40,754 bases of DNA. Source: Candidatus Pacearchaeota archaeon. GTDB taxonomy: Archaea; Nanobdellota; Nanobdellia; UBA10117; JAFCGI01. Shown here piece after piece: positions 1-40,754 of this stretch. A model generated the notes under the pieces. That model had not been told where the DNA came from and did no database searches. It saw only the letters and a list, made by a program, of their open reading frames with translations. Numbering within the stretch: position 1 is the first letter of the stretch; every line of letters begins with the position of its first letter. The stretch spans positions 1-40,754 of the forward strand of contig JAFCGI010000011.1 in assembly GCA_017608235.1 (NCBI GenBank), in the 5' to 3' direction. The position numbers and the translations under genes were made by a program.

Positions 1-2062
1 TTTCATATCTAAAGAAGCCCTAACAGATGATCAAATCCAAGCACTCTACTCTAAAAACAACACAGTCATTGATTCATCTATGACCTCTGCTGGAGAAGTC
101 TGGAGTTATGATGTCACAGCAAATGATGCTTATGGTGATGGAGCAACTAATACAAGTAATAATTTAACAATAACAAATACTATCCCAGAAATAACTTCAG
201 TAATTTTAAATTCATCTTTAGGATATAATGGAACCAATGAAAATTTAACTGTTTATGCAACAAGCTCAGATTCTGATGGAGATAATATAACAAATATTTA
301 TAATTGGAAGAATGGCTCTAGTAGTATTGCATTAGTGAACACACCATTTGATACTGATCCAACTGGTACAGAAACAAGAGATTATGCAAATGGAAATAAT
401 GGTAGTTTCTTAGGAGATACTCATTGGGTTTCTTCAGGTAAAATAGGTGGAGCTATTGACTTTGATGGATCTGGAGACAGATTAGGATTCCCAAGTTTAG
501 GAATCCCATCCAATGGACCTGCTTCTTTAGGTGGTTGGTTCTATTTTAATACTTCTGCAAGTGCTAAAGGCAGCCTTATGTATTTATCCCAAAATTATCT
601 CTACCAACACTCAGCTAATAATCTTCTTTATTTCTATGGAACAAATGATTATTTTAATGTACCAATTCCTATAGGACAATGGGTTCACTTATTTATTACA
701 TATGATGGAGACACTAGTACTGCAAAATTATATAAAAATGGTGTAGCATATTCAATAACTCAACAATCAGGTGCACATAATATATATGCATTCTCTAATT
801 ATTTTGGACATAGTGGTTCAGAATGTTTTGATGGAAAAATGGATGAAATAAAAATATATGATTTTGAAATGACTGCCGACCAAGTTAAAGCTCTTTATAA
901 TTCAAACAACACAAAAATAGACAGTTCTATGACATCCATTGGAGAAAACTGGACAATAGAAGTAACTCCAAATGATGCTAAAGAAGACGGCACAACTGCA
1001 ACAGAAACCATGCAGATTATAGCTACATGTTATGATGTTCTTAAAAATCAAAATGAAACAGGAACAGATTGTGGAGGAATATGCGCAAATAACTATAATT
1101 TGACTTGTTCAAATGGATTAGGATGTGCAAGAGTAAATGATTGTACATCAGGAAGTTGTTGTTGGAACTCTACAGAACAATTTACTTGTAGAGCTTCATG
1201 TGATCCAGAGTCAGGCTATCATAATGTGTTTGTTCCAGGAGATGATTATCTAAACTTTAAAGACAATAAAGTAGGTTGCTCATATGATGGAAATCCACAA
1301 GTACAAACAGTTACTTCCTCAGGAACTTTAGATAGTGTAAATATTTGTAATATAACCTATGCTTGTGGATCCTCAGACTCAGTATGTCCAGATTATTATT
1401 ATGATTCACAAACAACAGATTATAATGCATGCTCAAGTCCAGATCCAGATTGCACATATACAAATCTAACTATAGTTCATATTAATGAAAGCATTTCTGG
1501 ACCTTATGGAAATTATTCTGGCTGGAACTTAGTAAGCTTCCCACAAGAAGTAAATATTTATCTTTCAGAAAGACTTGGTAAAGTCCTAGGAACTCATCAT
1601 AACATAACTCATCTAGAAAGACTAAATTCAGATGGAGAATATGAAGTAGCTGTTTGGATTGATGGAAACTGGTATTCAAGCCAAGGTCTTACCATGATAG
1701 AACCTGGTAGAGGTTATTGGGCAAAGTTTAGTTGGACTCAGAATTCAACATATACAAAATCATTCCAAATTCCATATACTCCAAGAGATGATTATACACA
1801 AGATCTTTGGTCAGGAACTAATATAGCAGGCTGGTATTCTAACAAAACTAAAAACTTAAACAACGCTCAACTTAACAATACTTGTGTATGGTCTGTAATA
1901 GAATGGAATTCAACTAGTCAATGGTATAATGATCCAGCTATCTATCTTGGAAGCAATAACTGGTATAATCCTGATAATCTAGAATTAGATTCAGGATATG
2001 GTTACTTTATAGATATCAAAACCACTTGTTCCACAGGATTTAATTGGACTTATTCACCATGA
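1..2062 (+). CDS. LamG-domain surface adhesin, 5' end outside the window
   Basis: The reading frame is open from the first bases, so the protein starts upstream of the window. The first 45 residues repeat a segment seen again at nt 880-1000: a LamG tail (DQIQALY / DQVKALY), then IDSSMTS and an Ig-like strand pattern. This implies tandem LamG plus Ig-like modules. A full LamG/concanavalin-A-like fold (Laminin_G_3 type) covers nt 350-900. A Cys-rich stretch follows at nt 1027-1460. The C-terminal part carries GWNLVSFP and GRGYWAKF, a pair common in archaeal surface proteins. N-glycosylation sequons are abundant. Probably a secreted or wall-associated adhesin; its ligand is unknown. The stop overlaps the next start (ATGA), so the two genes are co-transcribed. 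Confidence 0.85.
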   Translation, partial: FISKEALTDDQIQALYSKNNTVIDSSMTSAGEVWSYDVTANDAYGDGATNTSNNLTITNTIPEITSVILNSSLGYNGTNENLTVYATSSDSDGDNITNIYNWKNGSSSIALVNTPFDTDPTGTETRDYANGNNGSFLGDTHWVSSGKIGGAIDFDGSGDRLGFPSLGIPSNGPASLGGWFYFNTSASAKGSLMYLSQNYLYQHSANNLLYFYGTNDYFNVPIPIGQWVHLFITYDGDTSTAKLYKNGVAYSITQQSGAHNIYAFSNYFGHSGSECFDGKMDEIKIYDFEMTADQVKALYNSNNTKIDSSMTSIGENWTIEVTPNDAKEDGTTATETMQIIATCYDVLKNQNETGTDCGGICANNYNLTCSNGLGCARVNDCTSGSCCWNSTEQFTCRASCDPESGYHNVFVPGDDYLNFKDNKVGCSYDGNPQVQTVTSSGTLDSVNICNITYACGSSDSVCPDYYYDSQTTDYNACSSPDPDCTYTNLTIVHINESISGPYGNYSGWNLVSFPQEVNIYLSERLGKVLGTHHNITHLERLNSDGEYEVAVWIDGNWYSSQGLTMIEPGRGYWAKFSWTQNSTYTKSFQIPYTPRDDYTQDLWSGTNIAGWYSNKTKNLNNAQLNNTCVWSVIEWNSTSQWYNDPAIYLGSNNWYNPDNLELDSGYGYFIDIKTTCSTGFNWTYSP

Positions 2063-2496
2063 AAACTAAACTAATATCTATATTAATTATTATATTAATG
2101 ATATCTATAACTATCTCAACATCAGTAGGTTTAGCTCAAACTACTGGCCCAGTATATGCACAAGGAGGCTGTGTTTACCATCCTAATGGAAGAGATAAAA
2201 TTCCAAATGCTCCAGTAAAAGTAACAAACAATCGAACTAAAGAATCTTGGGAATTCCTAACTACAGAAGAAGGCTGTTATGGTTATGGAATAAATGCTGC
2301 TGTTGGTGATGTTTTAATATTCGAATCATCCACTCCAACAGGCAAATGGAAAACAAATGTTACAAGTATAGCAGAACAAAGTATGCCAATAGTTCATATT
2401 CAGCTTAAGAGATTTGATCTTTGTAAAATAATCAAAAAAATCAGGTTCCGCTGGCTAAGACGCTGGCTATCTAGAATATTTGGATGTAATTTGTAA
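2059..2496 (+). CDS. Small exported protein with carboxypeptidase-regulatory-like domain
   Basis: The 145-residue protein starts at the ATG overlapping the LamG gene stop; a TTG 15 bases earlier is also in frame but less likely. An N-terminal hydrophobic segment (about residues 5-27) is a signal peptide or anchor. Residues 35-110 resemble a carboxypeptidase-regulatory or Cna-B-like beta-sandwich (pattern GCVYHPNGRDKIPNAPVKV, then a TTEEGCYGYG turn). The tail is strongly basic and aromatic (KKIRFRWLRRWLSRIFG), which could bind membrane or nucleic acid. It probably works with the upstream adhesin. Function not established. Confidence 0.75.
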   Translation: MKTKLISILIIILMISITISTSVGLAQTTGPVYAQGGCVYHPNGRDKIPNAPVKVTNNRTKESWEFLTTEEGCYGYGINAAVGDVLIFESSTPTGKWKTNVTSIAEQSMPIVHIQLKRFDLCKIIKKIRFRWLRRWLSRIFGCNL

Positions 2497-2737
2497 TTTA
2501 TAGTTTAAATTGTAACTAATATCTATACTATTTTTAACACATACTACAAAAGTAGTTTCAAATGTATAAATTACAATTTTTTTTTGTATTTTTAGGTTTC
2601 AAACGTATAAATATTACAAATTTTAAGTAAATTATAAACCAAATAGTAACTAAGTGTCTAATAATAACATTTATATAGTTTCATATGTAACTAAATTGAA
2701 TGCTCGAGCTAGTTAAAAGTATTTGGAGGAAGCAAAT
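2497..2737 (+). promoter_or_regulatory. Intergenic region with direct repeats, TATA box and Shine-Dalgarno
   Basis: There is no gene in this AT-rich gap. Two near-identical copies of a GTTTCAAAYGTATAAAT-type sequence lie at 2555-2576 and 2596-2619, with a weaker third match near 2679. A TATA box (TTTATATAG, 2670-2678) and a strong GGAGG at 2725-2729 select the ATG at 2738 over the in-frame TTG at 2723. The repeats could be regulator-binding sites, which is an inference. Confidence 0.5.
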
Positions 2738-3301
2738 ATGGAGTTCTTAAAGTATGCTTCTGATTTTGTATCCTTCATTATTTCTAACATAAACAAGAAA
2801 GATTTAGATAAAATAAAACAAATCATCTTCTTTCCTGGGACAGAAAAAAACATTGTTTTCTTTGACATTCAAGACTCAGCTAATCTAAGATCTTTGCTTA
2901 AGAGTACAGGTTATGAATTTTTTACATCTGCTAAGTATCGTTTGTTAAATATAGCAGATCAAATATCAATCGAAGCCTCTAATCTTGAACAATCAAAACA
3001 CAAAGAAAATCTTTCAGAAGCAACAATTCTTTATGCTCCACTTCATGCTTTAAAACAAAAACAAAAAACAATATTTTCCTGGGAAAGCCCTAAGCAGCCA
3101 AGTTCCCGCGTGCTATTAAACAAGAGATTGTTTGGTTATAATCATCATGGCAAATTCTATCCTGGTTTAGTTCAAAAATATTCTGCAGAAAAACTAGGAA
3201 CTGGAGTTATTATTGTAAATTCTATTCATGCTAAGATTTTCTCAGACTTATTTGAGAAAATGAAAATCTCAACAAAAAGAAAGGAGGTTATTGAACACTG
3301 A
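2738..3301 (+). CDS. Hypothetical protein, 187 aa
   Basis: Not recognised. It is a soluble, mixed alpha/beta, Lys-rich protein without signal peptide or membrane segment. The ATG is chosen because GGAGG sits 9 bases upstream. Its TGA overlaps the ATG of the following large surface protein, so the two are translationally coupled. A cytosolic product coupled to an exported one suggests a regulator or an assembly factor, but nothing in the sequence proves this. Confidence 0.7.
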   Translation: MEFLKYASDFVSFIISNINKKDLDKIKQIIFFPGTEKNIVFFDIQDSANLRSLLKSTGYEFFTSAKYRLLNIADQISIEASNLEQSKHKENLSEATILYAPLHALKQKQKTIFSWESPKQPSSRVLLNKRLFGYNHHGKFYPGLVQKYSAEKLGTGVIIVNSIHAKIFSDLFEKMKISTKRKEVIEH

Positions 3302-5481
3302 TGACAAAGTCTGGGAAATTAAACAGAATAGGAAAAGGCAAGAAAGGAATAGATTTTAATTTAGCAATTTTAATGTTAGTATATTCTTGTCTAGTTATGA
3401 CTATGAGTTATAACTATTCCTTATTAACTGGTTCAACCACATTAGATACAACAAACATATCAGCATCAGTAGTTAGCCCTCAACAAAATCTATCTAGACC
3501 AGGATTTGTTGAAAATATAACACCTCCACAATCTACTAATCAGACATCAGGAATAGTTGAGCTTCCATCAGAGACAGCCCCACCACAAGTAATTATCAGA
3601 AGAATAATAAAGAGAATCTCAGGAAAAAGTAATGAACCAATCATACCTCCGCCAATAGTAAGATATATAATTGCATCTAAATTCTCTGGTGGAGAAACCA
3701 CAGACTTTAGCAGCATATCTGACTATTCCAATATAGAAGATTTAACTTTGCATGTTCCAGAAAAAGCAAAGATCAAATTCCTCCAGAGAATTGACTTAAG
3801 CGAGGGAGCAGACTTTGATAAGACAGTATTTATTAGAAAAGCTAGAATTACAGTTGATGCAGATTCCTTAGCAGCATTACAGAAACCAGCACATATAGTA
3901 TTCTATGATCTAGATTATAAGATACCACCAAAAGTGTTAATGAGTGAAGGATCTTCAACTAACAATCTAATACCTTGTCCTCCAGATATATGTACAAATA
4001 TAACATATGATATAGATACTGGTACTTTAGAGTTTGATGTCTCTCACTTTACAACATACGCACTATACTGGGAACAAACCACTACATCAGAGTTTAATAA
4101 CAGCAATAACTCTTTAATCAATCTAACAACTGCAAGCGATGAAGTAAAATTAGCTGGAACTAATACTACAGGATATATGATCTCTGAATTAATTAATCTT
4201 CCAGGAGGAATGTCATGGGATAAAGTAGAATTTACAATTAGTACTCCAGGAAGTTCATCATTAATTATAGATGTATTAAATTCTACAAACTCAACAATCT
4301 CAGGTTATTCAGACATCTCAAACGGAACAGACATCTCTGGAATCTCAGAAAACTCAATAAGATTAAAGGCAACACTTCAAAATGGATCTACTCCTGTTTT
4401 ATATGATTGGAAAGTGCTCTGGAGCAATATAGAAGCTGCAGGAGTGCCTCCACCACCATATGTACAAACTGGATATGTTTTAAGTTCAGGAGGAGCTGCA
4501 ATTAATAATGCTTCTGTAAACATAACAAATCTAAATACTAGCCAATCCTGGACTACAACCACAGATTCTAGTGGATTCTATGCAGCAGTTATTGCAGCAT
4601 CAACAAATCAAAACATATCAGTGTATGCAAGCAATGCTACTCACTATGGTACAAACACTGGCTTAGCTAATTTATCACAAATTCCAACTCCAGAAATAAA
4701 TGTCACACTATCAAACTTATTTGATGTAGCACCAGGAACACCTATACCACTAAGTCCAGCAGCTAATGCAACAGTCTCAACTATATATCCAACTTTCTCT
4801 TGGACAATACCAACAGATGATAATAATGATAGTCTCCATTTCAAACTAGAATTGGCAACAGATTCTGGATTTGTAAATCATACAAATGGAAGTCCATTTG
4901 AATCAAATGTAAATACCACTGGATTCTCTCCAACACCACCAGCAAACTCAACTTTATATGGAACAACTCAAAATTATACTCTACAGTATATATTAGAACC
5001 AGGCATATACTGGTGGAGAGTCTCTGCTTGGGATGGAACACAATATGGCTCTTCAAGCACTGCAAGAAACTTTACAATGGACACAGTAATTAGTATAGAA
5101 ATAATAAATGATACTATTGATTTAGGAACATTAGCTCCAGAAGAATCTAATGAAGGCATATTTGTAATCCAGAGTAACTCAAATGTATTTACTAATGTTA
5201 CAATCCATGCTACAAATATATTTACACATGCATTAAATCCATCTAATTATTATCTATTCAAATCAGCAAACAATGAACTTAACTCTGCCCAATATACAGT
5301 CTCATCATACTCACAAATACCAAACTCTACCTCTCCAGTATTAACATTAGGAGTGTTCAACTACTCAGACCTAGCTGATCTAGCTAATATAACTATTAAT
5401 ACTACTATACCAGCAGATGAACCACCAGGACTAAAGAACTCAATAGTAACTTTCACAGCAACATATACAGATTCTCCATAA
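3301..5481 (+). CDS. Large secreted beta-sandwich surface protein, 726 aa
   Basis: One N-terminal hydrophobic segment (about residues 20-42) preceded by basic residues is a signal anchor. Residues 45-120 are Pro/Thr/Ser-rich. A Cna-B/carboxypeptidase-regulatory-like domain spans about residues 390-460 (QTGYVLSSGGAAINNASVNI). An FN3-like domain follows at about 475-600 (YPTFSWTIP, GIYWWRVSAWDG). A last beta domain lies at 605-720. Asn-X-Ser/Thr sequons are frequent. No C-terminal membrane helix is seen, so the N-terminal segment is probably the anchor. Likely part of the cell envelope. The exact role is unknown. Confidence 0.8.
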   Translation: MTKSGKLNRIGKGKKGIDFNLAILMLVYSCLVMTMSYNYSLLTGSTTLDTTNISASVVSPQQNLSRPGFVENITPPQSTNQTSGIVELPSETAPPQVIIRRIIKRISGKSNEPIIPPPIVRYIIASKFSGGETTDFSSISDYSNIEDLTLHVPEKAKIKFLQRIDLSEGADFDKTVFIRKARITVDADSLAALQKPAHIVFYDLDYKIPPKVLMSEGSSTNNLIPCPPDICTNITYDIDTGTLEFDVSHFTTYALYWEQTTTSEFNNSNNSLINLTTASDEVKLAGTNTTGYMISELINLPGGMSWDKVEFTISTPGSSSLIIDVLNSTNSTISGYSDISNGTDISGISENSIRLKATLQNGSTPVLYDWKVLWSNIEAAGVPPPPYVQTGYVLSSGGAAINNASVNITNLNTSQSWTTTTDSSGFYAAVIAASTNQNISVYASNATHYGTNTGLANLSQIPTPEINVTLSNLFDVAPGTPIPLSPAANATVSTIYPTFSWTIPTDDNNDSLHFKLELATDSGFVNHTNGSPFESNVNTTGFSPTPPANSTLYGTTQNYTLQYILEPGIYWWRVSAWDGTQYGSSSTARNFTMDTVISIEIINDTIDLGTLAPEESNEGIFVIQSNSNVFTNVTIHATNIFTHALNPSNYYLFKSANNELNSAQYTVSSYSQIPNSTSPVLTLGVFNYSDLADLANITINTTIPADEPPGLKNSIVTFTATYTDSP

Positions 5482-5623
5482 ATGAGAAATTATATTGAAA
5501 TTACATTATCAATATGATATGATATTACTGTTAATGCAATATTATTATTTATTGTATTAACAAATTAATATAAATAATATTAAAATAATATTAAAATAAT
5601 ATTAAAAGATTAAATATCAAAAT

Positions 5624-5668
5624 CTTTATAAAGTAAAAAGTTACATATAAATATAAACATTTAGGAGG
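5624..5668 (+). promoter_or_regulatory. TATA box and Shine-Dalgarno for the small exported protein pair
   Basis: A TATA box (CTTTATAAAG, 5624-5633) lies 40-50 bases upstream of the ATG at 5673. AGGAGG at 5663-5668 gives a strong ribosome site. Upstream, 5571-5605 carries three short tandem copies of a TAAAATAATAT-like sequence. The strong signals fit an abundant structural protein. Confidence 0.6.
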
Positions 5669-5672
5669 AAAA

Positions 5673-5900
5673 ATGGCTAAACAAATATCAAACAATACGA
5701 TAGCAGTTCTAGCGATGTTAGCAATATTAGTGATGGCATCAAGTACTTTTATAGTAACCAGCTCTATTGATAGTGCACCAGTTTATACTCAAACTTCAAC
5801 TACTCCAGCAACACCATCAGCACATGGCTACATAAGTGTTGGTTTACCAGAAAAACCAGTAACAACAAGTGGAACAGTGAGTCTTGAAATAGCCTCATAA
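5673..5900 (+). CDS. Small exported protein, paralogue of the next gene's N-terminus
   Basis: The 75-residue product begins MAKQISNNTIAVLAML, nearly the same as the next protein's start. A hydrophobic helix covers residues 10-31, followed by a Thr/Pro/Ser-rich exported tail. It lacks the beta-domain found in the neighbour, so it may be a truncated paralogue or a small pilin- or S-layer-like subunit. No canonical class III (pilin) cleavage motif is visible. It shares a strong promoter and ribosome site with the next gene, 22 bases downstream. Confidence 0.7.
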   Translation: MAKQISNNTIAVLAMLAILVMASSTFIVTSSIDSAPVYTQTSTTPATPSAHGYISVGLPEKPVTTSGTVSLEIAS

Positions 5901-5922
5901 ATGAATAAAAAGAGGATTAAAA

Positions 5923-6525
5923 ATGGCAGACAAAATATCGAATAATACAATTGCGGCTTTAATAGTGTTAGCAATGTTTGTTTCTGTTATTGGTACTGCA
6001 TCCACAATTGGTGGCTTGTCAGGAATAACTGGTTATGCTGCTACTACTGCACCAAATGGTACTGTAACATTGAATGTATCTGGAACATTATCTATAACAT
6101 TAATAAATTCCAGTATTGCATTTAGTACTTGTAAACCAGATGCAACAACACTATATGTTAACAGCTCAGCAGGTGTTGAAACTGGTGGAACTTGTACAGC
6201 AGCACCATCAGATGACTATATATTAGTTAATAACAATGGTAATGTAGATGCAAATGTAACAGTAAAATCTAGCGTAGTTGCATCCAGCTTTATTGGCGGA
6301 ACTAGTCCTTCATTCCAATATTGGGGTGAAAATGTTGATGGATGTACTGGAACAAATACAGCATTAACAAGCTTTACAACAAGTGAAACAGCATTCTGTC
6401 CAAATCTAGAATCTGATGATTCTGGAGATAACGTAAAACTATTCGCAAGAGTAGGAATACCATCAGATGCACCAGTACAAGGACAACAAACTGCTACAAT
6501 AACATTTACCGCACACACATTATAA
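5923..6525 (+). CDS. Exported beta-domain surface protein, 200 aa
   Basis: The N-terminus MADKISNNTIAALIVLAMF is a signal anchor matching that of the upstream small protein. The exported part (residues 40-200) is Thr/Ser/Asn-rich with predicted beta strands and four Cys (CKPD, GTCTAA, DGCTG, FCPN) that could form two disulfides. It ends in QTATITFTAHTL, like the last strand of an Ig-type sandwich. It looks like a major small surface or filament subunit. A poly-T terminator follows directly. Confidence 0.75.
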   Translation: MADKISNNTIAALIVLAMFVSVIGTASTIGGLSGITGYAATTAPNGTVTLNVSGTLSITLINSSIAFSTCKPDATTLYVNSSAGVETGGTCTAAPSDDYILVNNNGNVDANVTVKSSVVASSFIGGTSPSFQYWGENVDGCTGTNTALTSFTTSETAFCPNLESDDSGDNVKLFARVGIPSDAPVQGQQTATITFTAHTL

Positions 6526-6530
6526 ACAAA

Positions 6531-6563
6531 CTTTTTTTTCTTTTTTTCTAAAATTTTTTAAAA
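6531..6563 (+). terminator. Poly-T transcription terminator
   Basis: Two long T-tracts separated by one C (6532-6539 and 6541-6547), then a third T run, follow the stop codon at 6525. Archaeal RNA polymerase terminates at such U-tracts without a hairpin. Confidence 0.7.
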
Positions 6564-6584
6564 TCCAAAAACTAATAATTAAAA

Positions 6585-7760
6585 ATGAAACACAAAAAAC
6601 AAATTATATTCTTCATATCATTATTATCTATTCTTATTCTCATTCCTAATGCACAAGCATTATCTATATCTCCAGCAAAGGTGGAAATATTATTTGTACC
6701 TAATGCAGAACATACAATAACTCTCACAGTAGCAAATGGGCATAACACAGATGTTGAACCATATAAAGAAGGACCACTTGCACACCTTGTTACATTTGAA
6801 GAAAAAAAGACTTTCTTAACAACCAGAGGACAATTTACTGTTGATGCTAAAATAAAACTTCCAGAATATCTAGAACCTGGACCACACTCTATTAATATAG
6901 GTGTTAGACAGGTTCCAAAAAAAGAATATGGAAGACCAGCAATAACTGCAATTGTAGCAGTTTCTCCAAAAGTTACAATTTGGGTGCCATACCCTGAGAA
7001 ATATCTGGAAGCTAGTTTAAGTGCAACCAATCCAAAATTAGGTGAAATAGCATATTTCACAGCTAAAATAATTAGCAGAGGAGAACAAGACATAGCCAGT
7101 GTATCTGGTAATATTGAAATATATGATTCTCTAGGCAATAAGAAAGCAGTTGTTCCATTAACAACTGCATCAGATCTTAGCACTGGAGCTAATACTGAAT
7201 TATATGCTGAACTAGCTACAACAAATCTTAATCCAGGAAGCTATAAAGCAATAGCAAAAATAAATTATGATGGAAAATATATAGAAGCCTCAACATACTT
7301 CAACATTGGATCTCTAGATATTGAAATTCTTAACATCACTACAGTGACAAGAGAAGATCTTGCAAAATTCGAAATTCTAGTTAAGAGTAAATGGAATGAT
7401 GATATAGAAGATGTATATGCTGACATTGAATTAATAAGTCTAGAAAATGGAAGAACTTTAGCAACACTAAAAACACCAAGTATAACTCTTAAAGGATTCA
7501 AAACCGGAACATTAACTGCTCTATGGGATGCTGCTGGACAAGATCCTGGAAATTATGAAGCTAGAGTAACTGTATATTATGGAGATAAAACAACTACAAG
7601 AACTATACAGTATGAACTAGAAGACAAAACTCTAGAATTTAGTCTTGTTGGTATGGTAGTAGTAGCTATAGCATTAATTATAATGTTCAGCTTCTATTTT
7701 GTAATGAGAAGTGGCAGGCTTACTATTAATCCAAGTCCAAGAAGAAAAAAAAGAAAATGA
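6585..7760 (+). CDS. Membrane-anchored extracellular beta-sandwich protein, 391 aa
   Basis: Residues 7-25 form a cleavable-looking signal peptide (SLLSILILIPNAQA). The first mature domain (about 26-135, starting LSISPAKVEILFVPNAEHT) resembles immunoglobulin-like domains of the NEW3 or WxL-partner type. Two or three further beta domains follow to about residue 345. One C-terminal membrane helix (about 355-377) ends in a basic cytoplasmic tail rich in Lys and Arg. Topology is therefore type I. The start of the next gene overlaps the stop by four bases (ATGA), so the two products probably act together at the cell surface. Confidence 0.8.
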   Translation: MKHKKQIIFFISLLSILILIPNAQALSISPAKVEILFVPNAEHTITLTVANGHNTDVEPYKEGPLAHLVTFEEKKTFLTTRGQFTVDAKIKLPEYLEPGPHSINIGVRQVPKKEYGRPAITAIVAVSPKVTIWVPYPEKYLEASLSATNPKLGEIAYFTAKIISRGEQDIASVSGNIEIYDSLGNKKAVVPLTTASDLSTGANTELYAELATTNLNPGSYKAIAKINYDGKYIEASTYFNIGSLDIEILNITTVTREDLAKFEILVKSKWNDDIEDVYADIELISLENGRTLATLKTPSITLKGFKTGTLTALWDAAGQDPGNYEARVTVYYGDKTTTRTIQYELEDKTLEFSLVGMVVVAIALIIMFSFYFVMRSGRLTINPSPRRKKRK

Positions 7761-8173
7761 AAAAAATCTCTACATATTTGATAGTCGGAGGAATTACCTT
7801 AGCATTAATACTTGCTCTAGTTTATATGTTATATAAATCACCAATAGAAGTTATTGATTATGATATGCATATAGAAGTCGGAGATAATGTAGGATTTAAT
7901 CTGGATACAGATAAGATTTATTTTGGAACAGTATATCCTGGCGGTGGTGCAGAAAGAAACATAACTTTAACAAATATTCATGATATAACTTTAACAACCC
8001 AAATAACCTTATCTGGAGACCTAAAAGAATGGGTTGTGCTATCAGATAATAATTTCTTGCTTGATCCAAGTAAAAGTAAAGATATTACTGTATATGTAAC
8101 TACTCCTGAAAATACAACATATGGAAATTACACAGGCAAGATGAAAGTTAGATTGTTAAGATCGAAATCCTGA
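7757..8173 (+). CDS. Signal-anchored Ig-like surface protein, 138 aa
   Basis: One N-terminal membrane helix (residues 6-27) precedes a single beta-sandwich (about 40-135). The pattern YFGTVYPGGGAERNITLTN and the following strand pairs resemble small Ig-like domains found in archaeal envelope proteins. Overlap with the upstream gene implies translational coupling. Probably a partner of the 391-residue protein. The specific role is unknown. Confidence 0.75.
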   Translation: MKKISTYLIVGGITLALILALVYMLYKSPIEVIDYDMHIEVGDNVGFNLDTDKIYFGTVYPGGGAERNITLTNIHDITLTTQITLSGDLKEWVVLSDNNFLLDPSKSKDITVYVTTPENTTYGNYTGKMKVRLLRSKS

Positions 8174-8194
8174 AATAATTCTAAGCTAAAAAGA

Positions 8195-8203
8195 TTTATA
8201 TAA
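8195..8203 (+). promoter_or_regulatory. TATA box for the MopE-like protein gene
   Basis: TTTATATAA lies about 55 bases upstream of the ATG at 8255 and about 35 bases upstream of an in-frame TTG at 8234. The ATG is preferred because hydrophobic signal residues follow it; a leaderless TTG start cannot be excluded. Confidence 0.55.
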
Positions 8204-8254
8204 AGTGTATCTATTATTATATATTATAATAATTTGCCGAGCTCAAACTACAAA

Positions 8255-10588
8255 ATGAAATACCTAGAATCAAAAGGAATAGTGTTTATTCTAATGATAT
8301 TTCTATTATTGAATTCATTTATCTTATTTGGGATAATGACTAATATTAATCAAACTCCTACTGGTCAGGCAGCCACAAATACTGTACAAGGTACTATAAC
8401 TCTTACAGTAGCTATGCCATCTTATAATGAAACTTGTGATGGTATAGATAATGATAATAATAGTATAATTGATGATGGCTGTGATGATGATAATGATGAT
8501 TATTGTGATGCTAACATGACTGTTTATGGTACACCAGCAGTCTGTCCTTTTGGAGAAGGAGACTGTGATGATGATCCTTCAGATGATCCTACTGGCTGCC
8601 CTCTTAATTATACAGAATGTAACTCAAGCACAGGCGCATGCGCTATTTGTATAAATCCTGGAGCCTCTGAAATACCTTGCGATGGCATTGATCAAAACTG
8701 TAATGCTTACTGGCAAAATGTAAGCTTTAACGATCAACTCTTAGTAAAACGAGAACATATTCATTCTCAAAAATCCAAATTCTATAATTGGTCTGGTTCT
8801 AAATGGGTTCTTGATGGATACTATAATCATGATAGTCTAACTATAAATAATAATGAAATAGGATTAGCAGACTGGGATAATGATTCTGAGGATGAATTAA
8901 TTCTAAAAGTAAAAACACCATCTACTGCTAAAACCTCAAAATTCTATGAATGGGATGGAGATTCTTGGCTACTCTATAAAGAAGTAACAGATGATAACTT
9001 AAGATTATATGGAAATAAAGAAGTAGCAGCCTGTGATATTTTAGATAATGATGGTATTCCAGAATTAATAGTTAAAAGAGAAGGCTTCAAAAAAGAAACC
9101 TACTTTTATCATTGGATTTCAGATTCCTGGCAGTTAGTTTCTAGTAGCACTTCTGATACAGTTTTCTTAAGAGGTGGAGATATAGCTTGTGGAGATTATG
9201 ATAATGACAGCATAAATGAACTGATTGTAAAAAAGAAACATAAAGATAAATTTAATGTATATACTTGGTCTGGCTCAGAATGGAATCTAGAATCTATATA
9301 TTATAATGATGATCTAACTACAGGCTATTCTGAAATTGCAATGGGCAACACCCAAGGAACCAAACCAATTTGGATAAATCCTGATGACAGAATAGATTCA
9401 GATGGAGATGGAATCGATGATTGTGAAGATGCCTGTCCAAACATATATGGTACGTTATATAAGGGCTGCCCAGCTGCAATAACAACATCTGCTAATTTGT
9501 TTAAACTCTGGTGGCATAAGATAATTGCTAAAGAACCAAGAGTTGGGCAAGAAGTAGATGTCTATGAACTTAGTTGTGCAAATCAAGTTTTAAATACTAG
9601 TTTTCCAGATACTCCTTCCTGGGAAAATCTAACTTCTGAAACATTTACACACAAAGAAGCAGAACTAAATGCTATAAGATCTAATTGCTCTGCACGCATC
9701 TGTGAAGTAGATGATTCAGGAAGTTGTACTGTAGGTGTTGAAAATAATGATTATATTGTGTTTGGACCGTTTGAAGCAGAAATATGGTTGCCTCCATATA
9801 AGATACATTGCTATTCCAATGATTGTATGGATGATGACTGTGATGATGATGACTGGGAAGGTGGCTGCCGCGGAAATAAAAGACATAAATACTGTTCAAA
9901 CAATTGTAATATAAATTGGCTAGTAAATACTGAAGAATATGCATATGCAGTATACAGGCCTCCAATCACAGTTTCAAATAGTAATGAATATGCATATCTT
10001 GATTATATTAAGTTATGGTGGGATCGTTTGGTACCTGCAGTATTTAAAGGAACCATAGTTGGCTCAGAACTAGATATAATATTACATGAATATTTAATTG
10101 AAATTCCAGAAGGTGAAACTCCACCTCCAGAATATAATGCTTCAGGACCTGTAGAATATATATCTCCACTCTTATTTAGAGCAGATACATCATGGGATGT
10201 TAATATCAGTTTAGGTTTACCAGAAGATTATGTGCCTGTAACAACCACACAAGCAAGCATAGACGAACCAATAGATCTTCTAACAATAGGAATTGAACAT
10301 CAAGAAAGTAGTGGAGGCTCAGGAGCAGCAGTAGCTCAACCATCTAATCTCAAATCCAACTTCAATATGAAAATACAAGCAAAGCATCCATATGAGGCTG
10401 AATGGAAAAATCAAACCATAGAAATAGATACCCAACCAGAACCAAAACCAAAGAAAACAATAATTCAAAAAATTAAAACAGTTTCTAAACAGCTGCCAAT
10501 ACAATTCCAAGTTAGCATGATGCTCTCATTTGGATTACTCACAACAGCACTATTACTAATGATCTACAACAGAAAATCTTCCAATTAA
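8255..10588 (+). CDS. Large secreted protein with MopE-like and thrombospondin type 3-like calcium motifs, 777 aa
   Basis: An N-terminal signal anchor (about residues 8-29) leads into an Asp-rich Cys domain with CDGIDNDNNSIIDDGC and CDGIDQNCN, the motif of putative metal-binding MopE proteins. Residues 150-370 contain four repeats of a W/Y-rich unit (FYNWSGSKW, FYEWDGDSW, FYHWISDSW, VYTWSGSEW) alternating with DxDND blades, like FG-GAP/VCBS beta-propeller repeats. DSDGDGIDDCEDACPN is a thrombospondin type 3-like calcium motif. A second Asp/Cys cluster occurs near 530. A C-terminal membrane helix (about 750-770) ends in basic residues. Probably a calcium-stabilised surface protein anchored at both ends or processed. 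Confidence 0.8.
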   Translation: MKYLESKGIVFILMIFLLLNSFILFGIMTNINQTPTGQAATNTVQGTITLTVAMPSYNETCDGIDNDNNSIIDDGCDDDNDDYCDANMTVYGTPAVCPFGEGDCDDDPSDDPTGCPLNYTECNSSTGACAICINPGASEIPCDGIDQNCNAYWQNVSFNDQLLVKREHIHSQKSKFYNWSGSKWVLDGYYNHDSLTINNNEIGLADWDNDSEDELILKVKTPSTAKTSKFYEWDGDSWLLYKEVTDDNLRLYGNKEVAACDILDNDGIPELIVKREGFKKETYFYHWISDSWQLVSSSTSDTVFLRGGDIACGDYDNDSINELIVKKKHKDKFNVYTWSGSEWNLESIYYNDDLTTGYSEIAMGNTQGTKPIWINPDDRIDSDGDGIDDCEDACPNIYGTLYKGCPAAITTSANLFKLWWHKIIAKEPRVGQEVDVYELSCANQVLNTSFPDTPSWENLTSETFTHKEAELNAIRSNCSARICEVDDSGSCTVGVENNDYIVFGPFEAEIWLPPYKIHCYSNDCMDDDCDDDDWEGGCRGNKRHKYCSNNCNINWLVNTEEYAYAVYRPPITVSNSNEYAYLDYIKLWWDRLVPAVFKGTIVGSELDIILHEYLIEIPEGETPPPEYNASGPVEYISPLLFRADTSWDVNISLGLPEDYVPVTTTQASIDEPIDLLTIGIEHQESSGGSGAAVAQPSNLKSNFNMKIQAKHPYEAEWKNQTIEIDTQPEPKPKKTIIQKIKTVSKQLPIQFQVSMMLSFGLLTTALLLMIYNRKSSN

Positions 10589-10750
10589 TCAATTATTTAT
10601 AGCAAAATAAATTCTAATATCTTCTTTCAGTAAATTTATAGAGCTAACAGTTATATAACCTCCAACACTTTTACTAAAGTTAATTGTATTTATCTTTTAA
10701 GTTCTATCATTATTATTTATTTATATAATAGCTAAATGTTTTAATCAAAA
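10589..10750. other. Intergenic gap, no feature seen
   Basis: AT-rich spacer between the surface cluster and the structured leader. No gene or terminator hairpin is evident. Confidence 0.4.
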
Positions 10751-10754
10751 GCGA

Positions 10755-10770
10755 AATCTTTTTATATAAG
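10755..10770 (+). promoter_or_regulatory. Strong BRE/TATA promoter of the structured leader
   Basis: GAAATC followed by TTTTTATATA is a near-ideal BRE plus TATA box. Transcription should begin near 10790, leaving about 150 untranslated bases before the next start codon. That is unusual here, because most genes in the window appear leaderless. Confidence 0.6.
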
Positions 10771-10791
10771 AAGATTATTTTTAATAATTAA

Positions 10792-10944
10792 TCAATAAAA
10801 TTGATCACAAAATAACAGTCGCGCCCATGAAAACCACGCTTTTTTCTCGGGGAGGAAGTACCGAGCACCTCTAGTCGCATATCCATAGCTGCAAAATTCT
10901 ATGGTATTTCCTCCTGTTAGATTCACCCAAGCACATAAGCAAAA
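10792..10944 (+). ncRNA. Candidate structured RNA: long GC-rich 5' leader or independent ncRNA
   Basis: Bases 10818-10926 are visibly GC-richer than the surroundings. A hairpin CTCGG/CCGAG holds GGAGGAA in its loop; this loop can pair with TTTCCTCC near 10909, forming a pseudoknot. A perfect hairpin CCATAG/CTATGG lies between. A competing partner CCTCT for GGAGG occurs near 10878. This is the pattern of a switchable leader or compact ncRNA. No poly-T terminator separates it from the winged-helix gene at 10945, so a cis-acting leader is favoured. I could not match it to a known family. Confidence 0.45.
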
Positions 10945-11388
10945 ATGACAGCGAAAAAAACCTTGAAGGACGTCCCATTACAAGAGATAACTCTAAGAAA
11001 ATATGAAGAACCTATAGAGTTAGAAAAAGATGAATTAATAAGAAAATTTTGCCTTTCTCTAGGCTTGCTACAGCCAGGAGAATCTAGAGATATTTTAGTT
11101 GATATTCTAGGTGTTCTTCTAGAAAACAAATCTACCAAAACTGCCCAAACCACAAATCAAATCTTTGCTAAATTAAAAGATAAACCAGGAGCTTCAGCCT
11201 CTAACTTAAGAAGACAACTTCGCAGATTAAAAGAGCTTAAAATAATAGAAAAAGTTCCAGAAGGTTATCGCATAACAGAATTTGGCCCAATAGAGCCGCA
11301 AATAGAAGCATATGTTGTTCCATTTATTATAAACACAAGCTTAGAAAGAATAAAACAATATGCAAAAAAAATTGATGAAATTTTTTAA
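10945..11388 (+). CDS. Winged-helix DNA-binding protein, 147 aa
   Basis: Residues 45-115 form a predicted winged helix: helices around RDILVDILGVLLENK, NQIFAKLKD and SNLRRQLRRLKELKIIEKV, then a beta wing YRITEFG. The N-terminal 40 residues are charged. The start lacks a Shine-Dalgarno; the preceding 150 bases appear to be a structured leader. Likely a transcription factor. Its targets are unknown. The strong promoter suggests constitutive, core expression. Confidence 0.75.
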   Translation: MTAKKTLKDVPLQEITLRKYEEPIELEKDELIRKFCLSLGLLQPGESRDILVDILGVLLENKSTKTAQTTNQIFAKLKDKPGASASNLRRQLRRLKELKIIEKVPEGYRITEFGPIEPQIEAYVVPFIINTSLERIKQYAKKIDEIF

Positions 11389-11398
11389 TTAATTCAAA

Positions 11399-11821
11399 AT
11401 GCTAAATTTAGACAAACCACTTCTTAAACCATTTTTTGCATTTTCTACAATTATAATAATTCTTATCATATTAAGTCAAACTAGTTATGTTAAAGAAACA
11501 GACACTCTGCCTGATTCTAGTTTGTATCCGCTAGATGTATCTATAGATAATTTAGATCTTGCACTAACCTTTAACACTTATGAAAAAGCAAGCAAGTCAT
11601 TAGGAATAGTTGAAGAAAGAATTTCAGAATCTAAAAAAATGATCTCAAAAAATAATATGAAAGCAGCAAAGATAGCAAATCTGGAATCTAAAACCCTTAT
11701 AGGCGCCGCTGAAAAATACATAATAACCCTAGATGAATCCCTTGCAAAATCTCTTAAAGATCAGTTAGAAACTTACAAAAAAGAATCAGAATCCATAGAC
11801 AAAAAACTCATAAATTCTTAA
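11399..11821 (+). CDS. DUF5667-like membrane-anchored protein, 140 aa
   Basis: One N-terminal membrane helix (residues 12-27) is followed by LPDSSLYPLDVSIDNLDLAL, the signature of DUF5667-type exported domains, and then a long amphipathic helical region. The family has no established biochemical role. It lies 10 bases downstream of the winged-helix gene and is probably in the same transcript. Its stop codon falls inside the first copy of a repeat that recurs 52 bases later. Confidence 0.7.
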   Translation: MLNLDKPLLKPFFAFSTIIIILIILSQTSYVKETDTLPDSSLYPLDVSIDNLDLALTFNTYEKASKSLGIVEERISESKKMISKNNMKAAKIANLESKTLIGAAEKYIITLDESLAKSLKDQLETYKKESESIDKKLINS

Positions 11822-11895
11822 TAACTTACTTAGCAAATAATCAAACAACCAACTTAGCAAATATATAAATTCTTAATAACTTGCTTAGCAAATAA
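11815..11895. repeat. Two-copy direct repeat spanning the end of the DUF5667-like gene
   Basis: A 25-27 base unit (TTCTTAATAACTT[A/G]CTTAGCAAATA) begins at about 11815 and again at about 11868. The first copy includes the stop codon at 11819-11821. A partial CTTAGCAAATA occurs between them. The rest of the gap to 11977 is low-complexity AT sequence with a TATA-like TTTTTTAAATATT (11946-11958) for the HAD gene, whose ATG is 26 bases downstream. Confidence 0.6.
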
Positions 11896-11977
11896 CTAAA
11901 TAATAAATAATTAAATAGCTAAATAATCAAATTACTAAATCAGAGATTTTTTAAATATTACTTATTATTCAAAAATT

Positions 11978-12892
11978 ATGGCACAACAGAACACTATAGC
12001 ATTAATATTTGATTCAGATTTAACTCTAACTCCATATTATATGCAGAAGGTCATATTTGATGAATATGGAATAGAAGGAAAAGAATTTTGGGAAGAAAAA
12101 AGAAGTTATATTCAAAAAATAAAAGAATCAAATAAAAATAAAGATGTTCAAGATGATATTGCATATCTTAATCTAATACTTAGATATGTAAAAGATGGAA
12201 AATTTCCAGGATTAAACGACAAGAAGCTAAGAGAACTCGGAGCAAATTTAGAATTTTATCCAGGAATACCAGATTTCTTTGACAGAATAAACTCTATTAT
12301 AAACCATAAAAATTTTAAAAAGCATGAAATCAACATAGAAGTATATATTATAACTTCAGGGATTGCAGAAATAATAAGAGGAAGTGCTATTGCAGGTAAA
12401 GTAAAACAAGTATATGGTTGCGAATTTCTTGAAGGGGAAGGTGGAGAAATTGAAGAGATAATATCAGTGATAAATGGATCTGAAAAAACTCGTTGTTTAT
12501 ATGAAATAAACAAAGGTCCAAAATATGATGTAAACACAAAACTAAAAGAAGAAAATAAACGGATCCCTTTTAGAAATATAATATATGTTGCAGATGGAAG
12601 CCCATCAGATATTCCAGCTTTTGCAGTTGTTAAGGGAGAAGGCGGACATTGCGTTGGAGTTTATCATCCAGATAAAACATATCCTCATTTCAAAGCAATA
12701 TATGATCAAATGAAAAGACTAAATAAAGAAAGAAGAGTTGAATGCTATGGACCTGCAAACTATTCAGAAGGTACTAGCATTTCAATAGATTTAGAAATGC
12801 TTGTAAAAGAAATTGCAGAAAATATTGCTATAACACAAGAAAATATTTTAGACCAAAAACCAGAAAGAAAAATCATACATATGGATAGTTAA
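11978..12892 (+). CDS. HAD-superfamily phosphatase, 304 aa
   Basis: The three HAD motifs are visible: FDSDLTLT (nucleophile and acid/base Asp, residues 11-18), the VYIITSG serine motif (about 123-129) and VADGSPSDIPAF with the acidic pair (about 206-217). The cap region between motifs 1 and 2 is helical, as in phosphoserine-phosphatase-like C1 enzymes. Substrate cannot be read from sequence. The length exceeds a typical PSP (about 210 residues) because of insertions near residues 150-195 and a C-terminal helix. Confidence 0.8.
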   Translation: MAQQNTIALIFDSDLTLTPYYMQKVIFDEYGIEGKEFWEEKRSYIQKIKESNKNKDVQDDIAYLNLILRYVKDGKFPGLNDKKLRELGANLEFYPGIPDFFDRINSIINHKNFKKHEINIEVYIITSGIAEIIRGSAIAGKVKQVYGCEFLEGEGGEIEEIISVINGSEKTRCLYEINKGPKYDVNTKLKEENKRIPFRNIIYVADGSPSDIPAFAVVKGEGGHCVGVYHPDKTYPHFKAIYDQMKRLNKERRVECYGPANYSEGTSISIDLEMLVKEIAENIAITQENILDQKPERKIIHMDS

Positions 12893-13021
12893 AAAATAAA
12901 AATCTAAATATGCATAATTAAAAAATAAAAATCTAAATATGCATAATTAAAAAATAAAAATCTAAATATGCATAATTAAAAAATAAAAATCTAAATATGC
13001 ATAATTAAAAATAAAAATCTA
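12889..13021. repeat. 29-bp tandem repeat, four full copies plus a partial
   Basis: Units begin at 12891, 12920, 12949 and 12978, with a shortened fifth copy at 13007. The unit is six A, TAAAAATCTAAATATGCATA, then ATT. The array starts on the stop codon of the HAD gene and ends just before the next gene, so copy number changes would shift the next promoter. There are no spacers, so it is not CRISPR. Confidence 0.9.
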
Positions 13022-13035
13022 ATATAATATTAATA

Positions 13036-13521
13036 ATGAAAAAAGTAATAAGTCTTGAAAAAATAACATATAGTATAGAAAATCTAAAAGAAGTATTTCC
13101 AGATCTTGAACCAAATTGCAAATATGAATTAATCCCGCTAATGAATTTATTATTTCAAAAATTTATAGACAGACTTAAAACTCCATTAGGAAGAATCGAT
13201 GACATATTTGAAGATAAAAGAAATCAAAATAATAAATATGCAAGATATTTTCTTTCTATTAATAATAATATAGTAGAAATGATTGCTAGTTATCAAAACA
13301 TAGATCAAGATCCAGATAACTTTTGGCCTATGGTTTCAGAAATAAGTTTTTATGGATTTAATAAGCATAAGCTTAATAATGCATATAAGCAACTTGTATT
13401 CTTCATAGAAAAGGAACATGATAAGCTAGATGATCTAATTCAAGAAACTGCAGATATGCTAAAAGAAGGATATACATTTTATCTAAGCAATGAGATAAAA
13501 GAATTCTATAGCTTAAATTAA
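13036..13521 (+). CDS. Hypothetical helical protein, 161 aa
   Basis: Not recognised. It is almost wholly alpha-helical by composition, acidic, with no Cys pairs, membrane segment or catalytic motif. The start is preceded by AT-rich TATA-like sequence that is the degenerate end of the 29-bp tandem array. It lies between the HAD gene and a convergent winged-helix gene. Confidence 0.6.
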   Translation: MKKVISLEKITYSIENLKEVFPDLEPNCKYELIPLMNLLFQKFIDRLKTPLGRIDDIFEDKRNQNNKYARYFLSINNNIVEMIASYQNIDQDPDNFWPMVSEISFYGFNKHKLNNAYKQLVFFIEKEHDKLDDLIQETADMLKEGYTFYLSNEIKEFYSLN

Positions 13522-13571
13522 AGCCAAAACTAACTTATCCAGTTCAAAGATCTATAAAAATCAAAGAAAGA

Positions 13572-13871
13572 TTATTCCAAAGTTTTATTAACGTTATCAA
13601 AGAGATCTGCTACCTTGCTTCCTTTGTTTGTTAAGTAAACCAACTTTAATCTACCTTTCTTTTCAAACCTTACTAAATCCATCTTCTCCATCTTTTGCAG
13701 CAAATGTACTGTATGGGAATAAGTACATCTAGAATCTTTAGCTAGCATAGATGGATAATTCTCTGAGTTGTTTCTAGTTAAGCATAATAGTAGTTCAATT
13801 GGCTTTTCTCTCAGGAATACATCTGAATCCTTTGGTTTTCTTTTTCTATTCCATACAAATGAGTTTCTCAT
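13572..13871 (-). CDS. MarR-like winged-helix regulator, 99 aa
   Basis: Residues 22-90 form a winged helix: IELLLCLTRNN, then YPSMLAKDSRCTYSHTVHLLQKMEKMDLV (recognition helix) and the wing RFEKKGRLKLVYLT. It resembles archaeal one-domain MarR/PadR-type regulators. A TATA box (TTTTTATATA on the minus strand, 13895-13904) centres 28 bases before the ATG, so the transcript is leaderless. The region 13880-13905 has imperfect dyad symmetry over this TATA box and could be an autoregulatory operator. Confidence 0.75.
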   Translation of the reverse strand: MRNSFVWNRKRKPKDSDVFLREKPIELLLCLTRNNSENYPSMLAKDSRCTYSHTVHLLQKMEKMDLVRFEKKGRLKLVYLTNKGSKVADLFDNVNKTLE

Positions 13872-13941
13872 GTTCTACAACCTATATAACGAAATATATA
13901 AAAAGGTTTTTACAGCATAACGGAAATATTTTTAAATCCTT

Positions 13942-14736
13942 TCAAAAAGTTTGCGCTTTTTTTAGAATTTCAACAGCAAGATCTATTGTTTTATCATCTT
14001 TATCTAATCTTGGATTAACTTCTACAAGATCCATAGCTTTAATTTTAGCTTTAATTTTAAATTCCTTAAGCTTATTACATAACTTGAGAATATCTGCTTT
14101 AGAAAATCCTCCAACTTCTGGATAACCTGTGCCTGGAGCATCCATTGGATCTATAACATCAATATCCAAACTAAGATATATATTCTCTATGTTTTTAAAA
14201 AAATCCTTAATTTCTCTTAATAGCCAATTAATTCCTTTATCCTTTATTTTTTGCATTTCAATAACTTTAATTCCATGAGATTTAACAAATTCAATTTCTT
14301 TAGGATATTTCTTTCTAGTTCCTACCATTAAGATATTTTTAGGATTTACAAATTCCTTAACTGCAGCTCTAATAATATCCTCGTGGCTAGGTGGCAGAAA
14401 ATCATCTTCACAATCAAGATGCGCATCTATGAATAGCAAACCAACCTTATCCCTGCCAAAAACTTTGGAAAAAGCTCTAAGCATTCCAAAATTTACAGAA
14501 TGATCTCCTCCTAAACCTATTACTTTCTCACCAGTTCTAAATAAAGCCTCACTAGTCTTAGTTATATTATGCTGAGTACTTTCAAAGTCCTCACTCACAT
14601 CCACAGAAATAAACTCTCCTTTACTATTAAGTCCCTTACCATTAAGCCTGCTTTCAATCAAGTCAGGTGCTTCCCTTGATCCTCGTTTATCAGGATAAGG
14701 AATACTATAATCAAAAGGAATCTTAAGTATTTTCAT
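13942..14736 (-). CDS. Arginase/agmatinase-family ureohydrolase, 264 aa
   Basis: All dinuclear manganese-site motifs are present: GGDHSVNFG, DAHLD and SLDIDVIDPMDAPGTG. These enzymes release urea or a related group from guanidino substrates such as agmatine or arginine. The ATG at 14736 is chosen because a minus-strand TATA (TTTTTTATAG near 14758-14767) is about 26 bases upstream; a GTG at 14757 is also in frame. In archaea this family often acts in polyamine synthesis as agmatinase, but I cannot separate agmatinase, arginase and formiminoglutamase from motifs alone. Confidence 0.85.
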   Translation of the reverse strand: MKILKIPFDYSIPYPDKRGSREAPDLIESRLNGKGLNSKGEFISVDVSEDFESTQHNITKTSEALFRTGEKVIGLGGDHSVNFGMLRAFSKVFGRDKVGLLFIDAHLDCEDDFLPPSHEDIIRAAVKEFVNPKNILMVGTRKKYPKEIEFVKSHGIKVIEMQKIKDKGINWLLREIKDFFKNIENIYLSLDIDVIDPMDAPGTGYPEVGGFSKADILKLCNKLKEFKIKAKIKAMDLVEVNPRLDKDDKTIDLAVEILKKAQTF

Positions 14737-14785
14737 AAAAAGAATAACTATCAGCACTATAAAAATCTTTCAAAATAAACAAAAC

Positions 14786-15268
14786 TTATTCTTCTTCTGC
14801 GTTGCTTGTATCTACAATAGTGATTGCTGGCTCCTTTGGAAGTTCCTGTTTAAGTCTTAGTTCAATGCTCTTTTCTTTAAATCCAAACTTCTTAGCAAAT
14901 GCTATCCCTGGACTGCCCCAAGGTACAAACACAGTTATCTTAGGGATCCTATCTTTTTTTGTTTGATCTAGCATAAAATTAATCAAAGCAGTTCCAATTT
15001 TCCTGCCATGATAATCAGGATCTATTGAAAAATCTTGAACAAAACATTCATTATCTTCATAATAATAATGAATCATAGCTACAATCTTATTATCTTCTTC
15101 AGCTACAAGAACAAATTCTAAGTTATCTATTGCAACTCTCAAAGCTTTTTCATAGTCTTCAAGAGGCATAAACTTATCACCTACAGCTTCATATTGTGGT
15201 TCCATAGCTTTTTTTACTAACTTAGCAATCTCAGCTGTATCTTTTTTCTCTGCCTTTCTGATTTCCAT
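14786..15268 (-). CDS. GNAT-family N-acetyltransferase, 160 aa
   Basis: The GNAT core is clear: an N-terminal MEIRKAEKKDTAEIAKLV helix, the beta-4 strand FVQDFSIDPDYHGRKIGTALI with the acetyl-CoA pyrophosphate-binding Q/R-x-x-G-x-G/A signature written as HGRKIGT, and the C-terminal FAKKFGFKEKS. The start at 15268 is fixed by GGAGG (plus-strand 15275-15279). The acceptor substrate is unknown. An acidic tail ends the protein. Confidence 0.8.
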   Translation of the reverse strand: MEIRKAEKKDTAEIAKLVKKAMEPQYEAVGDKFMPLEDYEKALRVAIDNLEFVLVAEEDNKIVAMIHYYYEDNECFVQDFSIDPDYHGRKIGTALINFMLDQTKKDRIPKITVFVPWGSPGIAFAKKFGFKEKSIELRLKQELPKEPAITIVDTSNAEEE

Positions 15269-15466
15269 TTTTTTCCTCCACATATATAAGAAAAGAATCA
15301 AATATAAAGTTTATTCCTAGTATAAACTATAAATCCCAATATCTAAATCATAATATCTAGATTTTAACAAACAAATCTATTTAAAAACCAAAACCTTAAA
15401 CTCCAATGAAAGGAGACGCGCCTGAAAGGGAAATAATTTATGGCAGCACCCAAACCATCACCCATT

Positions 15467-16006
15467 TTAGACTTTTACACAAACAAATCCAATATCTTCC
15501 CCACAATCTCGCTCATCAAGTATTCTGAGATTGTTCATATGTAAGAAATAAGGAATACCTCCTTGAAAGCTCTTCCTTAGAATTGTTAAAATCAAAATTC
15601 CGTTAGGCATTAATATTCTTGAAAACTCTTTTATTGCAGCCTCTATGTTTTCTACATTTTGTATGCTGGTAAATGAGAATGCTATGTCAACAACTCTATC
15701 CTTAAAAGGAAGCATTTCAACATCTCCCTGTACAGCAATATATCTTTTTTTCTTAGCTTTTTTTAACATCTTGCTAGAAATATCCACACCAATAATCTTA
15801 GACTTTATTCCATGGTCTTTTAAAAAATCTTTAAATAATCCTGTACCTACACCAAGATCAAATAAGCACTTAGAATTATTAATTCTATTAATGATCTCAG
15901 AATCTAACATAATAGAGTATTTCTGATATTGAAGATCTTTATACCTAGCATCATAAGTTTCTACAGAGAAATCATAACTTTCTCTTATAATCCTCTTCTT
16001 TTCCAT
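15467..16006 (-). CDS. Class I SAM-dependent methyltransferase, 179 aa
   Basis: Motif I is FDLGVGTGLFKDFL, motif II IIGVDISSKMLKKAKKK, followed by GDVEMLPFKD and the IAFSFTSIQNV strand, as in Methyltransf_11 enzymes. The substrate is not apparent. Length is slightly short for the family and the last strand is abbreviated. It is divergently transcribed from the PIN gene, sharing a 26-bp symmetric promoter. Confidence 0.8.
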   Translation of the reverse strand: MEKKRIIRESYDFSVETYDARYKDLQYQKYSIMLDSEIINRINNSKCLFDLGVGTGLFKDFLKDHGIKSKIIGVDISSKMLKKAKKKRYIAVQGDVEMLPFKDRVVDIAFSFTSIQNVENIEAAIKEFSRILMPNGILILTILRKSFQGGIPYFLHMNNLRILDERDCGEDIGFVCVKV

Positions 16007-16010
16007 ATAA

Positions 16011-16036
16011 CTTATATAGTAATAATACTATATAAG
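16011..16036. promoter_or_regulatory. Palindromic divergent promoter with two opposed TATA boxes
   Basis: The 26 bp are an inverted repeat with 11-bp arms (CTTATATAGTA / TACTATATAAG) and a 4-bp centre. Each arm is a TATA box. The left arm lies about 28 bases before the PIN gene ATG (16044) and the right arm about 25 bases before the methyltransferase ATG (16006). Both genes can thus be leaderless from a shared 37-bp gap. Confidence 0.75.
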
Positions 16037-16043
16037 CTTTAAA

Positions 16044-16433
16044 ATGGAGATAATTTTGGACACAAATGCTCTAATCTACTCTATAGAACACAGGTTTGAT
16101 CTGTTTACTGAAATCAAGAAGCAATTTGGCACTAAGATAAAGATCATTGTTCCAAAAGCAGTTATTCTAGAACTAGAAAAACTAAAAACCATAGCAAAGA
16201 AACAATCAGATAGATTAGCAGCTAAAATAGTATTGTCTATACTTAAAACAAAACAAATCTATACTCCAAACTTAGAAGGAGCATATGCAGATAAACAAAT
16301 AATTGATTATGCTTTTAAGAAAAAATCACAAATTTATGTTATAACAAATGATCTGCTTTTAAGGAAAAAATTAAAAAATAAAAATGTTAAAGTTATGTTT
16401 ATAAGACAAAAAAGATTTTTAGGATTAGAATGA
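16044..16433 (+). CDS. PIN-domain ribonuclease-like protein (VapC9/Fcf1-like), 129 aa
   Basis: The acidic PIN residues are visible: ILDTNAL (first Asp), a Glu in ILELEKLK, Asp in YADKQIIDYA and VITNDLLLRKKL. This single-domain archaeal type resembles proteins linked to rRNA processing rather than toxin pairs, and no antitoxin gene is adjacent. The transcript is probably leaderless from the symmetric promoter. It overlaps the pyrophosphatase gene by four bases (ATGA). Confidence 0.8.
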   Translation: MEIILDTNALIYSIEHRFDLFTEIKKQFGTKIKIIVPKAVILELEKLKTIAKKQSDRLAAKIVLSILKTKQIYTPNLEGAYADKQIIDYAFKKKSQIYVITNDLLLRKKLKNKNVKVMFIRQKRFLGLE

Positions 16434-17098
16434 AATCTCCTTTACACAAAGTAAGCCCAGGAAAAAATGCTCCAAATAAAATTAATGTAATCATAGAAAT
16501 TCCTAAGAATTCTAGAATTAAATATGAAGAAGATGAATCTACCGGCTTAATAAGATTAGATAGAGTTCTTCCATCTGAATTTAGATTCCCTATAGACTAT
16601 GGCTTAATTCCACAAACTTTAGCAGAAGATAACGATCCTATAGATGTTATTGTTATAACTAATCTAGACCTATTCCAAAACACACTATTAGAAGTTAGAC
16701 CAATAGGAGTAATGGAGCTATATGACCAAGGTAAGAGGGATGATAAAATATTAGCAATCCCTGTTAAAGATCTTGAGATGAAGTCCATAAAGAAGATAAA
16801 ACAACTTGATAAAACTCTTCTTAATAAGATAAAACTCTTCTTTAACCACTATAAGGACTTTGAAAACAAAAAAACTAAAGTTCTAGGTTTTAAGGACAAG
16901 GATAAAGCCTTAAAAATAATTAAAAAAGCTATCTCTAACTATAAAAAATCAAATAAAAGGAATACTAATCATAAAGAGTCAAATAAAAGGAATACTAATC
17001 ATAAAGAGTCAAATAAAAGGAATACTAATCATAAAGAGTCAAATAAAAGGAATACTAATCATAGTCAAATAAAAAGAACACTAATAAGTAAGCTGTAA
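16430..17098 (+). CDS. ppa: Family I inorganic pyrophosphatase with a repetitive C-terminal extension
   Basis: The core (residues 1-170) has IIEIPKNSRIKYE, RVLPSEFRFPIDYGLIP and DNDPIDVIV, the metal- and PPi-binding signature of soluble inorganic pyrophosphatase, which hydrolyses PPi to drive biosynthesis. The usual family length is about 170-180. Here residues 174-213 add four copies of a 10-residue KESNKRNTNH unit, encoded by an in-frame 30-bp tandem repeat, then a short basic tail. The extension is highly basic and looks recently expanded. Four-base overlap with the PIN gene shows co-translation. Confidence 0.9.
   Translation: MKSPLHKVSPGKNAPNKINVIIEIPKNSRIKYEEDESTGLIRLDRVLPSEFRFPIDYGLIPQTLAEDNDPIDVIVITNLDLFQNTLLEVRPIGVMELYDQGKRDDKILAIPVKDLEMKSIKKIKQLDKTLLNKIKLFFNHYKDFENKKTKVLGFKDKDKALKIIKKAISNYKKSNKRNTNHKESNKRNTNHKESNKRNTNHKESNKRNTNHSQIKRTLISKL
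16951..17063 (+). repeat. 30-bp in-frame tandem repeat in the pyrophosphatase C-terminus
   Basis: Copies start at 16951, 16981 and 17011 (30 bp each), with a 23-bp partial copy at 17041. The period is a multiple of three, so unit gain or loss keeps the reading frame. Confidence 0.95.
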
Positions 17099-17130
17099 AG
17101 TTAGCGACACCTATTGGCCCAAAATTCCAA

Positions 17131-17163
17131 TCGGGCACCGACAACTTTAAAAACTTCGGGTTC
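17131..17163 (+). promoter_or_regulatory. IS promoter copy 1 with flanking TCGGGCAC/ACTTCGGGT elements
   Basis: The TATA-like ACTTTAAAAA (17143-17152) is centred 28 bases before the ATG at 17176. It is bracketed by TCGGGCAC and ACTTCGGGT. The same 33-bp layout, 26 of 33 bases identical, recurs at 17404-17436. Confidence 0.6.
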
Positions 17164-17175
17164 CTAATTTGTTTT

Positions 17176-17334
17176 ATGAAAATTATGAATGCGTTTGACA
17201 AGAAGGTAGGTAATACTAAATACTACAAATACAGGATTAATTTACCGAAAAGAATAGTAGAAGATTCTAACTTGTTGGGTAAGGAAGTCAAGGCCAAATT
17301 GGAAAAAGGTAAAATAATTATAGAGAAAGGGTAA
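17176..17334 (+). CDS. Small AbrB/SpoVT-like transposon-associated protein, 52 aa
   Basis: The short reading frame begins MKIMNAFDKKVG and contains YRINLPKRIVEDSNLLGKEV and KLEKGKIIIEKG, a swapped-hairpin AbrB pattern typical of the small proteins (DUF2080-like) found beside archaeal transposases. It has a leaderless-type TATA 28 bases upstream. It probably regulates transposase expression, since both genes share promoter flanks. A second ATG three codons in is possible. Confidence 0.65.
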   Translation: MKIMNAFDKKVGNTKYYKYRINLPKRIVEDSNLLGKEVKAKLEKGKIIIEKG

Positions 17335-17403
17335 CTGTTTCTTAGTTTCTTTGTTAGCTGGAGTTTTTTCACTTAATCAAAGTTACCGGTCTCATTTATT
17401 TAT

Positions 17404-17436
17404 TCGGGCACTGAAAGATTTATATACTTCGGGTGC
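17404..17436 (+). promoter_or_regulatory. IS promoter copy 2 with the same flanking elements
   Basis: GATTTATATAC (17417-17427) is a strong TATA box between TCGGGCAC and ACTTCGGGT. It is centred about 27 bases before the GTG start at 17449. The outer edges TTCGGGCAC and GTGCCGAA also form an imperfect inverted repeat, which suits a dimeric repressor. Confidence 0.6.
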
Positions 17437-17448
17437 CGAATATGTAGT

Positions 17449-18318
17449 GTGCTTGAAGAAATAAAGTGCATGCATTGTGGGAGCAAAAACAATTATAAAA
17501 AAGGCTACCGCAAAACTTTGTATAGAGGAAAAATACAAAAATACTACTGTAAGAGCTGTAGGAGATTTTTCACTCAGAATGATAGCTTTTACAGAATGGG
17601 AAATAAGCCGGAAATTATTGCAGTGTCAATTGATATGTATGTTTCAAACTTATCAAGCAGAAAGATGAGAAATCAACTTAAAAGACACTTTAATCACAAA
17701 ATAAGTCACGTTTCTATATTGGATTGGGTTAGAAGATATACATTAAAAGTTTACAAATTTATAGAAAATCAAGGTTATAACTTTGGAGGTAGATTTTATG
17801 CTGATGAAACAATGGTTGATTGTGAGGGTAGAAAAGATAGATTTTGGTGTTGTCTTGATTGGGATACGAGACTGATTACAGGAGTGCATTATAGCTTGAC
17901 TGCAAATCCGGTTGAAGCACAGAAATTTCTTAAAAAGGCTATCACCAAAGGAAAGCCAAAATACATTCAGACGGATGCAGGAATGTTTTATCCGAGAGCG
18001 TTCAGAAAAATGTTTTATTCTAATAAATTTGGTGGTTTAACAGTTGAGTATAGAATACAAAATTATCAAGAAACAAGAATCCATAACTATCGAATAGAAA
18101 CTGTGTTTATGAAAATCAAAGATAGAGTTCTTGACTTTAGAGGATTAAAGGCTCTTTGGTCTGCTCCAATCCTACTGAATGCAATAGTCATACAGCACAA
18201 CTTCATAGAAACTCATACAACTATTAATGAAATACCTTGCGAAACTGCAGGTGTTAAATTAGGGTTAGGAGAGAATAAGTGGTTGGATTTGATAAAGTTA
18301 AATAGTACCTTCTATTAA
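17449..18318 (+). CDS. DDE transposase, IS6/IS240-like archaeal type, 289 aa
   Basis: An N-terminal zinc ribbon (CMHC near the start, YYCKSCRRFF) and helix-turn-helix region precede a DDE domain: YADETMVDCEGR (first Asp), IQTDAGMF (second Asp) and NYRIETVFMKIKDR (Glu). All catalytic acids are present, so the enzyme may be active. GTG is chosen as start because it sits about 27 bases from the TATA box. The right end is odd: the stop lies four bases from the convergent recombinase gene stop and no terminal inverted repeat is visible, so the IS may have lost its right end or moved with the array. Confidence 0.85.
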   Translation: MLEEIKCMHCGSKNNYKKGYRKTLYRGKIQKYYCKSCRRFFTQNDSFYRMGNKPEIIAVSIDMYVSNLSSRKMRNQLKRHFNHKISHVSILDWVRRYTLKVYKFIENQGYNFGGRFYADETMVDCEGRKDRFWCCLDWDTRLITGVHYSLTANPVEAQKFLKKAITKGKPKYIQTDAGMFYPRAFRKMFYSNKFGGLTVEYRIQNYQETRIHNYRIETVFMKIKDRVLDFRGLKALWSAPILLNAIVIQHNFIETHTTINEIPCETAGVKLGLGENKWLDLIKLNSTFY

Positions 18319-18322
18319 AAGA

Positions 18323-19132
18323 TTAAAGCAGATCAGCAAGTTTTTTGATATCTTTGTTTGCTACATGAGTATAAATCTGTGTTGTTTTAAGATCCTTATG
18401 GCCTAACAATTGCTGAATGTATCTTATGTCTGCGCCAGATTCTAAGAGGTGAGTAGCAAAGCTGTGCCTTAGCGTGTGAGGGGTTACATTTTTCTTGATT
18501 CCTGCCTTTTTTGCGGCAGACTTTATAATTTGTTGAATTGTCCTTTTGTTGTATTTCCCTTCTCTCTGAGAAACAAAAATTGGACCTTCTTCCTTTATCC
18601 CATACATTCTCAATATATCACTCAGTTTCTTGTGGAGAAAGACCACTCTTTCCTTATCCCCCTTTGCAGTTTTTAGATGAATGGTTTCTCTGTCAAAATC
18701 AATATCTTTCCAGCCAAGATTTCGTACTTCATCCAATCGGAGACCTGCATAGTACAGAAACATGATAACCATCTTATGCTTCAGATTGCTTGTAGACTCT
18801 ATCATTTTGATTACTTCTTCTCTACTCAAAACCAAAGGCAATTTCAAGGATTTTCTAGCAAGTGGCAACTTCTCATCAAATTTGGTATTAAGCACGTTCT
18901 CATGAAAGAACTTCATAGCAAAATATGCAGATCTCATTGTTGACTTGCTTTTGTTGGAATATGACAAAAGAAAATCTCTTGGTGTTTTTCCTGAAGCAAG
19001 AAAGTCTTTCACGACAGAAATGTAAGACTTTCTTGTCTGATAAGAATATCTTCTGAGTTTTACTTCCTCAATCAGCTTGCCAATAAGCTTATATCGTTCC
19101 TCTGGTGAATAATTCTTGCCTATATCCGCCAT
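18323..19132 (-). CDS. Xer-like tyrosine recombinase, proposed integrase of the array, 269 aa
   Basis: The catalytic set is complete: Arg in GLRLDEVR, Lys in KGDKERVV, His-x-x-Arg in TPHTLRHSF, His in LLGHKDL, and the nucleophile Tyr in TTQIYTHV. An N-terminal SAM-like domain (about residues 10-95) contains [19 protein letters not shown]. Only about 20 residues separate KGDKERVV from [10 protein letters not shown], so the extra helix insertion of bacterial IntI is absent. The ATG at 19132 is chosen because the TATA box at 19155-19163 is 27 bases upstream; a longer frame to 19231 would run over that promoter and the inverted repeat. Position and divergent orientation match an integron integrase; chromosomal XerA is the alternative. 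Confidence 0.85.
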
Positions 19133-19154
19133 ACAATCTATTATGTGGGACAGG

Positions 19155-19163
19155 TATATAAAA
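19155..19163 (-). promoter_or_regulatory. TATA box of the recombinase gene
   Basis: Minus-strand TTTTATATA preceded by a purine-rich BRE-like GCGAGA. The distance of 27 bases to the ATG at 19132 decides the start and implies a leaderless transcript. Confidence 0.65.
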
Positions 19164-19186
19164 TCTCGCTTTTTATCCTGATTAGT

Positions 19187-19227
19187 ACTATTAAGCGAAT
19201 ATTTATCTCGCTTAATAGTTGTTAATT
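19187..19227 (+). other. Candidate attI site
   Basis: A perfect 12-bp inverted repeat, ACTATTAAGCGA (19187-19198) and TCGCTTAATAGT (19208-19219), with 9 bp between arms, is followed at 19221 by GTTAATT. The bases after it (GTTAATTGCAATTTT) match the head of the other cassettes (GTTA, then TCAATT). This is where attI lies in integrons, between the integrase start and the first cassette. The repeat could instead be an operator for the recombinase gene. Confidence 0.6.
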
Positions 19228-19231
19228 GCAA

Positions 19232-19730
19232 TTTTATTTTTCCGCCTACTTTAGAAACTTATTTAAAAACAGAGATTTTTTTAACATTATGCAGGAAGAA
19301 TTTATGCTATATGAAACAAAATTTTGGAAAGTTGTTTTAAGTGATGAACAATCCTATTTAGGTAGATGTGTAATTCTTCTCAAAAGAAATTGTGGTGAAT
19401 TATCAAATTTAACATCTGAAGAGTGGTTGGATTTTCATGAAAACATTGTGAAAAAATTGGAATCTGTTTTTAAGAAAGTATTTGATGCCACAATGTTTAA
19501 CTGGACTTGTTTGATGAATAATGCGTACCAAGCTGAAAATCCAAAACCTTATGTTCATTTCCATTTTAGACCAAGATATAATCATGATGTTAAATTTGCA
19601 GGAGAGGAATTCCATGATCCTGATTTTGGTCATCACTATAATCGTGAAAGAAAAAATTTTGTTTCTAAAGAATTACTTAAAAAAATCTCTGATGAAGTAA
19701 AGAAATACTTGTAACGGCGGAAAAATAAAA
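19232..19730. repeat. Payload-bracketing inverted repeat, cassette 1 (15 bp, perfect)
   Basis: Left arm TTTTATTTTTCCGCC (19232-19246) and right arm GGCGGAAAAATAAAA (19716-19730) are exact reverse complements. They enclose only the HIT gene and its promoter; the right arm begins one base after the stop codon. Confidence 0.9.
19289..19714 (+). CDS. HIT-superfamily hydrolase-like protein (cassette 1), 141 aa
   Basis: YVHFHFRPRY aligns with the HIT motif ending in PRY; the middle (nucleophilic) and last His are present while the first is Tyr. GRCVILLKRNCGELSNLTSEEW matches the beta strand and helix before the motif in HIT proteins, which cleave dinucleotide polyphosphates or adenylylated substrates. 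A TATA-like TTATTTAAAAA centred near 19263 lies 26 bases before this ATG, so the transcript is leaderless. An in-frame ATG at 19304 is an alternative. First cassette, adjacent to the candidate attI. Confidence 0.75.
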   Translation: MQEEFMLYETKFWKVVLSDEQSYLGRCVILLKRNCGELSNLTSEEWLDFHENIVKKLESVFKKVFDATMFNWTCLMNNAYQAENPKPYVHFHFRPRYNHDVKFAGEEFHDPDFGHHYNRERKNFVSKELLKKISDEVKKYL

Positions 19731-19782
19731 CTTCTTCGGCTTCGCCTCGACCACGCTGCGCTCTCGCCTATCGACTCGGGGC

Positions 19783-19901
19783 AATTAACAGGAATTTAAC
19801 GAGAAATGGCTCAGCTCGCCATTTCTCCAAATTTGATTTTCCAGCTCTGTTCACTTCGTTCACGAGGGAAAATCAAACTTCGTTAAATTCCGATGTTATA
19901 T
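19783..19901 (+). repeat. attC-like site A (end of cassette 1)
   Basis: AATTAAC opens and GTTATAT closes the site. Inner arms GGAATTTAACGA and TCGTTAAATTCC are a perfect 12-bp match, with two extra bases (GA) on the 3' side before TGTTA, the asymmetry expected of attC. Inside are two hairpins: GAGAAATGGC/GCCATTTCTC and TTTGATTTTCC/GGGAAAATCAAA. The GC-rich block just upstream (19735-19782, with CCACGCTGCGCTCTCGCC) recurs before sites C and F. Confidence 0.85.
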
Positions 19902-19944
19902 TCAATTTTTGGATTACTTAATTTAGAAAGAGAGAGGGGCGTCA

Positions 19945-20003
19945 GTGCTTACGCACATATAGTCTTTTTCTGCGGAAAAAGAAATTTTATTAGGGGGCGT
20001 CTT
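19945..20003 (+). repeat. Cassette-head two-hairpin module, copy in cassette 2
   Basis: Order: hairpin GTGC-TTAC-GCAC, ATATAG, hairpin TCTTTTTCTGCGGAAAAAGA, then ATTTTATTAG and the GGGGCGTCTT arm. Closely similar copies head cassettes 5 (27744-27799) and 7 (33381-33440). Confidence 0.8.
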
Positions 20004-21000
20004 ATAATTCATTACCCCGATTATATTGATGCAACAAGAATCTTTTTTGTGTATCCTTATCAATACCAACGATTCTGAAAATTACATTTTCCATAATCAT
20101 TTGAAGATAAAATAATAATTGTGGCTCTTTAATCAGCAAAGTTGAATTCAAATTATGAACTAAACTACCTCTAACGCCTATGAGCTTATTCAACATCTTA
20201 TTAAGTTTAGTTTTATCAAATCCCAAATCTAATGAATCAAAATAAAGTTTCATTTTTTCAACAGTATTATGCTCATAAAGAAAATTTCTTGTGATGCTTT
20301 TTTTAACAAGATTCAATCGCTTATCATTCTTCAAGCTTTTCTCTAATGTCTTCTCCAAATCAGCTTTTAATTTTTTAAGTTCATCTTTAGAAAACAATTT
20401 ATTTTTTGATTTATAGACCGAATAATGTTGGTTTGCTAATTTCTCTAAAGCAGACCAGCAAATCAAGAATTTTAATTCTCTAACCAACGATGAATGAGAA
20501 ATAATAAGTGCATGAATAGTCGTTAATATCTCATTAAGTTTTATGTCTTTTGAGGATGAAAGAGTTTTTAGAGCAATATCAAAAAATAAACTAATGTCTC
20601 GCGTATAAAATGCTCCCCTAGTATGAACTCCATGTATTAATTCAGAAAATCTGTTTTCTCTTTGTTCCACAAATTTTGAATGAAATGAAGAATATTTTTT
20701 ACCACTTTTGTATTTATACCAACCTAAAAAGAAAACACTTCTATTTTGAGCAAAAGAATAAAGAAACTCTATCCAACTTGCCAATTTTTTAGCTTCATCT
20801 TCTGTTCTTGTTTTAATAAAACATTTAGCTGTTTTCCAACCACCAGCACGATAATATGGTTTTGAAAATGTTGTTCTATTTTTCTCAAACTTTTCAGCGA
20901 ATTTTAAAGGAATTATTTTAATTCCAAATTCTTTATTTTCATACTTTTTACCTTTTGGAATGTATAGGTTATAAAAATCAAAAACATAGGTAACGGTCAT
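20002..21000 (-). CDS. HEPN-domain protein with Rx4H motif, last gene of the RM cassette, 332 aa
   Basis: The C-terminal half is helical and contains GVRGSLVHNLN (about residues 286-296), the Arg-x4-His motif of HEPN ribonucleases. The N-terminal part is beta-rich and resembles the amino-terminal domains fused to HEPN in abortive-infection (ApeA-like) proteins; that match is tentative. GGAG lies just upstream of the ATG and the gap to the nuclease gene is 8 bases. Likely an antiviral RNase that acts when restriction fails. The stop codon overlaps the inner bracketing repeat. Confidence 0.6.
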   Translation of the reverse strand: MTVTYVFDFYNLYIPKGKKYENKEFGIKIIPLKFAEKFEKNRTTFSKPYYRAGGWKTAKCFIKTRTEDEAKKLASWIEFLYSFAQNRSVFFLGWYKYKSGKKYSSFHSKFVEQRENRFSELIHGVHTRGAFYTRDISLFFDIALKTLSSSKDIKLNEILTTIHALIISHSSLVRELKFLICWSALEKLANQHYSVYKSKNKLFSKDELKKLKADLEKTLEKSLKNDKRLNLVKKSITRNFLYEHNTVEKMKLYFDSLDLGFDKTKLNKMLNKLIGVRGSLVHNLNSTLLIKEPQLLFYLQMIMENVIFRIVGIDKDTQKRFLLHQYNRGNEL

Positions 21001-21008
21001 CTTATCTC

Positions 21009-21491
21009 CTATAATTTCGGTGTCAAACTGGAATAATCAATACAATTTCTTACTTTATCCCATTTTGCTATTTGCATAAATTTATTTGTCTTTGTTCCAA
21101 ACTTCAACAAATCTTCTCGCTTCAAAACATTAAGTATATGTGATAATCTGCCTAATCCTTTGGAAGAAATCAAAAAAGATTCAATTGGATCTATTAGTTG
21201 TGTATATCCCCAAAGCTGTCCTAAATCTTTGAGAGTTAAATCAGTATCTTTAACCTCAACAAAAACAAGTTTAAAGTCGTTTCCTCGTTTCAAAATTCCG
21301 ACAATATCAACTTTAATCTGTAAACCAATAGCTTCCTTACAATTTATCCCTTTACTTTTCAGGACTACATCTAAATTTCTTCTTGAAGTTTCATAAGTAG
21401 TTTGAACTGTATAACCTTTGTACTTATCAGTTAAATAATTCTGCAACCATTCTTTTATTTCAGGATAAAGTTTTTCTTCTTCTTTACTCAT
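21009..21491 (-). CDS. PD-(D/E)XK nuclease-like restriction subunit, 160 aa
   Basis: KVDIVGILK followed by VFVEVKDTDLT gives the Asp...Glu-x-Lys catalytic triad, and GQLWGYTQL matches the following helix of PD-(D/E)XK nucleases. The small size suggests a separate cleavage subunit working with the neighbouring methyltransferases. It overlaps the upstream gene by eight bases (ATGAGTAA), so the two are coupled. Confidence 0.75.
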   Translation of the reverse strand: MSKEEEKLYPEIKEWLQNYLTDKYKGYTVQTTYETSRRNLDVVLKSKGINCKEAIGLQIKVDIVGILKRGNDFKLVFVEVKDTDLTLKDLGQLWGYTQLIDPIESFLISSKGLGRLSHILNVLKREDLLKFGTKTNKFMQIAKWDKVRNCIDYSSLTPKL

Positions 21492-22395
21492 CGTAACCTA
21501 ACTCCTTTGACATCTCTTTCCAACTATCAAAATGTTTTCTAACTTTTGAGGGTAATTTTGTGCTTTTCTCTTCAGGATGTTTCGGCTTTTTCCGATTAAT
21601 TTCTTTAGTTTCCCAATAAAATTTATGATGTATATCTGAAATGGGTTTATCCTTATATTTTTTGGAATTTTTTGATGCCTCTTTCCAATTATCTCTATTT
21701 AGTTTAGCAAATTTTTTCAATAGCTTATTTTTGTGGTCTATGTTAAAACCGACTTTTTCAAATTCTTCTGCCCATACTTTTATTTGATGTTCCTTGTTCC
21801 AAAATTCTTTTGAACCCTCATTATATTTTTTCAAATTTGGATCAACTATATTTGGATGGGCAAATCTAATTGTTTGGACTGGAACATCCAATTCTTTTAA
21901 TAAATTAGCAATATCTATGCACAAATCCCAATTAACCATTATTTCAACATAAACTCTATTTTCATAATCTTTCCATGCGACATTACTCTTTCTTATATGG
22001 GCTGTTACATCTGCAATGCCTCTTAAAAATTCTAATTTTATATCTTTTGTCGCTGAAAATATTTCTGTGGGAATTCTAACATCTCTCCAGCTTACATGAT
22101 TTTTCAAATATGTATTAATAGTTCTTATCAAATAATCTCCATTTGGCTTTGAAAAAGAAATATGGGCTATATTCGGTCTTGATGTGTCCCATTCCATATC
22201 TGTTCCCACAAGAGTTTTTAATCTTCCAACAATATCTAATAAACTTGATTTTACTGATTGTTGAGTATTCTCTCCTTCAATCATTAAATTTTTATGTGGA
22301 ATGTCAATGACAATTTCAGTATCTCTGTTTCCTCTGATTATTTGCCCTTTTCCGACAATCATTCCCAATAAATAAGCTATATCTGGATTTAACAT
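21484..22395 (-). CDS. Degenerate LAGLIDADG-like protein in the RM operon, 303 aa
   Basis: IAYLLGMIVGKGQIIRG and LEFLRGIADVTAHIR stand where the two LAGLIDADG motifs of homing-type endonucleases would be. The first motif has Lys in place of the usual catalytic acid (GKG for GDG); the second keeps an Asp (IAD). It may be a DNA-recognition subunit or a restriction enzyme with a changed active site. The ATG at 22395 is chosen because AGGAAG lies just upstream and the methyltransferase stops 5 bases earlier; an overlapping start at 22428 is less likely. Confidence 0.6.
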   Translation of the reverse strand: MLNPDIAYLLGMIVGKGQIIRGNRDTEIVIDIPHKNLMIEGENTQQSVKSSLLDIVGRLKTLVGTDMEWDTSRPNIAHISFSKPNGDYLIRTINTYLKNHVSWRDVRIPTEIFSATKDIKLEFLRGIADVTAHIRKSNVAWKDYENRVYVEIMVNWDLCIDIANLLKELDVPVQTIRFAHPNIVDPNLKKYNEGSKEFWNKEHQIKVWAEEFEKVGFNIDHKNKLLKKFAKLNRDNWKEASKNSKKYKDKPISDIHHKFYWETKEINRKKPKHPEEKSTKLPSKVRKHFDSWKEMSKELGYDE

Positions 22396-22399
22396 TTTT

Positions 22400-23188
22400 T
22401 CACTTCCTAAATATGAGTATAAACTCATGAACTTTATTTACTCTGAAAACAAACGGATAACCTAAAGGTCGCATATTATTATATTCTTTCTGTCTGTCCC
22501 AAATAATCATATCGTCTAATTCAAAACCTATTTCCTGCATTTTGTTTACTACATCCATGTGGAATGGATAAAACTTTGATTTTTTCCGTATATCCATAAC
22601 TACAACAATACAATACTTACCTTTTTTTAAGACTTTGTAAACTCCTTCAAACCCTTCTTTAAGTTTGTTTAAAAATTCTTGATAATCTGCAATATTTCCT
22701 AAATCATCTTTTGAATTACTATAATTCCTTATTTCTTTTCTATCGGCTGACCTTTTAGCGTTTAGTATATCCCAATATGGGGGGGATGTAATTACCAAAT
22801 CTACAGAATTTTCTTTTAATGTTTTAGGAATATCAAAGATTGTTTTATTGTAAATTTCGGGCTTAATCAAATCTTCTGGCTTTTGTTCTAAATTCAACTG
22901 AGTTTCTTTTATTCTACTTTCAGACAATTTGATATATTCTTTAGAAAGCTCAAAACCGACTCCTTTTCTTCCTAATTTATATGCTGATACTACCGTGCTT
23001 CCACTTCCCAAAAATGGATCTAAAACTACTTCTCCTTTATTTTTTGTATGAATCTGAATTAATCTTGATGTTAATTGAGTTGGAAACATAGCAGGATGTT
23101 TTAATTTCCTTTCTCCGTTAGTTTTCTCAATATCTTTCCAAATACTAAAAGAATATTGTAACCATTCTTTCCCTGTTAAATTATTCAT
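22400..23188 (-). CDS. DNA methyltransferase, N4-cytosine type, 262 aa
   Basis: VVLDPFLGSGST (SAM motif I) comes first and VITSPPYWD (catalytic motif IV) about 75 residues later. TSPPY is typical of N4-cytosine methylases of the N6_N4_Mtase family. The full motif set and the C-terminal FVFRVNKVHEFILIFRK strand look intact. The ATG at 23188 has GGGAG at good spacing; an ATG four codons upstream (23200) is possible. It probably protects one target strand or sequence of the linked nuclease(s). Confidence 0.85.
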   Translation of the reverse strand: MNNLTGKEWLQYSFSIWKDIEKTNGERKLKHPAMFPTQLTSRLIQIHTKNKGEVVLDPFLGSGSTVVSAYKLGRKGVGFELSKEYIKLSESRIKETQLNLEQKPEDLIKPEIYNKTIFDIPKTLKENSVDLVITSPPYWDILNAKRSADRKEIRNYSNSKDDLGNIADYQEFLNKLKEGFEGVYKVLKKGKYCIVVVMDIRKKSKFYPFHMDVVNKMQEIGFELDDMIIWDRQKEYNNMRPLGYPFVFRVNKVHEFILIFRK

Positions 23189-23201
23189 TCGTTCTCCCAT
23201 T

Positions 23202-24869
23202 TTACCACAAACTTTTTTCTGACATAATTTGCTTTAAAGCAAAATTTATTTTATTCTGTTCTGTTTTAGTTATTCCATATAACTTATATACCCTCTTATC
23301 AAGTTCAGGAAGTAACTTTTTAAGATTCTGTTTTTTTATCTGCTTTACAATCTTAATTATTTCATTCTGTTGTTCCCTGTTTGCTTTCTTGATAGGAATT
23401 TTACCCAAGTAAACCTTATCTGTGTGCATTGTAAGTTTTGATTTGTTATAAACTGCATACATAAGATAGAAATTGATTAGTTTGGAATTTAGCAACCCAT
23501 AAATATATTCTAATTTGTAGGATTTATCTTTAAGAATAACATTACTTACTGTATCAAAATTTAGATTACCTTTATCATCTATGGCAGAAATAATCCCTGC
23601 TTCACTTGAAAAAATATTTTGAAGAATAATCTTGCTTTTTTGAAATTCCTCTAATTTTGAAGAATTGTTATTTAATTTATTTATATCTATAAAAAAACCA
23701 TTGGAATATGAAAATTTAGAAATATCATTTCCCTTGATTATAGGTATTCTGTTTTTGGCTTTTGTTTTTGAGATTATTTCAGCATTTGGACTTATTGAAA
23801 TTCCCCTGAATATATTTGCAATATCCTCTAAATTCTCCCCTTTAATTTTTTCTATTAAATCATAATAAGTCTTATCTTCAAACATCAAAAAAGTGTTATA
23901 TTTTTGGAATATTTTTTGAGGAACATAAAATTCATTGTTGTTGTCAAAAACTCTGATTAAAACCTCATTATTCCTTATCTGCTCTTTTTTGTTAGTTTTC
24001 TGGATAAATAAAACTATCTGCTCTCCTCTGACATCTTTAAAACAAGTTCCTAAATCAAAAATATGTAATATTTTGGAATTATTTAATAGAAACTCTCTTA
24101 ATCTTGAATATGAATTAACCCTAATTAATGTTTTTGGTAAAACAAAAGCCATTATTCCCCATTCTTTAAGAAGTTCGTAAGATTTTGCAATTACCAAAGA
24201 TGCCGCGTTTGTGCTTCCGTTTGCGATTTGAGAAAAGAAAGACTCGTTTATATCATAATCTCTTTTATTTTTTAAAGTTACATATGGGGGATTTCCGATT
24301 ATAAAATCAAAGCCACCATTATTAAGAATATTTGAAAAATATTTTTTCCAGTTAAATGCTTTTTTATCTATAAATTTATTTTCAACAATAGAATTTCCAA
24401 TTTTAATATTTTTCTCAAGTATATCTAATGAGTTTGAGTCTTGTCCATTTCTTAACCACAAATTTATTCTCGCTATCTTAGTTGCAGAATTATTTAAATC
24501 AACGCCATAAACATTATTTAGAGCATTTGGACTTATCTGTTTTAGGTAATTATATGCAGTTACTAAAAAGACCCCACATCCGCAAGTCGGATCTAAAATT
24601 TTAGAATCTTTTTTTATATTGAGAAAATTTATAATGTAATTAACTATTTCTTGGGGAGTGTAAAATTGCCCCAAATCTTTTTTTTCTTGTTCTCTTATTA
24701 GCTTCTCAAATAGAACTCCTAAAGTATCTTCTTTTATTTTTGTTAGTTGCTCTTGTTTGAGTCTCTTTACAACTTTATTTATTATTTTATCCTTATATGG
24801 CAAAGACTCCAAAGTATCCTTGCTTAAATAAAAATTCTCTTGCATTGGCGGAACTAAAACAGTATCCAT
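23202..24869 (-). CDS. N6-adenine DNA methyltransferase with C-terminal target recognition domain, 555 aa
   Basis: LGQFYTPQEIV, DPTCGCGVFLV (motif I) and IIGNPPYVTL (motif IV, N-P-P-Y) define a gamma-type N6-adenine methylase like HsdM, TaqI or type IIG enzymes. Residues 340-520 resemble a TaqI-like specificity domain with internal repeats. No nuclease domain is seen in this protein. Its ATG overlaps the stop of the small ribbon-helix-helix gene (TAATG). Two methylases of different chemistry in one operon suggest an asymmetric target or two combined systems. Confidence 0.85.
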   Translation of the reverse strand: MDTVLVPPMQENFYLSKDTLESLPYKDKIINKVVKRLKQEQLTKIKEDTLGVLFEKLIREQEKKDLGQFYTPQEIVNYIINFLNIKKDSKILDPTCGCGVFLVTAYNYLKQISPNALNNVYGVDLNNSATKIARINLWLRNGQDSNSLDILEKNIKIGNSIVENKFIDKKAFNWKKYFSNILNNGGFDFIIGNPPYVTLKNKRDYDINESFFSQIANGSTNAASLVIAKSYELLKEWGIMAFVLPKTLIRVNSYSRLREFLLNNSKILHIFDLGTCFKDVRGEQIVLFIQKTNKKEQIRNNEVLIRVFDNNNEFYVPQKIFQKYNTFLMFEDKTYYDLIEKIKGENLEDIANIFRGISISPNAEIISKTKAKNRIPIIKGNDISKFSYSNGFFIDINKLNNNSSKLEEFQKSKIILQNIFSSEAGIISAIDDKGNLNFDTVSNVILKDKSYKLEYIYGLLNSKLINFYLMYAVYNKSKLTMHTDKVYLGKIPIKKANREQQNEIIKIVKQIKKQNLKKLLPELDKRVYKLYGITKTEQNKINFALKQIMSEKSLW

Positions 24870-25015
24870 TATTTAACCTCTTTTTTAACTTCTTTTTCCA
24901 TATAATTTTGAAATTGCTTTGAAACAATCCATCCTTTTTTATCGCACTGCTCTTTAAATTTATCATAAATTTCAGAATCCACAAATAAAGTTACTCTTTT
25001 TTTACCCATCATCAT
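24869..25015 (-). CDS. Small ribbon-helix-helix-like controller, 48 aa
   Basis: Three ATG codons open the frame (25015, 25012, 25009), followed by KKRVTLFVDSEIYDKFKEQC, a beta strand then helix typical of ribbon-helix-helix repressors. It is the first gene of the operon, and a perfect 20-bp palindrome lies between it and its TATA box. This is the arrangement of a controller protein that limits restriction-modification expression. Its stop overlaps the methylase start. Confidence 0.7.
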   Translation of the reverse strand: MMMGKKRVTLFVDSEIYDKFKEQCDKKGWIVSKQFQNYMEKEVKKEVK

Positions 25016-25019
25016 CCCC

Positions 25020-25039
25020 TTTATGTAAGCTTACATAAA
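25020..25039. promoter_or_regulatory. Perfect 20-bp palindromic operator
   Basis: TTTATGTAAGCTTACATAAA is fully palindromic. The minus-strand TATA box (ATTTATATAG, 25055-25064) puts the expected transcription start near 25034, inside the palindrome, so a bound dimer would block initiation. Likely site for the adjacent ribbon-helix-helix protein. Confidence 0.7.
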
Positions 25040-25313
25040 ATTATTAACTCCTTTCTATATAAATCTTACGCACACTTGTCTAGTGGTAAGTGTAAAAGAC
25101 GCCCCTAAATGTTCTTTTCAGAAAAGAACCAAAACAAGACGCCCCTTCTATCTTCTTTTTTTAGAAAAAAGAAGCAAAAAATCTGACGCCCCTCTCTCGT
25201 CCTTCGGACATATTCACTCGCCTTCGACTCGAATTATCAGTAATCCAAAAACTCTAAAATTTTGCCTTCGGCATCGTTGCACTAAATTTTAGGTCTTCCC
25301 TTTGGTCAGACGA

Positions 25314-25403
25314 ATATAACAAGGATTAACCGACTACGAAGTCTTGCAGACTTCTCCGTCCAAATCGTGCTACGCACGACTTCGGTTAATCCTGATGTTA
25401 TGC
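25314..25403 (+). repeat. attC-like site B (end of cassette 2)
   Basis: ATATAAC opens, GTTATGC closes. Inner arms AGGATTAACCGA and TCGGTTAATCCT match perfectly over 12 bp, with two extra bases on the 3' side. Hairpins GAAGTC-TTGCA-GACTTC and TCGTGC-TAC-GCACGA lie inside. The upstream TTTTGCCTTCGGCATCGTTGCACTAAA-like block (25259 on) recurs before site E. Confidence 0.85.
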
Positions 25404-25479
25404 TCAATTCGGGCTGGCTCGCTCTCCGTGACTTTTAATTTTAACAACTTTTATAAACGATTTTAAATAAACTGATTAT

Positions 25480-26661
25480 ATGGCTGCGACTCTTAGAGCA
25501 AATCTTTGGAAAATATATCTTTTCAAATTTTTTGTTAGTTTCCATTTCATTGCTGGAGTACTAGTTCCTTTTTTTATAGATTGGGGCGGTATAAACTTTA
25601 CGCAGATAATGATTTTACAATCTTGGTTTATGCTTTGGATTTTTCTTTTAGAAATCCCTACTGGAACTGTTGCTGATTATTTAGGCAGGAAACACTCTCT
25701 TGTTTTAGCATGTGGTGTAAATACAATAGCTGCTTTCATATATGCAAGTATGCCTAATTTTTACATTTTCTTGCTTGGTGAATTTTTATGGGCAATGTCA
25801 GCTGCATTATTGTCCGGTGCAGACGAAGCATTTGTTTATGATACTCTGAAAAAAATTAATGAAACAAAAAAATCAAAACAGATTTTTGGTAGAATAGAAA
25901 GCTTTGGTTTGGCTGGCATTATGATTGGTGCACCTATTGGTAGTTTTATTGCAGATCAATTTGGTTTAAGAGCACCAATGTTATTATTAATTGTTCCATT
26001 TAGCATAGCTTTTCTTATTGCTCTAACTTTTAAAGAACCTAAAACTACTCAAAAAATAGAATCAAAACGATATATTAATATATTAAAAGACGGCGTAAAA
26101 TTTTTTTATAGGAACAGAGTTCTGAAAATTTTGGCTATAGATATGATTTTTATAGCATCTATTGCCTACTTTATGATCTGGTTATACCAGCCAATGTTAA
26201 AACAAGCAGGTATAAATATTGCTTACTTTGGTATAGTTCATGCGGCGTTTGTGGTAAGCCAGATATTAATTATAAATAATTACCAGAGACTTGAAAAAAT
26301 ATTTGGATCAAAAAAACGATTGATTTTCTTTAGCGCAGCAATAACAGGGGTTATGTTTATTATTGGTGGTTTAACAACATTTATTCCTTTAGTTTTACTA
26401 GCTATAATACTTAGTGGTGGCTTTGGCTTATCAAGAAGACCCCTTTTTGTAAGTTATATGAACAAATATATTCCATCACCAAAAAGAGCAACTGTACTTT
26501 CAACAATTTCCATGATTAGAAGATTTGCTCTTGTTATCATAAACCCAGCAGTTGGATTACTAGTAGACTGGTCATTAAATTATACATTAATAATCTTAGG
26601 AGTCGCAGCCATTGTTTTTTCACTAATATCTAAAGTAGAAGAAAGCCATCTGATAGATTAA
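25480..26661 (+). CDS. MFS transporter (cassette 3), 393 aa
   Basis: About 11-12 membrane helices are visible. The loop after helix 2 reads GTVADYLGRKHSLVL, the major facilitator G-x3-D-x2-G-R-K signature, and a duplicate six-helix pattern follows. A charged cytoplasmic loop near residues 185-205 separates the halves. Probably a drug or small-molecule efflux pump; the substrate is unknown. TATA-like CTTTTATAAAC (about 25448-25458) lies about 27 bases upstream, so the gene has its own leaderless promoter inside the cassette. Confidence 0.85.
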   Translation: MAATLRANLWKIYLFKFFVSFHFIAGVLVPFFIDWGGINFTQIMILQSWFMLWIFLLEIPTGTVADYLGRKHSLVLACGVNTIAAFIYASMPNFYIFLLGEFLWAMSAALLSGADEAFVYDTLKKINETKKSKQIFGRIESFGLAGIMIGAPIGSFIADQFGLRAPMLLLIVPFSIAFLIALTFKEPKTTQKIESKRYINILKDGVKFFYRNRVLKILAIDMIFIASIAYFMIWLYQPMLKQAGINIAYFGIVHAAFVVSQILIINNYQRLEKIFGSKKRLIFFSAAITGVMFIIGGLTTFIPLVLLAIILSGGFGLSRRPLFVSYMNKYIPSPKRATVLSTISMIRRFALVIINPAVGLLVDWSLNYTLIILGVAAIVFSLISKVEESHLID

Positions 26662-26783
26662 GCTGAAATTTTCTTAAAATCGCTCGCGCCCCGAACTCTT
26701 CGTCGCTAACGCTCCTCGCCTTCGCTCCACTTCGTTCCGCTCGACCACGTTGCACTCTCACTTCGCTTCGCTACGTTCGGGTC
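26662..26783. other. GC-rich pre-attC block of cassette 3
   Basis: No gene. From about 26684 the sequence is GC-rich with repeated CTTCG/CGCT words (CTCGACCACGTTGCACTCTC at about 26738). It is related to the blocks before sites A and F. Only a weak TTCGGGC/GCCCCGAA inverted match to the cassette head is present, unlike the clear arms of most other cassettes. Confidence 0.6.
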
Positions 26784-26877
26784 GACTAACAGCGATTAAG
26801 AGGTTACGCTCGGTTGCACCTCGCTCCGTCCAAATTTCGCCTATCGGCGAAACTTCGGTTAATGCGATATGTTAGTT
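26784..26877 (+). repeat. attC-like site C (end of cassette 3)
   Basis: GACTAAC opens and GTTAGTT closes. Inner arms are imperfect (GCGATTAAGAGG against CGGTTAATGCG). The inner hairpin TTTCGCC-TAT-CGGCGAAA and the TTGCA word are conserved. The left arm would pair perfectly with the right arm of site D, hinting at exchange between sites. Confidence 0.75.
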
Positions 26878-26908
26878 TCAATTATTTTCAAGGGCTAAAG
26901 ACGGAGGA

Positions 26909-27411
26909 GGGCAGTTTTTCTTTTCGTTAATTTTATAAACTTGGATTTATATTTATTAAAATATGTCTGGAATAAGTGAAGAATTACATACGGGAGAAAA
27001 AATAGATAAAGAATTTGGTATTCATCCTTTGGAATACCTTGGGATTTATATTCTTGGTGGAATATTAATTTTAACAATAGTGGGTGCGATTATAGGTATT
27101 CCATTAATTATCATTGCTGAATTTGTAAGACGAGGTCATAAATACTATCTTACTGATAAAAGAGTTATCCATCAATTTACCTTTTTATCGAGAAAAACTT
27201 CTACTGTGTTTTATGATAAAATTCAAGATGTTCATTTTACCCAAGGAATAATTGAAAGAATCTTTGGTTTAGGTGAAGTTCATGTCAACACAGCGGGAAC
27301 ACATTTGGTTGAGATAGTCTTTAAGGGTGTTCAAAACCCAGTTAATGTTAAAAGAATGATAGAACATCATATGATAAAAAAGAAAAAATAATATTACAAG
27401 AAAAACTGCCC
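26909..27411. repeat. Payload-bracketing inverted repeat, cassette 4 (14 bp, perfect)
   Basis: GGGCAGTTTTTCTT (26909-26922) and AAGAAAAACTGCCC (27398-27411) are exact reverse complements. They enclose the PH-domain gene and its promoter; the right arm starts seven bases after the stop codon. Confidence 0.9.
26963..27391 (+). CDS. Bacterial-PH (bPH_2/DUF304-like) membrane protein, cassette 4, 142 aa
   Basis: Two closely spaced hydrophobic stretches (about residues 24-52) form a membrane hairpin. Then GHKYYLTDKRVIHQFTFLS, VFYDKIQDVHFTQGIIERIFG and LGEVHVNTAG follow, the conserved signature of YdbT/YdbS-type PH-like domains. The role is probably membrane- or lipid-associated. A TATA-like TTTTATAAAC near 26930-26939 lies about 28 bases before the ATG, giving a leaderless transcript. 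Confidence 0.8.
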   Translation: MSGISEELHTGEKIDKEFGIHPLEYLGIYILGGILILTIVGAIIGIPLIIIAEFVRRGHKYYLTDKRVIHQFTFLSRKTSTVFYDKIQDVHFTQGIIERIFGLGEVHVNTAGTHLVEIVFKGVQNPVNVKRMIEHHMIKKKK

Positions 27412-27536
27412 TTTAATTCTTGTTCTTGATTTATCGCATTCGCTCATTGGATAGACCGCCCTTGAAAATAACTCTTCGGGATTTTTTGCTTCGCAAAAAA
27501 CCGTCTTGCAGACTATGGCTCGGTCTTAGCAGATGC
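27412..27536. other. Pre-attC block of cassette 4
   Basis: No gene. The segment 27464-27527 (CTCTTCGG, then TTTTTTGCTTCGCAAAAAA hairpin, CCGTCTTGCAGACTATGGCT) is nearly identical to 36046-36110 before site G. Confidence 0.7.
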
Positions 27537-27627
27537 GTATAACAGCGATTAAGAGGTAAATTTTCTTGCAGAAAATTTCCCAAAATTTTGCCTACGGCAA
27601 AACTTCTCTTAATCGCATACGTTAAAT
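27537..27627 (+). repeat. attC-like site D (end of cassette 4)
   Basis: GTATAAC opens and GTTAAAT closes, an exact GTTRRRY match. Inner arms GCGATTAAGAG and CTCTTAATCGC are perfect over 11 bp with extra bases on the 3' side. Hairpins AAATTTTC-TTGCA-GAAAATTT and TTTTGCC-TAC-GGCAAAA are inside. Confidence 0.85.
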
Positions 27628-27689
27628 CCAATAGCCAAAAACCTTAATCCACCAAACCGCCCGCCCTTAAATTGGGAGAGGTTGCCCGC

Positions 27690-27799
27690 GTCCCTGCGGG
27701 ACAGATAGTTTCGGCTTTGTCTCAAAATTTATAGGGGGCGTCAGTGCTTCGCACATATAGTCTTTTTCTGAGAAAAAGAGATTTTATTAGGGGAGTCTT
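27690..27799 (+). repeat. Cassette-head hairpin modules in cassette 5
   Basis: GTCCC-TGC-GGGAC-AGATAG occurs at 27690-27708. The full module follows at 27744-27799: GTGC-TTC-GCAC, ATATAG, TCTTTTTCTGAGAAAAAGA, ATTTTATTAG and a GGGGAGTCTT arm. This copy is about 90% identical to the head of cassette 2. Confidence 0.8.
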
Positions 27800-27815
27800 T
27801 ATTTATTCACAAGAA

Positions 27816-28019
27816 TTATTTTTTCATTCTTTTTTTCAAAATATTTACGTTCTTTTCATGGTGTAAATCTTCAACAATTTGTTTAAAATTAGGTTGTTTT
27901 ACTTGTAATGATTTTGATTTTGTGAAACGATAATTTACAAGATTATTCCTCTTGGATAAATCAATCAACTTCTTCTTCCAATATTCAGATTTCTTATTGA
28001 TTAATTGTTTAGTGTCCAT
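27816..28019 (-). CDS. N-terminal fragment of a DUF4011-type helicase-like protein, 67 aa
   Basis: WKKKLIDLSKRNNLVNYR matches the start of DUF4011 domains, which begin very large helicase/nuclease-like proteins often linked to defence. Here the frame ends after 67 residues close to the bracketing repeat, so it is either a truncated remnant or a small separate protein. GGAG in the end of the HEPN gene supports its translation. Confidence 0.55.
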   Translation of the reverse strand: MDTKQLINKKSEYWKKKLIDLSKRNNLVNYRFTKSKSLQVKQPNFKQIVEDLHHEKNVNILKKRMKK

Positions 28020-28023
28020 TTAT

Positions 28024-28506
28024 TTATCTCCTCTTGGTTGTTGCCTTTTGAAATTTATCTCTAATTTCATTGACTTTCTTTTCATTTAATTTGATAAGAA
28101 CAGATTTACATTTAACCAGAAATTCAGGAGCTTTCTGAACCATCTTATTGTATTGCTCAACTGGAACAGTTCTGTCTATATAATATTGAGAATCAACTCT
28201 TGCTTTCAAAGAGTCTTCAGTAAAATCTAATTCTTTTTCTTCAAAAAATTCCTTTAGAAATCTTTTTGCAAACTCAATAGTACAAGAGTGAATCTTGCAT
28301 TTTACACCTAATTTCATTAAGACAGCATATAATGAAAAATAAATTGTGTAATATGCAGTTGAAATTTTCCAATCTTTAATAATGTTCACTCGCATTGATT
28401 CAAGTGCTTCTTCTGCTTTCTTTAAGTAAGCATTTGCCAAATCAGAGTTCGGCTCAATCAAACTTAATCCTTCTCTCTTTCCTGCACACCATTTGATTTT
28501 ATCCAT
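28024..28506 (-). CDS. HEPN-domain protein of an HEPN/MNT pair, 160 aa
   Basis: LANAYLKKAEEALESMRV, a DWKISTAYYTIYFSLYAVL helix and ARVDSQYYID follow the PF05168-type HEPN pattern. A clear R-x4-6-H RNase motif is not visible, so toxicity may depend on a different residue set or be absent. The start overlaps the end of the MNT gene by eight bases, the usual layout of HEPN/MNT modules, in which the nucleotidyltransferase neutralises the HEPN protein by AMPylation. Confidence 0.75.
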   Translation of the reverse strand: MDKIKWCAGKREGLSLIEPNSDLANAYLKKAEEALESMRVNIIKDWKISTAYYTIYFSLYAVLMKLGVKCKIHSCTIEFAKRFLKEFFEEKELDFTEDSLKARVDSQYYIDRTVPVEQYNKMVQKAPEFLVKCKSVLIKLNEKKVNEIRDKFQKATTKRR

Positions 28507-29089
28507 TTTTGAAGACCCTTTGTATAAATTGTTCTACATTTAGAAAAACCACATGATTTTTTAAAACTTCTTTCAGGAGAATATCTTTTGTTAGATTTTT
28601 TTCAAAAATTTTTGGAGAGTAACATTTAATGCTTACGTCTATTCCCAAATTTTTTGAAACTTTTTTTATTTCATCATTATTATAACTTCCTGCAACAAAA
28701 ATATCTAAATCAGAACCTTCCTTTTCCAATCCTTTAACATAACTTCCAAATATTATTCCTATTCCCTTGATGTGAGGAGCTATTTTTTCTATAATTTCTT
28801 TAATCAAGAGTTTCTTTTCCAGAAATGCAATTGCCTTATATTGCTCTACAAAAACAAGATACCTCTTAGTAAATTCGCTTGGATTTAACTTAAATGTTTT
28901 AATCTTACCTTTAGTCTTTGATTCTATAATTCCCTTGTCTTCCAAATCCTCAAGAATAAGCTGTGCTGTTCTTGGGCTTATTTTTAGCAATTTTTCAACT
29001 TCCCGAACATAATATTCTCTAGTAAAATCATTCGTAAATAGGGATAATACTTGCAATGTGTTTTCCGTAATCTTAATCTTTTTATACAT
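28499..29089 (-). CDS. Winged-helix/MNT nucleotidyltransferase antitoxin-like protein, 196 aa
   Basis: Residues 1-75 form a winged helix (YYVREVEKLLKISPRTAQLI, then EDLEDKGIIESKT). Residues 100-190 form a minimal nucleotidyltransferase with GIIFGSYVKGLEKEGSDLDI, the G-S-x9-D-x-D catalytic motif. The ATG at 29089 is chosen because minus-strand TTTTATATAGT (about 29111-29122) is 28 bases upstream; the longer frame to 29137 overlaps this promoter. Likely represses its own operon and modifies the HEPN partner. Confidence 0.8.
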   Translation of the reverse strand: MYKKIKITENTLQVLSLFTNDFTREYYVREVEKLLKISPRTAQLILEDLEDKGIIESKTKGKIKTFKLNPSEFTKRYLVFVEQYKAIAFLEKKLLIKEIIEKIAPHIKGIGIIFGSYVKGLEKEGSDLDIFVAGSYNNDEIKKVSKNLGIDVSIKCYSPKIFEKNLTKDILLKEVLKNHVVFLNVEQFIQRVFKNG

Positions 29090-29370
29090 ATGTATAATTA
29101 ATAATACAATTACTATATAAAACTTTTGGTTGTTCAAAAAATAACAAACGACGCCCCTAAATGTTCTTTTCAGAAAAGAGCCAAAACAAGACGCTCCTTC
29201 TATTTTCTTTTTTTAAGAAAAAAAGAAACAAAAAAAGCACGCGTCTCTCTAATACATTGCCCACCCAAAAAATATTATTCCAAATCATAAAAATGGCATT
29301 CTCAAAAACTTTGATTTTTTGCCTTCTGCATCGTTGCACTAAAAATCAATCCCTCCAAGTATTTGGGAGA

Positions 29371-29460
29371 AGCTAACAGCGATTAAGCGGTTACGAAGTC
29401 TTGCAGACTTCTCCATCCAAATTCGCCTACGGCGAACTTCGGTTAATCCTGATGTTAAAC
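29371..29460 (+). repeat. attC-like site E (end of cassette 5)
   Basis: AGCTAAC opens and GTTAAAC closes (exact GTTRRRY). Hairpins GAAGTC-TTGCA-GACTTC and TTCGCC-TAC-GGCGAA are inside. Inner arms are imperfect (GATTAAGCGG against CGGTTAATCC). Its right half is almost the same as that of site B, while its left end resembles C and D. Confidence 0.8.
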
Positions 29461-29555
29461 TCAATAATTTTTAGTGGCTAAAAGTAGATAGAGGGGACAT
29501 TTCTAAACGAAGAATTTAACAAACGAGGGGGTTCTGTCTTTATAATATACAAATG

Positions 29556-30146
29556 CTATTTTTCTATTGATATCTCTATTGTATCTAAAAAATCTGTAAC
29601 TTTAGCTTCCAACAGATCTTTAAGTGATACATCTTTCAATGCACTTTTTATTGAATAAATGTAAATCAGTCGCATGAACCAACCATGAGTGATACACAAA
29701 ATAGTATCATAATCTAATCCTTTAACATAATTTAAAAAATCTAAAAATCTTATTTTTACCGCTTCAAAATTTTCTGAATAACACGAATTGTAAAACTGTG
29801 TCAATATTTTTGTTCTAAGATTATTAAAATCAACAATATCTTCTTGGTTAATAATTCCTTTAATAAAATTAACTTCATTTAATAATGAAGATGACTCAAA
29901 ATTAATATGGGTAATTTCGTTAACTATTTGTGCTGTTTCAATTCCTCTGTTTTGATTTGAACAAATTACAAAATTGACATCAGATAAACATTTTTTATAT
30001 TTTAAAAACGATTTAGTTTTTTCTTTATTAATTTTAGGATTAACTTTTTTAGTTAATAAGTTTTCAAATTCATCAAAATCTAGTTTGGAATAATCTTTAT
30101 ATTTATCTTCTAAATATCCATGTCTCATAAAAATTATTTTTTTCAT
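29556..30146 (-). CDS. Histidine-phosphatase superfamily protein, 196 aa
   Basis: IFMRHGYLED carries the catalytic RHG motif, and SNQNRGIETAQIV plus ITHGWFMRL supply the second Arg and His. This is the phosphoglycerate-mutase-like phosphatase fold. It overlaps the PEP-synthase-like gene by four bases (ATGA), so one transcript gives both proteins. Pairing a phosphotransferase with a phosphatase suggests a phosphorylation cycle on one small molecule or protein; this is inference. Confidence 0.8.
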   Translation of the reverse strand: MKKIIFMRHGYLEDKYKDYSKLDFDEFENLLTKKVNPKINKEKTKSFLKYKKCLSDVNFVICSNQNRGIETAQIVNEITHINFESSSLLNEVNFIKGIINQEDIVDFNNLRTKILTQFYNSCYSENFEAVKIRFLDFLNYVKGLDYDTILCITHGWFMRLIYIYSIKSALKDVSLKDLLEAKVTDFLDTIEISIEK

Positions 30147-32254
30147 TTTTCCCTCTTGATATCAATGTATCCATCTTTCAATGATATTTGAACTTTGCTA
30201 TCTTTTAATGTATCTAAATCATCATGAGGCACTCCAATGACAGGCAAATCATAATCTGATAAAATAGTAAAAAGATGGGAGCCTGGCCTAACATTATCGG
30301 GAACTAGAACAACACTTGTTTTCTCTGGAATTTCTATTGTTTGATCAACAGAATCTACAACGTATCCGTTTTCTCCTATTGAGACATATATTCCTTCTTG
30401 AGGGAGTGAACCAAATATGAGTTGAGGTTTTTTCTCATATGTTCTATTTATGTTAGATTCTAGATCTGATTCAAAAATTGGGTCTGATAATAATTTTCTA
30501 CCTTTTATCTTCTTTCTTAATTCTATCCTGTACATTGCTAAGCGAGATTTATCAACTAAATGGTGAAGTTCGTCAAATTCTAAATAAAATATATCTTCAC
30601 CAAACTCACTTAATTTACCTGTTTGTTCATAAAGTTGTTTTAAATAATCATAGTCTCTAAATAAAGTAAACTTTACTTTCTCTCTATATTCTAAAACTTC
30701 TCTTGTTTTATATATGAGTTCAGCAAGAGTTTTATCAGGAATATTTCGTCCCTTTTTGAAATGACGTTTAGGCGGAAAACCTCTTGGTTGAGATAATTCA
30801 AAACTACCCAAATATCTAAATTCTTCTCTTTCTGACAACTCAAATGAACCAATGCTTTCATCATAAACTATTGCATCTCGTAGTTGTTCAGGAGATTTTG
30901 TTTCAAATGAACTATTTAATTTATTAAAAATTATTGATTTATCTTCTTCTAACTTTTCTAAATAAACTCGAACATCTTCCAAAGCAAAAAATGCCAAACG
31001 AGCAGCTTTAACATATTCTCTTGCACTACCTAACCTAATGTTATCAGTTATTGCAGTTATTTCATCCAAACATTCTTCAAGAGAAATATACTTTTTTGCA
31101 TATCTTTTGACAGGTGGTTCATTAGGGATTTGTAAATCTTCGATTGCTTTTCTGTTACGTTCTGCTAACTTCCTAAATGGAATTGGATCCAATCCAACCC
31201 TTTCTGCTTGGTCAGGAAACTGTATATATAGGCGAAGTTCTGGATAATTCAATAAATCTGGATCTCCTCTAACAATAGGAAGATAAGCTTCATTAATAAC
31301 GCGGAGTAAATCTTCTTCTTCTATCCCCTTAGGTCTAAATTGAAGTGCATCACCTGCAAAATTATAGTACACTTTTCCATTAAGCATAGTAACCCATGGA
31401 AATATCTCAGTTCCTATATCATAACCAAGTTCATTTCTGCCTAATTGAACAGCTCCTAGAATATCCTTACCATTTCCTGAGAAAATGTAGTTAAATGTTG
31501 ATGTGCTTAATTGTGTAGCCTTCTTATTGGCTAAAATCTCTCTGTAATTTCCAACACCAAGAACAATCTCTTCAAGCCCTTTATCTTTAATGTGTTTTGT
31601 TTGCCTATCTAATCTTCTTATCTCATGTTCACGAAGAGCAGATTCAGTTGGATTTGGTAGGGGCCTTGCTTGCAAAAATGTTACTTTACCATCTAATATT
31701 GCAAATTCTATATCCATTGGAATTCCAAAGTAAGTTTCAACTTCTCTTGATTTAGTATTAATTTTTCTAATTATCTCTGGATTTATGGGCTGCCCTTTTA
31801 TAACAGATTTTCCATTTGAAAGCATTATTTCTATCTCAGATTCTTCTCCTCTTACAATTTGTTGAACAAAATTATTTTTACCACCAGAAATGACACAATA
31901 TCCATTGAGATTTGAATAAACTACTCCAGAAAATTCCATATCAGAACTTAAATCAGGTTGTATAACAACATTCCCTTCACTGTAATGTGAACTAACTTCT
32001 TGAATAGCAGTCTCTAAATTGTCTCTGCGTATTCCTTTCAATGTTATAAATTTACCTGCAGAGGTTTTAGTATGACCATCTTCTCCATCTGCACTACTAC
32101 GCACTATATATAATCTGCTATTTTGTAAATTAGGAACATCTTTTGGATAAAATGTTTCGGGAATCTCAAATCCCCCTTGAAGAAGCAAATCTAAATGAAG
32201 TCCTTTTCCCCCTAAATTTTGTAAGCTGTCTCTATTGATGCCACCGACAACCAC
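30143..32254 (-). CDS. PEP-synthase/PPDK-family phosphotransferase-like protein, 703 aa
   Basis: LGGKGLHLDLLLQGGFEIP and YIVRSSADGEDGHTKTSAG match the ATP-grasp domain of PEP synthase and rifampicin phosphotransferase; FAILDGKVTFLQARPLP ends it. The C-terminus has RPGSHLFTILSDYDLPVIGV, the swivelling phosphohistidine domain with its His. The PEP-binding barrel of true PEP synthase is missing; a helical middle region of about 400 residues replaces it, as in drug-modifying relatives. The GTG at 32254 is the first in-frame start; a promoter-proximal ATG at 32273 is in another frame, so the start is uncertain. Confidence 0.75.
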   Translation of the reverse strand: MVVGGINRDSLQNLGGKGLHLDLLLQGGFEIPETFYPKDVPNLQNSRLYIVRSSADGEDGHTKTSAGKFITLKGIRRDNLETAIQEVSSHYSEGNVVIQPDLSSDMEFSGVVYSNLNGYCVISGGKNNFVQQIVRGEESEIEIMLSNGKSVIKGQPINPEIIRKINTKSREVETYFGIPMDIEFAILDGKVTFLQARPLPNPTESALREHEIRRLDRQTKHIKDKGLEEIVLGVGNYREILANKKATQLSTSTFNYIFSGNGKDILGAVQLGRNELGYDIGTEIFPWVTMLNGKVYYNFAGDALQFRPKGIEEEDLLRVINEAYLPIVRGDPDLLNYPELRLYIQFPDQAERVGLDPIPFRKLAERNRKAIEDLQIPNEPPVKRYAKKYISLEECLDEITAITDNIRLGSAREYVKAARLAFFALEDVRVYLEKLEEDKSIIFNKLNSSFETKSPEQLRDAIVYDESIGSFELSEREEFRYLGSFELSQPRGFPPKRHFKKGRNIPDKTLAELIYKTREVLEYREKVKFTLFRDYDYLKQLYEQTGKLSEFGEDIFYLEFDELHHLVDKSRLAMYRIELRKKIKGRKLLSDPIFESDLESNINRTYEKKPQLIFGSLPQEGIYVSIGENGYVVDSVDQTIEIPEKTSVVLVPDNVRPGSHLFTILSDYDLPVIGVPHDDLDTLKDSKVQISLKDGYIDIKREK

Positions 32255-32359
32255 CTTGATTTGTTGATTTCATTGTAAATTCGATAAGACACTACAATTA
32301 TTTAAAACTTATGTCATAAATAGAAAGTTTTATAAATATTAGTCATATCTTAATTAGAT

Positions 32360-32995
32360 ATGTCACAAATAGAACTAAATTTCAGGCAATTTTTAAGTAA
32401 AAATCCCGAATTGGAAGTATGCTACCAAAAGGGACTTATTAATAGAAGATCTCTTGCAAGATATCTTATTACTCAGGGTATTGCAAAACCCAATCAGGTG
32501 GATGCAGTCATTGCAATGTTACGCAGATTTGAATTTAAAGAGAAAAAAGAACCAAAAGACTTGTTTTCAAAAATTAAAGTCAACATAAAAGATAAAATAG
32601 TCATTTTAGATTTCGAAAAAGAAAAAGAGCTAATCCAGAAATTAGAACAACTAATTGAAAAAACTAATTATGATCGGGGTGATACCCTTAAAATAGTTGT
32701 TGGTTCATGTTCAGTAAAAGTTTTCTTAGATGAAGAAAATGAAAAAAAAGTAAAAAACTTTGTTGAAAAGTTTAAACTTCAAAATAAGTTATCAGATATT
32801 TCTGAAATAAGTATTATATTTCCCGAAGATGCTATTAAAGAAAGAGGGATATTATCAACAATAACAAAAGAACTCGCCATTAATGATATTATTATTAGCG
32901 AACTTTTAACAGCAAGTCCAGAACTATTGATATATCTTAAAGAAGAGTTTGTGTTAAAAGCATACGATATTCTTAAAAGATTGCAGAAAACTTAA
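32360..32995 (+). CDS. ACT-domain regulator-like protein, 211 aa
   Basis: Residues 1-55 may form a helix-turn-helix (INRRSLARYLITQGIAKPNQ). Residues 150-208 show an ACT-like pattern, EDAIKERGILSTITKELA followed by SELLTASPELLIYL. ACT domains bind amino acids or similar ligands. It is divergent from the PEP-synthase-like gene across a 105-bp gap with opposed TATA boxes, so it may control that operon. TATA TTTATAAATATT (about 32330-32341) is about 26 bases before the ATG. Confidence 0.6.
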   Translation: MSQIELNFRQFLSKNPELEVCYQKGLINRRSLARYLITQGIAKPNQVDAVIAMLRRFEFKEKKEPKDLFSKIKVNIKDKIVILDFEKEKELIQKLEQLIEKTNYDRGDTLKIVVGSCSVKVFLDEENEKKVKNFVEKFKLQNKLSDISEISIIFPEDAIKERGILSTITKELAINDIIISELLTASPELLIYLKEEFVLKAYDILKRLQKT

Positions 32996-33109
32996 GACAG
33001 AACCCTCTTGAAAAAGGAGCATTACAGGAAACTCTGCAGTCATATTCTTTTTAAACATATTGCTTCTCATAGCAATATATTCTTTAGCAAATTTATCATA
33101 TTGAGACAT
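32954..33109 (-). pseudogene. Promoter-bearing gene fragment cut at the cassette 6 repeat arm
   Basis: A minus-strand frame starts MSQYDKFAKEYIAMRSN at 33109, with a TATA box (33130-33142) 26 bases upstream. The first 30 residues resemble the start of SAM methyltransferases, weakly. The sequence then runs into the repeat arm (32994-33005) and the opposite-strand ACT gene and stops after 51 residues. It looks like the 5' end of an older gene whose remainder was replaced by the bracketed payload. Confidence 0.5.
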
Positions 33110-33264
33110 AATAAATTGAATTATTAAGCCATATATAAATATTTACACCCCCCAAGTCTTTATGTTCTTTTTTGATGGCACTTCGTGCTTGATAAACGCC
33201 CTCTTTCTCAACTCACTCCGCTTACGCTCCGTGCCACGCTGCACTCTCGCCTACGGCTCGGGGT
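33110..33264. other. Cassette 6 tail, GC-rich pre-attC block
   Basis: No intact gene. From about 33205 the sequence (CTCCGTGCCACGCTGCACTCTCGCC) is close to the block before site A. Confidence 0.6.
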
Positions 33265-33356
33265 AATTAACAGGGCTTAAACGGAAAATGCCTCAGCTCG
33301 GCACGCTCCCAAATGCTCACTATGTTCGCAACTTCGTATACTAGCATATGTTCAAC
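33265..33356 (+). repeat. attC-like site F (end of cassette 6), degenerate
   Basis: AATTAAC opens and GTTCAAC closes. Left arm CAGGGCTTAAACGG and right arm ACTTCGTATACTAGCATAT pair poorly. Position, polarity and the shared upstream block support it, but it may be inactive. Confidence 0.6.
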
Positions 33357-33380
33357 GAAATAAATTTTTGGGTGCGGGCA

Positions 33381-33440
33381 GTCCTTCGGACAGATAGCCT
33401 TTTGCTTTGCAAAAGATATTTATTAGTTAAAGGGGAGTTC
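33381..33440 (+). repeat. Cassette-head two-hairpin module, copy in cassette 7
   Basis: GTCC-TTC-GGAC, AGATAG, hairpin CTTTTGCTTTGCAAAAG, ATTTATTAG, then the AAGGGGAGTTC arm. Compared with cassettes 2 and 5, both stems carry different bases but keep pairing. Confidence 0.8.
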
Positions 33441-33537
33441 TTGATTGATAGGGGAGTTCCTTAGTTCTGACGGACACCTACGCTTTTACTTCGTAAAAGA
33501 TAAATTTATATATGCATTTTTATTTATAACAGATATT

Positions 33538-34611
33538 ATGAAAACTAATCTGATAATTTTACTTTTATTAAGCATTCTTTTAGTTTCCCCATTAGTCTTA
33601 GCTCAGGAACAAGCTCAAACTGAAGAGCAGATAAAAATTTATTCAGGTTTTGATAGGTTTATTGATAATGTTAAAATGTTTTTCTCTTTTGGAGATAAAA
33701 AAGTAATGTTAGCATTAGATATTAGAGAGAAAGAATTAAACTCTGCCATTATAAATACAAAAAACGGAGAATTTAAAGAAGCAGAAAAAAATCTTGAAAG
33801 AGCAAAAGAAAATCTTCAATTTGTTCAAAATAAAATTTCAAAAGATATTGCTGAAGACGTAAAAACCAATATTGATAAAACAATTGATAAAATCAATGGA
33901 GAAAAAAATTTACCAGATGATTTTAAAACATATGTTTTACAAGAAGAAAAAACACAACTTACAGCGGAATTGCTTATTGAGATTGAAGGAAAAGAAGGAG
34001 GGGCATTGACAAGAGACCTAGTAAAAGATGGCAAAAGTGGAAAAAATAATATTGAAACAATTGTAAATGATGATGGTAGTGCTACAATTGATGCAGGAGT
34101 CATGGAAATTGAAGAAAAAATTGCAGATATTGTAGATAACCAGTTCAAAGAAATAACCGTTCAGAATAATACTGTTGAGATTGGAGAGATTGAAGTTAGT
34201 GTTGGTGTAGATCCAAATGCGACTCCAAAAACTCCGGCACCGAACGATGGTTCTATTTGCTGTAAAAAAATAATAAATGGAAAACCACAATACCATTGGG
34301 ATTATGAAGAAGTTTGTTTGAATCCAGAAAGTGTAAAAGGTAAAGTTGTATATAATGATTTTTGTCTTGCATTAGGAACAGCAATAGATAAAGAAGATGA
34401 TATAATAACTGAAGGTGTTCCTGAAGAATGTGCAAAACAAGGAGCATATGACAAAGAATCTTGTGGCGAAATTATGAAAAAACTGCCAGTTTGTTGTAAA
34501 CATCATATAGGGGGGGAAATAGAATATGAAATAAAATATGAATGGACCCCTGGAGATATTTGTGTCTCTCCTGATAGGGAAAGAGTTGATGATGATTTTT
34601 GTTTGGCTTAA
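33538..34611 (+). CDS. Secreted protein with duplicated C-terminal Cys motif (cassette 7), 357 aa
   Basis: MKTNLIILLLLSILLVSPLV is a signal peptide, cleaved near ALA/Q. TATA at 33505-33512 lies about 29 bases before this ATG, so the longer frame from 33445 is rejected. Residues 30-180 are helical and charged. Two copies of a Cys unit end the protein (ICCKKIINGKPQYHW...FCLALG and VCCKHHIGGEIEYEI...FCLA). Function unknown; probably extracellular. Confidence 0.7.
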   Translation: MKTNLIILLLLSILLVSPLVLAQEQAQTEEQIKIYSGFDRFIDNVKMFFSFGDKKVMLALDIREKELNSAIINTKNGEFKEAEKNLERAKENLQFVQNKISKDIAEDVKTNIDKTIDKINGEKNLPDDFKTYVLQEEKTQLTAELLIEIEGKEGGALTRDLVKDGKSGKNNIETIVNDDGSATIDAGVMEIEEKIADIVDNQFKEITVQNNTVEIGEIEVSVGVDPNATPKTPAPNDGSICCKKIINGKPQYHWDYEEVCLNPESVKGKVVYNDFCLALGTAIDKEDDIITEGVPEECAKQGAYDKESCGEIMKKLPVCCKHHIGGEIEYEIKYEWTPGDICVSPDRERVDDDFCLA

Positions 34612-34632
34612 AGTATTATAAATCTAAAAAAA

Positions 34633-35781
34633 TCAATTATACAGATTAAACCAAAAATTGGTACCAGATTGTATTGCCACATCTTTATAACAAGTTTGTT
34701 TTAATTTAATGTCATTTATCTGATTACAAGTTGAAATGTCTTGAGTAATATGTCCAGCAAAATCACCAAAACAATCATCCCAGTATTCTCCAGTAAGAGT
34801 TTTGCATATTGAAATATTCTTACTAGTCATAGCTCTGTCCCTAATACAATATTTAAGTGATTTTCCTTGTCCTTCACAAAAAGACATTGGTTGTTCAAAT
34901 AATGTTAAACAAGTAACATCATTCTTACAAAGAGAAACATCTTTATCTTTTTCAGCTAAACACGAATTTCTACTTTGAGAACCTGCAGGTAATTTATTAC
35001 AATGAGCTGTAGTTATTTTATCAGATTTACCTTCCCAATATAATGCATTTGCAAAAGACCAATAACATAATTCTCTGTCATTTTTATCATAATTAATACC
35101 ATCACAAACATTAATATCCCCACTAATCATTGCAAGTCCAAAATAACAATCATGTTTAGCTTCATTATCACTCATTTTTTTACAATAAGAAATATCTTTA
35201 TTTGCATGAGCTAAACAAAGATTTTTTTCATTTTTTGCTTCTATATCGTCTTCGTTATCTGCTATAATAAATTCACAAAATTCAGGATTATTATTTACAA
35301 CAGCAAAACAATAATCTCTGTCGCCAGGACTTAAATCTTTGGTTAAAGGAAGTTGTTTACAGATTTCATTTTGGATAGTATCTGGTAAATCTTTTTCCAG
35401 TTCAGATGCAAATCCATTTTTTTTATCATTATCATCTTTTATATCTTTTTCATCCTCAATGATGCACGTTCCACGATAAAAAGCCCATTCTTCACACTCA
35501 GACTTTTCTCCAGTTTCATCATCAATAAACACGCAATATCCCATCTGACTACCATCTGTGCCAGTTCTTATCTCTAAAATACCTTCCTGTTCCTCACAGT
35601 AAACTGAGGCAGGATTAGCCACTTGCACTTCTTCGATAGGTTCTTCATCAATTATATTGCCCTCCTGAACTTCCTGAGAATTATCCTGTGGCTTGGTGTC
35701 CTGAACCCTATACTTTTGTGAAACACATCCAAAAAACATTAGTGAAATCGTCAGAAATAATAATACAATGATTATTTTCAT
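34633..35781 (-). CDS. DUF333-containing lipoprotein with Cys repeats (cassette 7), 382 aa
   Basis: A signal peptide ends in a lipobox-like FFGC, so the mature protein is probably lipid-anchored. NPASVYCEEQEGILEIRTG and the following Cys residues match DUF333, a small domain of secreted, haemolysin-like or protease-inhibitor-like proteins. Residues 130-370 contain about ten repeats with paired Cys (patterns such as YCFAVV, FCEFI, LCLAHA, YCKKM). It is convergent with the other secreted protein of this cassette. Ends face to face, 21 bases apart. Confidence 0.7.
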   Translation of the reverse strand: MKIIIVLLFLTISLMFFGCVSQKYRVQDTKPQDNSQEVQEGNIIDEEPIEEVQVANPASVYCEEQEGILEIRTGTDGSQMGYCVFIDDETGEKSECEEWAFYRGTCIIEDEKDIKDDNDKKNGFASELEKDLPDTIQNEICKQLPLTKDLSPGDRDYCFAVVNNNPEFCEFIIADNEDDIEAKNEKNLCLAHANKDISYCKKMSDNEAKHDCYFGLAMISGDINVCDGINYDKNDRELCYWSFANALYWEGKSDKITTAHCNKLPAGSQSRNSCLAEKDKDVSLCKNDVTCLTLFEQPMSFCEGQGKSLKYCIRDRAMTSKNISICKTLTGEYWDDCFGDFAGHITQDISTCNQINDIKLKQTCYKDVAIQSGTNFWFNLYN

Positions 35782-36125
35782 ATTTTAACCTCTTTTTTAG
35801 GAAACAGCAAAACTACTATATAAATTCTTCTCAGAACACCACCGATTACTTGCTCTTGAAGGCTCACTATGTTTGCATTGATTGAACGGAACTCCCCTTG
35901 ATGCACTAACTAAATAGCCTTCGGCTTTAATATAACGAACTCCCCTTGGTGTATGTTCTTAAAGGCTCTTACGAGATAGATAAAACTGAACTCCCTCAGT
36001 GCTACGCACATATAGACTCACTACGTTCGAATTTATTGGAAATGGAAATTTTACTCTTCGGAATTTTTTTGCTTCGCAAAAAACCGTCTTGCAGACTATG
36101 GCTTGGTCTTCCTATCGTCAGACGT
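35782..36125. other. Cassette 7 tail with repeat arms and pre-attC block
   Basis: No gene. It holds the right arms of the cassette 7 repeats, a GTGC-TAC-GCAC-ATATAG hairpin at 35999-36015, and a block (36046-36110) nearly identical to 27464-27527 before site D. Confidence 0.65.
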
Positions 36126-36216
36126 GTATAACACCGCTTAAAAGGTAAAATTTCTTGCAGGAATTTTCCCAAAATTTCGGCTACGCCGAAACTTCTCTTA
36201 ATCGTATATGTTATGC
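36126..36216 (+). repeat. attC-like site G (last site, end of cassette 7)
   Basis: GTATAAC opens and GTTATGC closes. Hairpins AAATTTC-TTGCA-GGAATTT and TTTCGGC-TAC-GCCGAAA are inside. The inner arms are imperfect. Only about 90 bases separate it from the Rpo7 start codon, so the array ends at a core transcription and translation operon. Confidence 0.75.
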
Positions 36217-36307
36217 CAATACGACCTCAATTTAGCTGTTGCTAACTTTACCGCTTACTGATAAGTAAACTTTATAAAGGAAAGATTTGTTCTCTGCACT
36301 GATTAAT

Positions 36308-36898
36308 ATGTATTATAAGAGCCAAGTAGAAGGAGTTGCTCGAATATCACCAAGATTATTTGGAGCAAGCTTAAAAAAATCAGTATTAGCACAGCTAAAA
36401 CAAGATTTTGAAGGTAATATAGATAAAGAACTAGGCAGAGTAATATCAATATTAAATATAAATCAAATAGGTGAAGGAGTAATAATTCCCGGAGATGGAG
36501 CAGCTTATTATAAAACAAATTTCACAGTATTACATTATATTCCAGAAGTGCATGAAGTTGTTGAAGGAGATATAAAAGATATAGCAGGTTTTGGAGCATT
36601 CATAGATTTTGGTCCTTTTGAAGGATTAGTACATGTTTCTCAAACCATGGATGACTTTGTTTCATTTAGCAAGCAAGGTGCACTCACAGGAAAAGAATCT
36701 AAACACACTTTAAAAATAGGAGATAAAGTAATAGCAAGAATTGTAGCAGTAAGCTTTAGAGACATCCAAAATCCAAAAATTGGCTTAACAATGAGACAAC
36801 CATATCTTGGAAAGCCAGAATGGATTTTAGAACAAACTGCACAAGCAAAAAAACTAGCAAAAAAACAAGCTAAGAAGGAAGCAGGAACTAAGAAATAA
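36308..36898 (+). CDS. rpo7: DNA-directed RNA polymerase subunit Rpo7 (RpoE'), 196 aa
   Basis: The N-terminal RNP-like tip (MYYKSQVEGVARISPRLFG) and the S1/OB domain (VVEGDIKDIAGFGAFIDFGPFEGLVHVSQ) are diagnostic. With Rpo4, this subunit forms the polymerase stalk that binds emerging RNA. A basic Lys/Ala-rich tail of about 18 residues is added. TATA ACTTTATAAAG (36267-36277) precedes it; the ATG at 36308 is preferred over a TTG at 36287. It heads the operon with Spt4, S24e and S27ae. Confidence 0.95.
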   Translation: MYYKSQVEGVARISPRLFGASLKKSVLAQLKQDFEGNIDKELGRVISILNINQIGEGVIIPGDGAAYYKTNFTVLHYIPEVHEVVEGDIKDIAGFGAFIDFGPFEGLVHVSQTMDDFVSFSKQGALTGKESKHTLKIGDKVIARIVAVSFRDIQNPKIGLTMRQPYLGKPEWILEQTAQAKKLAKKQAKKEAGTKK

Positions 36899-36899
36899 G

Positions 36900-37082
36900 A
36901 TGGCAGTCAAAGCATGTAGTATTTGTAAACGATTACTAACCAAAGATACATGTCCAGTTTGTAACACTTCAAAATTAGTAGACAACTGGAAAGGAAAAGT
37001 TATCATATTAAATCCTGAAAAATCAGAAATAGCTAAAAAGTTAAAAATAAAAGAAGCAGGAGTTTATGCCCTAAGACTATAA
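36900..37082 (+). CDS. spt4: Transcription elongation factor Spt4, 60 aa
   Basis: CSICKRLL and CPVCNTSKL give the four zinc-ligating Cys, and SKLVDNWKGKVIILNP matches the Spt5-contact strand. Spt4 pairs with Spt5 to raise polymerase processivity. It begins one base after the rpo7 stop. Confidence 0.95.
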   Translation: MAVKACSICKRLLTKDTCPVCNTSKLVDNWKGKVIILNPEKSEIAKKLKIKEAGVYALRL

Positions 37083-37106
37083 CTAGAGATTAGAGAGAAA
37101 AGAAAA

Positions 37107-37649
37107 ATGGAACTTGAAATTATAAAAAAGACTGAAAATGATTTTCTAAGCAGAACAGAAGCTAAGTTCACTATAAAACATGAAGGCACCCCAACTCCTA
37201 GTTTAGAAGAAGCAAAAAAACTATTAGCTGCCAAACTTGGAGCAGACATAGAATTAATAATCATTCGTAAAATAAGTTCAGATTTTGGACTTGGCGCTAG
37301 CACTGGATTAGCACATATTTACACTTCTAAAGAAGCTTTAGAAAAATCAGAGCCAAAGCATTTCATAACTAGAAACACAGCTAGAAAGAAGAAAGAAGCT
37401 GCAGAAAAGCCTGCAGAAGCAACTCCAGCTACAGCAGCTGCCCCTACAGGAGAAGCAACTAAAGAAGGAGAATCAGTTAAAGAAGGAGAAGCTTCAGCTG
37501 AACAACCAGCCAAAGAAAAATCAGCTGAAGAAAAGAAAGAAGCACCTACAGCTGAAGAAAAGAAAGAAGCATCAGCAGAGAGCAAAGAAAAAGCAGAAGA
37601 AAAAAAGGAAGAACTAAAAGAAGAGAAAGCTGAGGAGAAAACTGAATAA
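37107..37649 (+). CDS. rps24e: Ribosomal protein S24e with long charged C-terminal extension, 180 aa
   Basis: The core (residues 1-95) contains LSRTEAKFTIKHEGTPTPS and HIYTSKEALEKSEPKHF, the S24e signature. Archaeal S24e is usually about 100 residues; here some 80 further residues of Ala/Glu/Lys-rich low complexity follow, with repeats such as AEEKKEA. The extension is likely disordered or a coiled coil. In many archaea a DUF359 gene lies between spt4 and rps24e; it is absent here. Confidence 0.92.
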   Translation: MELEIIKKTENDFLSRTEAKFTIKHEGTPTPSLEEAKKLLAAKLGADIELIIIRKISSDFGLGASTGLAHIYTSKEALEKSEPKHFITRNTARKKKEAAEKPAEATPATAAAPTGEATKEGESVKEGEASAEQPAKEKSAEEKKEAPTAEEKKEASAESKEKAEEKKEELKEEKAEEKTE

Positions 37650-37655
37650 AATAGG

Positions 37656-37910
37656 ATGAACAAAATGGGAAGTAAAGACGGAAAAAAACCATCAAAACCA
37701 ACAAAGTCTACAAAGAAAGCAGACAAATACAAAGTATCTGGTGATAAGCTAGAACATATAGGTAGAACTTGTCCTAAATGTGGTCCAGCAGTATTTATGG
37801 GTGAGCATAAAGATCGTTTCTCATGCGGAAAATGTGGCTATACAGAAAAAAAATCCTCAGATAAACCTAAAAGAAAATTCGCAGATAAATCTATAGATAA
37901 GCCTTTATGA
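37656..37910 (+). CDS. rps27ae: Ribosomal protein S27ae, 84 aa
   Basis: The zinc ribbon CPKCGPAVFM...FSCGKCGYT is intact and no ubiquitin is fused, as expected in archaea. Basic Lys/Ser-rich tails flank it. An internal ATG three codons in is also possible. Last gene of the operon, six bases after rps24e. Confidence 0.93.
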   Translation: MNKMGSKDGKKPSKPTKSTKKADKYKVSGDKLEHIGRTCPKCGPAVFMGEHKDRFSCGKCGYTEKKSSDKPKRKFADKSIDKPL

Positions 37911-37932
37911 TAATTTAATTGAACTAGCTATC

Positions 37933-37963
37933 TTTTTTCTAAAAAATTTATATGACTTTTTTT
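37933..37963 (+). terminator. Poly-T terminator after the ribosomal operon
   Basis: Two T-tracts (37933-37938 and 37957-37963) follow the rps27ae stop. The rest of the gap to 38092 has no gene; a TATA box (GCTTATAAATATT, about 38062-38074) near its end is some 25 bases before the next ATG. Confidence 0.6.
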
Positions 37964-38092
37964 CTTCTAAATTTTGATACAACTTATCCCTAAGCGCACC
38001 TTTTTTGCAATAGGAAGTACTAAGCCTGTATGTAAACTTAAAAAGATTCCTCATACAAAAAGCTTATAAATATTCTTTAAAAATTGCACAAG

Positions 38093-39481
38093 ATGTCAAA
38101 AGAAATTAAACCTGGAGAATATTTAGTATTATTTCAGATGTCAGGAGCACCAAGAGCATTAAATAGAATAGCTAACAATCTAACAAACCAAAAATCTATT
38201 AGATATATTAGCATGAATGCATCAGAAGCATTTAAGATATTTGATATAGAAAATCCAAGAGAGCATAATATCAAAGGAAAACCAAATGATATTGATGCAA
38301 TTGCAATCCCTATTGACGGTGATAGAGAGGATTGGCTTAAGAAGGCAGAAGAAGCAATTAATACTTATAGTGCATCTCCAACAAAGGATAGGTCTTTTGA
38401 AGCTATAAGTCTTTTATGTAGTTACACTAAAGATGAAAGAACAGAAAATACTATGGAAGATTGGGAAAGAGAAAATTTTGAAAGAAGAATATCTGAACTT
38501 GAAGATCTTGTTAAGATTCTTGGAAAGCAAACTCATTCAGAAAAAATAAATAACCTAACACAGCAAAATGAAATTCTTCAAAAAGAAAACCAAGGTCTTA
38601 AAGAATCATATGGCCGCTTAAAAAAAAGAAATAAATCTCTTTTGTTTGCAGACAAAATAATTGAAAGCAAACGTAATACACTTAAAAAACTATCAAATCT
38701 TTATGATAACTTAATTGAATTAGATGCCTTTTCCCTAGAAAATCTTAATAAAAAAAGTTTAGAGAAACATGTAATTTCTAAGCTGGCTCCAAGCCTAGTT
38801 TCCTTATTAGATTCTTATGAATCTATAGATCAAGTTCAGGAAGATTATGAACATGCTAAATTAGACCTTGATAATAAGATAAAAATCTTAGAACAAGAAA
38901 AAGAAACTTTTTCAAAATTGACTAGTAAATTATGTACAATATTACCTACTTTAGAAGATATATTTAAATTAGACCCTGAGTTAAAAGAAATTAAATCAAT
39001 CTCTTCAAAACAAAAAGACTATTCTGAAAAAATTAAGAATTTAGAGAACGAAATAGAAGGAATAAGTATAGAACTAAAAGAAACAGACACTATTCTTAAA
39101 GAAATCAGCAAGTTAAACTCTACAAAAGAATATAATATTTTAAATAAAATAGATAACTCTCTTTTTGAGAACCTAGAAGCAACAATGTTTGTTATTAGAG
39201 AAGAAAAAAAAATATCTATATATATTCCAATAAAAGATTCACCCTTATGTAGAGATTTAATAAATCATACTAGAACCATTCTTAAGAAAAATGGAGATAT
39301 GATAATATCTAATAATGCTTATGAAGAACCAATTCTAGAACTAGAACTGCAAACTAAAACTAACTTTACTAAAAAAGCATATAAGAATCTAATTAAAAAT
39401 CTGGAAGATATTTCTAATAGCCCTTTTGGAAAACTCAACAGCAAAATAAAAATATATGATTGTGATTTGAATGGTTCTTAA
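38093..39481 (+). CDS. Coiled-coil protein of unknown function, 462 aa
   Basis: Not recognised. Residues 1-115 form a compact domain starting EIKPGEYLVLFQMSGAPRAL. Residues 125-330 contain two long coiled coils (around LTQQNEILQKENQGLKESYG and DLDNKIKILEQEKETFSKL). A C-terminal alpha/beta domain of about 110 residues follows. ATG at 38093 is chosen from the TATA distance. It overlaps the phosphoesterase gene by 11 bases, so the two form one operon and probably one functional unit. Confidence 0.7.
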   Translation: MSKEIKPGEYLVLFQMSGAPRALNRIANNLTNQKSIRYISMNASEAFKIFDIENPREHNIKGKPNDIDAIAIPIDGDREDWLKKAEEAINTYSASPTKDRSFEAISLLCSYTKDERTENTMEDWERENFERRISELEDLVKILGKQTHSEKINNLTQQNEILQKENQGLKESYGRLKKRNKSLLFADKIIESKRNTLKKLSNLYDNLIELDAFSLENLNKKSLEKHVISKLAPSLVSLLDSYESIDQVQEDYEHAKLDLDNKIKILEQEKETFSKLTSKLCTILPTLEDIFKLDPELKEIKSISSKQKDYSEKIKNLENEIEGISIELKETDTILKEISKLNSTKEYNILNKIDNSLFENLEATMFVIREEKKISIYIPIKDSPLCRDLINHTRTILKKNGDMIISNNAYEEPILELELQTKTNFTKKAYKNLIKNLEDISNSPFGKLNSKIKIYDCDLNGS

Positions 39482-40466
39482 AAAACCATTGTCAAGTTAT
39501 AGAGCTATAGATGATAATATAGTTAGTTTAGAGGATTTTTTTATTCTTGATTCTCTAAGACAAGAAAAGGGCTTACAGGATTTTATAACTCAGAACCAGG
39601 CAGAAATCCTCTATTATGAAGCTTTTCCAGACAAGCTAAGGAAAACTAAACCAATACTTATTTTTGGAGATACAGAATTTAGAAATGCATCTGAATTAGA
39701 AATTTTCACTAAACATTTAAAATCCAGCCTTAGCGCTTCAAAAAACAAATTAGGATATATGATTGCTGGCATAGGAGATTATTTCTGTCATAACTCTAAT
39801 TTATCACAAAAGTTAATAGACATTATCTCAGATAATAATTTAGAAATTCTTGGCATGGCTTTAGGTAATCATGATTGTGAAAAAACCAAAGATTTGTTTG
39901 AATATAAAGCCTTACTAAACAAATATTCTTTAATTGAAGTTAAAGAAAATCTAAATAAAATAGTAAATATAGATCTATCTAAAAAAAAACATGCAACTTT
40001 TAATTTTAATGATTATTTATTTATGGGTTATGGAGATAAGCAATATTATAGAGTAAGGTCTTTCTTTTCAATATATCCCTCAGAAGATAACTATTATTTA
40101 ATTTTTTTCCAGCATTCAGACAGACAAAACTCAATAAGTAAATTTATTGATTTTGAAAAACCATATAAAACAGACATAATCGAAGAAGTAATCATACATT
40201 TCAATAATAATCAAAAAAATCTTTCTGGAATTATAAGCTTCTATGGGCATATGCATAATGGAGATAAATACCCAAAAATAACTAAACAATTCTATAGAAC
40301 AATTCCATCATTTGACATACAATTAACACCTTATAAAGGATATGGGACCCATTCAAATACTAATATGTTGCATATTTTGGATTTAGAAAATTCACCTATC
40401 TTAAAAACATTTATTTTTGAAGAACAAAAAAGAAAAATAAATACACAATATTTTAAGGAATTCTAA
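39471..40466 (+). CDS. Calcineurin-like metallophosphoesterase, 331 aa
   Basis: LGNHDCE, a His in FFQHSD, and YGHMHNGD correspond to the GNHD, His and GHxH metal-binding motifs. The first motif reads IFGDTEF, with Glu where the family has His, and the second GIGDYF. The changed first motif may alter metal binding. The start overlaps the coiled-coil gene. Substrate could be nucleic acid or a phosphodiester; coiled-coil plus phosphoesterase recalls SbcC/SbcD-type pairing, but the partner shows no ATPase motif. Confidence 0.7.
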   Translation: MVLKKPLSSYRAIDDNIVSLEDFFILDSLRQEKGLQDFITQNQAEILYYEAFPDKLRKTKPILIFGDTEFRNASELEIFTKHLKSSLSASKNKLGYMIAGIGDYFCHNSNLSQKLIDIISDNNLEILGMALGNHDCEKTKDLFEYKALLNKYSLIEVKENLNKIVNIDLSKKKHATFNFNDYLFMGYGDKQYYRVRSFFSIYPSEDNYYLIFFQHSDRQNSISKFIDFEKPYKTDIIEEVIIHFNNNQKNLSGIISFYGHMHNGDKYPKITKQFYRTIPSFDIQLTPYKGYGTHSNTNMLHILDLENSPILKTFIFEEQKRKINTQYFKEF

Positions 40467-40486
40467 ATAATCAGCGATTAAGAAAA

Positions 40487-40754
40487 GTTAAAGATACTAG
40501 AACAAAAGCTAAAAACAATAAAATAAAAGTTAAAAACAATAGAACAAAAGCTAAAGACAATAAAATAAAAGTTAAAGATACTAGAACAAAAGCTAAAAAC
40601 AATAAAATAAAAGTTAAAAACAATAGAACAAAAGCTAAAAACAATAAAATAAAAGTTAAAAACAATAGAACAAAAGCTAAAAACAATAAAATAAAAGTTA
40701 AAAACAATAGAACAAAAGCTAAAGACAATAAAATAAAAGTTAAAAACAATAGAA
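40487..40754 (+). repeat. 21/42-bp tandem repeat running off the window
   Basis: Alternating 21-bp half-units GTTAAAAACAATAGAACAAA+A and GCTAAAAACAATAAAATAAA+A make a 42-bp period repeated more than six times, starting 21 bases after the phosphoesterase stop. One plus-strand frame is open throughout and would encode a Lys/Asn-rich heptad repeat (VKNNRTKAKNNKIK), but no start codon or ribosome site is seen. It continues beyond the window. Confidence 0.9.

Follow-up and report, generated by a model that had tools for sequence, protein, structure and literature searches.

A paired inverted repeat with a GTTA core as the probable attI site of a chromosomal integron beside a Xer-like recombinase in a DPANN-type archaeon

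The window, meaning the whole stretch of 40,754 nucleotides analysed here, carries on its reverse strand a gene for a XerA-like tyrosine recombinase of 269 aa without the IntI-specific insertion (18323-19132; Pfam Phage_integrase, 1.9e-43). To the left of this gene lie an inorganic pyrophosphatase and a transposase, and a unit of ~30 bp (ATAAAGAGTCAAATAAAAGGAATACTAATC) is found in tandem copies where the pyrophosphatase gene ends (16955-17075). On the other side of the recombinase gene, its TATA-like box TATATAAAA (19155-19163, reverse strand) is followed by a direct-repeat-like conserved motif, CTCGCTTTTTATCC (19165-19178, forward strand), and then by a perfect 12-bp inverted repeat with its left arm at 19187-19198 (ACTATTAAGCGA) and its right arm at 19208-19219 (TCGCTTAATAGT), both on the forward strand. 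A 9-nt spacer, ATATTTATC (19199-19207), separates the arms, and the right arm is followed by TGTTAATTGCAATTTT, with GTTA at 19221-19224 of the forward strand. The initial annotation, which proposed this element as a candidate attI, had described the repeat, spacer and core exactly and had correctly placed the repeat between the recombinase promoter and the first cassette, whose gene (19289-19714) begins just beyond it.

To the right of the repeat extends an array with seven attC-like sites in a single orientation, all on the forward strand (19786-19898, 25317-25400, 26787-26874, 27540-27624, 29374-29457, 33268-33353, and 36129-36213). The second marks the end of a restriction-modification cassette, while the sixth is degenerate, was recognised by eye from its TAACAGGGCTTAA motif and was missed by the covariance model. 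The first cassette (19222-19789, forward strand) encodes a 141-aa HIT-like protein, named by eye and with no Pfam match, and the array also holds a putative restriction-modification cassette with two DNA methylases, an MFS transporter, a PH-domain protein, a nucleotidyltransferase with a small protein as its neighbour, and others. The last attC is followed by archaeal rpo7/rpoE' (36287-36898), and since the end of the array adjoins this Rpb7-type RNA polymerase subunit gene, the array can be placed in an archaeal chromosome. Between 20002 and 33000, cassette genes occur on both strands, including a restriction-modification-like cassette of five genes and 5.4 kb, and some have TATA-like boxes of their own (seen by eye), whereas typical bacterial cassettes are promoterless.

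Six of the window's attC sites have bottom strands that, folded as single-stranded DNA, give branched hairpins with z-scores of -2.1 to -7.8. Across 41 matches of the covariance model, 94.1% of cells in the attC arms are paired compared with 75.9% after shuffling, in an alignment made to fit the structure, with the sites that built the model and a few weak attI matches among its members; the arms show 102 double changes and hardly any G-U pairs. The model, whose E-values are rough, has attC matches in 109 of 378 genomes of the class, and was used in place of a simple arm-scoring scan that gave only about twice the shuffle count at its threshold. For 34 recombinases, 54 attC sites are listed at distances of up to 20 kb, and every one of them is on the attI side with the expected orientation, an outcome with a chance of ~3e-21 under random side and strand when each recombinase is counted once. 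It had also been noted that the sequence behind the repeat matches the head sequence downstream of attC, and the head motif GTTANNYNCAATT is indeed found again after the attC-like sites. In cassette 1, the head GTTAATTGC and the tail GCAATTAAC form 9 contiguous pairs, and because of this pairing GTTAATTGC is taken to belong to the cassette. Own head-tail pairings exceed other pairings (permutation p < 5e-5), the complementarity being clear on average and in some cassettes, not in each one. Extra head/tail inverted repeats past the core were seen in cassettes 1-7 (e.g., TTTTATTTTTCCGCC / GGCGGAAAAATAAAA), with 19231-19245 paired to the stretch after 19714 and 19930-19945 to about 25190 as examples; in a free circle such repeats would lengthen the attC stem and might favour insertion over excision.

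By rarity alone the inverted repeat is only mildly unusual, since the window has two perfect 12-bp inverted repeats (spacers of 3-20 nt) where dinucleotide shuffles give 0.27, and the argument from rarity was dropped; it is non-random through its place and its conservation. The right arm is L-box-like and resembles the attC left half-site TAACA..GATTAAG, and together with TTGTTA it matches that half-site in its bases as well as its spacing (TAAC-4 nt-ATTAAG). Since both match in these two respects, one protein could bind the attI right arm and attC. The motif CTCGCTTTTTATCC has TCGCTT in common with the right arm and is a possible accessory binding site. Folding of the attI site gives about -10 kcal/mol on either strand, and attI may also work as a hairpin.

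When one genome per prokaryotic species was scanned, 47 relatives emerged, all labelled as archaeal, from DPANN lineages, Thermoplasmatales/DHVE2, Thermococci, Archaeoglobales, and Argoarchaeum; apart from a plasmid control, the loci come from draft assemblies, mostly MAGs. No relatives of the recombinase were found in viral contigs, and 40 viral-contig matches to a 15-base core, with no recombinase nearby, were taken as chance. Upstream of the full-length relatives a recurring CTATTAAGCGA-N9-TCGCTTAATAGTTG, then TT, is followed by differing cassettes. Where recombinases are 75-88% identical, conservation covers the promoter, the repeat and GTT and then ends, and the first cassettes differ. 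Identity to the window in 12 close relatives is 81% in the left arm, 92% in the spacer, 98% in the right arm and 100% in GTT, and past GTT it is 47% over the next three bases, 75% over the head-motif bases and 34%, then 28%, in the cassette. A search for the repeat beside related recombinases with different first cassettes had been proposed as a check, and this is the arrangement found in the relatives, the repeat being constant whatever the first cassette. The genome of the window also carries the recombinase gene a second time, in frameshifted form (contig C32 of G000, 53833-54644; L003), beside which the repeat is decaying, conservation breaks off at the same place and the first cassette is different. 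This cassette was named by eye as a methyltransferase. In the table of 47 relatives, about nine contigs that carry a near-complete gene stop at most ~350 nt away on the side of attI, and no contig stops that early on the opposite side. Such one-sided ends are expected if the first cassette differs between cells, though attC repetition could also break the assembly.

The same boundary emerges when one cassette is followed between loci. A cassette common to L035, where it lies after attI, and L180, where it lies after attC, is 94% identical over 400 nt with the match starting from GTT, and L045 and L212 likewise share a cassette, at attI in one and at attC in the other (83% over 224 nt, homology from GTT). 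In L079 and L229 one cassette (96% identical across 407 nt) follows attI sites of two kinds, the repeats of which are unrelated in sequence. Because shared-cassette homology starts at GTT in these three pairs, insertion appears to be site-specific at this boundary, and because L079 and L229 share one cassette, cassettes appear to be exchanged between platforms whose attI types differ. Junctions had been proposed as a further check, and the presence of one cassette at attI in one genome and at attC in another, with the break at GTT, supports the candidate attI together with the retention of the repeat beside related recombinases. The crossover probably falls between 19221 and 19222 (G^TT), just beyond the right arm. 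Here the suggested likeness to paired Xer-type binding sites calls for correction. A Xer site of the dif kind, exchanging strands within the 9-bp spacer, would suit arms of 11-12 bp, a XerA-like enzyme and a spacer so well conserved in close relatives, but the cassette junctions lie at G^TT outside the repeat, the spacers of array-type relatives range from 3 to 15 nt, which is incompatible with a fixed crossover region, and the array-type enzymes stand apart from chromosomal XerA; we consider such a site highly improbable.

Among array-type loci in general (relatives of 38-88% identity), 32 of ~60 have a paired repeat beside GTT with a score of 9 or more, about half of the loci scoring below 9 in this automatic test; none of ten chromosomal XerA loci reached that score and shuffles average ~1. 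Arm sequences vary widely across loci (ACTATTAAGCGA, ATATTTCCCTTA, AGATTATCAATA, TATACTGTTGA, AGATTATGCGC), and in distant relatives the repeat often stays in position with its sequence changed and its arms still paired. The attC arms keep the TTAATCGC type even at loci with different attI arms (e.g., L229). In bacterial integrons attI is enzyme-specific and attC is shared, and by analogy the varied attI arms and constant attC arms seem to match this rule. Comparison of the sequences brings out the site with its boundary, the polar array and the paired divergence of the arms, and the same kind of putative attI is present beside the window enzyme's family in many archaea.

The repeat lies ~25 bp upstream of the recombinase's TATA-like box, which is a regulator's place. 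It could accordingly be an operator at which either a repressor or the recombinase binds and so regulates the recombinase gene, with the position at the array boundary being incidental, although autoregulation by the recombinase itself is compatible with attI function. Several attI-like sites have no recombinase within the flanks searched, of up to ~1.5 kb per side (L122, L126, L127, L130, L131, L132, L134, L135, L147, L149, and L150), and some genomes have two sites. From sites with the gene to these orphan sites, a group that also includes three sites by recombinase remnants or the decayed copy, identity changes from 67 to 40% in the TATA zone, from 90 to 69% in the motif CTCGCTTTTTATCC and from 98 to 92% in the right arm, the conservation being partly ascertainment, as the sites were retrieved by similarity to the window region. 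A pure operator is disfavoured because the orphan sites, found by similarity as they were, keep the right arm where the TATA-like box has decayed. The repeat and core thus persist at sites that have lost both recombinase gene and TATA-like box, the conservation extends to the exact GTT junction and the repeat is absent at chromosomal XerA genes, all of which leaves the operator a poor candidate beside an attI site.

The recombinase itself has the R-K-HxxR-H-Y catalytic residues (PF00589; motifs aligned with IntI1). It narrowly misses the archaeal XerA model NF040815 (213.9 bits, cutoff 220) and does not pass the integron-integrase model TIGR02249 (193 bits, cutoff 265). Its nearest solved structures by sequence are XerA (5HXY, 4A8E), and the phmmer match to VchIntIA (2A3V) is interrupted across the IntI-specific region. 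An alignment of 76 proteins comprised the array-type family including the window protein, ten chromosomal XerA proteins and IntI1; a counterpart to IntI1 residues 198-206 and 214-245 is absent in more than 90% of the other 75, including the window protein. The IntI-specific insertion of ~41 residues is thus missing from the window enzyme and from all aligned array-type relatives, which are too short to hold an insertion of that size, save by N-terminal extension. In the tree the ten chromosomal XerA proteins form a 99/99 clade with the array-type recombinases outside it, a single clade of the latter not being established; IntI1 is a long branch and placement relative to IntI is not informative.

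An enzyme of this kind raises the question of whether the array is a non-mobile relic of a lost canonical IntI that acted in trans, with the adjacent Xer-like enzyme unrelated to it. Canonical archaeal IntIs do exist (PMC9668308), and decay occurs, as the degenerate recombinase copy and the orphan attI sites illustrate. Against this, no recombinase in the window's genome reaches the TIGR02249 cutoff, the Xer-like gene is intact, members of its family consistently head arrays with fixed polarity, and the repeat diverges together with them, so that a relic seems quite unlikely.

We therefore favour, with a probability of roughly 0.92 on the sequence evidence, the reading in which the repeat and GTTA serve a chromosomal integron of a DPANN-type archaeon as its attI, with the adjacent Xer-like recombinase acting on it. 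We infer binding by the window enzyme, strand exchange at G^TT and the use of attC as a folded single strand. The Xer-like recombinase would bind the adjacent attI, with the right arm as the L-box beside the core, and G^TT of attI would be joined to the GTT of the incoming cassette's attC, whereby the newest cassette would come to adjoin the repeat. The paired arms would be the enzyme-specific part, changing together as the enzyme diverges, and attC would be recognised through a folded shape common to different platforms. Additional binding sites would be provided by the left arm and perhaps by the TCGCTTTTTA motif (19165); attI1 carries extra IntI sites. Counting against this proposal are the lower conservation of the left arm (81%) compared with the right in close relatives, the repeat scores below 9 at about half of the array-type loci, and the lack in the window recombinase of a domain considered necessary for folded-attC recombination (PMC7790495).

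Like bacterial integrons (IntI1/attI1, VchIntIA), the window has a recombinase divergent from a polar array with attI at the junction, a G^TT boundary, imperfect-palindrome attC sites and within-cassette head-tail complementarity. It differs in that IntI1 has the 41-residue insertion and the window enzyme does not, in that its cassette genes run in both directions and in the near-perfect repeat flanking its core. With archaeal XerA (4A8E, 5HXY) and dif, the window enzyme shares size and catalytic motifs, and these are its closest structures by sequence; chromosomal XerA, in contrast, is a separate clade without the repeat and without an array. Archaeal integrons have been surveyed before, with 539 attC sites against six IntIs (Ghaly et al., 2022; PMC9668308). 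That survey describes attC arrays in archaea including DPANN phyla, with a putative attI beside the integrase and a canonical insertion point, as here. Its IntIs have the IntI-specific domain, however, most of its arrays are classed as integrase-less, whereas here a XerA-like enzyme without that domain is adjacent, and the window attI differs in having a paired inverted repeat, although window-type attI sites may overlap the putative ones of that work (PMC9668308). Among the freely accessible journal papers searched, we found no earlier report of integrons linked to Woesearchaeota, to XerA or to the absence of the IntI domain.

The system is best called an integron variant, whose novelty is the absence of the IntI domain in an array-heading enzyme. 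This domain is held to be distinctive and is tied to single-strand recombination (PMC9024848, PMC7790495), and IntI1 is dead on its deletion, hence causality is untestable there (PMC9024848, PMC7790495, PMC8138268). A natural family that heads attC arrays without the domain makes its role testable. We consider it likely that archaea widely harbour integrons whose Xer-like integrase, though it has no I2 insertion, recombines folded attC and acts on a palindromic attI that coevolves with it. If this is true, integrons can function without the I2 insertion, and an integrase is in fact present for many archaeal arrays listed as integrase-less. A possible reason why archaeal arrays are mostly reported as integrase-less is that domain-reliant searches miss an integrase lacking the domain (PMC9668308). 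The attI consensus and the attC model permit such platforms to be found. DHVE2/Thermoplasmatales relatives (L050, 1166-1240; L046, 9-103) apparently have another attC type, with GCGGGTATCTGA arms and GTTAGGC-like heads. At L044 (239-294) there is a fully symmetric attI, TAACAACTATTAAGCGA-N9-TCGCTTAATAGTTGTTA, with a core on either side, which the attC model matches on both strands.

Follow-up and report, generated by a model that had tools for sequence, protein, structure and literature searches.

Bacterial integrons combine a recombinase, IntI, and an attI site with tandem cassettes, each of which ends in a folded attC site with R''/R' boxes of the form TAAC..GTTA. How such cassettes originate from genes is described as largely unknown in the available text of one source (PMC5371416), and the accessible part of another lists cassette genesis among the open questions (PMC8618304). 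Integrons with attC arrays have been described in archaea, including DPANN groups, by Ghaly et al. in 2022 (PMC9668308); in the available text of that paper, attI is semi-conserved across phyla, the six IntIs carry the IntI-specific domain (partial in some), and bacterial-type searches with HattCI and IntegronFinder were positive for 75 of 6,718 archaeal genomes. For Vibrio superintegrons, gene-less cassettes and promoters, with promoter activity, are reported in the accessible part of PMC11014356.

Judged from its sequence, the DNA analyzed here (the window, 40,754 nt from a Candidatus Pacearchaeota archaeon) is an archaeal integron, with a recombinase, a conserved attI, and seven attC sites. 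As in bacterial integrons, and as in the archaeal arrays that the available text of Ghaly et al. describes (PMC9668308), the cassettes are arranged in tandem and end in attC. All seven sites are on the forward strand: cassette 1 at 19781 to 19908 (core 19895; fold z −6.5; R2 model match), cassette 2 at 25312 to 25410 (core 25397; z −6.9; R2 95 bits), cassette 3 at 26782 to 26884 (core 26871), cassette 4 at 27535 to 27634 (core 27621; z −6.6; R2 model), cassette 5 at 29369 to 29467 (core 29454), cassette 6 at 33263 to 33363 (core 33350), and cassette 7 at 36124 to 36222 (core 36210), those of cassettes 3, 5, and 7 being found by both the fold test and the R2 model. Six of the seven sites (z −2.6 to −6.9) fold better than almost every shuffle; the site of cassette 6 is degenerate (34.5 bits) and folds no better than its shuffles (z +1.3). 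Unlike in bacterial integrons, the architecture is three-way, with an outer stem and two hairpins; the TAAC..GTTA boxes are paired, and two to four bases are unpaired on one side of the stem. No Rfam family matched between 17000 and 37000.

The recombinase gene (18323 to 19231, minus strand; Pfam PF00589, 2e-43) probably starts at an ATG near 19134, giving a XerA-like tyrosine recombinase of 269 amino acids, which we presume to be the integron integrase. Archaeal XerA proteins are the closest solved structures (5hxy and 4a8e), and the closest NCBIfam model is also XerA, although the score against NF040815 (archaeal XerA), 213.3 bits, falls under the cut-off of 220 and, unlike archaeal XerA, this protein adjoins attI and attC arrays. 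Scores against TIGR02249 (IntI; 192 bits, cut-off 265) and PRK15417 (131 bits, cut-off 435) were also under the cut-offs. The IntI-specific region is absent, about 45 residues of IntI1 and IntI4 having no counterpart; this distinguishes the family from the bacterial integrases and from the IntIs of Ghaly et al. as characterized in the available text (PMC9668308). No relatives were found in the viral contigs searched. An IS6-like transposase adjoins the recombinase.

The putative attI (CTATTAAGCGA..TCGCTTAATAGTTGTTAATTGCAAT, 19170 to 19235, crossover core at 19221) is kept beside the recombinase gene across relatives that belong to many groups of archaea, and the sequence diverges just past the core. 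In most aligned relatives it is palindromic, ends in GTTANNNNCAAT, and lies upstream of the recombinase. As in bacterial integrons, the first cassette beside this conserved site differs between genomes.

Unlike bacterial cassettes, the archaeal ones have paired ends, often with long flanks. In a stem that we refer to as P1, a left-end arm that begins 11 nt past the core pairs with the right end of the same cassette, about 58 nt before attC. We carried forward 214 of 218 attC model matches from the 85 sources searched, leaving out L037 (cut by the contig end), L119 (a minus-strand duplicate), L125:10002-10072, and L127:3541-3655; for 9 of the 214, which have no GTT at the expected core, the default position was taken. 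Cassettes below 350 or above 7,000 nt were not taken, and first cassettes, those beside attI, lay outside the resulting set of 130. With a fixed 13-mer at the P1 position, at least 11 of 13 bases paired in 63% of own pairs versus 0.8% of wrong pairs. A pairing score of at least 26 was reached between own left and right ends in 57% of the 130 cassettes, compared to 2.4% of wrong pairs, none of 72 pairs across the same junction, and none of 20,000 permutations. In 112 cassettes retrieved once the test had been fixed, the figures were 67 of 112 for own pairing and 307 of 12,432 for wrong pairs. Controls gave 1.5% of 600 for non-array DNA, 6% for direct repeats, and 2 of 63 for cassette interiors. 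Cassette-specific complementary arms at the left and right ends are thereby demonstrated at the sequence level, and the arms are precisely placed: 42 of 76 strong ones start exactly 11 nt from the core. A recognizable P1 was missing in about 37% of cassettes, including cassettes 3, 5, 6, and 7 of the window, and an RNAalifold consensus of 49 circle joints did not recover it; the joint sequences are too diverse to align, so P1 rests on the anchored tests.

The pairing continues into attC itself. The bases that follow GTTA pair with those upstream of TAAC in the same cassette, all five of five being paired in 77 of 127 own combinations versus 10 of 127 with the next cassette; joints of the own circle out-fold array joints in 114 of 128, the array joints behaving like random ones. 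(The 128 and 127 are those of the 130 cassettes with enough sequence or an AAC box.) We consider it somewhat probable that the brackets are the two halves of one extended, structure-based recombination site, in an integron run by the XerA-like recombinase. Excision of a cassette in circular form would make its two end halves neighbors, and the single-stranded joint would fold into a multi-branched site of closing stem, spacer hairpins, and three-way attC, with the P1 arms closing the stem around attC. The recombinase would use this folded site for insertion at attI, and insertion would again split the site to both sides of the payload. Selection may then hold the ends to their mutual match and be blind to what lies between. 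Since the ends would have to match each other and not the gene, payloads could change; genes would be replaced through ordinary insertions, deletions, and recombination events between the ends while the frame survives. Some frames have several nested arms, beyond the apparent need of a simple recombination site, which counts against this reading, as do the cassettes without a recognizable P1. G.T wobbles, counted by strand to learn which one folds, also weigh against it: they showed no clear bias in P1 (14 versus 22, p 0.24) and went in the opposite direction in the attC stem (42 versus 30, p 0.19), the R-box, at 6 versus 17 (p 0.035), being the sole element leaning to the bottom strand.

Pairing within a cassette and none across junctions would also be expected if the ends pair across the payload while the array is single stranded in replication, joining the flanking attC hairpins so that just that cassette is excised, the specific arms blocking pairing with neighbors. 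Excision in bacterial integrons is favored when both flanking attC sites fold simultaneously, according to the available text of PMC5371416, and nested arms on either side of long payloads would suit such a zipper. The fixed spacing from attC (11 nt on the left, about 58 nt on the right) and the R-box pairing nevertheless best fit adjacent ends, that is, a circle, and we consider pairing within the array an unlikely explanation, though one worth keeping in mind; the two are not mutually exclusive.

Other arrangements of arms fared less well. A palindromic mobile attC element, with arms pairing across attC, was rejected: 1 of 20 solo sites reached 26, its arms lying far from the P1 positions, and none of the 72 array junctions did. 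On these grounds, a model in which two attC elements flank a gene was dropped. An RNA panhandle was set aside: by eye, what look like archaeal TATA boxes are situated between the arms and the genes, placing the arms outside the gene's own transcript, although the arms may still pair in read-through RNA. As a control, six class 1 integron regions, one of them without annotated cassettes, gave three scorable cassettes, none of them paired. Neighboring cassette genes lie 38 to 148 nt apart in the class 1 arrays inspected, leaving little room for such flanks. Like the gene-less cassettes of Vibrio superintegrons, as presented in the accessible part of PMC11014356, the archaeal ends are non-coding cassette parts, with a proposed role of their own; unlike the promoter activity reported there, the complementary ends lie outside the apparent promoters.

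It is the pairing of the arms, not their sequence, that is conserved: 77 of 82 P1 arms are distinct, with a median identity of 4/13. This bears on a transposon reading, with the brackets as terminal inverted repeats of small elements that carry the genes, as inverted brackets around genes and an IS6-like transposase beside the recombinase might suggest. The lack of a common arm sequence, the locking of the arms to attC, and the absence of any transposase among the cassette proteins searched make that idea barely credible; at cassette 1, the one cassette inspected by eye for it, no target duplication was seen. Many arms are perfect 13- to 17-mers, as if made in one event, and in some cassettes the arms have been lost. 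One can envision that complementary ends without present purpose are left behind by cassette making, for example by fold-back or template-switch synthesis on a circle of single-stranded DNA. Further nested arms and local hairpins are often present inside the cassette ends, and in related frames (L109:3843, L152:6176, cassette 2, and L111:1559) the hairpins are alike, whereas the arms vary yet keep matching each other. Such a relic would need repeated matched change in both arms, and it would leave the fixed distance to the core to be accounted for; we regard it as improbable.

The arms and brackets of the window are all given on the forward strand. Cassette 1 has a 15-nt left arm (TTTTATTTTTCCGCC, 19232 to 19246) that pairs perfectly with 19716 to 19730. 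Cassette 2 has three nested pairs on the forward strand: P1, 11 nt past the core (TTTTTGGATTACT, 19906 to 19918, 13/13 with 25239 to 25251), whose left arm recurs in L111:1559-5083; a middle bracket (GAGAGAGGGGCGTCAG, 19930 to 19945, perfect with 25183 to 25198); and an inner bracket (TTAGGGGGCGTCTT, 19990 to 20003, pairing with 25094 to 25108 with one bulge). Cassette 4 has P1 (TTATTTTCAAGGGC, 26882 to 26895, 13/13 with 27458 to 27471) and a second bracket (AGGGCAGTTTTTCTT, 26908 to 26922, with 27398 to 27412). Other brackets are found in cassette 6 (AGGGGGTTCTGTCTT, 29526 to 29540, pairing with 32994 to 33008 with one mismatch) and cassette 7 (GGGGAGTTC twice in 33432 to 33459, with partners GAACTCCCC at 35889 to 35897 and 35937 to 35945).

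The initial annotation held that a restriction-modification cassette and a HEPN/MNT cassette have like flanks around unrelated genes, their payloads seemingly being swapped inside a fixed frame. The likeness is borne out. On the left, 19936 to 20011 of cassette 2 and 27735 to 27809 of cassette 5 (GGGGCGTC plus hairpins) are identical in 69 of 78 aligned columns (88%); on the right, 25094 to 25286 and 29146 to 29343 are identical in 157 of 207 (76%), the first 88 nt being 88% alike and gap-free (the shared right bracket of cassette 5 spans 29146 to 29235). The alignments score 101 and 151, whereas 200 shuffles for each comparison reached at most 32 and 38, and GACGCCCC is present in 7 copies where 0.03 would be expected. 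No other cassette pair of the window matched at both ends. Between the payloads no similarity was detected: on the minus strand, 20002 to 24869 of cassette 2 encodes an N6_N4 methylase, an Eco57I/TaqI_C methylase, and three proteins without a Pfam match, and 28024 to 29137 of cassette 5 encodes a HEPN and MNT (nucleotidyltransferase) pair, while the best DNA score between payloads of the window, 37, is at shuffle level. On the left, the similarity runs as far as the stop codon of the gene in cassette 2, and on the right it starts outside the apparent promoter.

What cassettes 2 and 5 share is an inner bracket, 41 nt from the core in cassette 2 and 114 nt in cassette 5. Their frames agree in part but not over the full length, since the stretch farthest to the left in cassette 5 (27621 to 27734) differs from that of cassette 2. 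Cassette 5 resembles a hybrid, in that GGCATTCTCAAAAA is present at its right end without the expected left partner, which does occur in the L157 cassette that has the same right end.

The brackets of cassettes 2 and 5 are a single case of the wider end-pairing rule. Among the 130 cassettes, 21 pairs have both ends in common, with genes in either orientation, and none of the 21 has payload similarity at E ≤ 1e-4; ends common to cassettes without detectable payload relatedness are thus demonstrated by alignment. Similarity extending into the genes was looked for and not seen, the one weak match (8e-4) joining two restriction-modification cassettes. Cassettes 2 and 5 are not among the 21, because most of the shared left part of cassette 5 lies beyond the first 130 nt compared. 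Differing payloads in common frames are therefore general, but "fixed" does not hold for the frames, which are cassette-specific and whose arms change together, and the exchange may be a swap of payloads or of frames. Reuse of one frame type around unrelated genes suggests gene exchange inside a reusable frame and, together with self-matching ends, offers a concrete route to new cassettes, frame refilling. If true, this would answer how gene cassettes arise.

More tentatively, one could imagine a separate integron line across many archaeal groups, with a XerA-like recombinase lacking the IntI domain, in which each cassette has its own closing stem, a structural self-match of the ends that completes the site only in the excised circle, and new cassettes form by refilling frames with unrelated genes. 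The available text of Ghaly et al. contains no mention that we found of paired cassette ends (PMC9668308). Of 378 genomes from a single archaeal class, 114 have matches to the attC model, far above the 75 of 6,718 that the available text of that paper gives for bacterial-type searches, and the recombinase accompanying these sites would fail the usual IntI criterion. It was detected in 25 genomes, 18 of them with attC alongside. No recombinase was detected in 96 of the 114 attC-bearing genomes, which counts against a recombination site run by this enzyme but may reflect fragmented MAGs.

The folded frame might instead prime the second strand of excised circles that are single stranded, in the manner of rolling-circle plasmids; its size, its branching, and its conserved hairpin loops would fit this. 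We think this very improbable, and the wobble counts in P1 and the attC stem show no clear strand preference.

An integron lies between the genes for inorganic pyrophosphatase (16430-17098) and RNA polymerase subunit Rpb7 (36287-36898), consisting of a minus-strand tyrosine recombinase, an attI site and seven attC sites. The attC fold is an outer stem with two inner hairpins; folding beat nearly all shuffles at six of the seven sites, and the sixth site is degenerate. A covariance model built from these seven sites found matches upstream of recombinase relatives in other archaea. Conservation of the attI (core GTTANNNNCAAT) beside the recombinase spans several archaeal groups; directly past it relatives diverge in sequence, as expected at the point where cassettes enter.

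The recombinase is closest to archaeal XerA (5hxy, 1.5e-39), scoring under the XerA model cut-off and well under those for integron integrases. It aligns in two pieces with IntI4 and, compared with IntI1, is without a stretch of about 45 residues that we take to be the region named the IntI-specific domain. Because of this absence the protein falls outside IntI by a defining test, although its surroundings look like those of an integron. Relatives were found at 49 loci, the best with 80 to 87% identity over most of the protein, in Woesearchaeota, Pacearchaeota, Aenigmatarchaeota, Diapherotrites, Micrarchaeota, DHVE2/Thermoplasmatales and others. Of the 378 genomes sampled from the class, 25 have the recombinase (E<=1e-70) and 114 have attC matches (E<=0.001); the latter occur in 18 of the 25 recombinase-bearing genomes, compared to 96 of the 353 others. 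The archaeal sequences are almost all from draft genomes, and at many loci (L020, L023, L026, L032-L034, L036, L041, L042, L044, L046, L049, L051-L054, L057-L059) the contig stops no more than about 300 nt from the recombinase match, on its array side, as though assemblies were broken by arrays, in which case the number of attC sites counted in such genomes is probably low.

The initial annotation held that cassettes 2 and 5, counted from attI, have flanks with roughly 90% similarity around unrelated genes, and local alignment of both ends bears this out. The left flanks agree in 69 of 78 columns (19936-20011 and 27735-27809) and the right flanks in 157 of 207 (25094-25286 and 29146-29343), with scores far above shuffles (maxima of 32 left and 38 right). 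The payloads, restriction-modification genes in cassette 2 and a HEPN/MNT pair in cassette 5, show no similarity. No other pair of window cassettes matched at both ends by local alignment. What cassettes 2 and 5 share is an inner bracket, starting 114 nt from the core (the GTT crossover point) in cassette 5 and 41 nt in cassette 2. Cassette 5 (27621-29454) has a hybrid look: its right arm GGCATTCTCAAAAA is without a left partner here, and a cassette at another locus, L157:10007-11638 (oriented coordinates), has the same right end together with that partner. By eye, in a genome of the same order (L137:3540-3790), the cassette 2 left end lies directly past attC and is followed by chromosomal-looking genes; upstream of that attC is what looks like a further set of restriction-modification genes, with a right bracket that is related.

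Frames also surround further unrelated genes. Blastn (E<=0.001) gave 21 pairs, made up from 21 cassettes, whose members are alike at both ends, over 30 nt or more on the left and 60 nt or more on the right; at E<=1e-4 no pair shows similarity between its payload proteins. At E<=1 a single pair does, L152:6176 and window cassette 2 (8e-4), both of which encode DNA methylases. In the 7 of 21 pairs measured, sharing on the left extends 60 to 192 nt from the core, and on the right it starts 109 to 205 nt upstream of attC. Cassette 2, for example, is 84% (left) and 89% (right) identical to L111:1559-5083, which carries a radical SAM protein, a methyltransferase and an HTH protein. Payload orientation varies within one frame (L111:108 plus, L112:2936 minus). 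Conversely, cassettes with similar proteins have at most parts of their ends in common; the closest such pair, PH-domain cassette 4 and a gene in L025 (89% identity), shares the right end only. The first cassettes of L019 and L037, in two archaea, have an identical left end, GTTATGTGCAATCCGCCTCCGCCCGCC, ahead of apparently different genes.

The two ends of a cassette also match each other. In all seven window cassettes, the best inverted match of the left end is its own right end. The pairing test was fixed on 31 cassettes from 14 arrays before 60 further regions were fetched, giving 130 cassettes; here, as for arm position and frame sharing, attC sites come from one model, itself built from such arrays. 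At a score of at least 26, equal to 13 perfect bases, own ends paired in 57% of cassettes and wrong pairs in 2.4% (1.5% within the same locus, and 0 of 72 between neighbors across one junction); none of 20,000 permutations reached the observed sum. In loci fetched after the test was set, own ends paired in 67 of 112 cassettes and wrong pairs in 307 of 12,432; the remaining 18 cassettes contributed 7. Controls gave 1.5% of 600 for non-array DNA, 2 of 63 for cassette interiors and 6% for direct repeats, and solo attC sites lacked such pairing across the site itself.

This end stem, P1, is fixed in position. Its left arm starts exactly 11 nt past the core G in 42 of 76 strong matches, and its right arm ends a median of 58 nt upstream of attC. 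When a fixed 13-mer is taken at the 11-nt offset, 63% of cassettes show pairing of 11 or more of its 13 positions with their own right spacer, versus 0.8% for wrong pairs; perfect pairing is seen in 38% versus 0.14%. Moved to offset 19, the 13-mer gives 4% versus 0.2%. Among 82 arms at 11/13 or better, 77 sequences are different, with a median identity of 4/13, so that pairing is kept rather than sequence. Perfect arms are present in window cassettes 1, 2 and 4 and absent from 3, 5, 6 and 7; cassettes 6 and 7 have other paired brackets. In L028, an array from Thermoplasmatales, the paired end of the first cassette seems to run straight into the attC R box, without any 58-nt spacer between them.

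Arms also differ together. In relatives of the cassette 2 frame, the hairpin sequences are retained, and the arms are different yet match again: GAGAGAGGGGCGTCAG/CTGACGCCCCTCTCTC in cassette 2, GAGGGGGAGTCCAG/CTGGACTCCCCCTC in L109:3843 and GGGGGTTTCCGCC/GGCGGAAACCCCC in L152:6176. Similarly, L139:6312 and L155:3361 have an outer frame in common, with innermost arms that differ and pair within each. These changes were seen in alignments (five cassettes and three cassettes) rather than counted along a tree.

Excision makes a cassette's right end, attC and left end neighbors. The bases after GTTA pair 5/5 with those upstream of the TAAC of the cassette's own attC in 77 of 127 cassettes; for the cassette that follows in the array the figure is 10 of 127. 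In 114 of 128 cases (p 5e-20) the own-end joint has a better fold than its array counterpart, and array joints fold no better than random ones. In the predicted fold, P1 closes a junction holding spacer hairpins and a three-way attC. Recombinase, attI and attC occur together, with matched ends and shared frames, as the sequences show. The most likely reading is that the paired ends form the outermost portion of a folded recombination site, which would be whole in the excised circle and, once inserted, divided by the payload. The main alternative is a clamp, in which paired ends loop out the payload within the array; own-end pairing is what it calls for as well, and it is compatible with a role in the circle. 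If the ends do serve the circle, selection would act on the end-to-end match and not on the gene, which would explain frames with unrelated payloads.

Most bacterial cassettes have one gene with small adjacent regions, according to the part of PMC5371416 consulted, and our bacterial control is too small to call paired ends absent from bacteria. The portion of PMC9668308 consulted makes no mention of paired cassette ends, nor did titles and abstract openings yield any literature on them, a scope outside which most subscription papers and all preprints fall.

The window has several other features. An IS6-like transposase (17449-18318) lies directly beside the recombinase gene. A 44-nt inverted pair (17070-17113 and 36233-36276; 80% complementary) surrounds the whole integron region, transposase included, and may delimit a larger mobile unit. 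Tandem 30-nt repeats (16935-17084) occupy the 3′ end of the pyrophosphatase gene, adjoining the integron, and tandem 21-nt repeats, at least 10 copies in register, lie at 40438-40752. Elsewhere, the same genome (L010 and L138; G000:C32, about 52800-54500) holds a second, decayed integron, with a recombinase fragment containing 7 stop codons and an attC match.
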